From an uncultured Verrucomicrobiota bacterium (GTDB lineage: Bacteria > Verrucomicrobiota > Kiritimatiellia > Kiritimatiellales > Tichowtungiaceae), in assembly GCA_903826865.1 (NCBI GenBank), contig CAIKGD010000011.1, forward strand, positions 1-51,009: 51,009 nt of DNA, written 5' to 3'. Positions 1-51,009 of this stretch are shown here, one piece after another. Positions within the stretch are counted from its first letter, which is position 1. Each line of letters opens with the position of its first letter. The position numbers were made by a program, and so were the translations under genes. Below the pieces are notes generated by a model. That model made no database searches. It saw nothing but the letters and a program-made list of their open reading frames with translations, and was not told the DNA's origin.

Positions 1-313
<313 letters not shown>

Positions 314-396
314 TACTTTTATAACGGCACGCATGTGCGCAGTCCCCTAATCTATGCAATTAATTTTTCGTCTGTCGCAAGACGGACAACCGCCTT

Positions 397-510
<114 letters not shown>

Positions 511-516
511 TCTTTG

Positions 517-556
517 AAGGCCGTTCTGAGAAATCAGAACGGCCTTCACCTTTTTC
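517..556 (+). terminator. rrn operon intrinsic terminator
   Basis: A perfect 13-bp stem AAGGCCGTTCTGA / TCAGAACGGCCTT (517-529 and 534-546) closes a GAAA tetraloop and is followed by CACCTTTTTC. It lies 6 bases after the 5S 3' end. Confidence 0.9.
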
Positions 557-587
557 AGCCTGCGCGGTTTTCCGTGCAGGCTTTTTG
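557..587 (+). terminator. second rrn terminator (tandem)
   Basis: A second hairpin, AGCCTGCGCGG / CCGTGCAGGCT (557-582, one G-T pair, TTTT loop), runs directly into CTTTTTG. It backs up the first terminator, as is common after rRNA operons. Confidence 0.8.
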
Positions 588-629
588 TTATGGAAAGTGG
601 CCGCTCGGTACCGCTTTTTATTCTGTCTC

Positions 630-669
630 TGAACCTTTGTCCCTTTGAACCTTTGCTCCCTCTGTGTTA
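630..669 (+). repeat. 8-bp-period array (TGAACCTT-like words)
   Basis: Consecutive octamers TGAACCTT, TGTCCCTT, TGAACCTT, TGCTCCCT start at 630, 638, 646 and 654, an exact 8-bp step. The array lies just before the pseudouridine synthase start at 682. Its function is unknown; it resembles the other short-period arrays in this window in design but not in sequence. Confidence 0.6.
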
Positions 670-681
670 AAACCTCTCCCC

Positions 682-1410
682 ATGCAAGAACGACTCTCAA
701 AAATCATGGCGCAGCGCGGACTTTGCTCCCGCCGCGAAGCCGACCGCTACATCGAACGCGGCCTTGTATTCGTTGACGGCGTGCGCATCACCGAACTCGG
801 CACCAAAATTTCACCCGATCAGAAAATTGAGCTCTCTCAGGAAGGGCTGGCACGCCAGTCCACGCAGGTCACCATCCTTCTGAATAAACCCGTCGGCTAC
901 GTTTCCGGCCAGCCGGAAGACGGCTACAAGCCCGCCGTTGATTTGATCGGCACCGCCAGCCGCTGGAAAAGCGATAAATCACCCCGTAAATTTAACTCCA
1001 CTCAGCTCAAAGGCCTCGAACCCGCCGGCCGGCTCGACATTGATTCTAACGGATTGCTGGTTTTGACGCAGGACGGACGCATTGCCCGAAAAATCATCGG
1101 CGAAGATTCGCACGTCGATAAAGAATACCTTGTCCGCGTCACCGGAAAAATTTCAGCCGACGGACTCAAACAACTCAACCACGGACTGAGCCTCGACGGG
1201 AAAAAACTCAAGCCCGCGCAGGTCAACTGGCAGAACGAAGACCAGCTCTGCTTTGTGCTGCACGAAGGAAAAAAACGGCAGATCCGCCGCATGTGCGAAC
1301 TCGTCGGACTGAAAGTCGTCGGCTTAAAGCGAGTCCGTATCGGAAAAGTCATGCTCGGCAACCTTCCGCCCGGCCAGTGGCGCTACCTCCGCGACGACGA
1401 GCAGTTTTGA
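682..1410 (+). CDS. 23S rRNA pseudouridine synthase, RsuA/RluB/E/F family
   Basis: Predicted to isomerise a uridine in 23S rRNA. A 242-residue protein with an N-terminal S4 RNA-binding domain ([13 protein letters not shown]..., about residues 1-60) followed by the RsuA-type catalytic domain. The catalytic Asp lies in [17 protein letters not shown] (about residues 116-132), and the family's KRQIRRM motif is near residue 200. The [14 protein letters not shown] segment is most like RluF-type enzymes, but the exact target base cannot be assigned. The ATG at 682 is preferred because it begins exactly at the S4 domain; a GTG at 664 would add six residues. No clear Shine-Dalgarno is present. It stands alone after the rrn terminators, behind an 8-bp-period array. 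Confidence 0.88.
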
Positions 1411-1562
1411 GTCTCACCCCATCATTCCAGTTGTCAGGGACTGGCGATTGCCGACGAAACGGTTCAACGAACAGATTAAGTGCAACGCCGACCGGGTTTC
1501 CCCCGGTGACTTCAAGTTTTCCCCTCAACCATCGATCTTTAGATTTATCCGGTGACAGGAGG

Positions 1563-4133
1563 TTATTCAAAAGCTAAAGGAAGCGCTGTTTGAGTTTTTC
1601 GTTCCATATGCAGCCAATCGGGGAGCTCTAGCAGAGGCATTCCTGCGAGTTCTTTTGGTTCCAGTTTGTGCAGGCCGCCGCCATATGTGCGACCGTTCTG
1701 GATAAGGTTTTTTGAGGTAAGCTGGTTAAGCATCAGATGAAGTGACTCGATCCTGTCAGGATGATCATCCAGTAATTTTTTGAGAAAAGGTCGAGGGTAG
1801 AGGTATATATAAACATTGGTCGCAATAGTCTTTGAGCGATTCAGGATAAACCTGAATGGATTTTCATTTTTACTGCTGGATCGTCCCATGTAGGTGGTAA
1901 GAAACAACGGCGGATCACGTTTTTCCTGCTGATACCACAGTTTGCGATGTGAACAGATGTAGCAATCGGCTATTCCGCGAGTAATGCCGTCTTGCATATA
2001 CGCCCACAATCCCGGCCATGATTTTTTGAGTTCTTCGGGAGGTAGGTCACAATCGAGAAGGTAGCGGAGGCGGTCAACGACAGGATCTCCGTTTCCAGCA
2101 TCTTCCACGACATCACTACTAGTCAGGTGACGAGGGCCGGGCAGGAGCGGTTTTAAAAACATCTTGGGGATGTCGTATTTTGCGATGGTATCTTTTCCAA
2201 TTACAAAAAATCCGTTCGCTCCGGTAGCTATGCCGCGTTTGATTTCGAAAATATCTCCGATCCTCACGGAGGTGGTATCTTGTGCAACGCCGAAGGTGTC
2301 GGCATTCCATTTCCCGGCCAGAGTTTGATCGTCCGAAGAGACTTCCTGAACCGCAGCGGGTTCTTCCAGGGTTCCACCGCTTGAAAAAATGAACGTATAG
2401 GATGCCGCCGGTTTCTGCTTGCGATAGGTGATGACGCACGACGAGACCAGCGCATCGTCAAACTGGACATGATCAGCCGAAAACCGGTGCACTTGCAGGA
2501 GGGTTACATGACGGATCAGATATTCGCGCAGAGCCCGGCCATAGTTGACGGACATAAATTCGCTCGGGATCAGCCAAGACGCTACGGCTCCGTCCGCCAG
2601 AAGCTGATGTGAGAGCAGAATGAAGTAAACATAGAGCCCGCTGAGCCCGCTGGTTCTGATTCCAAGTTCGCTTTCAACACGCCGTTGCAGGTCGATTTTA
2701 AGACCACCGGTCATGTGGTGGTGACGAACATAGGGAGGATTGGTGCACAGGCAGTTGAACCGTCCTGCCATTTCACGACGGGCGGAAAAGTTCAGAAAGT
2801 CATCTTGAACCACCTGATAAAGAGGACTCCACCCATCCCGAGCAACCTGTGCATATTCAGCGTCAATTTCGACACCAGTTGCGGATTCAACCGCACTGGT
2901 CGCCACTGTATCCAGTGCGGATAAAAATGCTCCCGAGCCGACCGCCGGCTCCAGAAAATCTATTTTGGCGGTGTGCAGGTAATTCTTTGCCTGTGCGACA
3001 ATTTCACGTGCCAAAAGAAAGGGAGTTGAGAATTGTCCGAAAGTATTCCGATCCTGCTGACTGCGCGACTGGTCTATCCGGAGTTGCTGTTCATGCCGGG
3101 CATTTTCTTTTTTTTCTTTTGAACCGGCATACACGGCGACCGTTTCATGGACTTTTTTTTTTGAATCCTTGGGGTTCAGGATCGTATCGAAATCGGAAAT
3201 CCGGTGTTCCCAAACCCAGTCGATTCCTTCGGAAGCCTCGTATCCGAGATAGCCCGGTTCAAAATATCCGCAGAGGAACAGCACAAAAGGGACTTTCCCG
3301 AACTGCTTTTTCAGCTGAGTAAACTTTTGAGCTTCTTCTTTGCGCCGCTTGTTTGTGTTTGTTGCATCGCCTGCTGATTTGGCTTCTACGAGGATTGGTA
3401 AAGTTCCCTCAGAATCTATGGGCTGGATAACGGCATCAATCGGGATATTAACCTTCCGTGCGCCTTTGCCGACGGCGATATTCAGTCGGAATGCAAAAGT
3501 TCCCGGATTCATTTTGGTTACATCTTCGATCTCTTTAGCCGGAACATATGCGTACCCCTTCGCTTCCAGCCATCTTTTCAAGGCGGTTAGTTGGCGCTGT
3601 TCCTGTGCATTGCGAATGATAGGATCCGCCGTCGCACCGCACAGCCGGTCTGCTACAACGGTTGCAGAACGTTCTATATCTGTTCTGCTGGGCGAATCTG
3701 CGGATTCCAACCACGGAAAAAGATCGCGATCTGCCAGTTCTAAGAGGATTTCGCAAATGCGATTTAGCTGCTCATCCAGTTCCTGGATATTCATTTTTGG
3801 CGGGATTCGTGGCGAACATCCAAGTTTGCCTTCCATAGCTGCTATCAGATTCTTGCCGACATAAGCCAACCCCATCAGCCGGTCGCGGGCAATCGGCGGA
3901 GCGCAAGTCATTCGGAGTATGGGAAGAATCTCGGGATGTTTTTTAAGAATATCGGGTGTGACAGATTTCAGGAATTTCGTTTGTTCGAGGGATTTAGTCA
4001 CACTCTTTGCTGTGATGGCGCGTTGCTTCCGGTAGGTTTCCGGAGCGAAACGAAGGAACCAATCATTATAAAAATCAATTGATTTCTCTACGTCGGCTTT
4101 CCAGAGATGAGTTTTGTCGGCGTTAATCGGCAT
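1563..4133 (-). CDS. fused XamI-type restriction endonuclease and N6-adenine DNA methyltransferase
   Basis: A single 856-residue polypeptide that appears to cut and to methylate DNA. The N-terminal third has XamI-family character (PILRMTCAPPIARDRL near residues 70-90) and a PD-(D/E)xK core: Asp in IPIDAVIQP, then EAK near residue 250. The second half is a TaqI-like gamma-class adenine methyltransferase: motif I LEPAVGSGAFL near residue 394, motif IV NPPY near 464, and a C-terminal target-recognition region ending in GLHKLEPKELAGMPL. The ATG at 4133 follows AGGAG; an upstream TTG at 4157 precedes that site and is less likely. XamI proper recognises GTCGAC with a separate methylase; the specificity here is unproven. 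It is a lone gene between an rrn operon and nadA, a typical place for an acquired R-M gene. Confidence 0.82.
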   Translation of the reverse strand: MPINADKTHLWKADVEKSIDFYNDWFLRFAPETYRKQRAITAKSVTKSLEQTKFLKSVTPDILKKHPEILPILRMTCAPPIARDRLMGLAYVGKNLIAAMEGKLGCSPRIPPKMNIQELDEQLNRICEILLELADRDLFPWLESADSPSRTDIERSATVVADRLCGATADPIIRNAQEQRQLTALKRWLEAKGYAYVPAKEIEDVTKMNPGTFAFRLNIAVGKGARKVNIPIDAVIQPIDSEGTLPILVEAKSAGDATNTNKRRKEEAQKFTQLKKQFGKVPFVLFLCGYFEPGYLGYEASEGIDWVWEHRISDFDTILNPKDSKKKVHETVAVYAGSKEKKENARHEQQLRIDQSRSQQDRNTFGQFSTPFLLAREIVAQAKNYLHTAKIDFLEPAVGSGAFLSALDTVATSAVESATGVEIDAEYAQVARDGWSPLYQVVQDDFLNFSARREMAGRFNCLCTNPPYVRHHHMTGGLKIDLQRRVESELGIRTSGLSGLYVYFILLSHQLLADGAVASWLIPSEFMSVNYGRALREYLIRHVTLLQVHRFSADHVQFDDALVSSCVITYRKQKPAASYTFIFSSGGTLEEPAAVQEVSSDDQTLAGKWNADTFGVAQDTTSVRIGDIFEIKRGIATGANGFFVIGKDTIAKYDIPKMFLKPLLPGPRHLTSSDVVEDAGNGDPVVDRLRYLLDCDLPPEELKKSWPGLWAYMQDGITRGIADCYICSHRKLWYQQEKRDPPLFLTTYMGRSSSKNENPFRFILNRSKTIATNVYIYLYPRPFLKKLLDDHPDRIESLHLMLNQLTSKNLIQNGRTYGGGLHKLEPKELAGMPLLELPDWLHMERKTQTALPLAFE

Positions 4134-4270
4134 TTCCAAGGTAACTCCTGTTAGCAAATAATGCCGTAAAGGCGGATGCGTGTCTACTTTCTGTTGATTT
4201 TGAATTCACACATGTCACGACACAGGAAAAACCGGACTGAAATGTTCCAAAGTTCGAGGAAACGGTGTTA

Positions 4271-4281
4271 TATTCTGCGCG
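4271..4281 (+). promoter_or_regulatory. -10 element immediately before nadA ATG
   Basis: TATTCT (4271-4276) ends only five bases before the nadA ATG and no Shine-Dalgarno is present. If this is the -10 box, the transcript would be leaderless. The -35 region is poor, so this rests mainly on the same arrangement being seen at several other genes here. Confidence 0.4.
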
Positions 4282-5184
4282 ATGAAAACGATGGAAGAAC
4301 AGATTCAGGAGCTGAAGAAACAGCGCGGCGCAGTGATTATTGCGCACAACTATCAGGTCGATGAAGTGCAGGCGATCGCCGATTTTACGGGCGATTCGCT
4401 GGAACTGAGCCGCAAGGCCGCGACGCTTCCGAACGAAGTGGTGGTTTTCTGCGGCGTTCATTTTATGGCCGAGACTGCCGCGATTCTTTCGCCGGAAAAG
4501 ACGATTCTGATTCCTGATCCGAACGCAGGCTGTCCGATGGCCGATATGGTGACTGCCGATAAAGTGCGCGCGCTCAAGGCGGAGCATCCCGGCGCGAAAG
4601 TGGTCTGTTACGTAAACAGTTCGGCCGAGGTGAAGGCGGAGAGTGATATCTGCTGCACGTCGTCGAACGCGATCAAGGTGGCGCAGTCGCTCGGCGATGT
4701 TGAAATTATTTTTGTGCCCGACCGCAATCTCGGCGCGTTTGTCGCCGAACGGCTGGGACGGGAGCTGATTCTATATAACGGTTTCTGCCCGACGCATGAA
4801 CGCATCCGCGATACTGATATATTGGAGATGAAGGAAAAGCACCCCGGCGCGCTGGTGCTGGCCCATCCGGAGTGCAATAAACCGGTGCGCGATCTGGCCG
4901 ACGAGTTGCTTTCGACGGGGCAGATGTGTCGCTTCGCTCAGACTTCGGATCACAAAGAATTTATCATCGCTACCGAGATGGGCATCAATTACCGCCTGCG
5001 GAACGAAAATCCGGGCAAAAAGTTCTATCCGGTCAATCCGGACCGCGCCGTCTGCCCGAATATGAAAAAGATCACGCTCGAAAAAGTGCTTTGGTCGCTT
5101 CAGGATATGAAACATCGGGTGACCGTACCGGCGGAAATCGCCCGCCGTGCCGTCGGTTCGATTGAACGAATGCTCGAAATTTAG
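4282..5184 (+). CDS. nadA: quinolinate synthase A
   Basis: Condenses iminoaspartate with dihydroxyacetone phosphate to quinolinate, the precursor of NAD; a cytoplasmic [4Fe-4S] enzyme. The 300-residue protein is full length for the shorter NadA class. Three conserved cluster cysteines are visible in FCGVHF (Cys57), NGFCPTH and AVCPNMKK. IIAHNYQ near the N-terminus and SSAEVKAESD are family signatures. No nadB or nadC lies nearby, so the rest of the pathway is elsewhere. The Fe-S assembly genes nifU-nifS follow 120 bases downstream, which suits an Fe-S enzyme. The start at 4282 has no Shine-Dalgarno; a second in-frame ATG lies four codons in. Confidence 0.96.
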   Translation: MKTMEEQIQELKKQRGAVIIAHNYQVDEVQAIADFTGDSLELSRKAATLPNEVVVFCGVHFMAETAAILSPEKTILIPDPNAGCPMADMVTADKVRALKAEHPGAKVVCYVNSSAEVKAESDICCTSSNAIKVAQSLGDVEIIFVPDRNLGAFVAERLGRELILYNGFCPTHERIRDTDILEMKEKHPGALVLAHPECNKPVRDLADELLSTGQMCRFAQTSDHKEFIIATEMGINYRLRNENPGKKFYPVNPDRAVCPNMKKITLEKVLWSLQDMKHRVTVPAEIARRAVGSIERMLEI

Positions 5185-5189
5185 GGGAG

Positions 5190-5292
5190 TGGAATGTTGG
5201 AAGGGTGGAATATTGGAATAATGCTAATGTGAGCAGTTCGCTCTGGATTTACAGTCTCCAATGATCCAGTATTCCAGTGATCCATTATTCCA
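5190..5292. repeat. inverted pair of 8-bp-period arrays upstream of nifU
   Basis: The left arm has TGG at 5190, 5198, 5206 and 5214 (octamers TGGAATGT, TGGAAGGG, TGGAATAT, TGGAATAA). The right arm has CCA at 5258, 5266, 5274, 5282 and 5290. Reverse-complemented, the right arm reads as TGGAATAA, TGGATCAC, TGGAATAC, TGGATCAT, so the arms are inverted copies of one 8-bp-period pattern around a 35-base centre. It fills the nadA-nifU gap. Function unknown. Confidence 0.7.
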
Positions 5293-5303
5293 AGGGAGTT
5301 CAC

Positions 5304-6140
5304 ATGTGGGACTATACAGACAAAGTAAATGACCATTTTAAGAACCCGCGCAACGTCGGGAAAATTGAAAATCCGGACGGTACGGGAGAAGTCGGCTCGC
5401 TGGCGTGCGGCGATGCGCTGAAGCTGATGTTCAAGCTGGACGACAAGGGCCGTATCAAGGAAGCGAAATTCCAGACGTTCGGCTGTGCCAGCGCGATTGC
5501 CTCATCATCAGCGCTGACCGAAATGATCATTGGCAAGACGCTCGACGAAGTGGAAAAAATAACCAACAAGGATATTGCGGAATATCTCGGCGGACTGCCG
5601 AAGCAGAAGGTGCATTGTTCGGTGATGGGACGCGAAGCGCTCGAAGCGGCGATTTACAACTACCGCACCGGAAAAAAATGGGACAAGGAGCTTGAGGGCG
5701 AAGTGGTCTGTCATTGCTTCGGCGTGACGGATAAAGAAATCGAACGCGTCACCCGCGAAAATAATGTTCAAACCCTGGAAGCGCTGACCAACGCCTGCAA
5801 AGCGGGCGGCGGCTGCGGCAACTGTCTGCCGGATTTGCAGAAAATTATTGATCGTGTCCACGGAGAGATGGGCGCCGCTGCTGTACCGGAGAAAAAACCA
5901 CTGACGAATTTACAGCGGATCCATTTGATTGAAGACGTGATTGATCGCGAAATCCGCCCGGCATTGCGCCAGGACGGCGGCGACCTTGAACTGATTGATG
6001 TGGACGGCAATACGGTCAAGGTCCGCTTCCGCGGCGCCTGTTCCGGGTGCGTCGTATCGGCAATCACGCTCAAAGACGTCGTTGAAGCGCGGCTGAAAGA
6101 CAATGTGTCCGAGGACATCCGCGTCGAGGAGGTCAAATAA
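5304..6140 (+). CDS. nifU: Fe-S cluster assembly scaffold NifU (three-domain)
   Basis: Scaffold on which [Fe-S] clusters are built and then passed to apoproteins. The 278-residue protein has the complete NifU layout: an IscU-like domain (about residues 1-125; Cys in LACGDAL, FGCASAI and VHCSVMG), a central BFD-like [2Fe-2S] domain (VVCHCFGV and GGGCGNC), and a C-terminal Nfu domain with GACSGCVVS. ATG 5304 follows AAGGGAG at 5292-5298. Its stop overlaps the nifS start as TAATG, implying translational coupling. No nitrogenase genes are in the window, so general Fe-S supply (NadA, the ferredoxin ATPases, RlmN) is the likelier role. Confidence 0.95.
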   Translation: MWDYTDKVNDHFKNPRNVGKIENPDGTGEVGSLACGDALKLMFKLDDKGRIKEAKFQTFGCASAIASSSALTEMIIGKTLDEVEKITNKDIAEYLGGLPKQKVHCSVMGREALEAAIYNYRTGKKWDKELEGEVVCHCFGVTDKEIERVTRENNVQTLEALTNACKAGGGCGNCLPDLQKIIDRVHGEMGAAAVPEKKPLTNLQRIHLIEDVIDREIRPALRQDGGDLELIDVDGNTVKVRFRGACSGCVVSAITLKDVVEARLKDNVSEDIRVEEVK

Positions 6141-7297
6141 TGCGCACAGTCTATCTCGACAATAACGCCACCACGAAAATCGCGGACGAAGTACGCGATG
6201 CGATGATGCCTTTTCTAACCGATTTGTGGGGCAATCCCTCCAGCATGCACACTTTCGGCGGACAGGTTAAAAAATATATTGAGGCCGCCCGCGAGCAGGT
6301 CGCCGCGCTGATCGGCGCGGCCGATCCTCAGGAAATCACGTTTACCAGTTGCGGTTCAGAAAGCAATAATCTCGCCATTCGCGGCGGCGCGGAGGCGATG
6401 GACAAGCCGCCGCATATCATTACCTCCAAAGTTGAGCACGCCGCTGTTTCCGGTCCGTGCCACTACCTCGAAGATCGCGGCTTCCGCCTGACGAAGATTG
6501 ATGTGGATCAGCTCGGACGTCTCGATCTCGACGCCCTGCGGCGCGAAGTAAAAACCTCTAAAACGCTTACGTCCATCATGTGGGCGAACAACGAAACCGG
6601 CGTGATCTTTCCGGTCGGCCTGATCGGCGAAATGGTGCACGAGGCTGGCGGAATTTTTCATACCGACGCTGTACAGGCGGTCGGCAAAATCCCGATGAAA
6701 GTCAGCAGCCTGCCGGTTGATATGCTTTCGCTTTCCGGCCATAAACTGCACGCGCCCAAAGGGATCGGGGCCATCTACATCCGGCGCGGCACCAAGGTAA
6801 AACCGCTGGTGCTGGGCGGCCATCAGGAGCGCGGACGGCGTGCCGGTACGGAAAACGTGCCGTATATCGTCGGTCTCGGCGTTGCCTGCGCTCTGGCGGG
6901 TAAGCACCTCACCGAGGAAAACACGCGGGTTAAAGCGATGCGCGACCGGCTGGAGCAGGGCATTCTCGCGACGTGCCCCGGCGCACGCGTCAACGGCGAT
7001 CCGAAGCACCGCCTGCCCAACACCACCAACATCAGCTTCGATTTTATCGAAGGTGAGGCGATTCTCCTGATGCTCGACGACCGCGGCATCTGCACTTCAA
7101 CCGGCTCGGCCTGCGCCTCCGGCTCGCTGGAGCCGTCGCACGTTCTGCGCGCCATGAACGTGGCGGGTGTATCCGTCCACGGCTCGATCCGGTTCAGCTT
7201 CAGCACCTATAATACAGACGAAGATGTGGACGCGGTCTTGACCGAACTGCCGAAAGTTGTAAAACGTCTGCGTGAACTTTCACCCTTTGTGAATTAA
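6140..7297 (+). CDS. nifS: cysteine desulfurase NifS/IscS family
   Basis: PLP enzyme that takes sulfur from cysteine and hands it to NifU. The 385-residue protein shows YLDNNATTK at the N-terminus, the PLP-binding lysine in SGHKLHAPKG, and the catalytic cysteine loop STGSACASGSLEPSHVL, which marks the NifS/IscS group rather than SufS. It overlaps nifU by one base (TAATG), forming a two-gene Fe-S module. purC follows 16 bases later and may be in the same transcript. Confidence 0.95.
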   Translation: MRTVYLDNNATTKIADEVRDAMMPFLTDLWGNPSSMHTFGGQVKKYIEAAREQVAALIGAADPQEITFTSCGSESNNLAIRGGAEAMDKPPHIITSKVEHAAVSGPCHYLEDRGFRLTKIDVDQLGRLDLDALRREVKTSKTLTSIMWANNETGVIFPVGLIGEMVHEAGGIFHTDAVQAVGKIPMKVSSLPVDMLSLSGHKLHAPKGIGAIYIRRGTKVKPLVLGGHQERGRRAGTENVPYIVGLGVACALAGKHLTEENTRVKAMRDRLEQGILATCPGARVNGDPKHRLPNTTNISFDFIEGEAILLMLDDRGICTSTGSACASGSLEPSHVLRAMNVAGVSVHGSIRFSFSTYNTDEDVDAVLTELPKVVKRLRELSPFVN

Positions 7298-7313
7298 CCC
7301 CATTGGAGAGACC

Positions 7314-8204
7314 ATGAGCCAGGCTTTGACAAAAATTAAAATTCCCGGGATCCCCGCGCCGCGCAGCGGTAAAGTGCGCGAAATTTATGATGCAGGCGAC
7401 AAATTGCTGTTTGTGGCCAGCGACCGCATTTCCGCCTTCGACTGCGTGATGCCCAACGGCATTCCGAAAAAGGGCAGTGTGCTTAATATGATTTCGAAGT
7501 TCTGGTTCGAGCGCACCGGCGACATCGTTAAAAACCATATGATCACCACCGATGTCAGCAAATTCCCTGCACCGTTCAATCAGCATGCTGATCAGCTCGC
7601 CGGACGCTCCATGCTCGTTAAAAAAACCACCGTGTTTCCGGTGGAGTGCATTGTGCGCGGCTATCTGATCGGCTCGGGCTGGAAAGAATATAAACAGAGC
7701 GGTACGATCGGCGGTATGCCGCTGCGCGCCGGTTACCGGATGGCGGACAAGCTCGACGAGCCGATTTTCACCCCGTCCACCAAAGCGGAGCAGGGACTGC
7801 ATGACGAAAATATTTCGTTCGAGCGCGCCAAAGAAGTCGTCGGTGCGGCCAAAGCTGAAAAACTGAAAGCGGTCAGCATTGCGCTCTACAAACGGGCCGC
7901 TGAATATGCGCTGACCAAAGGCATTATCATCGCCGACACCAAATTTGAGTTCGGTGAACTCGACGGTGAAATCATCCTGATTGACGAGGCGCTCACGCCC
8001 GACAGCTCGCGCTTCTGGCCCGCCGATACCTATAAAGTCGGCTCCTCGCCGATGTCGTATGATAAACAGTTTGTTCGCGATTACCTCGAAACGCTCGACT
8101 GGGACAAGACTCCTCCAGCGCCTGCGCTGCCGGAAGAGATCATCACCAAAACTCAGGCTAAATATCTTGAAGCGTATGAACGCTTAACCGGCCAGGCTCT
8201 GTAA
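7314..8204 (+). CDS. purC: phosphoribosylaminoimidazole-succinocarboxamide (SAICAR) synthase
   Basis: ATP-dependent joining of CAIR and aspartate in purine synthesis. The 296-residue protein has the N-terminal KIPGIPAPRSGKVREIYD segment, ASDRISAFD, VECIVRGYLIGSGWKEY, and the C-terminal LIDEALTPDSSRFWP signature. Its length fits the longer, yeast-like PurC class. GGAGAG lies 6 bases before ATG 7314. It follows nifS closely; purB lies far away at 37912, so purine genes are scattered here. Confidence 0.96.
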   Translation: MSQALTKIKIPGIPAPRSGKVREIYDAGDKLLFVASDRISAFDCVMPNGIPKKGSVLNMISKFWFERTGDIVKNHMITTDVSKFPAPFNQHADQLAGRSMLVKKTTVFPVECIVRGYLIGSGWKEYKQSGTIGGMPLRAGYRMADKLDEPIFTPSTKAEQGLHDENISFERAKEVVGAAKAEKLKAVSIALYKRAAEYALTKGIIIADTKFEFGELDGEIILIDEALTPDSSRFWPADTYKVGSSPMSYDKQFVRDYLETLDWDKTPPAPALPEEIITKTQAKYLEAYERLTGQAL

Positions 8205-8212
8205 AATTCCAA

Positions 8213-8266
8213 CCACTAATTGGCACTAATCGACACTAATTAGTGGGGATTAGTTAAGATTAGTGG
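8213..8266. repeat. 10-bp-period inverted array (CACTAAT / ATTAGTG) upstream of xerD
   Basis: CACTAAT starts at 8214, 8224 and 8234, and ATTAG starts at 8239, 8249 and 8259, each set with an exact 10-bp step. The two halves are inverted copies meeting at about 8239/8240, so the element can fold on itself or present six sites on one helix face. It fills the purC-xerD gap and ends 14 bases before the xerD ATG. There is no T tract, so it is not a normal terminator. Confidence 0.75.
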
Positions 8267-8280
8267 TTAATATCCCCTTC

Positions 8281-9168
8281 ATGAGGGCACTGCTCGAACA
8301 GTTTCTGGATTATATCTCGCTCGAAATGGGGCTCAGCCCGAATACTCGCGCGGCGTATGCCGATGATATCGGACGCTTTCTCGACTGGCTGGCGCAGAAG
8401 GGCGTTCGTTCCATTAATGCGGTGACGCGTAAAAATATTCTCGATCATCTGCTGTCGGAAAAGGCGCGCGGGCTGGCGGCCAACTCGCTTTCCCGCCATC
8501 TCGTTTCGCTTAAAGTTTTTTTCCGCTACCTCGCTCAGGAAGGGTTGCTCGGCATCAACGTCGCCGAAACGATGGAGTCGCCCAAAGTCTGGAAAATGCT
8601 TCCGAGCGTGCTGACGCCCAAAGAGGTTGACCGGCTTTTTGCCGCGCCGGATTTGACGACGCCGCTCGGCGTTCGCAACCTCGCCATATTACAGATTTTC
8701 TACGCTTCCGGGCTGCGGGTTTCCGAGCTGGCCGGGCTGCAGCTGCACGACCTGCATTTTGATGAACATTTTCTGCGCTGTATCGGTAAGGGGCGCAAGG
8801 AACGCGTTGTGCCGGTCGGGAAAGAAGCCATTGAAAAAGTGAAGCAGTATATCCAATCAGTCCGCCCGCAGTTCACGCCCGGCCCGCAGGAGCAGACGGT
8901 TTTTCTGAGCAGCCGCCGCCAGCCGATGTCGCGCAAAACGATATGGGACATGATTAAAAAGTGCGCGCGCACTGCCGGCATTACCAAAACCATCTATCCG
9001 CATACCCTGCGCCACTCATTTGCCAGCCATCTGCTGGCCAACGGCGCGCCGCTGCGCATCATTCAGGAAATGCTTGGCCACGCCGATATCGCCACGACAC
9101 AGATTTACACGCATGTCGATCCCGACCGGCTCAAGGGCGTTCACCGCCAGTTTCATCCGCGGGCTTAA
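8281..9168 (+). CDS. xerD: site-specific tyrosine recombinase XerD
   Basis: Resolves chromosome dimers at dif together with XerC. The 295-residue protein has the N-terminal SAM-like DNA-binding domain (about 1-90) and a tyrosine-recombinase catalytic domain with Arg in ASGLRVSEL, His-x-x-Arg in HTLRHSF, and His and nucleophile Tyr in LGHADIATTQIYTHV. The C-terminal end resembles XerD more than XerC. ATG 8281 matches the usual MRALLEQFLDYI start; a GTG at 8263 would add six residues inside the repeat array. No Shine-Dalgarno is seen; TAATAT ends seven bases before the ATG. Confidence 0.93.
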   Translation: MRALLEQFLDYISLEMGLSPNTRAAYADDIGRFLDWLAQKGVRSINAVTRKNILDHLLSEKARGLAANSLSRHLVSLKVFFRYLAQEGLLGINVAETMESPKVWKMLPSVLTPKEVDRLFAAPDLTTPLGVRNLAILQIFYASGLRVSELAGLQLHDLHFDEHFLRCIGKGRKERVVPVGKEAIEKVKQYIQSVRPQFTPGPQEQTVFLSSRRQPMSRKTIWDMIKKCARTAGITKTIYPHTLRHSFASHLLANGAPLRIIQEMLGHADIATTQIYTHVDPDRLKGVHRQFHPRA

Positions 9169-9169
9169 T

Positions 9170-9184
9170 TTCCAATCCTTGGAA
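9170..9184. repeat. dispersed palindrome TTCCA-N5-TGGAA, copy 1
   Basis: TTCCAATCCTTGGAA, two bases after the xerD stop. It is one of nine exact copies in the window and one of two that are intergenic. The flanking T before and A after extend the dyad. Confidence 0.7.
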
Positions 9185-9253
9185 AAGGAAAAATCGCCGC
9201 GAATGTCGAGGCGCTTCTTTATTAATGGATGCTACTTTACGGTCTTCAGCAAA

Positions 9254-9919
9254 TCATGGCGCGGATTTGTAGTAGTGCAGAGTGAGAGCAATCTGCTGGG
9301 CGGCATAATCGGCAAGGATCGGGCCGGCCTCCTGCTCAACAAGCGGGGTGACGGTTTCGTCGTAGGTCATGTACGGCAGTCCGCCGACAAGAGACGGGAT
9401 GCCAAGGGTGAACCAGCTGACACCGTCGGTCCAGGTGCGGCTGATATCGGCATGTTTCACATTGAGGCGGACAGGAAGGTAGATGGTGTTGATGAGTTTG
9501 CCGGTTTTAGCGTCGTTGAGCGTTACGTCGATATCATACATGGCTCCGTAGTTGTAGCCGTGCCAGGTCGGGAACCAGATGAGGAAGCCGGGAAATTCAG
9601 CCCAGTAGTTCCAGCCGGAACCTCTGTATTTGGAGACGACGGAAATATTGGCGATGACATCAAATTTTCCGCTGCCGTCGTTCAAGACGGCAGTACCTTG
9701 CGCGTTATATTTGAGCAGGTCGCGGCCGATGGCGGCGATGAAGCGGTGGCCGTTGAGATCGGCGGCGTTAGCGCGGATGCCGATGGTCAGGCGTTCATCG
9801 AGTGCGACAATAGTTTTGTTGTGGTAGTTGTCCATGTTGGTGATGGTCATCGGATGGGTGCACCCGGTGATGGCCGCCGCCAGCACGAGGAGTGGTATAG
9901 TAAAACTTAATCTTTTCAT
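9254..9919 (-). CDS. lipoprotein of unknown function
   Basis: A 221-residue exported protein. It has a Lys/Arg N-terminus, a hydrophobic core and a lipobox LAAAITGC that places the lipidated cysteine at residue 20. The next residue is Thr rather than Asp, so outer-membrane sorting is more likely. The mature part is rich in aromatic residues (FPGFLIWFPTWHGYNYG) and has no motif I recognise. AGGAA precedes ATG 9919. It is transcribed alone, away from xerD, with a possible promoter at 9974-10002. Confidence 0.75.
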   Translation of the reverse strand: MKRLSFTIPLLVLAAAITGCTHPMTITNMDNYHNKTIVALDERLTIGIRANAADLNGHRFIAAIGRDLLKYNAQGTAVLNDGSGKFDVIANISVVSKYRGSGWNYWAEFPGFLIWFPTWHGYNYGAMYDIDVTLNDAKTGKLINTIYLPVRLNVKHADISRTWTDGVSWFTLGIPSLVGGLPYMTYDETVTPLVEQEAGPILADYAAQQIALTLHYYKSAP

Positions 9920-9973
9920 GGGCTGTTCCTTTCGCTTTCCTTTGCGCGGGACGCATTTCCGTCCACAAACCTA

Positions 9974-10002
9974 TTCATAAACCGGAAACGCTTCGCTGTA
10001 AA
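9974..10002 (-). promoter_or_regulatory. possible promoter for the 9254-9919 lipoprotein
   Basis: Read on the minus strand: TTTACA (9997-10002), a 17-base spacer, then TATGAA (9974-9979), about 55 bases before the start codon. The -10 is a moderate match only. Confidence 0.35.
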
Positions 10003-10027
10003 TCCTATAAACGGGCTTATCAATACG

Positions 10028-10059
10028 CCCGCCTCCGGAATAATTTTCCCGGAGGCGGG
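10028..10059 (-). terminator. hairpin ending the Orange-Protein-type operon
   Basis: Perfect 11-bp stem CCCGCCTCCGG / CCGGAGGCGGG (10028-10038 and 10049-10059), placed 8 bases past the last gene of the operon. No T run follows, so it may act as a 3' stabilising stem or a weak terminator. Confidence 0.6.
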
Positions 10060-10066
10060 TACTGAG

Positions 10067-10405
10067 TTAATGCTCGCAGGCGTTTGTACCGGATTCCAAT
10101 GTTCCGGCCAGATAGTCTGCCGCCAGTGTTTCCGGTTCAGCGGAAGGAGCACCGACAACAACGGCAATGTTCTGTTCTGCAAACAGCTGTTGTGCTCTCT
10201 GTCCCATACCTCCGGCGATGATGACGTTCACTTTCTGTTCACCCAGCCATCGCGGCAGGACGCCCGGTTCGTGCGGCGGCGGAATCAGGTTTTCTCGTCC
10301 GGTGATTTTTTTTGCTGACTCGTCAACAGTCAGCACGGCGAAGGTTTCGCAGTGGCCGAAGTGCATGCACAATTTCTCATTGGCAACGGGTATGGCTATT
10401 TTCAT
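10067..10405 (-). CDS. NifX/NifB-family (COG1433) metal-cluster protein, second copy
   Basis: Small 112-residue protein of the dinitrogenase iron-molybdenum cofactor family: MKIAIPVANEKLCMHFGHCETF, then a GMGQRAQQLF motif. This ribonuclease-H-like fold carries Fe-Mo cofactor precursors in NifX/NafY and the Mo-Cu cluster in the Orange Protein (ORP). Cys and His residues in the N-terminal third (KLCMHFGHCETF) and C-terminal CEH could bind metal. AAGGAG lies 6-7 bases before ATG 10405. It is the last gene of the operon, 24 bases after the metallo-beta-lactamase-fold gene. A second family member is at 14997-15359. No nitrogenase structural genes are in view. Confidence 0.88.
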   Translation of the reverse strand: MKIAIPVANEKLCMHFGHCETFAVLTVDESAKKITGRENLIPPPHEPGVLPRWLGEQKVNVIIAGGMGQRAQQLFAEQNIAVVVGAPSAEPETLAADYLAGTLESGTNACEH

Positions 10406-10429
10406 TCACAGTCTCCTTTTGATGTTTGT

Positions 10430-11263
10430 TTATATTTCGATAATGGTTCCGGACGGGCACGTTTCGCACTTCCCCGGAAATTCATTCCATAAACGCAATG
10501 CGGCGGCGAATCCGGTGCAGTGGCAGGGGATCAGCCGTTGAATATTGAAACGGCGTAACTCTTCAACGGTTCGCTCCATCCGTTCCGGCCCGGCGTTGAC
10601 CATATGCATTCCGCCGATGACGGTATGGATCGGGCGGTTGGCGGTGAGTGTCTGGATATAGCGCAATGTATTGATAACCCCGGAATGCGCACAGCCCAGA
10701 ACAACAACGGTTCCGGCTGCGGTTTCAATACAAGCGGCCTGATCGTCCGGAAGGTCATCCGGTGTCCGGCAGTCCGGGTCTTTGAAAAACGATCCGCCGG
10801 TATCTTCAAAATCTGTTGTCCGGGGAACCGGTCCGGTCAGAAACAATCCATCCGCAATCATTGTTTTTTCCTCGACCAGCACGATTTCCGCCAGTTCACC
10901 TGCCGTGATTTTATTGCCGGCGGTCATGCCGACTTCGCGGACTGAACCGTCCGGATTACGGGCGTATTTCAAGGAGAAGGTTTCCGGATGGGCGTAGAGA
11001 CGCGGGCAGTTCATTCCGTTCAGCGCAAAGGTCAGTCCGCCGGTGTGGTCATAATGTCCATGACTCAGCACGACAGCAGTTATTGTTTTCAGATCAACTT
11101 CAAGTTGTTCCGCATTGTGCCGCAGAGCCAGTCCCTGACCGGTGTCGAAGAGAATTTTGCTCCGTCCGCTTTCGATCAGGAAAGAAAGCCCGTGCTCCGC
11201 CAGCAGTTCGCGTTTTCCGGCGGTATTTTCAACCAGTACAGTGATTTTCATCGGATTACTCAA
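10430..11263 (-). CDS. metallo-beta-lactamase-fold hydrolase (COG1237-like)
   Basis: A 277-residue MBL-fold protein with the metal motif LSHGHYDHTGGL near residue 65 and later ligands in GCAHSGV and IPCHCTG. The family includes proteins annotated as dihydropterin-phosphate synthase-like (COG1237), but no firm reaction is known. TTG 11263 overlaps the previous gene's stop as TTGA with AGGAAC upstream, so a coupled TTG start is favoured; an ATG at 11251 is the alternative. COG1237 proteins often accompany COG1433 and Mrp-type ATPases in anaerobes. Confidence 0.85.
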   Translation of the reverse strand: MSNPMKITVLVENTAGKRELLAEHGLSFLIESGRSKILFDTGQGLALRHNAEQLEVDLKTITAVVLSHGHYDHTGGLTFALNGMNCPRLYAHPETFSLKYARNPDGSVREVGMTAGNKITAGELAEIVLVEEKTMIADGLFLTGPVPRTTDFEDTGGSFFKDPDCRTPDDLPDDQAACIETAAGTVVVLGCAHSGVINTLRYIQTLTANRPIHTVIGGMHMVNAGPERMERTVEELRRFNIQRLIPCHCTGFAAALRLWNEFPGKCETCPSGTIIEI

Positions 11264-12477
11264 CTGTTCCTTTTTAAAGCGGACGTGATCAGGTCAACCG
11301 CTTTTTCAAAAGCCTGTGCGGCGGTGGAGCTGCTGTGTTTTTGCATAAAGCTGTGTCCGGCATCGCCGCAAAGGCCGATGTCCGGATCAAGCGGAATACG
11401 GCCGAGAAAGGCGATATTGTATTTTTCAGCTGTCTTATATCCGCCGTCTTTGCCGAACAGGTGGACGGTTTCTCCGCATTTCGGGCAGGTGTAGCCGCTC
11501 ATGTTTTCCAGAATTCCAAGGATTGGGAGATTGACCTTGCGGCAGAACTGAACCGACTTGCGCACATCGGCGGCGGCGATCTCCTGCGGCGTGGTGACGA
11601 TGACCGCGCCGTCCGGCGATCCGATCAGTTGACAGACCGACAGCGGCTCGTCACCGGTGCCGGGCGGACAGTCTGTAATCAGATAATCCAGCTCGCCCCA
11701 GTTCACTTCCTTCAGCATCTGTTCGATAATTTTAATTTTCATCGGGCCGCGCATAATGACAGCCTGATCAGGGTGCTCCAGCAGAAAGCCGGTGGACATC
11801 AGCTTTATGCCGTCCGCCCTGACCGGTTCGATGGTGTCCCCGAACAATTCAGCATGCACCGCGGAAAGATTGAACAGTGTCGGGATGCTGGGGCCGTGCA
11901 GGTCGGCATCAAGCAGTCCGACTTTGAAACCTTTGCCGGAAAGCGACAGGGCCAGACCGGCGGCGACCGTGCTTTTGCCGACGCCGCCTTTTCCGGAGAG
12001 CACCACGATTTTATGTTTCACTCCGGACAGCCCGTTCGGTTCAGCCTGAACCGGCGGAACCGTTTCCTTGCGCGAGCTGCACTCTTTTTCGCAGGAGGAG
12101 CAGGCTTCCGGCGGACAGTGTTTTTTCCGATAGTCGGAAATCGTGGCGCGCAAGGTCGTGATCGCCAGCAGGGCGCAGTGTTTAGATTCATCGGCGAGTC
12201 CCGGAATCAGTGCGAGAACATCTGCGGGCTCCAGCGTAAACGCCACAGATTCCGGAGCGCCGGCAGCCAGTGTGCAGGCGGCGGTTCCGCAGGCGACCGA
12301 ATCACCGCAGCCGTCCGTTGTAAAGGTGCAGCGCGTGATCCGCTCCTCCTGAATTTTCACCCAGAATTCCATTGTGTCACCGCACGGCCCGGTGATGCGT
12401 GCGTTGCCGCCGGCACCTTTAAGCGGCCCGAATACGCCGGGCAGGGCGGTGTTTTCATCTAGTGCAGCAACTGACAT
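11260..12477 (-). CDS. NifU-like domain fused to Mrp/NBP35-type Fe-S carrier ATPase
   Basis: A 405-residue fusion. The first 110 residues resemble an IscU/NifU scaffold (TGPCGDTMEFW, TDGCGDSVACG, KHCALLAITTL). A Cys-rich linker follows (CPPEACSSCEKEC), then an Mrp ATPase with deviant Walker A GKGGVGKST, DADLHGPSIPT, DCPPGTGDE and the CPKCG cluster motif. Mrp proteins bind and transfer [4Fe-4S] clusters, so scaffold and carrier are joined in one chain. ATG 12477 follows GGGAG; an ATG at 12489 lies before that site. It overlaps the upstream ATPase gene by 19 bases and the downstream MBL gene by 4. Confidence 0.88.
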   Translation of the reverse strand: MSVAALDENTALPGVFGPLKGAGGNARITGPCGDTMEFWVKIQEERITRCTFTTDGCGDSVACGTAACTLAAGAPESVAFTLEPADVLALIPGLADESKHCALLAITTLRATISDYRKKHCPPEACSSCEKECSSRKETVPPVQAEPNGLSGVKHKIVVLSGKGGVGKSTVAAGLALSLSGKGFKVGLLDADLHGPSIPTLFNLSAVHAELFGDTIEPVRADGIKLMSTGFLLEHPDQAVIMRGPMKIKIIEQMLKEVNWGELDYLITDCPPGTGDEPLSVCQLIGSPDGAVIVTTPQEIAAADVRKSVQFCRKVNLPILGILENMSGYTCPKCGETVHLFGKDGGYKTAEKYNIAFLGRIPLDPDIGLCGDAGHSFMQKHSSSTAAQAFEKAVDLITSALKRNS

Positions 12478-13328
12478 AGTTTCTCCCATAAGGTTTGCAT
12501 GAATTGTGAAGCGATTCCGTTGTTATGTTCCACCACACTCTGCCCGTTAATCTGGGCTTCCGTAATGGATATGTCGTATGGAATTCTTGTTAAAACGGTT
12601 GCACCGGACGATGTCGCAGCGGCTTCAATGGTTGCCGTCATCGCCGGGTTGATGTCCCACTTGTTGACGCAGACAAAAACCGGGATTTTAAAGTGGCGGG
12701 TCAGTTCGATAACGCGCAGTAAATCATGCTGTCCGGAAAGTGTCGGTTCAGTAACCGCCAGCACCGCATCCGCGCCGGTAATCGAGGCGATAACCGGACA
12801 GCCGGTGCCGGGCGGACCGTCCGTCAGGAGCCAGTCGGCTTGACCCGCCGTTGCAAACTGTCTGGCCTGCTGCCGGACGGTGCTGACCAGTTTGCCGGAG
12901 TTTTCTGCGCCGATGCCGAGGCGGGCATGAACTATCGTGCCGAAGCGGGTGTTGGAAACAAACCACTCGCCGCAGAGACGATCCGGAAAATCAATCGCTT
13001 TGGCCGGGCAGAACGATACGCAAACACCGCAGCCTTCGCAGGACGGCAGTTCGATTTTAAATTTATCTCCGGAACTTTTGACGGCATCAAACCGGCAGAG
13101 ATCAGCACAGAGACCGCATCCGGTACAATCTGCTTTGCGGATGACGGCTTCGTGTCCGCTGTAAAAATCGTGCCGCTCGCGGATTTCCGGATTCAGAATC
13201 AGATGCAGATCGGCGGCATCAACATCGCAGTCGGCGAAAACCGCACGGTTCGCCAGCGCGGCAAACGAAGCCGTGATGCTGGTTTTGCCGGTTCCGCCTT
13301 TTCCGCTGATGATCACGAGTTCTTTCAC
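12459..13328 (-). CDS. MinD-superfamily P-loop ATPase with inserted ferredoxin domain (copy 2)
   Basis: A 289-residue protein with deviant Walker A GKGGTGKTS at the N-terminus, then a 2x[4Fe-4S] ferredoxin insert (CTGCGLCADLC and CEGCGVCVSFC, about residues 68-110), and DGPPGTGCP in the ATPase core (COG1149). In Desulfovibrio, two such ATPases belong to the Orange Protein (ORP) complex. The GTG start at 13328 overlaps the previous stop as GTGA. It is paralogous to the next gene upstream (13325-14149), and both are coupled, suggesting a heterodimer. Confidence 0.9.
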   Translation of the reverse strand: MKELVIISGKGGTGKTSITASFAALANRAVFADCDVDAADLHLILNPEIRERHDFYSGHEAVIRKADCTGCGLCADLCRFDAVKSSGDKFKIELPSCEGCGVCVSFCPAKAIDFPDRLCGEWFVSNTRFGTIVHARLGIGAENSGKLVSTVRQQARQFATAGQADWLLTDGPPGTGCPVIASITGADAVLAVTEPTLSGQHDLLRVIELTRHFKIPVFVCVNKWDINPAMTATIEAAATSSGATVLTRIPYDISITEAQINGQSVVEHNNGIASQFMQTLWEKLCQLLH

Positions 13329-14149
13329 CGGATTTCCTCCAGCAGGTTGCGCAGCGATGGTGCCAGTTCCGGCGCGGCGGACAGAATGCTTTCACCGCGC
13401 GAACAGGCTTCGGCGATTTTCCGCGATTCCGGAATTTGCAGCAGCAGGCGGATGTTTTCTCTTTTGCAATATTCGACCACCCGGTTATCGCCCGCATCGG
13501 ACCGGTTGATGATGACTCCGAACGGGATATTCAGCAGCCGGACGGTTTCGACCGCCAGCGTCAGATCGTGCAGACCGAACGGCGTCGGTTCGGTGACGAG
13601 GAGAATAAAATCCGAGCCTTTAACGGCGGTGATCATCGGACAGGAAGTGCCCGGAGGGCAGTCAATTAATACGGGCAGTTTCGGGTCGGCGGCTTTTTTC
13701 ACCGCGCGGATAACCGGCGGAGCCATCGCACGGCCGACATCCAGCCGGCCTTCCATGAACTGAATGTTTCCGCTCTGTCCCTGCCGGATGGTTCCGACAG
13801 AAAACGGAACTTCTGTAATCGCCTTTTCAGGACAGATTCGCGCGCAGCCGCCGCAGCTGTGGCACAGTTCCGTGAACACCAGCACGGTTTTACCGGCAAC
13901 CGCCAGCGCGTTAAACTGACAGATTGCCGCGCACTTTCCGCAGCCGGTACAGCGTGCAGAATCAACGGCGGGAACCGGAACGAAAACCCGCTTTTCGGTC
14001 TGACTTTTCAAGGACAGAAAAATCGAAGCGTTCGGCTCTTCCACGTCGCAGTCGAGCAGTTGCACCGGACCGTCCCAGACCTGCGCCAGCGCGACCGACA
14101 GAGTCGTCTTGCCGGTTCCGCCCTTTCCGGATGCGATGGCTATTTGCAT
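13325..14149 (-). CDS. MinD-superfamily P-loop ATPase with inserted ferredoxin domain (copy 1)
   Basis: A 274-residue paralogue of the downstream gene: GKGGTGKTT near the N-terminus, ferredoxin-like motifs CTGCGKCAAIC and CHSCGGCARIC, then DCPPGTSCP. ATG 14149 shares bases with the DUF89 stop (TAATG), which fixes the start; a longer frame would add 22 unlikely residues. Family knowledge places these as ATPases that bind two [4Fe-4S] clusters; the substrate is not known. Confidence 0.9.
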   Translation of the reverse strand: MQIAIASGKGGTGKTTLSVALAQVWDGPVQLLDCDVEEPNASIFLSLKSQTEKRVFVPVPAVDSARCTGCGKCAAICQFNALAVAGKTVLVFTELCHSCGGCARICPEKAITEVPFSVGTIRQGQSGNIQFMEGRLDVGRAMAPPVIRAVKKAADPKLPVLIDCPPGTSCPMITAVKGSDFILLVTEPTPFGLHDLTLAVETVRLLNIPFGVIINRSDAGDNRVVEYCKRENIRLLLQIPESRKIAEACSRGESILSAAPELAPSLRNLLEEIR

Positions 14150-15000
14150 TACCGGGTTCTCCAAAGGACATGTGTGCCGACCGGCAGATTGACCGATGCC
14201 GCCACGACCGGACATTTGGCTTTAAACAGGAAGAAGATGTTTTTCCCGCAATGGCTGAGCGTTTCAAAGTTGCCCTGACCTTTGGAAATAATCAGGTCAG
14301 CCGCCGCGAACGCTGTTTTAAATTCGTCACTGCAATCCTCAAGCAGGGTGCCGGGCGCATCCGATCCGTTCCCGATGACGCGGACGATGTCAGTGAGTCC
14401 GGCCGTGACGGCATCTTCCAGTGTGGCATCGTTGATGATCGGCATTCCGCGCACCGCGACGGTGACACGGTGTGTGCCGAGCTGTTCAACCAGCAGCCTG
14501 TCGAAGACGATTTCGCCGCAGTTGTCGGCCAGATAGAGAATTTGCTTTGCCTGCTTAACTTCAGCACGGAAAGCTTCCCGGTCGCCCTCCAGCGGTTTTT
14601 CAGCGGCATGGCGGATCGCGTCGTGAATCTCATGCTCGTTCAGTCCGCTTTTGGCACCCAGATCAATAATGTTTCCGGCGACGGCGAGGTTGGCTGCGGT
14701 CATCAGCGGATCGTTTGAAGTTTCAACCTGCGTGCGCAGGCCGGGCAGCAGCTGCAATGCCATTTGATTATGCTGCTCTTTCTGCATCCGGTACGGATCT
14801 TTGATGCCGGTGAGTTCGCGCAGACGCCGGTGAATCCGCTGAGCCAGCGCGGGCGGCGACAGACTCATATCCATTTCGCTCAGCCAGCGCAGCACGTCGC
14901 GGATGATCTGTTCATGAACCGCCGGATCATCCGAACTCATCCGGGCGGCATCCAGCGTCTGCCGCACAAAACAGGGAATGCAGTCAATTGAAGTATTCAC
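14149..15000 (-). CDS. DUF89 / ARMT1-like metal-dependent phosphatase family protein
   Basis: A 283-residue protein matching the short prokaryotic DUF89 class (COG1578): IDCIPCFVRQ at the N-terminus, DNCGEIVFDR, then SKGQGNFETL, which hold the metal and phosphate site. DUF89 enzymes are metal-dependent phosphatases proposed to clear damaged phospho-metabolites. The GTG start at 15000 overlaps the previous stop as GTGA, and its own stop is fused to the next start. I am not aware of DUF89 as a core Orange Protein gene, so its place here is unusual. It may process a phosphorylated ligand or simply be carried along. Confidence 0.88.
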   Translation of the reverse strand: MNTSIDCIPCFVRQTLDAARMSSDDPAVHEQIIRDVLRWLSEMDMSLSPPALAQRIHRRLRELTGIKDPYRMQKEQHNQMALQLLPGLRTQVETSNDPLMTAANLAVAGNIIDLGAKSGLNEHEIHDAIRHAAEKPLEGDREAFRAEVKQAKQILYLADNCGEIVFDRLLVEQLGTHRVTVAVRGMPIINDATLEDAVTAGLTDIVRVIGNGSDAPGTLLEDCSDEFKTAFAAADLIISKGQGNFETLSHCGKNIFFLFKAKCPVVAASVNLPVGTHVLWRTR

Positions 15001-15359
15001 ATCCAGTGTCCTTCGACATCCGCGTCCTGCGCGGCGGTCAGTTTCCCGGCCGCATATAAATCGAGTGCTTCCCGAACGGTTGCGGCGGTGCTTGGATAAA
15101 CCGCAATTTTCGAAGCGCTTAAAACCCGGAAGGCTTTCGGGCCGAAATGGCCGCTGATGACCGCCGCCGCGCCGGTCGAGGCCGCATTCTGCGCCGCCTG
15201 AATTCCCGCTCCCTGCGCCGCGTTCAGATTCTGTGAATTATCGGCCAGTTCAAATGTTCCGGTTTCTGTTTCATAGATGACAAACCGGGCGGCGCGTCCG
15301 AAGCGCGGATCGAGCGGCGCGTTCAGATCGTTTCCTGAAGTGGAGACGGCAATTTTCAT
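14997..15359 (-). CDS. NifX/NifB-family (COG1433) metal-cluster protein, first copy (ORP-like)
   Basis: A 120-residue COG1433 protein: MKIAVSTSGNDLNAPLDPRF, then GRAARFVIYE, and a Gly-rich GHFGPKAFRVL loop. It belongs to the family of NifX and of Desulfovibrio ORP, which carries a Mo-S-Cu cluster. Unlike the copy at 10067 it has no cysteine, so any metal binding would be non-cysteinyl, as in ORP. It follows the C_GCAxxG gene by one base and overlaps DUF89 by 4 bases. Confidence 0.88.
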   Translation of the reverse strand: MKIAVSTSGNDLNAPLDPRFGRAARFVIYETETGTFELADNSQNLNAAQGAGIQAAQNAASTGAAAVISGHFGPKAFRVLSASKIAVYPSTAATVREALDLYAAGKLTAAQDADVEGHWM

Positions 15360-15360
15360 T

Positions 15361-15699
15361 CTAATTTTCCTTAACCAATTTTTCCAGCAGTCCGGCGGCG
15401 GTGGCGACGCATTCGGAGCAGGGCATAATCCGGTTGCGGCGGATTTCCCGGCAGGCGGTATGCCCGGAAGCCTGGCGGCTGAACTTTTCTTTCAACGTTT
15501 CACGATGGGCTTTACCGGCCAGCTCGCAGGCGGCGTGCAGTGCACCGCAAAGTCCTTCCGGTGCCTGCCCGTGGCCGAATCCGGAAAAATGAATGTGATG
15601 ATCCGATTCCGGCTGTTTTTTATCTTTCCACGCCAGAGCAACGGCCTGTGCGCAGTTGCCCCGGCGGGTTTTGTAGTGTTCGACGGCGGACTGTTTCAT
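15361..15699 (-). CDS. C_GCAxxG_C_C family redox-type protein
   Basis: A 112-residue protein with the spaced cysteines of this family: RGNCAQAV near residue 15, then LCGALHAACEL, HTACREI and CSECV. The family is named for this pattern and is thought to bind a metal or to be redox active; no reaction is established. Its ATG overlaps the DUF5320 stop (ATGA), so the two are coupled. Confidence 0.8.
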   Translation of the reverse strand: MKQSAVEHYKTRRGNCAQAVALAWKDKKQPESDHHIHFSGFGHGQAPEGLCGALHAACELAGKAHRETLKEKFSRQASGHTACREIRRNRIMPCSECVATAAGLLEKLVKEN

Positions 15700-15953
15700 G
15701 ACTTGTTCTGGATTTCTCCGAGCCGCTGTTCAATCCGGGCCATCTGCTCTTTCAGTTCGCTGAGTTCAGTCGTTTGTGACGGCTGAACGGGTTGAAAAAA
15801 CCGGTTGCGGAATCCGAAACCCCGTCCGCATCCGCGTCCGAAGCCTCCGCCGGCGGTTTGAAAACCGGCTGTGTTGTTTCCGGCGCAGAAGCCTGCGCCG
15901 CGTCCGCTCATCGGGCCTGCGCCCGCCGGACCTGTTCTGTCTCCTCCGGGCAT
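15696..15953 (-). CDS. DUF5320 small Gly-rich protein
   Basis: An 85-residue protein with the typical start MPGGDRTGPAGAGPMSGRG, a Gly/Phe-rich middle (GRGCGRGFGFRNRFF) and a short C-terminal coiled coil (ELKEQMARIEQRLGEI). DUF5320 proteins commonly sit beside DUF134 and COG1433 genes; the function is unknown. AAAGGAGG is 7 bases before ATG 15953. Confidence 0.85.
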   Translation of the reverse strand: MPGGDRTGPAGAGPMSGRGAGFCAGNNTAGFQTAGGGFGRGCGRGFGFRNRFFQPVQPSQTTELSELKEQMARIEQRLGEIQNKS

Positions 15954-15977
15954 AGTATGCCTCCTTTTCTTTTAAAA

Positions 15978-16346
15978 TTATTGGCAGCCGCGCCCGTGGC
16001 CGTGCCCGCCGCGTCCGCACCGGCAGCCGCCGTGCGGTTCATCCGGCGTCTCCGGCAGGGCTGTTTCTTTTCCGCCTTCGACGCGGATGGCTTTGCCGTG
16101 CGTCAGCGCTTCAGCCACTTTTTTATGCGCCCGGGCGATGATCAGTCCGAAGGTCTGGCGTGAAACGCCCATCCGTTCAGCCGCCTGCTCCTGATAGAGT
16201 TCTTCGTAGTCGGCCAGCCGGATGGCTTCCAGTTCATCCGGAGCCAGTTCTACGGCCTCCAGCATCCGCAGCGGAATGCCCTGCGGCTTGAAATAAGTCA
16301 CCGGCGCGCAATGGCCGATCCGTCGTTCTTTTTGAGGTCTAGGCAT
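15978..16346 (-). CDS. DUF134 (UPF0251) helix-turn-helix protein
   Basis: A 122-residue DNA-binding protein. The DUF134 domain includes ELEAIRLADYEELYQEQAAE and a sigma-region-4-like HTH, MGVSRQTFGLIIARAHKKVA. The C-terminus is rich in Gly, Cys and His (GGCRCGRGGHGHGRGCQ), a possible metal-binding tail. As first gene of the operon, behind a perfect palindrome at 16357-16368, it is the natural candidate for a metal- or redox-responsive autoregulator. That role is inference. Confidence 0.87.
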   Translation of the reverse strand: MPRPQKERRIGHCAPVTYFKPQGIPLRMLEAVELAPDELEAIRLADYEELYQEQAAERMGVSRQTFGLIIARAHKKVAEALTHGKAIRVEGGKETALPETPDEPHGGCRCGRGGHGHGRGCQ

Positions 16347-16354
16347 AACCTGTT

Positions 16355-16370
16355 AATGGCATATGCCAAA
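16355..16370 (-). promoter_or_regulatory. palindromic operator candidate upstream of the DUF134 gene
   Basis: TGGCATATGCCA (16357-16368) is a perfect 12-bp palindrome, extended by A/T flanks. It lies 10 bases before the DUF134 start codon and about 75 bases before the divergent rnc start. Position and symmetry fit a dimeric repressor site. Confidence 0.55.
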
Positions 16371-16431
16371 AACAAAGTCCACTTAATTTTTTGCCCGTTT
16401 AAAAATCTTCCGGTCGGAGCGGGGCTCAGCG

Positions 16432-16443
16432 TATAACCGGCGC
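16432..16443 (+). promoter_or_regulatory. -10 element immediately before rnc ATG
   Basis: TATAAC (16432-16437) ends six bases before the rnc ATG, and no Shine-Dalgarno is present. The -35 region (TTCCGG near 16408) is weak. Fits a leaderless transcript. Confidence 0.45.
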
Positions 16444-17151
16444 ATGAAACAGCGGGCTTTTAAAACTCTGGAGAAACGCATTAAGTACCGGTTTAAGAAA
16501 ACGGCGTTGCTGGAGGCCGCATTGACGCACCCTTCTTTCCGTTATGAAAACGGGACGGTCAGCGAGGATAACCAGCGGCTGGAATTTCTGGGCGACGCGG
16601 TGCTCGGCCTGCTCGCCGCCGATGTGCTGATGCAAAAGAACCCGCAGGCGGCGGAGGGCGGGCTGACGAAATTAAAAAGCGCTATTACCTCCGGATCAGC
16701 GCTGGCGGAGCGGGCCCGTGCCATAGGGCTGGGTGAACACCTGCGGCTGGGTAAAGGCGAAGCGGCCAGCGGCGGCGCGGATCGCGGTTCAAATCTGGAG
16801 GATGCGCTGGAGTCACTGCTCGGAGCGGTCTGGCTCGACGGCGGACTGAAAGCCGCCCGGAAATTTTTTGAAAACCATATTTTCCAGACCGCAGTAAATT
16901 CTGAGCCGGTGATTGATAATCCGAAGGGCATGCTTCAGGAGTACGCCCAGAAGAAGGGCTATGCGGTTCCTGATTACCGGATCCTTGAGGCCAGCGGGCC
17001 GGATCACGCCCGGCGCTATTGTGTTGAAGTGACGGTTTCAACCTACGCTTTTCGCGGCGAAGGAACCAGCCGGCGGGAGGCCGAGCGGATGGCGGCCGAA
17101 AAAGCGGTCAACAGCATGATTCCGGATGCCGGACGGTCGCCTGCGGCCTGA
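16444..17151 (+). CDS. rnc: ribonuclease III
   Basis: Cuts double-stranded RNA in rRNA and mRNA processing. The 235-residue protein has the RNase III signature NQRLEFLGDAVLG near residue 42, the second catalytic acidic cluster in EDALESLLGA, and a C-terminal dsRNA-binding domain (from about PKGMLQEYAQKKG to EAERMAAEKAV). Length is normal. It is divergent from the Orange-Protein-type operon and followed by the flavodiiron gene. Confidence 0.95.
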   Translation: MKQRAFKTLEKRIKYRFKKTALLEAALTHPSFRYENGTVSEDNQRLEFLGDAVLGLLAADVLMQKNPQAAEGGLTKLKSAITSGSALAERARAIGLGEHLRLGKGEAASGGADRGSNLEDALESLLGAVWLDGGLKAARKFFENHIFQTAVNSEPVIDNPKGMLQEYAQKKGYAVPDYRILEASGPDHARRYCVEVTVSTYAFRGEGTSRREAERMAAEKAVNSMIPDAGRSPAA

Positions 17152-17309
17152 ATTTTTGTCTATGCGCATTTTGCAGAAAAAGGCGGCAGAAAATGTTTTT
17201 AGAAAGCCGATAGAATCGGTAGGCTTTCGTCCGGTTTTAATTTCAGCCCCGCGGCTGCTGTTCCGGAGCGGAACCGGCGGTAATGACGTATCAATTCAGG
17301 AATCATTTT

Positions 17310-19868
17310 ATGGGCGCGTTAAAAGTTAAGGAAAATCTCTGGTGGGTCGGGGTGCAGGATTTCGATATCCGCGTGTTCGATATCGTGATGTTCACCGAGT
17401 ACGGCACGAGCTACAACAGTTACATCCTGAAGACGGGAAAACACACGGTGCTGTTTGAAACGGTGAAGCTGAAGTTTTTTGATCAGTTCCTGAAAAACAT
17501 CAAAGAGGTCTGCGATCCGGCGGAGATTGATTACATCGTGGTGGATCACACCGAACCCGACCACGCCGGCTCGCTCGAAAAGCTGCTCGACTACGCGCCG
17601 AAAGCCAAAGTGCTCGCCTCCAATGTGGCGCTGAGCTATTTGAAAGATATCTGCAACCGTGAAATTCCCGGCAAGGCGGTCGCCGATGATGAAGTGATTG
17701 CGCTGGACGGCATGCATCTTCAGTTTCTTTCCGTGCCGTTTCTGCACTGGCCGGATTCGATCTACACTTACATTCCGGAACTCAAAACGCTGGTTACCTG
17801 CGACTCGTTCGGCTGTCACTATGCCGACGACAAGGTTTTCAACGATCTGATCGAAGGCGACTTCACACCGGCTTACCGGTATTACTTCAACTGCATCATG
17901 GGGCCGTTCAAGCCGTACGTGCAGTACGCGCTGGAGCGCATCAAACCGCTGGCGATTGAAACGATCTGCTGCGGCCACGGGCCGGTGCTGCGCAAAGATA
18001 TTCAGCACTACATCGGTCTCTACGACCAGTGGAGCAAACCGGAGAAAAGAGCAAAGCGCAGCAAACCCAAAGTGGTGACTGCGTTTGTCTCGGCTTACGG
18101 TTACAGCGAACGGCTGGCGCGCGAAATCAGCGCCGGTGTCCGTGATGTGATCGATGCCGACATCAGCCTGCGCGACATGGTCACCGAGGATCACGATAAA
18201 GTACTGGCCGAGATCAAAGAGGCTGACGGCTTTCTGCTCGGCACCTGCACCATCAACGGCGACGCGCTCCCGCCGATTATGAATCTGGCCATAGGTCTGA
18301 ACGGCATTACCGAAGGCGGCAAGGTCGCCGGCGTTTTCGGCAGTTACGGCTGGAGCGGCGAGGGGCCGGATCTGGTCATGAGCCGTCTGAGTCTGCTGCG
18401 CATGAGAACCGTTGAGCCTGCTTTCAAGACGGTCTTTAATCCGGAGAACAGGGATAAGCTGGCCAAGGCCCGCAAATACGGACAGAAGTTCGGCAAGAAA
18501 CTTCAGGAAGAGTGGGTGAAAATGAAAACTGATACGGCTGCAGGAAAGACCTTCTGGAAGTGCACGGTCTGCGGCGAAGTATTTGAAGGTGCGATGCCGC
18601 CGCAAAACTGCCCGGTCTGCGGCGCGGGGCAGGAGGCGTTCATTGAGTACACGCCCGAAGTTGTCACCTTCCGTGATGACCGCGACATGCGCGTCGCTGT
18701 CATCGGCTCCGGCGCAGGCGGTCTGGCCGCCGCCGAGGCGCTGCGTAAACGCAACGGCAAAGCGCAGATTGACCTCTATACCCGCGAAGAGCTTCTGCCG
18801 TATTACCGGCCTGTACTCACCCGTGCGCTGGCAGATAAAGTCGAGGACACCGAATACTTCATTCATCCGGAAAATTTTTATGAAACAAACCGGATCAGCC
18901 TGCACCTCGGCGCGACGGCTGAAAGCCTGTCGCCGCACGACAAATCGTTCCGGCTGGCGGACGGCAAAACGGTGTCGTACGACAAGCTGGTACTGGCGAC
19001 CGGCGCGTCCTGCTTTATTCCGCCGATTCAGGGCGCGCATCTGCCCGAAGTGGTGGCCTTGCGTGAAAAAACCGACTTCGACCGCCTGAACGGACTGCTC
19101 GCGGGCGGACCGAAAAAGATTTCAATTATTGGCGGCGGACTGCTCGGCCTCGAAACGGCCGATGCGCTCCACCGGCTCGGTCATCAAGTGACTGTGCTGG
19201 AAGCCTGTCCTTCGGTACTGCCGCGCCAGCTCGACCCGGACGGCTCACCGCTTTTCACCAAAATCATCCGGAAGAGCGGCATCGAAATTCATTACGGCGT
19301 TTATGTCGAAGAAATTCTCGGCGAAGGCAAAGTGACCGGAATCAAAACCCGCGCGCCGCAGGAAATTCCGGCGGATATCATTATCGTTTCTGCCGGCATC
19401 AAGCCGAACGTTGAACTGGCGAAAGAAGCCGGTCTGAAGGCTGATCGCGGCATTGAAGTCAACGAGCGGATGCAGACATCGGATTCCGATATCTACGCGG
19501 TCGGCGACTGCGCCGCCGTCCACGGGCGCTGCGGCGGGCTGTGGGAGCCGGCTTCACTGCAGGGCAATGTGGCCGGAGCCAACATCGCGGGCGACGACAA
19601 AACCTATTCGTGCAAACTTTACGGCGCGACGCTGGCCGCCTTCGGAACCTCGCTGTTTTCCATCGGTGATCTCGGTGCGGGCGACGGAAAATACGAACAG
19701 ATTCTGGAGTACAACGAGCTTGGCGGAAAATACCGGAAGATTTACTTCAAAGAAGGCAAGGTGGTCGGCGGCGTACTGCTTGGCGACGTGAAACTGACCA
19801 ATCCGCTGCTGCTCAGCGTTACCCGCGGCCTCGACACCGAAACCGCGCTGGAAATGCTAAAACTGTGA
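17310..19868 (+). CDS. multidomain flavodiiron protein (FDP-rubredoxin-NADH:rubredoxin oxidoreductase fusion, class D type)
   Basis: Predicted O2 and/or NO reductase carrying its own electron chain. The 852-residue protein has: a metallo-beta-lactamase diiron domain (about 1-250) with HTEPDH, FLHWPDS, TCDSFG and CCGHGP ligands; flavodoxin (about 252-395, starting TAFVSAYGYSERLA); a short rubredoxin (CTVCGEVFEG...CPVCG, about 414-440); then a two-dinucleotide FAD/NAD(P)H oxidoreductase (VIGSGAGGLAAAEAL, IIGGGLLGLETADAL, DIYAVGDCAAVHG). Established work groups such fusions as class D. ATG 17310 has AGGAA 8 bases upstream; an ATG at 17283 would add 9 residues. It lets an anaerobe consume O2 directly from NADH. 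Confidence 0.93.
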   Translation: MGALKVKENLWWVGVQDFDIRVFDIVMFTEYGTSYNSYILKTGKHTVLFETVKLKFFDQFLKNIKEVCDPAEIDYIVVDHTEPDHAGSLEKLLDYAPKAKVLASNVALSYLKDICNREIPGKAVADDEVIALDGMHLQFLSVPFLHWPDSIYTYIPELKTLVTCDSFGCHYADDKVFNDLIEGDFTPAYRYYFNCIMGPFKPYVQYALERIKPLAIETICCGHGPVLRKDIQHYIGLYDQWSKPEKRAKRSKPKVVTAFVSAYGYSERLAREISAGVRDVIDADISLRDMVTEDHDKVLAEIKEADGFLLGTCTINGDALPPIMNLAIGLNGITEGGKVAGVFGSYGWSGEGPDLVMSRLSLLRMRTVEPAFKTVFNPENRDKLAKARKYGQKFGKKLQEEWVKMKTDTAAGKTFWKCTVCGEVFEGAMPPQNCPVCGAGQEAFIEYTPEVVTFRDDRDMRVAVIGSGAGGLAAAEALRKRNGKAQIDLYTREELLPYYRPVLTRALADKVEDTEYFIHPENFYETNRISLHLGATAESLSPHDKSFRLADGKTVSYDKLVLATGASCFIPPIQGAHLPEVVALREKTDFDRLNGLLAGGPKKISIIGGGLLGLETADALHRLGHQVTVLEACPSVLPRQLDPDGSPLFTKIIRKSGIEIHYGVYVEEILGEGKVTGIKTRAPQEIPADIIIVSAGIKPNVELAKEAGLKADRGIEVNERMQTSDSDIYAVGDCAAVHGRCGGLWEPASLQGNVAGANIAGDDKTYSCKLYGATLAAFGTSLFSIGDLGAGDGKYEQILEYNELGGKYRKIYFKEGKVVGGVLLGDVKLTNPLLLSVTRGLDTETALEMLKL

Positions 19869-19936
19869 GGTGAGTGACGGGTGCAGGTTAAAGGGGTGCG
19901 GGGCTAACGTTCTCTAATGGCTGGCTGACTCTTAGC

Positions 19937-19966
19937 TTGACCGTGAACAGGACGCTCTTCTATGGT
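19937..19966 (+). promoter_or_regulatory. promoter of lptE (leaderless arrangement)
   Basis: TTGACC (19937-19942), an 18-base spacer and TATGGT (19961-19966) end six bases before ATG 19973. A start of transcription 6-7 bases after the -10 would fall at or next to the ATG. Confidence 0.6.
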
Positions 19967-19972
19967 GTCGTC

Positions 19973-20476
19973 ATGAAATTCGTAAAACTTCTTCTGCTTC
20001 CTGTTCTGGCATTGGGGCTTTCCGGTTGCGCGGGATACCGCCTCGGCAGCACACTTGATAAATCAATTCAGACGGTGAGCCTGAAAATCGTGAACAAGAC
20101 CGATGAACCCTCCATTGAGGTGGCGGTGATGAAAGCACTGCGTGCCGAACTGCAAATGGACGGGCGGCTTAAGGTGCGCCCTCAGGATGAGGCGGATGCC
20201 GTGCTGAGTGTGACGTTGACTTCATACTATCTGTCACCGCTGGCCTATGACCACACGCGGGGAACGCTGGTTCGCGAATATCGTATAGAGCTGATCGGGA
20301 CGGCCGTGCTGAGTGATGCCGACACCAAGGAAGTGATTCTTGAAACTCCGCAGGTGAAGGGCGAAGCGGAATTTCCCTATACGGCCGATATGACAACCGC
20401 CAAGCTCGGTGCGTTGCCCGGTGCCGCGAGCGACCTTGCCCGCAAGGTTGTCAGCGCGACGGTCACCTCCTGGTAA
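19973..20476 (+). CDS. lptE: LPS-assembly lipoprotein LptE-like
   Basis: Outer-membrane lipoprotein that plugs and helps assemble the LptD LPS translocon. The 167-residue protein has a signal peptide with lipobox LGLSGC, then CAGYRLG as in LptE. A core about the size of LptE follows, with VKVRPQDEADAVLSVTL-like character (KVRPQDEADAVLSVTLTSYY). Sequence identity in this family is low, so the call rests on the CxGY start, length and the ADAVL segment. ATG 19973 begins the signal peptide; no Shine-Dalgarno. LPS production is supported by rfaE2-hldD at 39267-40726. Confidence 0.78.
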   Translation: MKFVKLLLLPVLALGLSGCAGYRLGSTLDKSIQTVSLKIVNKTDEPSIEVAVMKALRAELQMDGRLKVRPQDEADAVLSVTLTSYYLSPLAYDHTRGTLVREYRIELIGTAVLSDADTKEVILETPQVKGEAEFPYTADMTTAKLGALPGAASDLARKVVSATVTSW

Positions 20477-20500
20477 TTATTTCATCCGTCGTATTATAAA

Positions 20501-20528
20501 AAAAGCCGTCCGGTGAAGGACGGCTTTT
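20501..20528. terminator. bidirectional terminator between lptE and rpsT
   Basis: AAAAGCCGTCC (20501-20511) pairs with GGACGGCTTTT (20518-20528), with A and T runs on both sides. It can stop lptE transcription and, from the other strand, the rpsU-rpsT transcript. Confidence 0.88.
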
Positions 20529-20534
20529 CTGTTT

Positions 20535-20549
20535 TTCCAAACATTGGAA
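20535..20549. repeat. dispersed palindrome TTCCA-N5-TGGAA, copy 2
   Basis: TTCCAAACATTGGAA with T and A extensions on both sides, just after the rpsT stop and before the bidirectional terminator. Second intergenic copy. Confidence 0.7.
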
Positions 20550-20552
20550 AAA

Positions 20553-20819
20553 CTATTTTGCCAGCTTGCGCAGGGCGGCCACAGCCCGCTTTTTGCGGCG
20601 GATAGCGGTGTTTTTCTTGATCACGCCGCGTTTGACGGCTTTATCAAGCACCGAGCTGTATTCGCGTACAGCCTGCTCAGACGTTTCAGCAACGCCGGCG
20701 GACAGTATTTCGCGTGTTTTGCGGCGGACGGTTTTGACCTTCGTTTTTACCGTCATGTTGCCGACGCGCTGCTTCTCAGACGAGCGCATCCTTTTCTTTG
20801 CACTTTTAATATTCGGCAT
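20553..20819 (-). CDS. rpsT: 30S ribosomal protein S20
   Basis: Binds 16S rRNA in the small subunit. The 88-residue, Lys/Arg-rich protein starts MPNIKSAKKRMRSSEKQR, typical of S20, and has normal length. It follows rpsU by 14 bases and shares its promoter. Confidence 0.96.
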   Translation of the reverse strand: MPNIKSAKKRMRSSEKQRVGNMTVKTKVKTVRRKTREILSAGVAETSEQAVREYSSVLDKAVKRGVIKKNTAIRRKKRAVAALRKLAK

Positions 20820-20833
20820 GATTTAACCTCAAT

Positions 20834-21103
20834 TTAATAGTCTCTGTTGCTGGGCATGCGGCTGTCGCTGCGGTTGTCGCTGCTGCGGCTGTCGCCGCCG
20901 GGGGGCATGCGGCTGTCGCGCATGGCACGTGAACGGGCGCGGGCCTGTTTTTTGCGGCGTTTGTCGCCCGGCTTTTCAAAGCGGCGGCGTTCACGCATGT
21001 CCTTCAGAATTCCTTCGCGGTCGAGCAGTTTTTTCAAACGGCGGAGTCCTTTTTCGACGGGTTCGCCGCGGCGGAGTTTTACTTCACAAGTTGTACTGGC
21101 CAT
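20834..21103 (-). CDS. rpsU: 30S ribosomal protein S21 with extended C-terminal tail
   Basis: Small-subunit protein that helps initiation. The core (residues 1-60: EVKLRRGEPVEKGLRRLKK, then FEKPGDKRRKK) is clear S21. The protein is 89 residues because of a polar tail in which DSRMP occurs twice among Ser/Arg/Asp residues; the DNA repeats a GCATGCGGCTGTCGC unit. ATG 21103 starts the conserved core; an in-frame GTG at 21115 overlaps a GGGGG purine run and is less likely. It leads the rpsU-rpsT pair. Confidence 0.93.
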   Translation of the reverse strand: MASTTCEVKLRRGEPVEKGLRRLKKLLDREGILKDMRERRRFEKPGDKRRKKQARARSRAMRDSRMPPGGDSRSSDNRSDSRMPSNRDY

Positions 21104-21151
21104 AATTTTTAACACCCCCTTACGCGGGTAGAATTTTTCACAAAGGCGGAG

Positions 21152-21180
21152 AAATTAGGTGATGGGCATGGCTTTGTCAA
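21152..21180 (-). promoter_or_regulatory. promoter of rpsU-rpsT
   Basis: On the minus strand, TTGACA (21175-21180), a 17-base spacer and TAATTT (21152-21157). The -35 is a perfect match to the sigma-70 consensus. It lies about 50 bases before the rpsU ATG. Confidence 0.75.
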
Positions 21181-21209
21181 ACGATTATGCCGGGGAAGGA
21201 AGAGATTCA

Positions 21210-21431
21210 TCACTCTTTGTGACGGAACGAGATGCGGCCTTTGGTCAGATCGTAGGGCGATATTTCAACGGTCACCCGGTCGCCGATCGCGATGCGGATG
21301 AAATTTTTGCGCATTTTTCCAGAGATGTGAGCAAGAATGCGGTGCCCGTTAGCCAGCTTTACGTCATACATTGTGGCCGGCAATACCTTTTCAACAACGC
21401 CTTCCATCTCAACAATATCATCTTTGGACAT
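21210..21431 (-). CDS. infA: translation initiation factor IF-1
   Basis: S1-like OB-fold factor that occupies the ribosomal A site during initiation. The 73-residue protein starts [18 protein letters not shown] and has [13 protein letters not shown] and [17 protein letters not shown], with normal length. ATG 21431 follows GGGAGA by about 5 bases; longer upstream frames are unsupported. A possible promoter is at 21466-21493. Confidence 0.96.
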
Positions 21432-21465
21432 GCATTCTCCCGTACTTTTCGTTTTTGTCGCGCCG

Positions 21466-21493
21466 ATGCTACACGCGTACTCCGCCATTGCAA
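21466..21493 (-). promoter_or_regulatory. possible infA promoter
   Basis: On the minus strand: TTGCAA (21488-21493), 16-base spacer, TAGCAT (21466-21471), about 35 bases before the infA start. Confidence 0.4.
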
Positions 21494-21596
21494 GAAGGCA
21501 TTTGAAAAGAATTGGCGCGAAAACTTGAGTGCGGGCCATTAGCAAGGCATATTCCGGGCGCCGAATCCCCCGTAAATTTTTGAAAAGGTGGCGCAT

Positions 21597-23249
21597 ATGG
21601 AAGCATTGAAAAAATCGACTGTTTTTAAAGGGCCGCAGGGTCCGGTGGTTCTGGTCATCATGGACGGTGTCGGTATCGGCAAATACGAAGAGGGCGACTT
21701 TGTGCGTGCTGCAGAGACCCCGAATCTTGACTGGCTGATTAAAAACGGCGTCTCAACACAGCTTCAGGCACACGGCACCGCCGTCGGTCTGCCGAGCGAC
21801 GAGGATATGGGCAACAGCGAAGTCGGTCACAACGCCATCGGTTGCGGGCGCGTATTTCATCAGGGCGCGGCGCTCGTCAGCGAGGCGATTGCCTCCGGCG
21901 CGATGTTTACCGGTCAAACATGGAAAGAACTCATCGGCAACGTCAAAGCCAACGGCTCGGCGATTCATTTTATCGGTCTTTTTTCCGACGGCAATGTCCA
22001 TAGTCATCTTGACCACCTCAAGGCGATGCTCCGGCAGGCTAAGGCCGAAGGTGTGAAAACCGCCCGTATTCATCCGCTGATTGACGGTCGCGACGTGCCG
22101 CCGACTTCTGCGCTCGAATATGTCGAACCGTTTGAAGTGTTTCTGGCCGGACTCAACGCCTGCGGCGCGGTGGACTATGCCATCGCTTCCGGCGGCGGAC
22201 GCATGAATATTACGATGGATCGCTACAACGCCAACTGGGACATGGTCAAACGCGGCTGGGATACGCACGTGAAAGGCGAAGGACGCATGTTTTCCTCCAT
22301 GAAACAGGCGATTAAAACTTTCCGCGACGAAAAACCCGGCATTCTCGATCAGGATCTGCCGCCGTTCGTGATTGAACGCAACGGCAAACCCGTCGGCAGA
22401 ATTGTGGATGGCGACAGCGTAGTCTTCTTCAATTTCCGCGGCGACCGTGCGCTTGAGATCACCAAAGCGTTCGAAGCCGACAATCTCAAAGAGTTCAATC
22501 GCGGCCCGAAACTAAAGGTGAAATATGCCGGTATGATGCAGTACGACGGCGACCTTGGCATTCCGCGCAGCTATCTGGTTACGCCGCCCGCCATCAACCG
22601 CACGATGGGCGAATATCTTGCTGCGTCCGGTGTCCACCAGCTCGCCATCAGCGAAACGCAGAAATACGGTCATGTCACCTATTTTTTCAACGGCAACCGC
22701 GCCGACAAATTCAACGAAGTACTCGAGGACTACGTTGAAATCAAATCCGATGTTTGTCCGTTTGAAGATGCTCCGCGTATGAAAGCGGTCGAAATCACAG
22801 ACGCCGTGGTCAAGGCGATTGAAAGCGGAAAATATCAGTTTATCCGTCTCAACTATCCCAACGGCGATATGGTTGGTCACACCGGCGTTTTTTCCGCCGT
22901 CAAAATCGCGGTCGAGGCGGTGGATGAATGCCTTGGCAGACTCAAAACCGCAGTCGAAAAGGCCAAAGGTATCATGGTCGTCAGCGCCGACCACGGCAAC
23001 GCCGATGATATGTATGAGCACGACAAAACCGGTGCGGTGAAACGCGGCAAAGACGGTCAGCCGCAGGCCAAGACCGCCCACTCGCTCAATCCGGTACCGG
23101 CTATCGTCTACGATCCGTCCGGCAGTTCGAAAGCGCGTCTTTCCTCAGCAAAGGGTCTGGGAATCAGCAGTCTGGCAGGCACCTGCCTGAAGCTGCTCGG
23201 TTTTGTGCCGCCAGCCGACTACACCCCTTCAATCGTCGATGTCGGCTGA
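21597..23249 (+). CDS. gpmI: 2,3-bisphosphoglycerate-independent phosphoglycerate mutase
   Basis: Interconverts 3- and 2-phosphoglycerate in glycolysis, using metals and a phosphoserine. The 550-residue protein has [19 protein letters not shown], the catalytic Ser in [12 protein letters not shown] (about residue 74), DGRDVPP, and the metal-binding [15 protein letters not shown] 21597 follows AAGGTGG; a GTG at 21588 is an alternative three codons earlier. Length is at the long end for the family. Confidence 0.95.
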
Positions 23250-23319
23250 TCTGCTAAACATCGGGAAAACGGGAGCTTCCCGCTCGACGTCGGGCCGCCC
23301 AAAACGGTAATTTGCCGCC

Positions 23320-26300
23320 ATGTACAAATCTTTTTCCAAAGGCGTTTCGGCATCTCTTTCCTTTTTTTTCTTTCTTGCCGGTTCTGCGGTTGCGGCTCAG
23401 TCGGTCGAATTTACGCCGGCAATCCGGACACTCGGATTGACGCAGCAAGAACAGATATGGCTGAAAGAGCACGGCGGGGCGGTTCGTTTTGCCAGTACAC
23501 AGAATTATCCTCCTTTTGAATTCACCGGCGAAAGCGGCGAATCACTGGGGATGGCCGTTGAGCTTGGACGCTGGATGGCGGCGAAAACCGGTTTCCGGGC
23601 TGAATTTTTCCATATGCCGCTTAAAGAAGCCCGCGAAGCGGTGCTGAGCGGGCAATACGATGTAGTCACCTGTCTGTTTTACAGCAAAGAACGGGCGAAG
23701 GAGTTCGGATTTACACCGGTTATTTTCAGAGTGCCCGCCTCTCTTTTTGTCCCGGTTTCATGCGATGATATCAAAACGGACAGTGACCTGAACGGCAAAA
23801 CCATTGCTTTGCCGGAGCGGGATTACGCGGAAGAATTTATTCGTCAGCGCGGAATTAACTGCCATTTGCTGCTGACACCCAGTTTCAAGCAGGCCGTTGA
23901 GGCGGTTGCGCTGAAGAAAGCCGATGCGATTATCGGTGATGAACAGGTCGTTTACCATTATTTGTATCAGAACGGCTGGACCGAGCGGGTAAAAAAAGTC
24001 GGGCGGCCTCTTTACACGGGGCAATGCTGCATGGCAGTTGCGGCAACCAATCAGACGCTTCTCTCTATCCTGACAAAAGGCGTTGCACAGGCGCAGCGCG
24101 TCGGCGTGATAGGACAGATCGCGCAGAAAAATTCCGGACTGGAATATACCTCAATCGGCTTTCAGATTTTCCGGTATATCCGCTACGTTGCTATCGGCGT
24201 GGGAGTTCTGCTGGCGGCGCTTTTATTGTTCTGGATATGGGATATCCGGCTGACACGGCGTGTATTCGCAAAAACCGAGCAGTTGCGCAACAGCGAGGAG
24301 CGCCTCCGCACTATTTTCCAGAATTCACCCGATGCTATTTTTATTGAGGATGAAAACGGAAAAGTTCTGGATGCCAATCCTGTAGCGTGCGCATTTCACA
24401 AAATGAGCCGGAGTGAACTGATCGGTCAGAATGTGTTTGATCTGGTTCCAGTCAGCCGGCGCGAAGAGACGGAACGCGATTTCAGCAAATGGTTCAGCGG
24501 TGAACTGAAACGTTGTGAATGTCTTTCACTGTCCGGCGACGGACGCGAAGTCCCGGTCGAAATGATCGGTTCACCGTTGCGCTTTGACGGGAAAAGCGCC
24601 GTGCTGCTGCTGGTGCGCGATATGACCGAGCGCAAGCAGGCCGAACATGCGCTTAAAGAAAGTGAAATGCGCTACCGCGGACTGATCGAAGCACAGAGTA
24701 ATTTTATCGTCCGCATTGACACCGACGGCCTTTATACGTTCGTCAACGAAGCTTTCTGCCGGTTTGTCGGCCGGGCACGCGGCGAACTGATCGGGCACGA
24801 CAACCGCTCGTATGTTTATCACGACGACATTGTCATTCCGGGCAAGGCGATCGAAGCGCTGATATCCCGCCGCGAACGGGTGATGGTGGTAGAACACCGC
24901 ATGCGCGCCCGTGCCCGTACCGCCTGGGTGCAGTGGGAGAATATTGCTGTATTTGACGAATCCGGGCGGGTAGTCGAAATCCAGAGTGTGGGACATGATA
25001 TCACCGAACGCCGCCGGATTTATGAAGCGTTGCAGGAAAGTGAAAAACGGCTCCGGTTCCTTTTCGAAGAAATTCCTCATATCGCCGTGCAGGGTTACAA
25101 CGCCGCCCGCGAGGCTATTTTCTGGAACCGTGCCAGCGAAGAACTCTACAAATATTCAAAAAAAGATGTGCTTGGTAAAAAAATCGAAGATCTCGTGCTG
25201 ACGGCAGACTGGCGCGACGAAATGGTGAAAGCATTCGATAACTGGGTGAAAACCGGTGCGCTGATTCCGTCCGGCGAGATGCTGAAGCGAACGGCAGCCA
25301 ACCTTTCCGTAGCGGTCTACTCCAGCTGTCTTGCCACGCGCAATCAGCGCGGCGAGTGGGAAATGTATGTGATCGATGTCGATCTTTCCGAGCTCAAGCG
25401 CGCCAGCGAAGAACTGGTGAAGGCCAAAGAATATGCTGAACGGGCCAGCCGCGCCAAGAGCGAGTTTCTTGCCAACATGAGTCATGAAATACGCACGCCG
25501 ATGAACGGCGTCATGGGGATGACCAATCTGCTGCTCGAAACCGAACTGACCGCAGAACAGCGTGACAGTATTCAGACCATCATGGAATCCACGCAGGAAC
25601 TGATGCGCATCATTGACGAGTTACTCGACATTTCACGCATCGAAGCCGGCGAAGTGCGCCTGCATCCAGAGCTATTCAGTCCTCGCGAGACCACGGAGAA
25701 AGTGGTGCTGCTTTTTGCTGATCGTGCCGGACGTAAAGGTGTAGATATTTCAGTTGCCATTCACGACAGCGTTCCGAAGCAGATGCTCGGCGATTCCGGG
25801 CGCATCCGGCAAATCCTGATCAATCTGGTCGGTAACGCGCTTAAATTCACCCACGACGGGCACATCCAGATACGGATGCAGGCCGAACGTATTGAAAGCG
25901 GATGGAATCTGATCGCGGATGTCAAAGACACCGGTATAGGCATGACGCCCGAACTGCAGGAACGTATTTTTGAAAAATTCACGCAGGGCGACACCTCCTC
26001 CAAGCGCGAATACGGCGGTGCCGGTCTCGGTCTGGCCATCACCCGTCAACTGGTTCACTTGATGGACGGCGAAATTTCTGTTGCCAGCGAATTGGATAAA
26101 GGAACCGTCTTCCAGTTCAACCTCAAACTCGGTTATGTCAGTCCGGATGAACCTGTCGCGGCACCGCCGGTCGTGACAGCCTGCAAACCAGCAGAGATTG
26201 ACGCAAATATTCTGCTGGTTGAAGACAATCTGGTGAACCAGAAAGTGGCTGCGGCGATGCTCAAAAAACTGGGTTGCAAGGTGACCATTGTGCCGAACGG

Positions 26301-26565
26301 TGCCCGGGCGCTGGAACAGATTGCCTTGCGCAAATTCGATCTTATTTTTATGGACTGCCAGATGCCGATCATGGACGGCTTTGAAGCCACCCGCGCCATC
26401 CGCCAGATGGTCGGCGACATTCGCGACATTCCGATTGTCGCCATGACTGCGCATGCCCTTAAGGAAGACAGGCAGCGCTGTCTGGATGTCGGTATGAACG
26501 ATTATCTGGCCAAGCCCGTTCACCGCGATGCACTCGTTGCTGTATTGCAGAAGTATTGCGGCTAA
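23320..26565 (+). CDS. hybrid sensor histidine kinase with periplasmic solute-binding domain and three PAS domains
   Basis: A 1081-residue membrane sensor. Order: signal peptide; a family-3 solute-binding domain (about 45-280, FASTQNYPPFEFTG...) in the periplasm; one transmembrane helix (about 288-308); PAS domains near 320-440, 445-565 and 570-690; HisKA with phospho-acceptor His722 in NMSHEIRTPMNG; HATPase (FTQGDTSSKREYGGAGLGLA); and a receiver with Asp1012 in LIFMDCQMPIMDG. The periplasmic domain suggests sensing of an amino-acid-like ligand, as in BvgS/EvgS relatives. No response regulator or Hpt protein is adjacent. No Shine-Dalgarno; TAATTT ends six bases before the ATG. Confidence 0.93.
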   Translation: MYKSFSKGVSASLSFFFFLAGSAVAAQSVEFTPAIRTLGLTQQEQIWLKEHGGAVRFASTQNYPPFEFTGESGESLGMAVELGRWMAAKTGFRAEFFHMPLKEAREAVLSGQYDVVTCLFYSKERAKEFGFTPVIFRVPASLFVPVSCDDIKTDSDLNGKTIALPERDYAEEFIRQRGINCHLLLTPSFKQAVEAVALKKADAIIGDEQVVYHYLYQNGWTERVKKVGRPLYTGQCCMAVAATNQTLLSILTKGVAQAQRVGVIGQIAQKNSGLEYTSIGFQIFRYIRYVAIGVGVLLAALLLFWIWDIRLTRRVFAKTEQLRNSEERLRTIFQNSPDAIFIEDENGKVLDANPVACAFHKMSRSELIGQNVFDLVPVSRREETERDFSKWFSGELKRCECLSLSGDGREVPVEMIGSPLRFDGKSAVLLLVRDMTERKQAEHALKESEMRYRGLIEAQSNFIVRIDTDGLYTFVNEAFCRFVGRARGELIGHDNRSYVYHDDIVIPGKAIEALISRRERVMVVEHRMRARARTAWVQWENIAVFDESGRVVEIQSVGHDITERRRIYEALQESEKRLRFLFEEIPHIAVQGYNAAREAIFWNRASEELYKYSKKDVLGKKIEDLVLTADWRDEMVKAFDNWVKTGALIPSGEMLKRTAANLSVAVYSSCLATRNQRGEWEMYVIDVDLSELKRASEELVKAKEYAERASRAKSEFLANMSHEIRTPMNGVMGMTNLLLETELTAEQRDSIQTIMESTQELMRIIDELLDISRIEAGEVRLHPELFSPRETTEKVVLLFADRAGRKGVDISVAIHDSVPKQMLGDSGRIRQILINLVGNALKFTHDGHIQIRMQAERIESGWNLIADVKDTGIGMTPELQERIFEKFTQGDTSSKREYGGAGLGLAITRQLVHLMDGEISVASELDKGTVFQFNLKLGYVSPDEPVAAPPVVTACKPAEIDANILLVEDNLVNQKVAAAMLKKLGCKVTIVPNGARALEQIALRKFDLIFMDCQMPIMDGFEATRAIRQMVGDIRDIPIVAMTAHALKEDRQRCLDVGMNDYLAKPVHRDALVAVLQKYCG

Positions 26566-26645
26566 AGCATTTAATTCAGTATAGCCGCGAAACAAAACGG
26601 ATTAACGAATAAATTTATCCGGTGCGATTGGAGCCGTTAGCCGGG

Positions 26646-26942
26646 TCAGCGCCGATGGTGCCTGCGACGGTGGCGGTGCTGCTTCTGACGGTTACCGTGT
26701 TTCCAGAGATGCGGGTGCCACCATCGGCCTGTTCCGGCCAGCAGAACCAAGACGGCGAGCAGCAGCGTGACAATCAGAGAAAGTCTAACCCGGCTTTGTG
26801 CAACCAGATCGCCTTCGTCTGCGTTGAGATAAAACGAAAGTGTCAGCATGAGCCCGGTGACCAGTATCAGTATGAACAGGGTCAAGATGGGTGCAGGTAT
26901 TCGCAAGCTGAAATTCGGAACTCTTCCATGTTGCGGCAACAT
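26646..26942 (-). CDS. small two-helix membrane protein, unknown
   Basis: A 98-residue protein with two hydrophobic helices (TLFILILVTGLMLTLSFYL and LSLIVTLLLAVLVLLAG) joined by a charged loop, and a His/Arg-rich tail (KQHRHRRRHHRR). A strong Shine-Dalgarno, AAGGAGGG, lies 5 bases before ATG 26942, which is the best evidence that it is real. It starts 43 bases after the end of tRNA-Met on the same strand and may share its transcript. Function unknown. Confidence 0.65.
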   Translation of the reverse strand: MLPQHGRVPNFSLRIPAPILTLFILILVTGLMLTLSFYLNADEGDLVAQSRVRLSLIVTLLLAVLVLLAGTGRWWHPHLWKHGNRQKQHRHRRRHHRR

Positions 26943-26985
26943 GTAACCCTCCTTGTTTTCAACCGGTTGCGTTTTTTCCTTAAGG

Positions 26986-27062
26986 TGGTGGCTGGAGGCG
27001 GACTTGAACCGCCGACCCGCGGATTATGATTCCGCTGCTCTGACCAACTGAGCTACCCAGCC
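26986..27062 (-). tRNA. tRNA-Met (CAT), probably elongator
   Basis: Folds as a cloverleaf: acceptor GGCTGGG with CTCCAGCC (one G-T pair), D arm GCTCAGTTGGTCAGAGC, anticodon loop ATCATAA with CAT, T arm GGCGG-TTCAAGT-CCGCC, discriminator A and encoded CCA. Elongator Met is preferred over Ile(CAT) from overall resemblance. The elongator/initiator distinction rests on a paired first base. Confidence 0.92.
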
Positions 27063-27079
27063 AATAGTAAAGGGCGCCA

Positions 27080-27108
27080 AACATAGAAAAAGCCGTTCGG
27101 GTTAGCAA
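27080..27108 (-). promoter_or_regulatory. promoter of tRNA-Met
   Basis: On the minus strand: TTGCTA (27103-27108), 17-base spacer, TATGTT (27080-27085), 17 bases before the mature tRNA. Confidence 0.6.
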
Positions 27109-27137
27109 GAGTAATATGGTAAGAATCCCCCGCGCTT

Positions 27138-27884
27138 ATGAACATTATTCTTATCAATCCGCAGGAATTGGACGGTACCGGCCTCGCGCACCTTTCCGGC
27201 GAACGTGCGGAGCATATTCGTAACACACTGCGCGCGGTGTCCGGCAAAGAACTTTGCATCGGCCTGCTTAACGGATCGCTGGGCAGCGGAACCGTCGAAA
27301 CAGTCGGCTCCGGAATGGTCACTTTGCGTTGCGTATTTGAAGAAGAAGTGCCGCCGCGCCCGGCTGTTGATCTGCTTCTTGCGCTGCCGCGTCCGAAAGT
27401 GATGAAGCGTCTTTGGACTCAGCTCGCCGCGCTGGGCGTCGGCCGTATTATTCTTACCAATGCCGAAAAGGTGGAGCGGTATTATTTTGACAGCCATGTC
27501 CTTGATCCGGATTTTTTCACCGCGCGTCTGATCGAAGGTCTGCAACAGGCGGGCGACACGCTGCTGCCCGAAGTGCAGATCGTCAAACAGCTCAAACCGT
27601 TCCTTGAAGAAGAGCTTGACAGGGTATTTCCGGAGAAGGGAGTCCGTCTGCTCGCCGATCCGTCCGGTGTGCAGAATGTGTTTCAGGTATTCGATAAAAC
27701 AAACGTGTCCTCAAAGCGGACTCTTCTGGCCATAGGGCCGGAAGGCGGCTGGACGCCGTATGAACTGGAGCTTTTTGCCGCGCACGGTTTCCGGATATTT
27801 AACGCCGGGCCGCGCATTCTGCGTACCGATACCGCCTGCATTGCATTGCTTGCCCTGCTTGCATTACACTCCTCTCGCACATGA
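27138..27884 (+). CDS. rsmE: 16S rRNA m3U1498 methyltransferase RsmE
   Basis: SAM-dependent SPOUT methyltransferase acting on 16S U1498. The 248-residue protein has an N-terminal PUA-like domain (LSGERAEHIRNTLRA) and a trefoil-knot domain with LLALPRPKVMKRL, AIGPEGGWTPYE and GPRILRTDTA. Length is normal. Its stop overlaps the pgpA start (ATGA). No Shine-Dalgarno is visible; TATGGT lies 17 bases before the ATG. Confidence 0.93.
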   Translation: MNIILINPQELDGTGLAHLSGERAEHIRNTLRAVSGKELCIGLLNGSLGSGTVETVGSGMVTLRCVFEEEVPPRPAVDLLLALPRPKVMKRLWTQLAALGVGRIILTNAEKVERYYFDSHVLDPDFFTARLIEGLQQAGDTLLPEVQIVKQLKPFLEEELDRVFPEKGVRLLADPSGVQNVFQVFDKTNVSSKRTLLAIGPEGGWTPYELELFAAHGFRIFNAGPRILRTDTACIALLALLALHSSRT

Positions 27885-28351
27885 AAAACCGCTGGATAGA
27901 GTGTTTTGCCACCGGCTTCGGCTTCGGCCTCAGCCCGGTTATGCCCGGAACGGCCGGTACGTTATGGGGTATTCCGCTGGCATGGGCGGTCGCACAGCTT
28001 CCTTCACTTCTGTTGCAAATTACGGCGTGTACCGCGCTGATGCTGCTGGCCGTGCCGCTCTGTGCGGCGGCAGAAAAACAACTCGGCAAAGGCAAAGACC
28101 CCGGATGTATCGTTGCGGATGAATATTGCACACTGCCGATCTGCTATCTCGGATTGCCGTTCACACCTTGGGTGCTTGTATCGGGGTTTGTGTTCCACCG
28201 TATTTTCGACATCACCAAGCCGCCGCCGATCAGACAGTTGCAAAGCTTAAAAGGCGGCACTGGAATTGTGATTGATGATTTTCTCGCTGCACTTATGGCT
28301 CTGGCGATCAATCATCTGCTTTTCCGTCTGGTTATTCCGATGTTTGGATAA
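27881..28351 (+). CDS. pgpA: phosphatidylglycerophosphatase A
   Basis: Membrane enzyme removing phosphate from phosphatidylglycerol phosphate. The 156-residue protein has the N-terminal GFGLSPVMPGTAGTLWG signature, several hydrophobic helices, and KPPPIRQLQSLKGGTGIVIDD, the conserved C-terminal active motif. Coupled to rsmE by ATGA. Its last 20 bases overlap the convergent alkaline phosphatase gene. Confidence 0.94.
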   Translation: MKNRWIECFATGFGFGLSPVMPGTAGTLWGIPLAWAVAQLPSLLLQITACTALMLLAVPLCAAAEKQLGKGKDPGCIVADEYCTLPICYLGLPFTPWVLVSGFVFHRIFDITKPPPIRQLQSLKGGTGIVIDDFLAALMALAINHLLFRLVIPMFG

Positions 28352-29384
28352 AACGGATCATCGTTTTCCCGATATCGGTGTTGTCACGGATGCCGCTGAA
28401 CACCGTACTGCCGGGGCCATAGGCAAACAGCGGAACCATTGAGGCAGTATGATTGCCGTGAACAAAACCGGTCTTATCCACCGTTTTGTGTTCCACCGAT
28501 CCGCCCAGCAGCGCAAAGCCGCCCGTTTCGTGGTCGGCGGTGATGATCACCAGCGTTTCACCGTTTTTCTCAGCGAAGTCGAGGCCGGAGCCGACGGCAT
28601 GGTCAAAGTCCACCACCTCAGCGATCAGATTGGTGGCGTCGTTTTTGTGACCGGCCCAGTCAATCTGCGAACCTTCCACCATCAGGAAGAATCCGTCTTT
28701 ATCCTGTGACAGAATCTGAATGGCTTTCTCCGTCAGTTCTCTCAGAGACACGGCGCGTTCCGCCGCATAAGGCGGATGAACCGGATAGAGCAGAGCGGCC
28801 GCTTTTTCCGGCGTGCCGAGCTGGCGGAATTCTCCGGCAGTCAGCGCGACAGTCATCTTTTTCTGCAATTCAGGCAGTCTCGGATTATTGGTCATGTTGA
28901 AATAATTCAGCCCTCCTCCGAAGAGGACATCCACGTCACTGGCGGCGATCTGGCCGGCAATTTCAGAATCCAGCTTGCGGCTGAGAACATGGACGATAAA
29001 TCCGGCGGGTGTGGCGTGTGTCAGCGAACAGACAACGGCGACGCCGGTGGATTTGCCTTTTTCCTCTGCATATTCAATCACGTTTTTCAGCGGCTTGCCG
29101 TCCGGTGCTAAGCCCAGCGAACCGTTGCGGGTCTTTACGCCGGTTGAAAGCGCCGTAGCCGCCGCCGCTGAATCGGTCACCAGCGAATCGTCCGACCAGG
29201 TAGTCACCAGTCCGGTTACAGGGCAACGCTCCATCTCGAGCTTTCCCTTGGCGACTTTTCCGGCGGTCACTTGCGACAGTCCCATGCCGTCGCCGATAAA
29301 GAGAATAATGTTTTTCGGCACGCGATCTTCCGCACAAACGGTGATTGCGAAGGCCAGCAGACAAATCGTCAGAAGCTTTTTCAT
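28332..29384 (-). CDS. phoA: alkaline phosphatase (PhoA family), exported
   Basis: Periplasmic phosphomonoesterase. The 350-residue protein has a signal peptide (KKLLTICLLAFAITVCA), then ILFIGDGMG with the first metal Asp, nucleophile Ser in VTDSAAAATAL, EGSQIDWAGH and ITADHETGG. It is shorter than E. coli PhoA (about 471). No Shine-Dalgarno before ATG 29384; a TTGTTG-17-TACTAT promoter ends nine bases before it. Convergent overlap with pgpA. Confidence 0.93.
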   Translation of the reverse strand: MKKLLTICLLAFAITVCAEDRVPKNIILFIGDGMGLSQVTAGKVAKGKLEMERCPVTGLVTTWSDDSLVTDSAAAATALSTGVKTRNGSLGLAPDGKPLKNVIEYAEEKGKSTGVAVVCSLTHATPAGFIVHVLSRKLDSEIAGQIAASDVDVLFGGGLNYFNMTNNPRLPELQKKMTVALTAGEFRQLGTPEKAAALLYPVHPPYAAERAVSLRELTEKAIQILSQDKDGFFLMVEGSQIDWAGHKNDATNLIAEVVDFDHAVGSGLDFAEKNGETLVIITADHETGGFALLGGSVEHKTVDKTGFVHGNHTASMVPLFAYGPGSTVFSGIRDNTDIGKTMIRFIQTSE

Positions 29385-29393
29385 TAGGCGGCA

Positions 29394-29422
29394 ATAGTAC
29401 AGATCGCTCCTGTCGCCAACAA
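29394..29422 (-). promoter_or_regulatory. promoter of phoA (leaderless arrangement)
   Basis: On the minus strand: TTGTTG (29417-29422), 17-base spacer, TACTAT (29394-29399), nine bases before the ATG. No Pho box is recognised. Confidence 0.5.
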
Positions 29423-29443
29423 GTTAGAATTTGATCGGCACAG

Positions 29444-29473
29444 TTGTGCTTGCGCTGTTTTTTCCGGTATAAC
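29444..29473 (+). promoter_or_regulatory. promoter of mnmE (leaderless arrangement)
   Basis: TTGTGC (29444-29449), 18-base spacer, TATAAC (29468-29473), eight bases before ATG 29482; no Shine-Dalgarno. Confidence 0.5.
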
Positions 29474-29481
29474 CTGTAGCA

Positions 29482-30852
29482 ATGAGATCAGCTGATATCA
29501 TAGCCGCGATTGCAACACCGCCCGGGCAGGGCGGTGTCGGCATTGTCCGCGTCAGCGGTTCCGGCGTCTGGAAAATTGCCGACGGAATTTTCCAATCCGC
29601 TGAACGTCCTTCGCTGGCGAAAGGCGGAACCTTTCTGTACGGCAAAATAACGGATGCCGACGGCACTGAAATTGACGAAGCTCTCTGCCTCATCTTCCGT
29701 GCGCCGAAAAGCTACACCGGCGAAGACACGATTGAACTTCAGGGGCACGGCGGCCCGGTCGTCCTGAAGAAAATCCTGCGCCGCTGCCTTGAAGAGGGCG
29801 CGTGCATGGCCGAGCCGGGCGAATTTACCAAACGCGCTTTTCTTAATGGCAAGATGGATCTGGTGCAGGCCGAAGCCGTCGCCGACCTCATTCACGCACA
29901 GAGCGACCGCGCCGCCAAAGCCGCACTCGAGCAGCTTGAAGGCGGACTCAGTAAAAAATTCAATCGGCTTTACGACGGCCTCATGGAAACCGCCGCCGAC
30001 ATTGAAACCACGCTTGACTTCGTCGAAGACGAACTGCCGGACGACGTTTTCCAGAACCTTGGAAAAAAACTGGCCGAAAATTTCCGGACGTTGGAAGACC
30101 TGCTTGCCACCTGGGATGAAGGGCGGCTTCTGCGCGAAGGCGCGCAGGTGGTCATCATGGGCCGTCCTAACGCGGGTAAGTCCACACTTTTCAATGCACT
30201 GCTCGGTCATGACCGCGCCATTGTCACCGAACTGCCAGGTACGACGCGCGATGTCCTCGAAGAAACCTTTGTCCTCAACGGCATTCCGCTGCGCATCCTT
30301 GATACTGCCGGACTGCGCGAAACCGAATGCCTCATTGAGCAGGAAGGCATCCGCCGCGCCCGCGCCCGTTCCGCCGCCGCCGACATCGCCATTTACCTCA
30401 TTGATTCTTCTCAGCCCGTTTCGGCAGAGGACGCAGAGCATCTCGCCAAGCTTGATCCAAAACGCACCATCGTCATTTTAAATAAATCAGATAAAAAAGT
30501 TTCAGGTTTCAAGTTTCAGATTTCAGGTTTCCAGCCTCTGGAAACTTCACTGGTCAACGCACAGGGACTCGACGTCATTAAAACGGCCGTTTCCGCCAGA
30601 CTTGAAACAGGGGTTGATTTTCACGCTCCTGCGCACGCAGTGATTTCCGAACGCCATCGCAACCTGCTCGAAACCGCGCGGACTGAACTGATTCAGGCGC
30701 GTGAGCGGATTGCTGAGGGCGGAGAGCTTGGCGCTGCGCCGGCGGCGGAACATTTGCGTGCCGCGCTCGAAGCGCTCGGGCAGGTCACCGGCCGCATTTA
30801 CCACAACGAACTGCTCGACAACATTTTCTCCCGCTTCTGCATCGGGAAATAA
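29482..30852 (+). CDS. mnmE: tRNA modification GTPase MnmE
   Basis: With MnmG, modifies wobble uridine 34 of tRNAs. The 456-residue protein has the N-terminal folate-binding domain ([20 protein letters not shown]), helical regions, a G domain ([28 protein letters not shown]) and the C-terminal FCIGK with the catalytic Cys. A 7-bp-period DNA array at 30500-30533 encodes a loop ([13 protein letters not shown]) between the G4 and G5 motifs, where the family is variable. The reading frame stays open. The short-palindrome motif occurs in it once exactly and three times in near form. Start 29482 follows a -10 by eight bases. Confidence 0.96.
30500..30533 (+). repeat. 7-bp-period array inside mnmE
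   Basis: TTTCA starts at 30500, 30507, 30514 and 30521, with TTTCC at 30528: heptamers of the form GTTTCAG repeated in phase. It runs into the dispersed palindrome copy 3. The array is translated as part of MnmE. Confidence 0.7.
30529..30543. repeat. dispersed palindrome TTCCA-N5-TGGAA, copy 3
   Basis: TTCCAGCCTCTGGAA at the end of the 7-bp array in mnmE; encodes FQPLE. A 6-spacer variant lies at 30049-30064 and one-mismatch relatives at 29559-29573 and 30082-30096. Confidence 0.7.
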
Positions 30853-30854
30853 CT

Positions 30855-31559
30855 ATGAAAAACAAAACCATTCTGATTACGGGCGGGACGCAGGGCATCG
30901 GGCGCGGCTGCGTGGATTATTTTTTGAAATCCGGCTGGAACGTAACGGCGGTGGATATTCAGCCGATGGAATCCGGCGAACGGCTGGAGTTTGTCCGGGG
31001 CGACACGTCGCTCGAAGAAACGGCCAGACAGGCGACGGCCAAAACCATAGAACGGTTCGGGCGGCTCGATGCGCTGATTAATAACGCCGGTATCGGAATG
31101 ATCGGAAAATTCAACGTCGAAGAACTGCCGCTCGAAGAATGGAACCGTGTGCTGGGTATTAATTTGACCGGTTATTTTTTAATGGCCAAACACGCCGCGC
31201 CGTTTTTGCGCAAAACGAAAGGCGTGATCGTGAATATTGCTTCAACCCGTGCGCTGATGTCGGAAAAAGACAGCGAAGCCTACGCCGCATCGAAGGGCGG
31301 GGTAGTTGCACTGACGCACGCGCTGGCCGTCAGCCTCGGACCGGATGTGCGCGTCAATTGCATCAGCCCCGGCTGGATTGAAACGCGCAAAGATGCCAAA
31401 CACAGCGATGCTGACCGGCTGCAGCATCCGGCCGGACGGGTCGGCGTTCCGCAGGATATTGCCGGACTGGCCGACTATCTGATCTCCGCCGGATTTGTCA
31501 CCGGCCAGAACTTTACTGCCGACGGCGGCATGACGAAGAAGATGATCTACGAAGAGTGA
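30855..31559 (+). CDS. short-chain dehydrogenase/reductase (SDR)
   Basis: NAD(P)-dependent oxidoreductase of classical SDR type. The 234-residue protein has TGGTQGIGRG (cofactor site), NNAGIG, catalytic Ser in NIASTRAL, the YxxxK pair in AYAASKGG, and the C-terminal TADGGMTKK typical of FabG-like enzymes. The substrate is unknown. It starts two bases after mnmE and probably shares its transcript; its 3' end overlaps the convergent kinase gene by 13 bases. Confidence 0.9.
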   Translation: MKNKTILITGGTQGIGRGCVDYFLKSGWNVTAVDIQPMESGERLEFVRGDTSLEETARQATAKTIERFGRLDALINNAGIGMIGKFNVEELPLEEWNRVLGINLTGYFLMAKHAAPFLRKTKGVIVNIASTRALMSEKDSEAYAASKGGVVALTHALAVSLGPDVRVNCISPGWIETRKDAKHSDADRLQHPAGRVGVPQDIAGLADYLISAGFVTGQNFTADGGMTKKMIYEE

Positions 31560-32467
31560 GCGGCGGATTGTTTCTTCTCCAGCGCTTTGGCGTAGTGCCA
31601 GGCTCCGCAGGTCAGGTCTCCTTCCGGCGTGACGGGTGAACAGGTGATGCCTGTTTCGCGAAGAACCTCCAGCATCCGGTTCCGGATGGGTGCCACGTTG
31701 CGGATTACGGAGCCTTGCAGAGCCAGCGGAAATCCGGCGGGCAGTTCCAGCCGGTTCGCCAGGCAGGTCACAAGCGCGGCCAGCGCTTCGCCTGCCTCGG
31801 ACAAGAATCGCTTCGCATCCGGATCGCCCGCTTCGGCGGCGCGTTCCACCACCGGAGAGGCTTTTGCGATATCGGCTTTTACGTGGCTGTGCAGGTATCC
31901 GATGACTTGGCGGGTATCCGGAACTCCGAAGAACTCCCGGACTTTCCGGCACACCGGTTTTTCCGGCCGGCCGTGATTCGCGTCCTCCGTCATGAGACGG
32001 ATCGTCCGGCGGACTAGATCGTATCCGCTTCCTTCGTCACCGATCAGGTTTCCCCATCCGCCGGCTGTCTGGATGATTTCTCCTTTGCGTCCTGTGGCTA
32101 TCGAGCCTGTTCCGGAAATAATCAGAATGCCGTCGCTACCTTGCAGAGAGCCTTCCAGGGCCAGCCGCGCATCGGTTTCAACCGCTGTCTTGCAATGAAA
32201 AAAATCACTCAGCTCAGCGGCGATGCGTTCGTTGAGTCCGCCAGCCGTGGCTCCGGCCGCGCCCGCGAGGATTAAGCGGCAGGTGCCCTGTAATCCCTCG
32301 ACGGCCTTGCCGATTGCTTCCCTCAAGTGTTCCATGGCAACGGCATAATCCACCAGCGCATTGCCGTATCCGGATTGCCCCCGGCCCAGCAGACCGGCTG
32401 TATCCCAATCGTAAGCGGCTGCCGTTGTAGACGTTCCGCCCGCATCCACTCCGACCACATATTCCAT
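31547..32467 (-). CDS. BadF/BadG-type ATPase, probable N-acetylglucosamine / amino-sugar kinase
   Basis: ASKHA-fold kinase expected to phosphorylate an amino sugar. The 306-residue protein has phosphate-1 motif GVDAGGTSTT, AGAAGATAGG, phosphate-2 ISGTGSIATG, and GWGNLIGDEGSGYD, typical of GlcNAc/MurNAc kinases. It is fused by TAATG to murQ, whose product is GlcNAc-6-phosphate, so a murein-recycling role (MurK-like: GlcNAc and MurNAc) is the best guess. Confidence 0.87.
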   Translation of the reverse strand: MEYVVGVDAGGTSTTAAAYDWDTAGLLGRGQSGYGNALVDYAVAMEHLREAIGKAVEGLQGTCRLILAGAAGATAGGLNERIAAELSDFFHCKTAVETDARLALEGSLQGSDGILIISGTGSIATGRKGEIIQTAGGWGNLIGDEGSGYDLVRRTIRLMTEDANHGRPEKPVCRKVREFFGVPDTRQVIGYLHSHVKADIAKASPVVERAAEAGDPDAKRFLSEAGEALAALVTCLANRLELPAGFPLALQGSVIRNVAPIRNRMLEVLRETGITCSPVTPEGDLTCGAWHYAKALEKKQSAAHSS

Positions 32468-33378
32468 TACCGGTTGTCCCTTTCCGCCAGCACTGCGCGC
32501 AATCTGCCTTTCGATTCGGCCAGTTTTTTTTCCGCCGTTTTCGCATCCAGACCGGCGAGCAGCATACAGATAGCGGTTTTAACTTTCCCGCCGCATAACG
32601 CGAGGGTGTCGCTGGCTTTCTCCCGCTTCACGCCGGTTGCCTGCATGACGATGTTTTCACTGCGGATCCGCAGCTTGCTGTTGGTGGCCTGCACGTCCAC
32701 CATCAGATTGCCGTAGACCTTTCCCATCTTCACCATAGAGCAGGTGGAAAGTATATTGAGTATCATCTTCTGGGCCGTGCCTGCCTTCATGCGGGTGGAA
32801 CCGCTGACAACCTCAGGTCCCGTTTCTGGTACAATAGCGATGTCGGCCGCCTGTTCCATCACCGACCCCGGATTGCAGGTGATGGCGATGGTTTTGCAGC
32901 CCAGCGACCGGGCATAGCCGAGGCCGCCCATGCAATAGGGCGTACGGCCGGAGGCGGCAATCGCGCAGACCACATCCTCCGCCCGCAATTTGACCGATTG
33001 AAGATCCCGGATTCCAAATTCCTCGGAATCCTCCACATTCTCCTGAGCCGAGGCGACGGCTTCCCGCCCGCCGGCCAGTAGGGCAAGCACCACATCGCCG
33101 CTCACGCCATACGTAGGCGGACATTCACTGGCATCCAGCACTCCCAGCCGGCCGGAAGTGCCCGCGCCGGTGTAAATCAGGCGACCGCCGCGTTCCATGG
33201 CGGCGACAATGGCGTCAATGGCCTTTGCGATCGCCGGAAGCTGGGCCTGCACCGCCAGGGCTACCTTCTGATCCTCCCGGTTGATGAGCGTCGCCATGTC
33301 CAGCGTGTCCAGGCAGTCCATATCCCGGCTGTCCGGGTTGATCGCCTCGGTGGTGAAACGGCTGATGTCGGGATTCAC
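32467..33378 (-). CDS. murQ: N-acetylmuramic acid 6-phosphate etherase
   Basis: Cleaves the lactyl ether of MurNAc-6-P to give GlcNAc-6-P in cell-wall recycling. The 303-residue protein has a SIS domain with YTGAGTSGRLGVLDASECPP, a conserved IAASGRTPY loop, and GPEVVSGSTRMKAGTAQKM. The GTG at 33378 follows AGGAGG by 6 bases and matches the usual N-terminus (NPDISRFTTEAINP); a longer frame to 33609 lacks support. A good promoter is at 33429-33458. Confidence 0.95.
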   Translation of the reverse strand: MNPDISRFTTEAINPDSRDMDCLDTLDMATLINREDQKVALAVQAQLPAIAKAIDAIVAAMERGGRLIYTGAGTSGRLGVLDASECPPTYGVSGDVVLALLAGGREAVASAQENVEDSEEFGIRDLQSVKLRAEDVVCAIAASGRTPYCMGGLGYARSLGCKTIAITCNPGSVMEQAADIAIVPETGPEVVSGSTRMKAGTAQKMILNILSTCSMVKMGKVYGNLMVDVQATNSKLRIRSENIVMQATGVKREKASDTLALCGGKVKTAICMLLAGLDAKTAEKKLAESKGRLRAVLAERDNR

Positions 33379-33428
33379 GGGAAACCTCCTGCTGTGTACC
33401 TTTCGACGGAATAAACAACTGCGGGGAA

Positions 33429-33458
33429 AGTATAACGGATCGGAAGAACGGTTGTAAA
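33429..33458 (-). promoter_or_regulatory. promoter of murQ-kinase operon
   Basis: On the minus strand: TTTACA (33453-33458), 18-base spacer, TATACT (33429-33434), about 50 bases before the GTG. Confidence 0.65.
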
Positions 33459-33568
33459 GAAAGCGCCTGCCATTCCGGATATGTAACGGAGTTAATATGT
33501 GTGCGTCGCGACGGCAAAGAATAATCGGTGAAACTGCGGCAAGAGAAACCAGAGCCCACCGATCGGCA

Positions 33569-33736
33569 CTAATGCCCGCGATGTCCGTGATGCCCGTCTC
33601 CGCCATCACCCACTACCTCGATCGACGGATGAGGCGGCACCAAAAGTACCGGCTCCCCGTGACGTCCGGGCACCAAACAGCCTGTGAGCATGACTAACAA
33701 AATCAAACCAACCAATACCTTCACCTTCGAGTTCAT
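33569..33736 (-). CDS. very small lipoprotein, unknown
   Basis: A 55-residue protein: signal sequence with lipobox LVMLTGC (VKVLVGLILLVMLTGC), then a short Pro/Gly/His tail ending GDGGDGHHGHRGH, possibly metal binding. GGGAGGA lies 8 bases before ATG 33736; the longer frame to 33772 lies before that site. Same strand as murQ, but more than 100 bases upstream of the murQ promoter. Confidence 0.7.
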   Translation of the reverse strand: MNSKVKVLVGLILLVMLTGCLVPGRHGEPVLLVPPHPSIEVVGDGGDGHHGHRGH

Positions 33737-33885
33737 AATGATTCCTCCCTTTTCTGGAGGTATGCTATGCAATGAGATTGTTCCTTGCCATAAGGTATAA
33801 CCCTACTTCGGCGACCGGTTTTATTCCCGGATTATTCCCGGCATCGACTGCCACGTGACGGGGTGCAGAAAGCCTGAGCGGGCGC

Positions 33886-33913
33886 TTGATATTCCCGTCA
33901 GGCTCCGTATATT
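33886..33913 (+). promoter_or_regulatory. promoter of tRNA-Ser
   Basis: TTGATA (33886-33891), 16-base spacer, TATATT (33908-33913), 12 bases before the mature tRNA. Upstream at about 33820-33840 the decamer TTATTCCCGG is directly repeated 11 bases apart. Confidence 0.65.
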
Positions 33914-33925
33914 TCCCCCTCGCTC

Positions 33926-34013
33926 GGAGAGGTGGCAGAGCGGTTTAATGCGCCGGTCTTGAAAACCGGAGAGCCGCAAGGTTCCGGGGGTTCGAATCCC
34001 TCCCTCTCCGCCA
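33926..34013 (+). tRNA. tRNA-Ser (TGA)
   Basis: 88 nt with acceptor GGAGAGG / CCTCTCC, anticodon loop CTTGAAA (TGA), the long variable arm of class II tRNAs, T arm with GGTTCGAATCC, discriminator G and encoded CCA. It ends one base before the stop codon of the convergent serpin gene. Confidence 0.95.
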
Positions 34014-34014
34014 A

Positions 34015-35133
34015 CTATTTTGCCGGATTGGCGATTTTTCCCATAAACAAGACGGCGCCGGATTCTTTGGCGAGGATCAGGAAGAGGAACGGATGATCGG
34101 CACGGAAAACTTTAGGCGGCATGGGCATGGAAGTGGTGCGCATAATGATGCCGGTCGCGGCTGCGGCTTCGGTGCCTTTTTCATCCACCTGCACAAACGC
34201 CTTATGCACCACGTCGGAAACAAACAGCGGTTCCGTGCTGATGCCTGAAAAATCGGCCAGTGCCGGATTGAAGGCATCGCTGATGCCCAGTGCGGCGAGC
34301 GTTTTGGTCAGGCTGTCGAACTGCGATGTGATTTTAAAGCGCGGCAGATGAATCTCGATCTCTTCTTTGCGCAGGGAGCCGGTCCATCCGGCCAGCGCAT
34401 CGGCGGAAAGCCCATTTTCGATGCGGGCGAGACCGTCTTTTTCTTTAGGCAGGACAATCAGCATAGAAACCTCTTCGCCCTGATAGGGAAGTTCCAGACA
34501 TTGGAAGCTTTCGTTCTCTGTATAACCGAAACGCTTCGGCTTCATCGTCATCATCGGCACATTTGTGCTGGCGGCAGGCGCAGTCCAGAACGGTTCATCC
34601 GCTGTTTTTTCCTTTTCGAACGCATGCAGCCAGTCGCCCTTGAAATAGATGGCATTGACCAGAATCAGACGCGTGGCCGATGTTACGGAACCCGGCACCA
34701 GCAGGTTCTTGATCTTATCGCGAGTCTTCTCCTCAACCCAGCGGTTGACGGTCGTGCGCTCAACTTCCGGCTGACCGGCAAAATCGGCCGACCGGATTTC
34801 CGCGCCGTACTTTTCCTGCACGGTCGTCTGGAATTTTTTAAGGATTGGAAACATTTTATCCACCCACAGCGCGTTGGCGCTTTCCAGCGGTACATTCGTT
34901 CCAACGGCTGGAAAAGAAGCCGCCTCGGGCAGAAGCAGACTCATCTGCCGGAGTGTATTGCCGGCGGCACCTTCACGCGTCATGGTCAGTACGGCCTCAA
35001 TGCTGGCGGGCGAGAAGAACAGATTGCCCTGCGTTGTCCGCAGCTGCCCGTAGAGCTTAAACGCAAAATCGTCGGCCTGCACATTCAGTGCCAGCAGAGC
35101 GGACGGAAAGAGAAAAAAAAACCCTTTTTTCAT
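34015..35133 (-). CDS. secreted serpin (serine protease inhibitor family)
   Basis: A 372-residue serpin with a signal peptide ([20 protein letters not shown]). Visible hallmarks: [23 protein letters not shown], and the inhibitory hinge GTEAAAATG before the reactive loop [12 protein letters not shown], then [11 protein letters not shown]. The small-residue hinge predicts an inhibitory serpin that traps proteases; from loop spacing P1 is near the Thr-Thr-Ser step, so the target is uncertain. Bacterial serpins are uncommon and often act against host or community proteases. ATG 35133 begins the signal peptide; no Shine-Dalgarno. Two dispersed palindromes lie in it. Confidence 0.93.
34492..34506. 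repeat. dispersed palindrome TTCCA-N5-TGGAA, copy 4
   Basis: TTCCAGACATTGGAA inside the serpin gene; encodes FQCLE on the minus strand. Confidence 0.65.
34899..34913. repeat. dispersed palindrome TTCCA-N5-TGGAA, copy 5
   Basis: TTCCAACGGCTGGAA inside the serpin gene, read in a different frame from copy 4 (FPAVG). Confidence 0.65.
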
Positions 35134-35140
35134 GAACGGC

Positions 35141-35169
35141 ATTATGCACGAACGGTTCATTGCACGCAA
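35141..35169 (-). promoter_or_regulatory. promoter of serpin gene (leaderless arrangement)
   Basis: On the minus strand: TTGCGT (35164-35169), 17-base spacer, CATAAT (35141-35146), seven bases before the serpin ATG. Confidence 0.5.
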
Positions 35170-35349
35170 CGGCTGTGATGGCTGGAGAACCGCCCCGTCC
35201 GGAGTGGATTTGCCTGCTTGAAGGCGTGACCCTGATGAAGGTTGCTGTAAACCGGTGCGGCACTTGACACTGTGCCTGACGGCATGTCAGATTGAAATAT
35301 TATTTGGGTGTTGCTTTTTGTATCAGAGACTGACAACAGGAATACGACT

Positions 35350-36534
35350 ATGAAACTGTTTTTATACGGTCTGACGGCGCTGATGCTGGCAGGCCCGGCG
35401 ATGGCGGGCGATATGCCGTGGGATGTGGCGAAACTGATGCAGGCTCCGCGCACGGAACCGGCAGACGGTTTTGCAACCAACAATGTGCGCGCGGTGTTTT
35501 TCGAGGGGCTGCCGTGGTACGGCCGGCCGACGCGTGTGTTTGCCTATATCGGTATGCCGGAGCACAAATCCGGCGAGAAGGTTCCCGCTATGGTGCTTGT
35601 GCATGGCGGCGGCGGCACAGCTTTTGCCGAGTGGGTGGAGCTTTGGAATCAGCGCGGCTATGCCGCCATCGCCATGGACACCTGCGGCTCTCTGCCCGGC
35701 GGCCAGCACAGTAAACGTCCGCGTGATGCGAAAGGCGGACCGCCCGGCTGGGGTGGTTTTGAGCAAGGCGATGAGAAGCCGCACGACCAGTGGATGTACC
35801 ATGCGGTCGCTGACGTTATACTGGCGCACTCGTTACTGCGCGCACAGCCAGATGTTGATGCGGAACGTATCGGCATTAACGGCATCTCCTGGGGCGGCAT
35901 CCTGACGTGTGCCGTGTCGGGTGTGGATGACCGTTTTCGTCTGGCCATACCGGCCTACGGTTGCGGCTTTCTTGGAGATGACAACCCGGTTTATCGGGAA
36001 AAATTCAAAATGATGGGGCCGGAAAAGACGGAGTTCTGGCTGACACACTGGGATCCATCGCTCTATTTGCCGCAGGCGAAAATGCCGTTTCTGTGGGTTG
36101 ACGGCAGCAACGACAAATTTTTTCCAATGAACGCACTCCAGAAGTCCTACCGGTTGCCGTCCGGCCCGCGCACATTGTGTACGCGCCTGCGTATGGTGCA
36201 TGGCAACAAGCCGGTCTGGGCGACGGAAGAGGTTTATGTTTTTGCCGACCACATCTTAAAAGGCGGGCCTGCGCTGGCGCGTATCACGGCGCAGGGACGC
36301 AACTGGGCGACCTATGAATCGCCATCTGAGATCGTTAAAGCCGAATTGAACTACACAAAGGATTCCGGCACATGGCGTGAACGTGAATGGAAGACCATTC
36401 CCGCCGCGCTCAACCCCGTACAGCATAAGGTTTCTGCCGTGATCCCGGCAGGAACGACCGTGTACTACTTCAATATTACCGACGAACGGGGTCTGACCGT
36501 CAGCACTGAACATATAGAAACTGTGCAACCGTAA
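35350..36534 (+). CDS. secreted alpha/beta hydrolase (acetyl-esterase / dienelactone-hydrolase-like)
   Basis: A 394-residue exported hydrolase: signal peptide (LFLYGLTALMLAGPAMAG), oxyanion HGGGG, nucleophile elbow GISWGG with Ser, Asp in VDGSNDKFFP and His in MVHGNKP. The fold resembles acetylxylan esterase and related polysaccharide deacetylases; the substrate is unknown. ATG 35350 follows AGGAA and starts the signal peptide. The C-terminal 70 residues look like a beta-sandwich extension. Divergent from the serpin. Confidence 0.82.
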   Translation: MKLFLYGLTALMLAGPAMAGDMPWDVAKLMQAPRTEPADGFATNNVRAVFFEGLPWYGRPTRVFAYIGMPEHKSGEKVPAMVLVHGGGGTAFAEWVELWNQRGYAAIAMDTCGSLPGGQHSKRPRDAKGGPPGWGGFEQGDEKPHDQWMYHAVADVILAHSLLRAQPDVDAERIGINGISWGGILTCAVSGVDDRFRLAIPAYGCGFLGDDNPVYREKFKMMGPEKTEFWLTHWDPSLYLPQAKMPFLWVDGSNDKFFPMNALQKSYRLPSGPRTLCTRLRMVHGNKPVWATEEVYVFADHILKGGPALARITAQGRNWATYESPSEIVKAELNYTKDSGTWREREWKTIPAALNPVQHKVSAVIPAGTTVYYFNITDERGLTVSTEHIETVQP

Positions 36535-36590
36535 TGTAACGGAACGCGTACGGACGGATTCTCAGAACTCCGGTTCTGTATCCGGAGACG

Positions 36591-37763
36591 TTACACTTCG
36601 GCGGCAAGAACCACAGCCAGTTTGCAGGCTTCGAGGTAGCGCGGAATATCCACATACTCATTCAGGTCGTGCGCATTAAAATTGCCCGCATCGAAGGTGA
36701 CGGTCGGAATACCTTTTTCGTTCAGAATGTTGGCATCAAGTCCGGCGTTGATGATTTCAACATCCGCTTCGCGGCCCGCCTGCGGCGCGGCGCGCAGAAA
36801 GCGCTGAACGACCGGTTCGCTCTTTTTGAGCCGGAAGCTGCGGTAGTCGCTGGCGGTGATGAAATCGACCGAACCGCATTCGCCTTTATCGTTTTTCAGT
36901 CCGCGCGCGGCCTTTTCAAATGCGGTTTTCCAGACCTTGGAAATCTTTCGGAGAGAAGCGGGATTATGACTGCGGCACTCGCCGGTCACTTTCAGGAAAT
37001 CCATGACCTGATTGTCGGCCTCTCCGCCGTTCATGGAGCCGACGTTGGCTGTGCCGGTGCAGCGTCCTTGCGCGATCCGCCCGAAATAACCGGCGGCTTT
37101 TACTGCGGCAATGGCGCGCGCGGCAATGACGGCGGCGGAAACGCCGCCTTCCGGGTTGACGGCGGCGTGCACGCTTTTACCGTGAATGTTGGCAATCCAG
37201 CGCGCCGCGCCGAGTGCGCCGACGACACCGTTGCGCCGTCCGCTTCCATCGAGGTTGAAACACATGATCGGACTGCCGCCTTCCTCCGGTTCAAATGCTT
37301 TGGCACCGTGCAGGCCGGTTTCTTCGCCGACCGTAAAGAGCAGGGTGATGGGCGGATGCGGCAGATTGTTTTTCAGGATGGTTTCCGCCATCGTAACCAC
37401 GGCGGCCACCGATGCGCGGTTGTCGCCGCCAAGGCCGGTTTTCCCTTGCGGAACAATCCGGTTTCCTTTTTTGACCGGCACCGCGCCGCGGCAGAGCGGC
37501 ACGGTGTCCAGATGCGCCGAAAACATGATGCGCGGTGCTTTGACGGTGCCGGGAATTTTAACAATCAGGTTTCCGATGGTGAATTGTTCCGGCAACCGTT
37601 TCAGGCTGACGTTTTCGCGAATCCACTGCGGCCGGCAGCCTGCCGCCAGCAGCTTCTGTTTTACCGCTTCCGCCACCGGTCCTTCGTTGCCGGTCTGTCC
37701 TTCAGCGGCCAGTAAATCAATCAAATGCCGCAAGGCCTGTTCTTTATCGATCATGTTTTTCAT
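36591..37763 (-). CDS. M20-family metallopeptidase (PepT-like)
   Basis: Di-zinc aminopeptidase, most like tripeptidase T. The 390-residue protein has the first His-Asp pair in SAHLDTVP, bridging Asp in GLGGDNRAS, catalytic Glu-Glu in VGEETGLHG, and a later NFNAHDLNEYVDI metal motif. Starts at 37763 and 37754 are both possible; TATGGT ends seven bases before 37763, and no Shine-Dalgarno is seen. A dispersed palindrome lies at 36928. Confidence 0.9.
   Translation of the reverse strand: MKNMIDKEQALRHLIDLLAAEGQTGNEGPVAEAVKQKLLAAGCRPQWIRENVSLKRLPEQFTIGNLIVKIPGTVKAPRIMFSAHLDTVPLCRGAVPVKKGNRIVPQGKTGLGGDNRASVAAVVTMAETILKNNLPHPPITLLFTVGEETGLHGAKAFEPEEGGSPIMCFNLDGSGRRNGVVGALGAARWIANIHGKSVHAAVNPEGGVSAAVIAARAIAAVKAAGYFGRIAQGRCTGTANVGSMNGGEADNQVMDFLKVTGECRSHNPASLRKISKVWKTAFEKAARGLKNDKGECGSVDFITASDYRSFRLKKSEPVVQRFLRAAPQAGREADVEIINAGLDANILNEKGIPTVTFDAGNFNAHDLNEYVDIPRYLEACKLAVVLAAEV
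36928..36942. repeat. dispersed palindrome TTCCA-N5-TGGAA, copy 6
   Basis: TTCCAGACCTTGGAA within the M20 peptidase gene, in yet another frame (ISKVWK). Confidence 0.65.
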
Positions 37764-37899
37764 CGGTCGAACCATACCGAACCGGTCGGGAACAAGGCGA
37801 ACCATTTCCGACGTGTCACGGCGCAGCCAGAGGTGGGGACAGAACCTTGGAATTTGCGTTGTCATAAAAGCGCGGGCGGGATATTTTGGGGTTCTTTGA

Positions 37900-39266
<1,367 letters not shown>

Positions 39267-39267
<1 letters not shown>

Positions 39268-39761
39268 TGAGAAACGCAGAAGCTAAAATTTTAAGTTGCG
39301 GGCAGATGCTCGCTGAGCGCGCAAAACTTAAAGTGCAGGGAAAAAAGCTGGTGTTTACCAACGGTTGTTTCGACATTCTGCATGCTGGGCATGTCACCTA
39401 TTTGGAATTTTCCCGCGCGCAGGGCGACTGTCTTGTGCTTGGGCTTAATTCGGACGCGTCAGTCAAGCGCAACAAAGGCGATGACCGGCCGGTCAACAGC
39501 GAAGCCGACCGTGCACGCGTTCTCGCTGCGCTGGAGTGCATCGACTACGTTGTTCTTTTCGACGAAGACGAGCCGAAAACGCTGATTGAGAAAATTATTC
39601 CGGACGTGCTGGTGAAGGGCGAGGACTGGGCTCATTACGTCAGCGGGCGCGAAGCGGTCGAAGCGGCGGGCGGTAAAGTGGTACTGGCTAAAATGGTTGC
39701 AGGCCGCTCCACCACCGGTACGATTGAAAAAGTTCTGAAAGTGTACGGAGAGAAACGATGA
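39267..39761 (+). CDS. rfaE2: D-glycero-beta-D-manno-heptose 1-phosphate adenylyltransferase
   Basis: Makes ADP-heptose for LPS core. The 164-residue cytidylyltransferase-fold protein has FTNGCFDILHAGHVTYLE (HxGH) and GRSTTGTIEKV near the end. It equals the C-terminal half of E. coli HldE, so the kinase domain is a separate gene outside the window. ATG 39267 shares its A with the purB stop; it overlaps hldD by ATGA. Confidence 0.94.
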
Positions 39762-40726
39762 GCGTTAAATATATTGTCACCGGCGGCGCGGGCTTTATCG
39801 GCAGTAATGTCGTCAAGGCGCTCAACGCGCGCGGCGAAACCGATATTCTGGTTGTCGACGAGCTGGGCGAGGATGAGAAATGGAAAAATCTCACCGGCCT
39901 GCGGTACGAAGACTACATTGATAAAGACGACCTTTTCGACTACCTGGAGGAACTTACTCTGGATGAGGTCAAGGCGGTCTATCACCTCGGTGCGTGCAGT
40001 GCGACCACCGAGACCGACGCCGATTATCTGGCCTATAACAACTATCATTATACCCGTGCGCTTTGCGAAAGCTGTCTCGATGCCGGAGTCCGCTTTGTCT
40101 ATGCCTCCAGCGCCGCGACCTACGGTGACGGCAAGCTCGGCTATTCCGATGCTGATGAAATGACACCGAAATACAAACCGCTCAATATGTACGGTTACTC
40201 CAAGCACATGTTCGATCTCTGGGCGCTGAAAAGCGGGGCCGTTCGCGAGATCGCCGGTATAAAATATTTCAACGTTTACGGCTCCGGCGAGGCGCATAAG
40301 GGCGATATGCGCTCGGTTGTCCACAAATCCTACGGTCAGATTCTTGAGGCTGGTAAAGTGAAGCTTTTTAAATCGCACCGGCCCGATTATGGCGACGGCA
40401 AACAGGTGCGCGACTTTGTCTATGTTAAAGATGCAGTGGAACAGACTCTCTGGTTCGGAGAGCATAAGACGGTTTCCGGTATTTTCAATTGCGGAACCGG
40501 CGAGCCGCGCACGTGGTTGGATCTGGTCAGCGCCGTTTTCCGCGCCATGGGACGCAAGCCGAATATCGAATTTATCGATATGCCGGAGCACCTGCGCGGC
40601 AAGTATCAGTATCACACACAGGCCGACCTGACCAAACTGCGCGCTGCCGGTTACGTCCGTCCGTTCACTTCGCTCGAAGACGGCATTACCGACTACGTGC
40701 AGAACTTCCTCATGAAAGAGGAATAG
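39758..40726 (+). CDS. hldD: ADP-L-glycero-D-manno-heptose 6-epimerase
   Basis: Last step of ADP-L,D-heptose synthesis. The 322-residue extended SDR has TGGAGFIGSN at the N-terminus, HLGACSATTETD, YASSAATYGDG, YxxxK in YGYSKHMFD, and NVYGSGEAHKGDM, all typical of HldD. Coupled to rfaE2 by ATGA; rlmN follows five bases later. Confidence 0.96.
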   Translation: MSVKYIVTGGAGFIGSNVVKALNARGETDILVVDELGEDEKWKNLTGLRYEDYIDKDDLFDYLEELTLDEVKAVYHLGACSATTETDADYLAYNNYHYTRALCESCLDAGVRFVYASSAATYGDGKLGYSDADEMTPKYKPLNMYGYSKHMFDLWALKSGAVREIAGIKYFNVYGSGEAHKGDMRSVVHKSYGQILEAGKVKLFKSHRPDYGDGKQVRDFVYVKDAVEQTLWFGEHKTVSGIFNCGTGEPRTWLDLVSAVFRAMGRKPNIEFIDMPEHLRGKYQYHTQADLTKLRAAGYVRPFTSLEDGITDYVQNFLMKEE

Positions 40727-40731
40727 CCGCA

Positions 40732-41760
40732 GTGAAACCGCCGATACACGGACTCTTTCTCGCAGAGCTGGAGGCTTTCTGCAAAGAGCAGGGACAGCCT
40801 GCTTTCCGTGCCAAGCAGATTTGGGACTGGCTTTACGTCAAACGAATTTCGTCGGCCGATGAAATGAAGAACCTGCCCGCGCCGTTTCGCGCGCGGCTTG
40901 CCGAAACCTTCAGTTTCCAATGTCTGGAAAAACTGGAAACCAAAGGCGATCCCGGCGAAACGCAGAAACTTCTGTTTAAACTCGCAGACGGTGAACTGAT
41001 TGAGACTGTCATTATTCCCGCTCTCAGACGGCAGAACAACACGGTCTGTATCTCTAGCCAGGTCGGCTGCCGGTTCGGTTGTGCCTTCTGCGCCAGCGGA
41101 CAGAAGGGGGTTATCCGCAATCTTTCCGCCGGAGAGATCGTCGGCCAGGTATTGGAAGTCGCCAAAATACTCGGCGGCCGGCCCGACAATGTGGTCTTCA
41201 TGGGAATCGGTGAGCCGTTCGATAATTATGATGAGGTTTTGCGCGCCATCCGCATCCTGAATCATCCTGACGGACTCAGAATAGGTGCACGCCGTATCAC
41301 TATCAGCACCTGCGGCGTGGTGCCCGGCATTCAACGGTTTGCCGAAGAAAAGTTGCAGGTGGAATTGTCCGTTTCATTGCATGCGCCGGACGCTGAGACC
41401 CGTTCGCGGATCATGCCTGTCAATGAAAGCTGGCCGATGGAAGAACTGCTTGATGCCTGCCGCGTTTATACGGAAAAAACCAAACGCATTATCACGTTCG
41501 AGTACACGCTGATAAAAAACCTGAACGATTCGCCGGAGCAGGCACGTCAGCTGGTCAAGCTGCTTAAAAAATTTCCCTGCCGCGTCAACCTGATTCCGCT
41601 CAGTCCGGTTGAAGAATTCGCCGGCGAACGTCCCCAGCCGGAAGCGATGAAAATATTTTTAGAAATTCTGGAAAAAACCGGAATCAACACGACGTTTCGC
41701 GATTCCAAAGGCTCTGCGCTCAAAGCTGCCTGCGGCCAGCTCCGCGTTCGGCGGCTCTGA
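40732..41760 (+). CDS. rlmN: dual-specificity rRNA/tRNA adenosine-C2 methyltransferase RlmN
   Basis: Radical-SAM enzyme that methylates C2 of A2503 in 23S rRNA and A37 in tRNAs. The 342-residue protein has CRFGCAFCASG (CX3CX2C cluster), GIGEPFDNYD, SVSLHAPD, and the C-terminal methyl-carrier Cys in AACGQLR. GTG 40732 follows GAGGAA; it begins five bases after hldD. A dispersed palindrome lies at 40915. Confidence 0.95.
   Translation: MKPPIHGLFLAELEAFCKEQGQPAFRAKQIWDWLYVKRISSADEMKNLPAPFRARLAETFSFQCLEKLETKGDPGETQKLLFKLADGELIETVIIPALRRQNNTVCISSQVGCRFGCAFCASGQKGVIRNLSAGEIVGQVLEVAKILGGRPDNVVFMGIGEPFDNYDEVLRAIRILNHPDGLRIGARRITISTCGVVPGIQRFAEEKLQVELSVSLHAPDAETRSRIMPVNESWPMEELLDACRVYTEKTKRIITFEYTLIKNLNDSPEQARQLVKLLKKFPCRVNLIPLSPVEEFAGERPQPEAMKIFLEILEKTGINTTFRDSKGSALKAACGQLRVRRL
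40915..40929. repeat. dispersed palindrome TTCCA-N5-TGGAA, copy 8
   Basis: TTCCAATGTCTGGAA within rlmN; encodes FQCLE, the same pentapeptide as copy 4 in an unrelated protein. Confidence 0.65.
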
Positions 41761-41920
41761 TTTTCATATCTAGTCGAGAAAAGGCCTTTTGCCGGTTAGC
41801 TTGTGTTTCAGAATTTGTTTTGGCACCTTCTTGCGGACGGAAGTGTTTTTTCACGGCGGTTTCAACAGGTGCGTGCCTGTAACGCTTGAAAAAAATCTTT
41901 CTTCAGACAGGAGTTGTGAT

Positions 41921-42259
41921 ATGGGAAAATATAGAATGTTCGCGGTATTTGCGGTAGCGACGGCGTTTCTTGCCGGTTGTGCACACATGCCCGGAGGAAT
42001 TACTGATTCTACCACACCGCTTAACGGCAGGCCATACGTTGAACTGGGCAAGGTTGTTGGTGAAGACAGTAAGATATTGTTGCTTGGACTGATTCCGATA
42101 AGCGGATCCAACAATACGCAAGACGCGATTGATGATGCCAAACAAAAAACAAATGCAGATGCTCTGATTGATGTTACGGTTGAGGCTTACGGCCGGTACT
42201 GGATACTGTGGTCTTCTTTGACAACGAAAGTTTCCGGTAAAGGTATAAAGTTTAATTAG
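41921..42259 (+). CDS. small lipoprotein, unknown (TRL-like possible)
   Basis: A 112-residue protein with lipobox ATAFLAGC and a mature domain resembling small TRL-like or DUF6567-like lipoproteins (LGKVVGEDSKILLLGLIPIS, then AIDDAKQKTNADALIDVTVE). CAGGAG lies 8 bases before ATG 41921. It stands alone after a 160-base gap and is followed by a GC stem at 42271-42298. Confidence 0.72.
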   Translation: MGKYRMFAVFAVATAFLAGCAHMPGGITDSTTPLNGRPYVELGKVVGEDSKILLLGLIPISGSNNTQDAIDDAKQKTNADALIDVTVEAYGRYWILWSSLTTKVSGKGIKFN

Positions 42260-42270
42260 CCTGATGTTTG

Positions 42271-42298
42271 CGGGAAAAGCGGCGCAGCACTTTTCCCG
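42271..42298 (+). terminator. hairpin after the small lipoprotein
   Basis: CGGGAAAAG (42271-42279) pairs with CTTTTCCCG (42290-42298). No clear T tract follows, so termination strength is uncertain. Confidence 0.5.
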
Positions 42299-42404
42299 GC
42301 TTCTCAAGTCAACCTTTGAGAGGTTTCTGCTTCTGCGTTTTTAACGGATTGAATCTCACTTTCTGTTAATTCGCAGTTGCTCTAAAGGGTTCCAAATATT
42401 GGGA

Positions 42405-42436
42405 AACAAAAAACCCTCCCCCGTGAGGGAGAGGGT
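42405..42436 (-). terminator. terminator of the Cys-rich protein gene
   Basis: Read on the minus strand, a GC stem (ACCCTC...GAGGGT, 42413-42436, one mismatch) is followed by a run of T (42408-42413). It lies 27 bases after the stop codon. Confidence 0.75.
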
Positions 42437-42462
42437 GGTACAGGGTGGGGTAAACGGGGTGC

Positions 42463-42771
42463 TTATTTCTTAAGCGGGCAAGTGCCACCGGCACAACCAG
42501 CTTCTTTAGCCGCTTTCTGAGTGTCGCAGGCTGCTTTTGCTGCATCAGCTTTTGCTTTGCAGGCTGCACATGCACCGCCGGCTGCTTTACAGGCCGGACA
42601 GGTTTTTTGAGCATCCATTTTGCAGCTTCCATCTGTTGTGCAGCAGGCCGCGTCTTTCACGGCACAGGCTTTTGCATCAGCAGGAGCTTTTGCAGCGGCG
42701 GGATTTTTTGACATGGCAGACACGGAAACGGCCAAGGCACCCATTGCGAGTATGACAACCAACTTCTTCAT
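42463..42771 (-). CDS. small exported Cys/Ala-rich protein
   Basis: A 102-residue protein with a signal peptide (MKKLVVILAMGALAVSVSA) and a mature part with eleven cysteines set in Ala/Lys context (ACAVKDAACC, CPACKAAGGACAAC, CAGGTCPLKK). The several CxxC-type pairs suggest metal binding or disulfides. GGAGG lies 4-5 bases before ATG 42771. A possible promoter (TTGACC-17-TAGGGT, 42794-42822) precedes it. Function unknown. Confidence 0.75.
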   Translation of the reverse strand: MKKLVVILAMGALAVSVSAMSKNPAAAKAPADAKACAVKDAACCTTDGSCKMDAQKTCPACKAAGGACAACKAKADAAKAACDTQKAAKEAGCAGGTCPLKK

Positions 42772-42793
42772 GTGACCTCCATTTGTTGAGGTA

Positions 42794-42822
42794 ACCCTAT
42801 TCTATTGCTTTCATTTGGTCAA
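42794..42822 (-). promoter_or_regulatory. possible promoter of the Cys-rich protein gene
   Basis: On the minus strand: TTGACC (42817-42822), 17-base spacer, TAGGGT (42794-42799). The -10 is weak. Confidence 0.35.
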
Positions 42823-42869
42823 ATCGTTCTGTACCTTCCTCAATTTTTTTAAAAAGTTGCGAAAATCTG

Positions 42870-42899
42870 TTGACGGGAGGTGGTAGGAGGTGACATAAA
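42870..42899 (+). promoter_or_regulatory. promoter of the dcw cluster (mraZ)
   Basis: TTGACG (42870-42875), 18-base spacer, CATAAA (42894-42899). It overlaps the 10-bp-phased GTGG repeats and lies about 27 bases before ATG 42927. Confidence 0.55.
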
Positions 42900-42926
42900 G
42901 TGGAGCCAAGAAGGGTGTAGTGGAGT
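42880..42926 (+). promoter_or_regulatory. MraZ operator: 10-bp-phased GTGG-type repeats
   Basis: Decamers start with GTGGTAG (42880), GTGACAT (42890), GTGGAGC (42900) and GTGGAGT (42920), an exact 10-bp step with one degenerate unit at 42910. MraZ proteins are known to bind short G-rich direct repeats upstream of their own gene. Here the set spans the promoter spacer to the start codon, fitting autorepression of the cluster. Confidence 0.7.
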
Positions 42927-43385
42927 ATGAATGCAGTAGAAGCAATGAGTGAAGAGCTGTTTGTCGGGTCATTTCACCACTCGCTGGATCCGAAACGCAG
43001 GCTGATTATCCCATCGAATTGGCGCGCCATGATGGGGGCAACGCCCCGTTTGTATGTTTTTCCCCATTCTGACCGAAAATGCCTCTATCTCTACACGCTG
43101 GCGGAAATGAACCGCCGTCTGCGGCAGTTGCGCGTAGCGGGTGCAGTGGACGCTCAGGATGAACAGGCTGTGCGCGCAATGACGGCTTCGGCAGATGCTT
43201 TGACGGTGGATGCACAAGGCCGGGTGCGCATAAAGGATGAATTGCTGGCTCATGCCGAAGTGAAGAGCAAGGTGGTTCTGGTCGGTACGCTCACCCGCAT
43301 CGAACTTTGGAGTGAAGAACATTTTGATATGGCGCTGCCTGCTGTTTCGGCGCTGGCAGAGACTGCTTTTTACGGAGGCTACTAG
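42927..43385 (+). CDS. mraZ: transcriptional regulator MraZ
   Basis: SpoVT/AbrB-like ring-forming regulator at the head of the division and wall cluster. The 152-residue protein has two MraZ motifs: HHSLDPKRRLIIPSNWRA near residue 17 and TVDAQGRVRIKDELLAHAEV near residue 93. ATG 42927 and ATG 42945 are both possible; the second starts at MSEELFVGSF as in homologues. It is followed by a small ORF and rsmH. Confidence 0.93.
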   Translation: MNAVEAMSEELFVGSFHHSLDPKRRLIIPSNWRAMMGATPRLYVFPHSDRKCLYLYTLAEMNRRLRQLRVAGAVDAQDEQAVRAMTASADALTVDAQGRVRIKDELLAHAEVKSKVVLVGTLTRIELWSEEHFDMALPAVSALAETAFYGGY

Positions 43386-43395
43386 GAGAACGGGT

Positions 43396-43584
43396 ATGGG
43401 TATGAACAGCATTGCAAAATACATGTATTTTTCGCGGGCCATTGACCTGACGCCTGAAAAAGACCGCTACCTCCGGCTGCCGGAAGGCGAAATGCGCCGC
43501 ACGGTGCTGATGAGTGAAAAACAGGCGGCCACTTTTTCAGTGGCCTGTTCGCGCCGGGTGATCGGTTCGATGCAAATGGCGTAA
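43396..43584 (+). CDS. small unknown protein between mraZ and rsmH
   Basis: A 62-residue basic protein (MGMNSIAKYMYFSRAIDLTP, later RRTVLMSEKQAATFSVACSR) with no motif I recognise. AGGAGA lies 7-10 bases before ATG 43396, directly after the mraZ stop, and rsmH follows ten bases after its stop with its own AAGGAG. It is not FtsL, which is present at 44521. Its place inside a compact essential operon argues that it is translated. Confidence 0.65.
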   Translation: MGMNSIAKYMYFSRAIDLTPEKDRYLRLPEGEMRRTVLMSEKQAATFSVACSRRVIGSMQMA

Positions 43585-43594
43585 TAAGGAGTTT

Positions 43595-44524
43595 ATGCAT
43601 GTTCCGGCACTGCTGAACGAGACGCTGGGTCTGCTGGTGACGAACCCGGCAGGAACCTACATCGACGGCACACTCGGGCGCGGCGGACATGCAGCGGAGA
43701 TTTTGAAGAGGCTTTCGCCGGAAGGGCGGCTGATCGGAATGGATCGCGATGCGGAAGCCATAGAAAAAACGGAAGAGATTTTAAAACCCTTCGGGGAACG
43801 GGCGGTACGGATACATGGAAATTTTGCGGATATGAAAGAGCTTTGCAGACAGGTCGGCGTGACGGAGGCGGACGGGGTGCTTCTCGACCTCGGCGTCAGC
43901 TCGCCGCAGCTGAATGTCGCGGAGCGCGGTTTCAGTTTTGCCAAGGACGGTCCGCTGGATATGCGTATGGATCGCACGCAGGGCCGTTCCGCCGCTGATC
44001 TGGTGAATGAGGACGACGAGGAAGCACTGGCCAATGTGATTTACCGCTTTGGAGAAGATCGCGACTCCCGCCGGATTGCGCGGGCGATTGTGCAGGAACG
44101 GCAGAACGGACGGATTGAACGGACGCTCAAGCTGGCGGAAGTCGTTGAGCGGGCCAAAGGTGGCCGGCGCGGCGCGATTCATCCGGCCACGCAGACGTTT
44201 CAGGCGCTGCGGATGGCGGTGAACTCCGAGCTGGAAAGTCTGGAAGCGGGTCTCGAAGCCGGACTTTCGATGCTGCGCGAAAGCGGCCGGATGACGGTGA
44301 TTACGTTTCACAGTCTGGAAGACCGGCTGGTGAAAGAATTTTTTAAACGCCATACGGTGAAGCACGAATCGCTTCAGCAGGGCGGCGAGAAACTGATTTA
44401 TGAAGAACCGGCTGTACGGCTGCTGACGAAAAAGCCGCTGACGGCCTCGAAACAGGAATTGGCGGATAATCCGCGTGCGCGTTCAGCCAAACTGCGCGCG
44501 GCGGAAAGGGAGGAAGCAGCATGA
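43595..44524 (+). CDS. rsmH: 16S rRNA m4C1402 methyltransferase RsmH (MraW)
   Basis: SAM-dependent N4-methylation of C1402. The 309-residue protein has HVPALLNETL, the SAM motif YIDGTLGRGGHA, LLDLGVSSPQL, QTFQALRMAVN and ITFHSLEDRLVK. AAGGAG precedes ATG 43595. Its stop overlaps ftsL by ATGA. Confidence 0.96.
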   Translation: MHVPALLNETLGLLVTNPAGTYIDGTLGRGGHAAEILKRLSPEGRLIGMDRDAEAIEKTEEILKPFGERAVRIHGNFADMKELCRQVGVTEADGVLLDLGVSSPQLNVAERGFSFAKDGPLDMRMDRTQGRSAADLVNEDDEEALANVIYRFGEDRDSRRIARAIVQERQNGRIERTLKLAEVVERAKGGRRGAIHPATQTFQALRMAVNSELESLEAGLEAGLSMLRESGRMTVITFHSLEDRLVKEFFKRHTVKHESLQQGGEKLIYEEPAVRLLTKKPLTASKQELADNPRARSAKLRAAEREEAA

Positions 44525-44874
44525 TAAACAGACAAAGAGTAAGAAGTCATAAAGCCCAGGTGCGGATTCCATTTCCGGTGGTACTGGCCAATATTCTGGT
44601 CTTTGTCGCCGTATTCGGTCTCAGCTATGTCTGGCTGTGCGCCCGCTGTGATACGCTCGGGCAGGAGATTAAACGGCTTGAAACCGTGCAGCGCGAAACC
44701 CGCCGCCGGATGATTAACGAGCAGGACCGCTGGTCCAGCCAACTGGCGCCTGCCAACCTTGACCGTGCACTGAAACGCCACAATCTGGCGATGCATTTGC
44801 CGAATGAGCAGCAGATTGTACGTGTGCGCAACGGCGCAGTCTCGCCGTCCGCGACTCTTGCCTACAACAAATAG
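44521..44874 (+). CDS. ftsL: cell division protein FtsL-like
   Basis: A 117-residue bitopic protein with a basic cytoplasmic N-terminus, one transmembrane helix (VVLANILVFVAVFGLSYVWL) and a coiled coil (LGQEIKRLETVQRETRRRM). FtsL sequences are poorly conserved, so the call rests on topology, size and its place between rsmH and ftsI. Confidence 0.78.
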   Translation: MINRQRVRSHKAQVRIPFPVVLANILVFVAVFGLSYVWLCARCDTLGQEIKRLETVQRETRRRMINEQDRWSSQLAPANLDRALKRHNLAMHLPNEQQIVRVRNGAVSPSATLAYNK

Positions 44875-44895
44875 TGTCCCAATGGATCTCTATGA

Positions 44896-46653
44896 ATGAA
44901 GTATAAAGGGAGAACAGTATTTTCCTCCGTCGTGATCACGACGGTTTTCGTCGGGCTGGGTGTTCGCCTGGCCTTTTTGCATTTACGGCCTTCGCCAGAA
45001 ATCATGGCGCGCATTGAAACCGCCCGCCGGCTTGAGCAGGAAACCCGCGGCCCGCGCGGGCGCATTCTCGACCGCAACGGCAACATGCTGGCGGTGGATA
45101 TTGCCGCCAAGCATGTCTGTGCCGATCCGAAATTTATTCAGCAAAACGGCGACATCCGGGCTGTTTGTGATGCGCTGTCAAGCCAGCTCTCAATGGATCG
45201 TAACGTCATATGGGCAATGCTTAACCAACCGGACCGGCAGTATGTGCGGATCCAGAAGTTTATGCGCGAAGAGACGATACAACCGCTGCGGGCGATGAAT
45301 CTGAAGGGACTCGTTTTCGAAGATGTGCCGATCCGTGACTATCCCAAGGGGGTTCTTGGCGCGCATGTGATCGGCTATGCCAACTATGAAGGGGTCGGCA
45401 GCGCCGGCATTGAACAGCGCATGAACTCTGTGATGCAAGGCGTTGCGGGTCTGCGTATCAGTCAGAAGGACGGCCGCCGTCGTGAAATCTACGGTACCCG
45501 TACGGTGAACATTGAGCCGCAGCCTGGTGCAGACGTTTACCTGACTATCGATCAGCAGATTCAGCACTTTGCTGAAAAGGCGCTCGACAATCTGCTTGCC
45601 AAATATCATCCGAAAGCCGCATGGGCGATTGTGCAGAACGTGCGCACCGGTGAGATTCTGGCCATGGCTTCGCTGCCGACCTTCAACCTTAACCGTTTCA
45701 GCACGGCGCCTGCCGAATGGATGCGCAACCGCGCCATCAACTACACCTACGAACCCGGCTCGACCATGAAGGCTATGGTTATTGCCTCGGCGCTCGACTG
45801 CGGTGCCGTGCGCACCACCGATATCTTCGACTGCGAAAACGGGGCGTGGTTTTACGGCGGAACGACACTCCATGACTCACACCCTTACGGACGGCTGACC
45901 GTGGCCGACATCATCAAAAAATCGAGTAACATCGGCGCGGCGAAAGTCGCGCTCCAGATGGGCAATGCAAAGGTTTATCAATCACTGCGTGCCTTCGGTT
46001 TCGGCGACAGCACCGGACTTGAACTGCCGGGCGAAGACGCCGGTATTCTCTGGAAACCCGACCGGTGGTCAAAAATAAGCATTACTCATATCGCGATGGG
46101 ACACGAAGTGCTTGTTACTTCTATGCAGATGCTTTCCGCCATCGGCGCGATAGCCAACGACGGTGTCCGCATGCGTCCGCTCATTATCCGTAAAGTCGTG
46201 AACAGCAAAGGTGAAACTGTTCTTTCGCCGCAACCGCAGGTTCTTGGTCGGCCCATTCGTCCGGAAACATCGAAGCAGATGCGCCGTCTGATGGCACGCG
46301 TCACTCAACCCGGCGGCACCGGTACACAGGCCGCACTGCCGGGTTATCTGGTGGCGGGGAAAACCGGCACCGCGCAGAAAGTTAATCTGGAACACGGCGG
46401 CTATTATCACGACAAATTCATGGCTTCTTTTGTAGGATTCCTGCCGGTTGAAAATCCGGCGATCAGCATTATCGTCGTCGCGGACGAGCCGCAACAGGGC
46501 GGTTACTACGGCGGAACCGTTTGCGCTCCGTTCTTTCGCGAAATCGCCGACCAGACGGTGCGCTATCTGCGCATACCGCCCGAAGGGTTTACCACTGAAT
46601 ATGTGACGGACATTGAAAACAGCGGATCCGGCGAAGAAAGTATTTCCGACTGA
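44896..46653 (+). CDS. ftsI: septal peptidoglycan transpeptidase FtsI (class B PBP)
   Basis: Cross-links septal peptidoglycan with FtsW. The 585-residue protein has an N-terminal transmembrane anchor, the class B dimerisation domain (RGPRGRILDRNGNMLA), and a transpeptidase with Ser in PGSTMKAMV (about residue 287), SSN in KKSSNIGAAK and KTG in VAGKTGTAQK (about 488). ftsW is not in the window. Confidence 0.94.
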   Translation: MKYKGRTVFSSVVITTVFVGLGVRLAFLHLRPSPEIMARIETARRLEQETRGPRGRILDRNGNMLAVDIAAKHVCADPKFIQQNGDIRAVCDALSSQLSMDRNVIWAMLNQPDRQYVRIQKFMREETIQPLRAMNLKGLVFEDVPIRDYPKGVLGAHVIGYANYEGVGSAGIEQRMNSVMQGVAGLRISQKDGRRREIYGTRTVNIEPQPGADVYLTIDQQIQHFAEKALDNLLAKYHPKAAWAIVQNVRTGEILAMASLPTFNLNRFSTAPAEWMRNRAINYTYEPGSTMKAMVIASALDCGAVRTTDIFDCENGAWFYGGTTLHDSHPYGRLTVADIIKKSSNIGAAKVALQMGNAKVYQSLRAFGFGDSTGLELPGEDAGILWKPDRWSKISITHIAMGHEVLVTSMQMLSAIGAIANDGVRMRPLIIRKVVNSKGETVLSPQPQVLGRPIRPETSKQMRRLMARVTQPGGTGTQAALPGYLVAGKTGTAQKVNLEHGGYYHDKFMASFVGFLPVENPAISIIVVADEPQQGGYYGGTVCAPFFREIADQTVRYLRIPPEGFTTEYVTDIENSGSGEESISD

Positions 46654-46660
46654 GAAAACT

Positions 46661-48115
46661 ATGAAGCTGAACGAACTGTTAGACGGTATTGAGACAGTGG
46701 AAATCACCGGTGATACCGCCTGCGAGATCACCGGTATTGTGTACGACTCGCGCCGCGTGGAGTCCGGAACGCTCTTTGTGGCATTGCACGGCGAAAAAGC
46801 TGATGGCGCGGCCTATATTGAAGAAGCCATTCAGCGCGGAGCCGCCGCTGTGGTTTCGCAGACGCCCTGTGCATTCGGCGGAAGTTTTCCGTGCATTCAT
46901 GTGGCTGATGCGCGGCTTGCGCTTGCGCAGCTTGCCGGGAGTTTTTACGGCCATCCTGCCGCGCGGCTCTGCATGATCGGCATCACGGGTACCAATGGCA
47001 AAACTACCGTCAGTTTCATGTTGCGCGAAATTTTTAAAGCCGCCGGACGGCGGCCCGGCCTGCTCGGTACCGTGCGCTACGAAATCGGCGACCGCGTGCT
47101 GCCTGCGTCGCGCACCACGCCGGAGGCACCTGATCTTCAGGCGATGTTTGCGCAGATGGATCGCGCCGGATGTGACAGTGCCGTAATGGAAGTTTCTTCG
47201 CACGCACTGGCTCAGCATCGTGTGGAGGGTATCTTTTACGACGCCGCCGTTTTTACCAACCTGACGCAGGATCACCTCGACTATCACGGCACGCTTGAAG
47301 AATATTTTAATGTAAAGTCGCGTCTCTTTAATCAGGTGCGGCGTTTTGCCGTCATCAATTGCGATGATCTGTGGGGTCGACGTCTGCTCAGCGGAAAAAA
47401 GCTTCTGGCCGGACGGATTTCTTACGGCTTCGAAGAAGGCGCTGAAGTGCGCGGTCTTAATGCGGTTACAGACGCCGCCGGTTCGCGGATGTGCGTCAAA
47501 AGTCCGTGGGGCGATGCCGAAGTTTCTTTGCAGCTCATCGGTCGTTTCAACCTGTACAACGCGCTGGCGGCCTTCGCCACGGCCGCTGCGCTTGGCATTC
47601 CTGCTGAAATTACAGTGAAAGCGCTCGCCGAAATGCCCTGCGTGCCCGGACGGCTCGAAGCGGTTCCAAACACCAAAGGCAAACGGGTTTTCGTGGACTA
47701 CGCCCACACCGACGACGCCCTGCTCAACGTGCTGGGAACTTTGCGCGAAATCACGGCCGGCCGGCTCGTTGTTGTTTTCGGTTGCGGCGGCAACCGTGAC
47801 AAAGGCAAACGTCCGCTGATGGGCAAGGTTGCCGCGAAACTGGCCGACTACTCCATCATTACCAACGACAACCCGCGCAACGAAATTCCTGAAGACATCG
47901 CCGCCGGGATTGCCGCCGGATTTGATTCCGGACGCAAATATGAAATCGTACTCGACCGGAAGGCCGCCATTGCGCGCGGCCTTGAACTGATTGGTAAAAA
48001 AGATGTCCTGCTTGTTGCTGGCAAAGGACACGAGACCTGTCAGGAGTTTAATGGCGCCATATTTCCTTTTGATGATCGCGAAGCAGTCCGGGAGGCTCTC
48101 GAATGGAAAAAATAA
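46661..48115 (+). CDS. murE: UDP-MurNAc-L-Ala-D-Glu:meso-DAP ligase
   Basis: Adds the third residue of the peptidoglycan stem. The 484-residue protein has the P-loop GITGTNGKTT (about residue 109), HTDDALLNVL and DNPRNE, the last being the pattern of DAP-adding enzymes. So the wall is predicted to be meso-DAP type. ATG 46661 lies seven bases after the ftsI stop; the 3' end overlaps murF by 13 bases. Confidence 0.95.
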   Translation: MKLNELLDGIETVEITGDTACEITGIVYDSRRVESGTLFVALHGEKADGAAYIEEAIQRGAAAVVSQTPCAFGGSFPCIHVADARLALAQLAGSFYGHPAARLCMIGITGTNGKTTVSFMLREIFKAAGRRPGLLGTVRYEIGDRVLPASRTTPEAPDLQAMFAQMDRAGCDSAVMEVSSHALAQHRVEGIFYDAAVFTNLTQDHLDYHGTLEEYFNVKSRLFNQVRRFAVINCDDLWGRRLLSGKKLLAGRISYGFEEGAEVRGLNAVTDAAGSRMCVKSPWGDAEVSLQLIGRFNLYNALAAFATAAALGIPAEITVKALAEMPCVPGRLEAVPNTKGKRVFVDYAHTDDALLNVLGTLREITAGRLVVVFGCGGNRDKGKRPLMGKVAAKLADYSIITNDNPRNEIPEDIAAGIAAGFDSGRKYEIVLDRKAAIARGLELIGKKDVLLVAGKGHETCQEFNGAIFPFDDREAVREALEWKK

Positions 48116-49368
48116 AATTCAGCGCGGCGGAATGCGCCGGTTGGGTGTCCGGAGTCTGGAAAAATTCAGAGAAAAATTTTCCAATTCTTGGAATTTCCCA
48201 CGACACACGCACGCTGGAACCGGGCGAGGTTTACATTGCCATTAAAGGCGCGGCACACGACGGGCATAATTTTATTCCGCTGGCGGTTGAGAAGGGTGCC
48301 TCAGGCCTTGTGGTCGACCGGGATTTTTCAAAGTTTGGAAACGTGCCGCAACTGGTTGTGCCCGATACAATGCAGGCACTGCGGGCATTGGCCTCCGGTG
48401 TGCGGTGTCACTGGGCGGGTACGGTTGTCGGCATCACCGGCAGTGTCGGCAAAACCACCGTCAAGGAATTGATTGCTTCCGTACTGGCGCAGAAGGGAAC
48501 AGTGGCTAAAACGCGAGGTAACTGGAACAACGACATTGGTCTGCCGCTCAGTATGCTGGCCGCCGACCGAAACGCGGACTTCTTTGTTTTCGAACTGGGC
48601 ATGAACCATCCCGGAGAAATCGCTCCGCTGGCCGGACTGCTTCGGCCCGACTGGGCGGTTCTTACAGACATTGGCAAGGCGCATATTGAATTTTTTAAAG
48701 GCATCGAGGATATTGCAGAGGAGAAGGCCTCACTGCTGGCGTATGCCGGCAATGCACTGCTCGACGAAACGTCGGAATGGTTCGAACTGTTCCGTTCGAA
48801 GTGCAAAGGCCGTATCGTCACGTTCGGCAAAGAACCCTTTACGTTCACCGTACCGCTGCCCGGTGAACACATGATCCGCAACGCACGCCGCGCCGCCGCG
48901 CTCGGCCGCGAACTGGGACTTTCCGGCGAAGAAATCCAGAAGGGACTTTCCGCTTTTCAGTCTGCGCCGATGCGCTGGGAGCGGACGTTGCATAACGGCA
49001 TCGTTTTTATCAATGATGCTTATAACGCCAATCCGCTCTCGATGCGTGCGGCACTCACCACGTTTGCCGGATTACCGTGCGAAGGACGCCGTTTCGCGGT
49101 GCTGGGCGGTATGCGCGAACTCGGTGCGCAGGGCAGGACCGAGCACTGCGAGCTGGGCCGGTTTGCAGATCAGTTGAAATTAGACTGTGTTATTACGGTC
49201 GGGGAGACTGGGGCGCAGATTGTTTGTAACGGCATTATCGGTGTTGATAAAGCAGCGGCGGCGGACGTATTGCGAAGTCATCTCCGTGCGGGAGATATGG
49301 TGCTTTTTAAAGCATCGCGCGGCGAACGGCTCGAAACCATTCTTGAAGAATTGAAAGCAAAAATCTAA
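48103..49368 (+). CDS. murF: UDP-MurNAc-tripeptide:D-Ala-D-Ala ligase
   Basis: Finishes the cytoplasmic stem peptide. The 421-residue protein has SHDTRTLEPGEVYIAIKG, the P-loop GITGSVGKTTVKEL, ELGMNHPGEI and NDAYNANPLSMRAAL. A dispersed palindrome at 48179 lies in the poorly conserved N-terminal stretch. Overlaps murE; mraY follows 15 bases later. Confidence 0.95.
   Translation: MEKIKFSAAECAGWVSGVWKNSEKNFPILGISHDTRTLEPGEVYIAIKGAAHDGHNFIPLAVEKGASGLVVDRDFSKFGNVPQLVVPDTMQALRALASGVRCHWAGTVVGITGSVGKTTVKELIASVLAQKGTVAKTRGNWNNDIGLPLSMLAADRNADFFVFELGMNHPGEIAPLAGLLRPDWAVLTDIGKAHIEFFKGIEDIAEEKASLLAYAGNALLDETSEWFELFRSKCKGRIVTFGKEPFTFTVPLPGEHMIRNARRAAALGRELGLSGEEIQKGLSAFQSAPMRWERTLHNGIVFINDAYNANPLSMRAALTTFAGLPCEGRRFAVLGGMRELGAQGRTEHCELGRFADQLKLDCVITVGETGAQIVCNGIIGVDKAAAADVLRSHLRAGDMVLFKASRGERLETILEELKAKI
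48179..48193. repeat. dispersed palindrome TTCCA-N5-TGGAA, copy 9
   Basis: TTCCAATTCTTGGAA near the 5' end of murF (FPILG). A one-mismatch relative lies at 48326-48340; another is intergenic at 42390-42404. Confidence 0.65.
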
Positions 49369-49383
49369 CCCGGAGAAGAATCC

Positions 49384-50526
49384 ATGCTCTATTGGCTGTA
49401 TCAGTTTAGTGATGTCGTTTCACCGTTGCGCATTTTCCGCTACATCACCTTTCGCGCTGTGCTGGCCGCCGGGACGGCTTTTATTCTCAGTCTCATCATC
49501 GGCCCGTGGCTGATAAAAAAACTGCATGCTATGAACTTCCGGGAACAAAAGGAGGACGGGCGGGTGCTGGGGATGCATGGATCCGGTAAAGTTGGCACGC
49601 CGACGATGGGCGGACTGATGATTATTTTCACCACAGTTTCCGCGACCGTACTGTGGGCCGAGCCGGGTAACTTTTTCATGCTCTGCGCGCTGACTACATT
49701 CTGCTTTCTCGGTGTACTCGGATTTATTGATGACTATTTTAAAATCAAGCGGGCCGACGGACTTTCACCGCGCGTTAAACTGGTTGCTCAGGTTTTCTGG
49801 ACGGTGCTGCTGCTGTTCGCGCTTTGCTCGAACGAAGAAACCTGTTTACGCACGCAGCAACTCATGGTGCCGTTTATAAAGGTTCCGGTGATTCCGGCTA
49901 TGGGACTGTTCGGTACGCTGGTCTTTGTTTTTCTCGTACTGGTCGGTTCTTCCAACGCGGTCAATCTTACGGACGGGCTCGACGGGCTGGCGATCGGCTG
50001 CACCAATTCGGCGGCGGCGGCCTATCTGGTGATGGCCTATGTGGCGGGTAATTTTATTTTTGCCGAATACTTGCAGGTTCCGTTTGTGAAGGGCGCAGGT
50101 GAACTGGCTGTTTTTTGCGGCGCACTGCTCGGCGCGGGACTTGGTTTTCTCTGGTTTAACTGCCACCCGGCACGCGTATTCATGGGGGACACCGGCAGTC
50201 TCGCGATCGGCGGCGGCATTGCGGCCGTTGCTATATTGATCAAGCAAGAGCTGGTGCTTGTCATTGTCGGCGGTGTGTTTGTTATGGAAGCCGCCAGTGT
50301 GCTGATTCAGCAGAGCTGGTTCAAAATTACGAAAAGAAAATACGGCGCGGGTCGGCGCGTTTTCCGCTGTGCGCCGATTCATCATCACTTTCACTCTATT
50401 GCCAAAGAACATGCAACAGAAGCCGGCCGACCGCTTGGTGCAGTAGAGAATATGGTCACTATTCGCTTCTGGATTCTTTCCATTATCTTTGCCTTGATCG
50501 GCGTCGCGACCCTGAAGATTCGGTGA
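49384..50526 (+). CDS. mraY: phospho-MurNAc-pentapeptide transferase
   Basis: Integral membrane enzyme that makes lipid I on undecaprenyl phosphate. The 380-residue protein has about ten hydrophobic helices, the GTPTMGGLMI motif, IDDYFKIK (Asp-rich), NAVNLTDGLDGLAIG and PIHHHFH. CCGGAGAAG lies before ATG 49384. The dcw genes stop here; murD, ftsW, murG and murC are not in the window. Confidence 0.96.
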   Translation: MLYWLYQFSDVVSPLRIFRYITFRAVLAAGTAFILSLIIGPWLIKKLHAMNFREQKEDGRVLGMHGSGKVGTPTMGGLMIIFTTVSATVLWAEPGNFFMLCALTTFCFLGVLGFIDDYFKIKRADGLSPRVKLVAQVFWTVLLLFALCSNEETCLRTQQLMVPFIKVPVIPAMGLFGTLVFVFLVLVGSSNAVNLTDGLDGLAIGCTNSAAAAYLVMAYVAGNFIFAEYLQVPFVKGAGELAVFCGALLGAGLGFLWFNCHPARVFMGDTGSLAIGGGIAAVAILIKQELVLVIVGGVFVMEAASVLIQQSWFKITKRKYGAGRRVFRCAPIHHHFHSIAKEHATEAGRPLGAVENMVTIRFWILSIIFALIGVATLKIR

Positions 50527-50590
50527 GAGTTAAAAACATTAATCTAAGCAGCTCAGGTTTGACAGGTGAGGCGCACAGGTGGCGTGCCGG

Positions 50591-51009
50591 TCAAATGTTG
50601 CTGAAACTTCGAATGCGGCGGTGTTCTTCCTGTTCACTGCGGAAGTCTACGTTTGCCCACTTGCGCAGTTCTTCGGCGGTCAGTCCCGCGCAATGGACAC
50701 GGTATTCCGATGGTGTCATACCGGTGGCGTGACGGAACGTGTTGGCAAAATACTGGCTGCTGCTGAAGCCGCATTCAAAGGCGATATCAATGATTTTAAT
50801 ATCCGTTTCCCTCAGCAGAGTTTTGGCGCGTTCCATCCGGAGTCTGGAAAGATAGGCCATCGGAGTGCCGCCGGTCAGCTTTTGAAAGACTGTGTTCAGC
50901 CGGGTGCGCTGAACACCGCACTGATCGGCCATCTGCTTCAGCGTCCACGGCTGATCGCAGGTGCTGGAAAGTTCGTTCAGCAGCGCCTGAACCTTTTTTT
51001 CAGACCAGG
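50591..51009 (-). CDS. AraC-family transcriptional regulator (partial, C-terminal DNA-binding part)
   Basis: The frame is open to the window edge, so the N-terminal part is cut off. At least 139 residues show the AraC double HTH: WTLKQMADQCGVQRTRLNTV, then IDIAFECGFSSSQYFANTFR and GMTPSEYR. The ligand domain is outside the window. It is convergent with mraY and ends the visible dcw run. Confidence 0.9.
   Translation of the reverse strand, partial: WSEKKVQALLNELSSTCDQPWTLKQMADQCGVQRTRLNTVFQKLTGGTPMAYLSRLRMERAKTLLRETDIKIIDIAFECGFSSSQYFANTFRHATGMTPSEYRVHCAGLTAEELRKWANVDFRSEQEEHRRIRSFSNI

Follow-up and report, generated by a model that had tools for sequence, protein, structure and literature searches.

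The operon and its gene families

The window, the whole stretch of 51,009 nucleotides analysed here, carries ten co-directional open reading frames on its minus strand, packed tightly from 16346 down to 10067 and preceded by a short palindrome:

16357..16368, no strand: palindrome TGGCATATGCCA, probable DUF134 operator, its centre 16 bp before the DUF134 ATG
15978..16346, minus: DUF134 helix-turn-helix protein, 122 aa, probable regulator (Pfam PF02001, E=1.5e-22; sigma70_r4-like HTH)
15696..15953, minus: DUF5320, small Gly-rich protein, 85 aa (Pfam PF17253, E=7.5e-21)
15361..15699, minus: C_GCAxxG_C_C putative redox-active protein, 112 aa (Pfam PF09719, E=5.7e-10)
14997..15359, minus: COG1433a, Orange-Protein (ORP)-like, 120 aa, no cysteine (2WFB, E=2.6e-19; PF02579)
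14149..15000, minus: DUF89/ARMT1-like metal-dependent phosphatase, 283 aa (Pfam 8.9e-72; AF2 model; invariant D159, D191)
13325..14149, minus: ferredoxin-MinD ATPase 1 (FdMinD1), 274 aa (Pfam CbiA/ParA and two Fer4 motifs)
12459..13328, minus: ferredoxin-MinD ATPase 2 (FdMinD2), 289 aa (Pfam CbiA/ParA and two Fer4 motifs)
11260..12489, minus: NifU (IscU-type scaffold)-Mrp/NBP35 fusion, 409 aa (NifU_N 3.8e-14; NUBPL/Mrp 3.9e-97)
10430..11263, minus: MBL-fold hydrolase of 2P4Z/TM1679 type (Lactamase_B 3.5e-16; start TTG 11263 or ATG 11251)
10067..10405, minus: COG1433b, free-standing ORP domain of MrpORP type, 112 aa (NF041136 positions 265-365, E=6.2e-40)

A Pfam search matched all ten genes to the families that a first-pass annotation of this DNA had given them, and the operon it described is real. 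The same annotation called nearly all the genes coupled by overlapping stop and start codons, which is slightly generous. Four junctions overlap clearly, by 1-4 nt each (DUF5320/C_GCAxxG, COG1433a/DUF89, DUF89/FdMinD1 and FdMinD1/FdMinD2); at FdMinD2/NifU-Mrp the overlap is 19 or 31 nt, according to which start is used, and at NifU-Mrp/MBL it is 4 nt, but only if MBL starts at the TTG, the other start, the ATG at 11251, lying 8 nt past the stop. However, a 1-nt gap separates C_GCAxxG from COG1433a, and gaps of 24 nt lie at DUF134/DUF5320 and MBL/COG1433b. The ten genes are a single tight directon. Scans for sigma-70 promoters and terminators gave no signal clearly exceeding shuffled sequence. 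The arrangement is non-random, as the identical order recurs in related genomes and in other phyla.

Both COG1433 genes matched the Nitro_FeMo-Co family of Pfam (E=2.7e-21 and 2.3e-17). The best solved relative of COG1433a is the ORP of D. gigas (2WFB), while COG1433b carries CMHFGHCE and a C-terminal CEH, fitting the CXHFGHCE motif reported for the ORP domain of MrpORP (PMC6345978). Paired CxxCxxCxxxC motifs can be read in both MinD-type ATPases, giving each two 4Fe-4S motifs, which in FdMinD1 separate Walker A from the remainder of the ATPase. For the C_GCAxxG_C_C protein no solved relative was found at E<=1.

The matches to 2WFB and NF041136 bear out the proposed kinship with ORP systems and, judged by such homologies, the ten genes represent a variant form of the ORP/MrpORP module known from Desulfovibrio. 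The D. vulgaris ORP complex (orp1/orp2 operons, DVU2103-2109) shares with them an Orp3/Orp4-like ferredoxin-MinD pair, an ORP-like COG1433 protein, Mrp and an ORP domain with CXHFGHCE. Here, however, the fusion partner of Mrp is NifU rather than ORP, whose domain has a gene of its own, and DUF89, MBL, DUF5320, C_GCAxxG and DUF134 are additional. DUF134 leads the operon, and the window has neither a sigma-54 activator nor a third COG1433, both of which are present in three relatives. Compared with MrpORP itself (NF041136; DVU2109/Dde3202), both domains are present on two proteins (358.6 and 137.6 bits) as a split, swapped fusion, each protein scoring below the 450-bit equivalog cut-off.

The NifU-Mrp fusion and its probable cargo

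In Pfam the fusion shows NifU_N and NUBPL/Mrp domains in a single polypeptide, whose Mrp half is the sole true Mrp/NBP35 carrier of its genome. It matched the CFD1 structure 6G2G (E=1.7e-61), and it has both the deviant Walker A of Mrp/NBP35 (ApbC) carriers (SGKGGVGKST, fitting GKGGhGK[ST]) and their CXXC (YTCPKCGE). Unlike the IscU/NifU N-terminal scaffold, its NifU domain is joined to a carrier ATPase, and it is divergent in sequence (22% identity to the window's full NifU where the two align). C36, D38, C61, H104 and C105 align with the ligands of that NifU, making the IscU-scaffold set of three Cys, one Asp and one His complete. Relatives vary the fusion: NifU-Mrp recurs in L124 and L192, NifU-Mrp-ORP forms one 557-aa chain in L137, and Mrp-ORP (MrpORP) is found in L043, L048 and L058, the L048 protein scoring 563 bits against NF041136. 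The view that the operon holds a complete set to build (NifU), carry (Mrp and ORP domains) and regulate (DUF134) is supported.

MrpORP has a 4Fe-4S cluster on its CXXC and a putative 3Fe-4S cluster in its ORP domain, and passes Fe-S to Orp3/Orp4 and aconitase (PMC6345978); isolated D. gigas ORP carries S2MoS2CuS2MoS2, as cited in PMC6345978. We searched the uncultured bacterium's own genome, which is 98% complete, for MoaA, ModA (the one molybdate-uptake type covered, as distinct from WtpA/TupA) and nitrogenase, and detected none, with positive controls; for NifDK/NifEN there was no PF00148 match. A molybdenum cofactor is therefore unlikely and, as the only true Mrp also lies in the operon, the simpler assumption is a cargo of ordinary Fe-S clusters. 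This weakens the earlier suggestion of an unknown metal-sulfur cofactor, possibly one with molybdenum.

DUF89 and DUF134

The phosphatase belongs to the AF1104 and PH1575 subfamily of DUF89. Its AF2 model (pLDDT 90.6) has a TM of 0.91 to 2G8L (PH1575), and with 2FFJ (AF1104) and 2G8L (TM 0.85-0.91) it shares both catalytic aspartates, the N-terminal CxxC and KC. The aspartates D159 and D191, of a type whose roles are described in PMC9352595, are invariant across 22 sequences, and by motif they correspond to D623/D659 of human PANK4, a DUF89 protein that acts on 4'-phosphopantetheine (PMC9352595) and has a kinase domain absent here. Cys7, Cys10 and Cys263 of DUF89 are invariant too. The protein most likely functions as a phosphatase of the Co/Ni/Mg type. 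Its score of 190.7 bits falls short of the NCBIfam cut-offs for damage-control phosphatases (440 bits). In L124 a CoA-binding domain is fused to DUF89 in one reading frame (Pfam); five other seeming fusions were rejected as extended frames with no second Pfam domain.

In contrast to AF1104 and PH1575, this DUF89 is operonic with Fe-S genes, and the association is widespread. Among 80 DUF89 loci from many phyla, 48 have at least one core gene of the module in the flank and 43 have COG1433; the order COG1433-DUF89-FdMinD occurs in 18 loci, and DUF89 lies between COG1433 and a ferredoxin-MinD gene in related genomes. The commonest other neighbour is DUF5320 (21 of the 137 neighbours scanned). DUF89 and MBL, regarded in the first-pass annotation as unexpected in the core set, both recur in this cluster among relatives. 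The finding that the annotation named as refuting its view, a lack of DUF89 in the operon of every relative, is thereby contradicted. Across 241 genomes, co-occurrence counts for the DUF89 linkage (69/11/37/124) gave an odds ratio of 21 by a Fisher test that ignores shared ancestry. Both families may also simply track anaerobic life. Our literature searches found nothing joining DUF89 to ORP, COG1433 or FeMo-cofactor proteins and, for prokaryotic DUF89 phosphatases, solved structures but no pathway.

The CATATG palindrome precedes 15 of 26 DUF134 genes but only 15 of 1762 other ORFs, and the copy in front of the operon is unique in the 2.64-Mb genome; a second TGAGCATATGCTCA (C48:92057) was dropped, as it falls within a reading frame that resembles phosphoenolpyruvate carboxykinase. 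In relatives, DUF134 is often fused to COG1433. Since the palindrome is conserved before DUF134 genes and such fusions occur, DUF134 is probably the cluster-sensing regulator of the operon. The conserved palindrome and the frequent DUF134-COG1433 fusion are new here; a literature search on a DUF134 operator returned nothing relevant.

A predicted Fe-S assembly module and its alternatives

What is observed is the gene content, the homologies, the ligand and catalytic residues, the recurrent linkage and the operator motif. On this basis we think it rather probable that the operon encodes an ORP/MrpORP-type module that assembles Fe-S clusters and supplies client proteins with them; the host, an anaerobe, apparently does without molybdenum. 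Cluster building would fall to the NifU domain, with sulfur supplied by the NifS/NifU system whose genes lie 4 kb away. The Mrp half would then hold the cluster on its CPKC motif under ATP control and deliver it, the two ferredoxin-MinD ATPases being among its clients. We infer both this direction of flow and iron as the metal. COG1433b, the separate ORP domain, and COG1433a may hold or buffer the cluster or a metal sulfide. The lack of cysteine in COG1433a counts against the main reading as regards the mode of cluster holding. DUF134 would bind the palindrome that precedes the operon and, in a likewise conjectural step, would monitor the state of the cluster, probably via COG1433. Finally, DUF89 would remove an interfering or damaged phosphometabolite from the process; its substrate is the most speculative part of the reading, and a phosphorylated thiol of the phosphopantetheine kind is a doubtful candidate.

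A further proposal, which we put forward only tentatively, is that DUF89 performs a dedicated step of metallocluster biogenesis in many anaerobic phyla, in which it dephosphorylates something that cluster building or loading requires, be it a ligand, a thiol carrier or a regulator. In the same proposal, DUF134 would act as a repressor at the CATATG palindrome and would sense the metallocluster by way of a COG1433 domain, which some relatives have fused to it.

It is also conceivable, though unlikely, that the module serves mainly iron-sulfide storage or detoxification and redox homeostasis rather than delivery, with DUF89 and MBL repairing metabolites damaged by sulfide or metal stress. The model for such a role would be IssA, the thioferrate protein of Pyrococcus, which we take to belong to the COG1433 fold family, a likeness by family and not by sequence comparison. 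IssA is mentioned in PMC6345978. Storage would suit the genes that relatives add (CoA-disulfide-reductase/rhodanese, an ACR3-like permease with CBS domains, a glutaredoxin-like protein, a flavodoxin-ferredoxin protein and a distant MbfA-like membrane protein), but these are absent from the window, and NifU and Mrp serve in assembly and transfer. The CoA-binding fusion in L124 and the substrate of PANK4 point the same way as those genes; the CoA link, however, is one fusion.

DUF89 could instead be a passenger, co-transcribed with the metal genes and functionally unlinked to them. Four relatives have the same cluster without DUF89, and some genomes have it stand-alone, including two very close homologues, so DUF89 is not strictly required; it is a recurrent but not obligatory partner of the module in many phyla. 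We nevertheless regard the passenger role as improbable: the position of DUF89 is constant in many phyla, linked and unlinked copies are interspersed on its tree, and at three loci (L080, L085, L125) it is the operon's first gene and has a DUF134-type palindrome about 75-105 bp upstream.

There is little to recommend a molybdenum-copper-sulfur (ORP-type) or nitrogenase-like heterometal cofactor as the product or cargo. The nearest solved chain to COG1433a is indeed a Mo-Cu-S carrier when isolated, and NifB-NifX-like fusions occur elsewhere in relatives' genomes, but against this stand the lack of detectable MoaA, ModA or nitrogenase family members and the restriction of COG1433 genes in this genome to the two in the operon. 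The Desulfovibrio ORP complex was initially linked, putatively, to cell division (PMC6345978, PMC3897727). An operon for division or for ParA/MinD-type positioning would likewise explain the MinD-like ATPases here but is very improbable: each ATPase bears two 4Fe-4S motifs, both occur together with NifU and Mrp, and the operon includes no division gene.

The recurrent place of DUF89 in ORP-type Fe-S clusters of many phyla offers a concrete process in which to search for its substrate. That no molybdenum genes were detectable here suggests that ORP-like proteins need not be molybdenum proteins, and for DUF134, a family of unknown function, both an operator and a signal are now predicted. Ordinary biochemistry can address each of these three points.

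Operon layout and kinship

The operon comprises ten ORFs on the minus strand, running from 16346 to 10067, in a source genome of 2.64 Mb that is 98% complete. Pfam confirmed all the gene families named in the first-pass annotation, and the genes are tightly spaced: ORFs overlap (by 1–4 nt at four junctions, 19–31 nt at one and possibly 4 nt at another) or are separated by 1 nt (once) or 24 nt (twice). The features discussed below are as follows.

5277–7297: full NifU–NifS pair (NifU by Pfam, NifS by eye)
9254–9919, minus strand: ORF without a match in the Pfam scan, downstream of the operon
10067–10405, minus strand: COG1433b, the second COG1433 gene, matching positions 265–365 of the MrpORP model (E=6.2e-40)
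11260–12489, minus strand: NifU-Mrp, with scaffold ligands C36, D38, C61, H104 and C105 retained
14149–15000, minus strand: DUF89 protein, AF1104/PH1575 type
14997–15359, minus strand: COG1433a, best solved relative 2WFB (D. gigas Orange Protein, E=2.6e-19)
From 16444, divergent: rnc (named by eye), upstream of the operon

The similarity of COG1433a to 2WFB and of COG1433b to the model of MrpORP (Mrp fused to an Orange Protein, ORP, domain) bears out the proposed Orange-Protein-type kinship. The operon works like the Desulfovibrio ORP/MrpORP system and is clearly related to it. However, the window was checked for two defining Desulfovibrio features and has neither the MrpORP fusion nor sigma-54 control; we therefore class the operon as a variant.

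COG1433a has no cysteines; in the alignment, its type conserves DxRFGRA, NLNA-QGAGIQ, GPKA and a final HW. COG1433b carries CMHFGHCE and a C-terminal CEH, and its type conserves HFGHC, PPxHEPG and C-x-H; in MrpORP, CXHFGHCE and CDH have been proposed to ligate a 3Fe-4S cluster (PMC6345978). Each of the two MinD-like ATPases has two 4Fe-4S motifs. The MBL protein is kin to 2P4Z and TM1679. Between MBL and COG1433b, two genus relatives (L031:4150-5209 and L032:11720-12774) encode two further proteins, one glutaredoxin-like (84 aa) and one flavodoxin-like with a pair of 4Fe-4S motifs; the window lacks both genes.

NifU-Mrp, with a deviant Walker A (GKGGVGKST) and CPKC, is closest among solved structures to the Fe-S assembly factor CFD1, and is the genome's only true Mrp/NBP35 protein (326.6 bits versus 53.4 for the next match). 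The same fusion was seen in L124 (candidate division FCPU426) and L192; other loci have NifU and Mrp as separate genes or an Mrp-ORP fusion as in MrpORP (L048, 563 bits), and in L137 NifU, Mrp and the ORP domain form a single 557-aa chain. These fusions link the products of 11260–12489 and 10067–10405 as one functional unit.

Elsewhere, the window encodes an 861-aa chain adjoining the operon (17283–19868; flavodiiron-type beta-lactamase, rubredoxin-like and NADH:rubredoxin-type reductase domains), a protein that fuses a XamI-type restriction endonuclease to an Eco57I-type methylase (1563–4157), and a bacterial serpin, a protease inhibitor (34015–35169, E=2.8e-111).

DUF89 as a recurrent partner

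The first-pass annotation had not expected DUF89 in the core set. Of 58 related genomes, DUF89 is present in 20 and COG1433 in 28; in most of the 20, DUF89 lies inside the cluster, typically as COG1433a-DUF89-FdMinD1 (the last being a ferredoxin-MinD ATPase), and so it is not absent from this operon in all relatives. We then considered 80 DUF89 loci from many phyla, chosen on DUF89 sequence alone by a profile scan of GTDB with one genome per species. At least one of COG1433, FdMinD, NifU and Mrp flanks DUF89 in 48 loci and at least two in 35, with COG1433 in 43 and FdMinD in 28. Across all loci examined, the one-strand order COG1433-DUF89-FdMinD occurs in 18, and a core gene on the same strand is no more than three genes away for 65 of 123 DUF89 copies, a partly overlapping set that includes loci selected for proximity. 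In 241 genomes of the phylum, 69 have both DUF89 and COG1433, 11 only DUF89, 37 only COG1433 and 124 neither (odds ratio 21, shared ancestry ignored).

Four clusters (L035, L041, L050 and L051) have no DUF89, and in L069 and L070 close homologues stand apart from the cluster. Linked and unlinked copies intermix in a tree of 101 DUF89 proteins, with at least 17 state changes. Given these exceptions beside many linked loci, the link of DUF89 to the ORP-type module is recurrent, not obligatory.

The AlphaFold2 model of DUF89 (pLDDT 90.6) matches 2G8L (TM 0.91) and 2FFJ (TM 0.85). D159 and D191, by motif the counterparts of D623 and D659, which are essential for the phosphatase activity of human PANK4 (PMC9352595), are invariant in 22 aligned homologues. 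So are C7, C10 and C263 (CxxC plus KC), also present in the archaeal structures, possibly a further site for a metal or Fe-S cluster. These cysteines are kept whether or not a copy is linked, which makes them a trait of the DUF89 subfamily rather than the operon.

Beside DUF89 and the ORP module, 22 of the 80 loci encode a radical-SAM protein that has a GPVPSRR motif and matches families only weakly (carriers include L071, L076, L091, L093, L096, L104, L110, L111, L124, L138 and L142); it was not found near the window's operon.

DUF134, a probable regulator, and its predicted operator

Upstream of DUF134 lies a perfect palindrome, TGGCATATGCCA (16357–16368), found at a single place in the genome. 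At other DUF134 genes the site reads TGAGCATATGCTCA or a near form, mostly centred 16 or 28–35 bp ahead of the start codon. In loci with gene calls, a near-palindromic CATATG site lies within 200 bp upstream of 15/26 DUF134 genes versus 15/1762 other ORFs. A second set, drawn by DUF134 itself rather than DUF89 and sharing a few loci with the first, confirmed the association, with the site within 60 bp in 12 of 30 and in more within 155 bp. In L080, L085 and L125 it lies ~75–105 bp ahead of DUF89, there the operon's first gene. The CATATG palindrome is thus predicted to be the DUF134 operator; CATATG-core palindromes were recorded ahead of DUF134, or of DUF89 where that gene comes first, in the window, L031, L035, L036, L041, L044–L046, L050, L051, L080, L082, L085, L096, L125 and L146.

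Fusion of DUF134 to COG1433 is frequent in relatives (7 of 30); such single proteins occur in L163, L165, L166, L167, L169, L175, L177 and L199. The fusions suggest that the COG1433 domain supplies the signal, as in a regulator carrying its own metal-cluster sensor. Searches of a collection of open-access papers, where absence is no proof of novelty, found neither a DUF89 link to an ORP-type module nor a description of a DUF134 operator.

Proposed cargo and mechanism

No match to MoaA (PF06463), ModA (TIGR01256) or nitrogenase (PF00148) was detected in the organism's own genome; most control genomes were positive for MoaA and ModA, and four for nitrogenase. Since, in addition, the genome's only two COG1433 genes both lie within the operon, a role for molybdenum in this organism (uptake judged by ModA) is unlikely. 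In place of the unknown metal-sulfur cofactor initially proposed, the simplest cargo would be an iron-sulfur cluster, as for MrpORP, which was shown by experiment to hand Fe-S to Orp3, Orp4 and aconitase (PMC6345978).

We infer the direction of cluster flow, the metal and the DUF89 substrate. NifU would build the cluster and Mrp carry it to recipients, the ferredoxin-MinD proteins and other clients; COG1433 proteins would hold or buffer it, and DUF134 would regulate. DUF89 is most probably a metal-dependent phosphatase acting on a small molecule. A phosphothiol, e.g. 4'-phosphopantetheine, is only a lead, drawn from PANK4 (PMC9352595), a single CoA-binding fusion and CoA-disulfide-reductase-like neighbours in relatives. 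That fusion, of a CoA-binding domain to DUF89, is one ORF (L124:4336-5742). In relatives, an ACR3-like permease with two CBS domains fused to it lies in or adjoins the cluster (L037:6054-7403, L042:6825-8168 and L036:10790-12124), and what it transports could shed light on what the module does.
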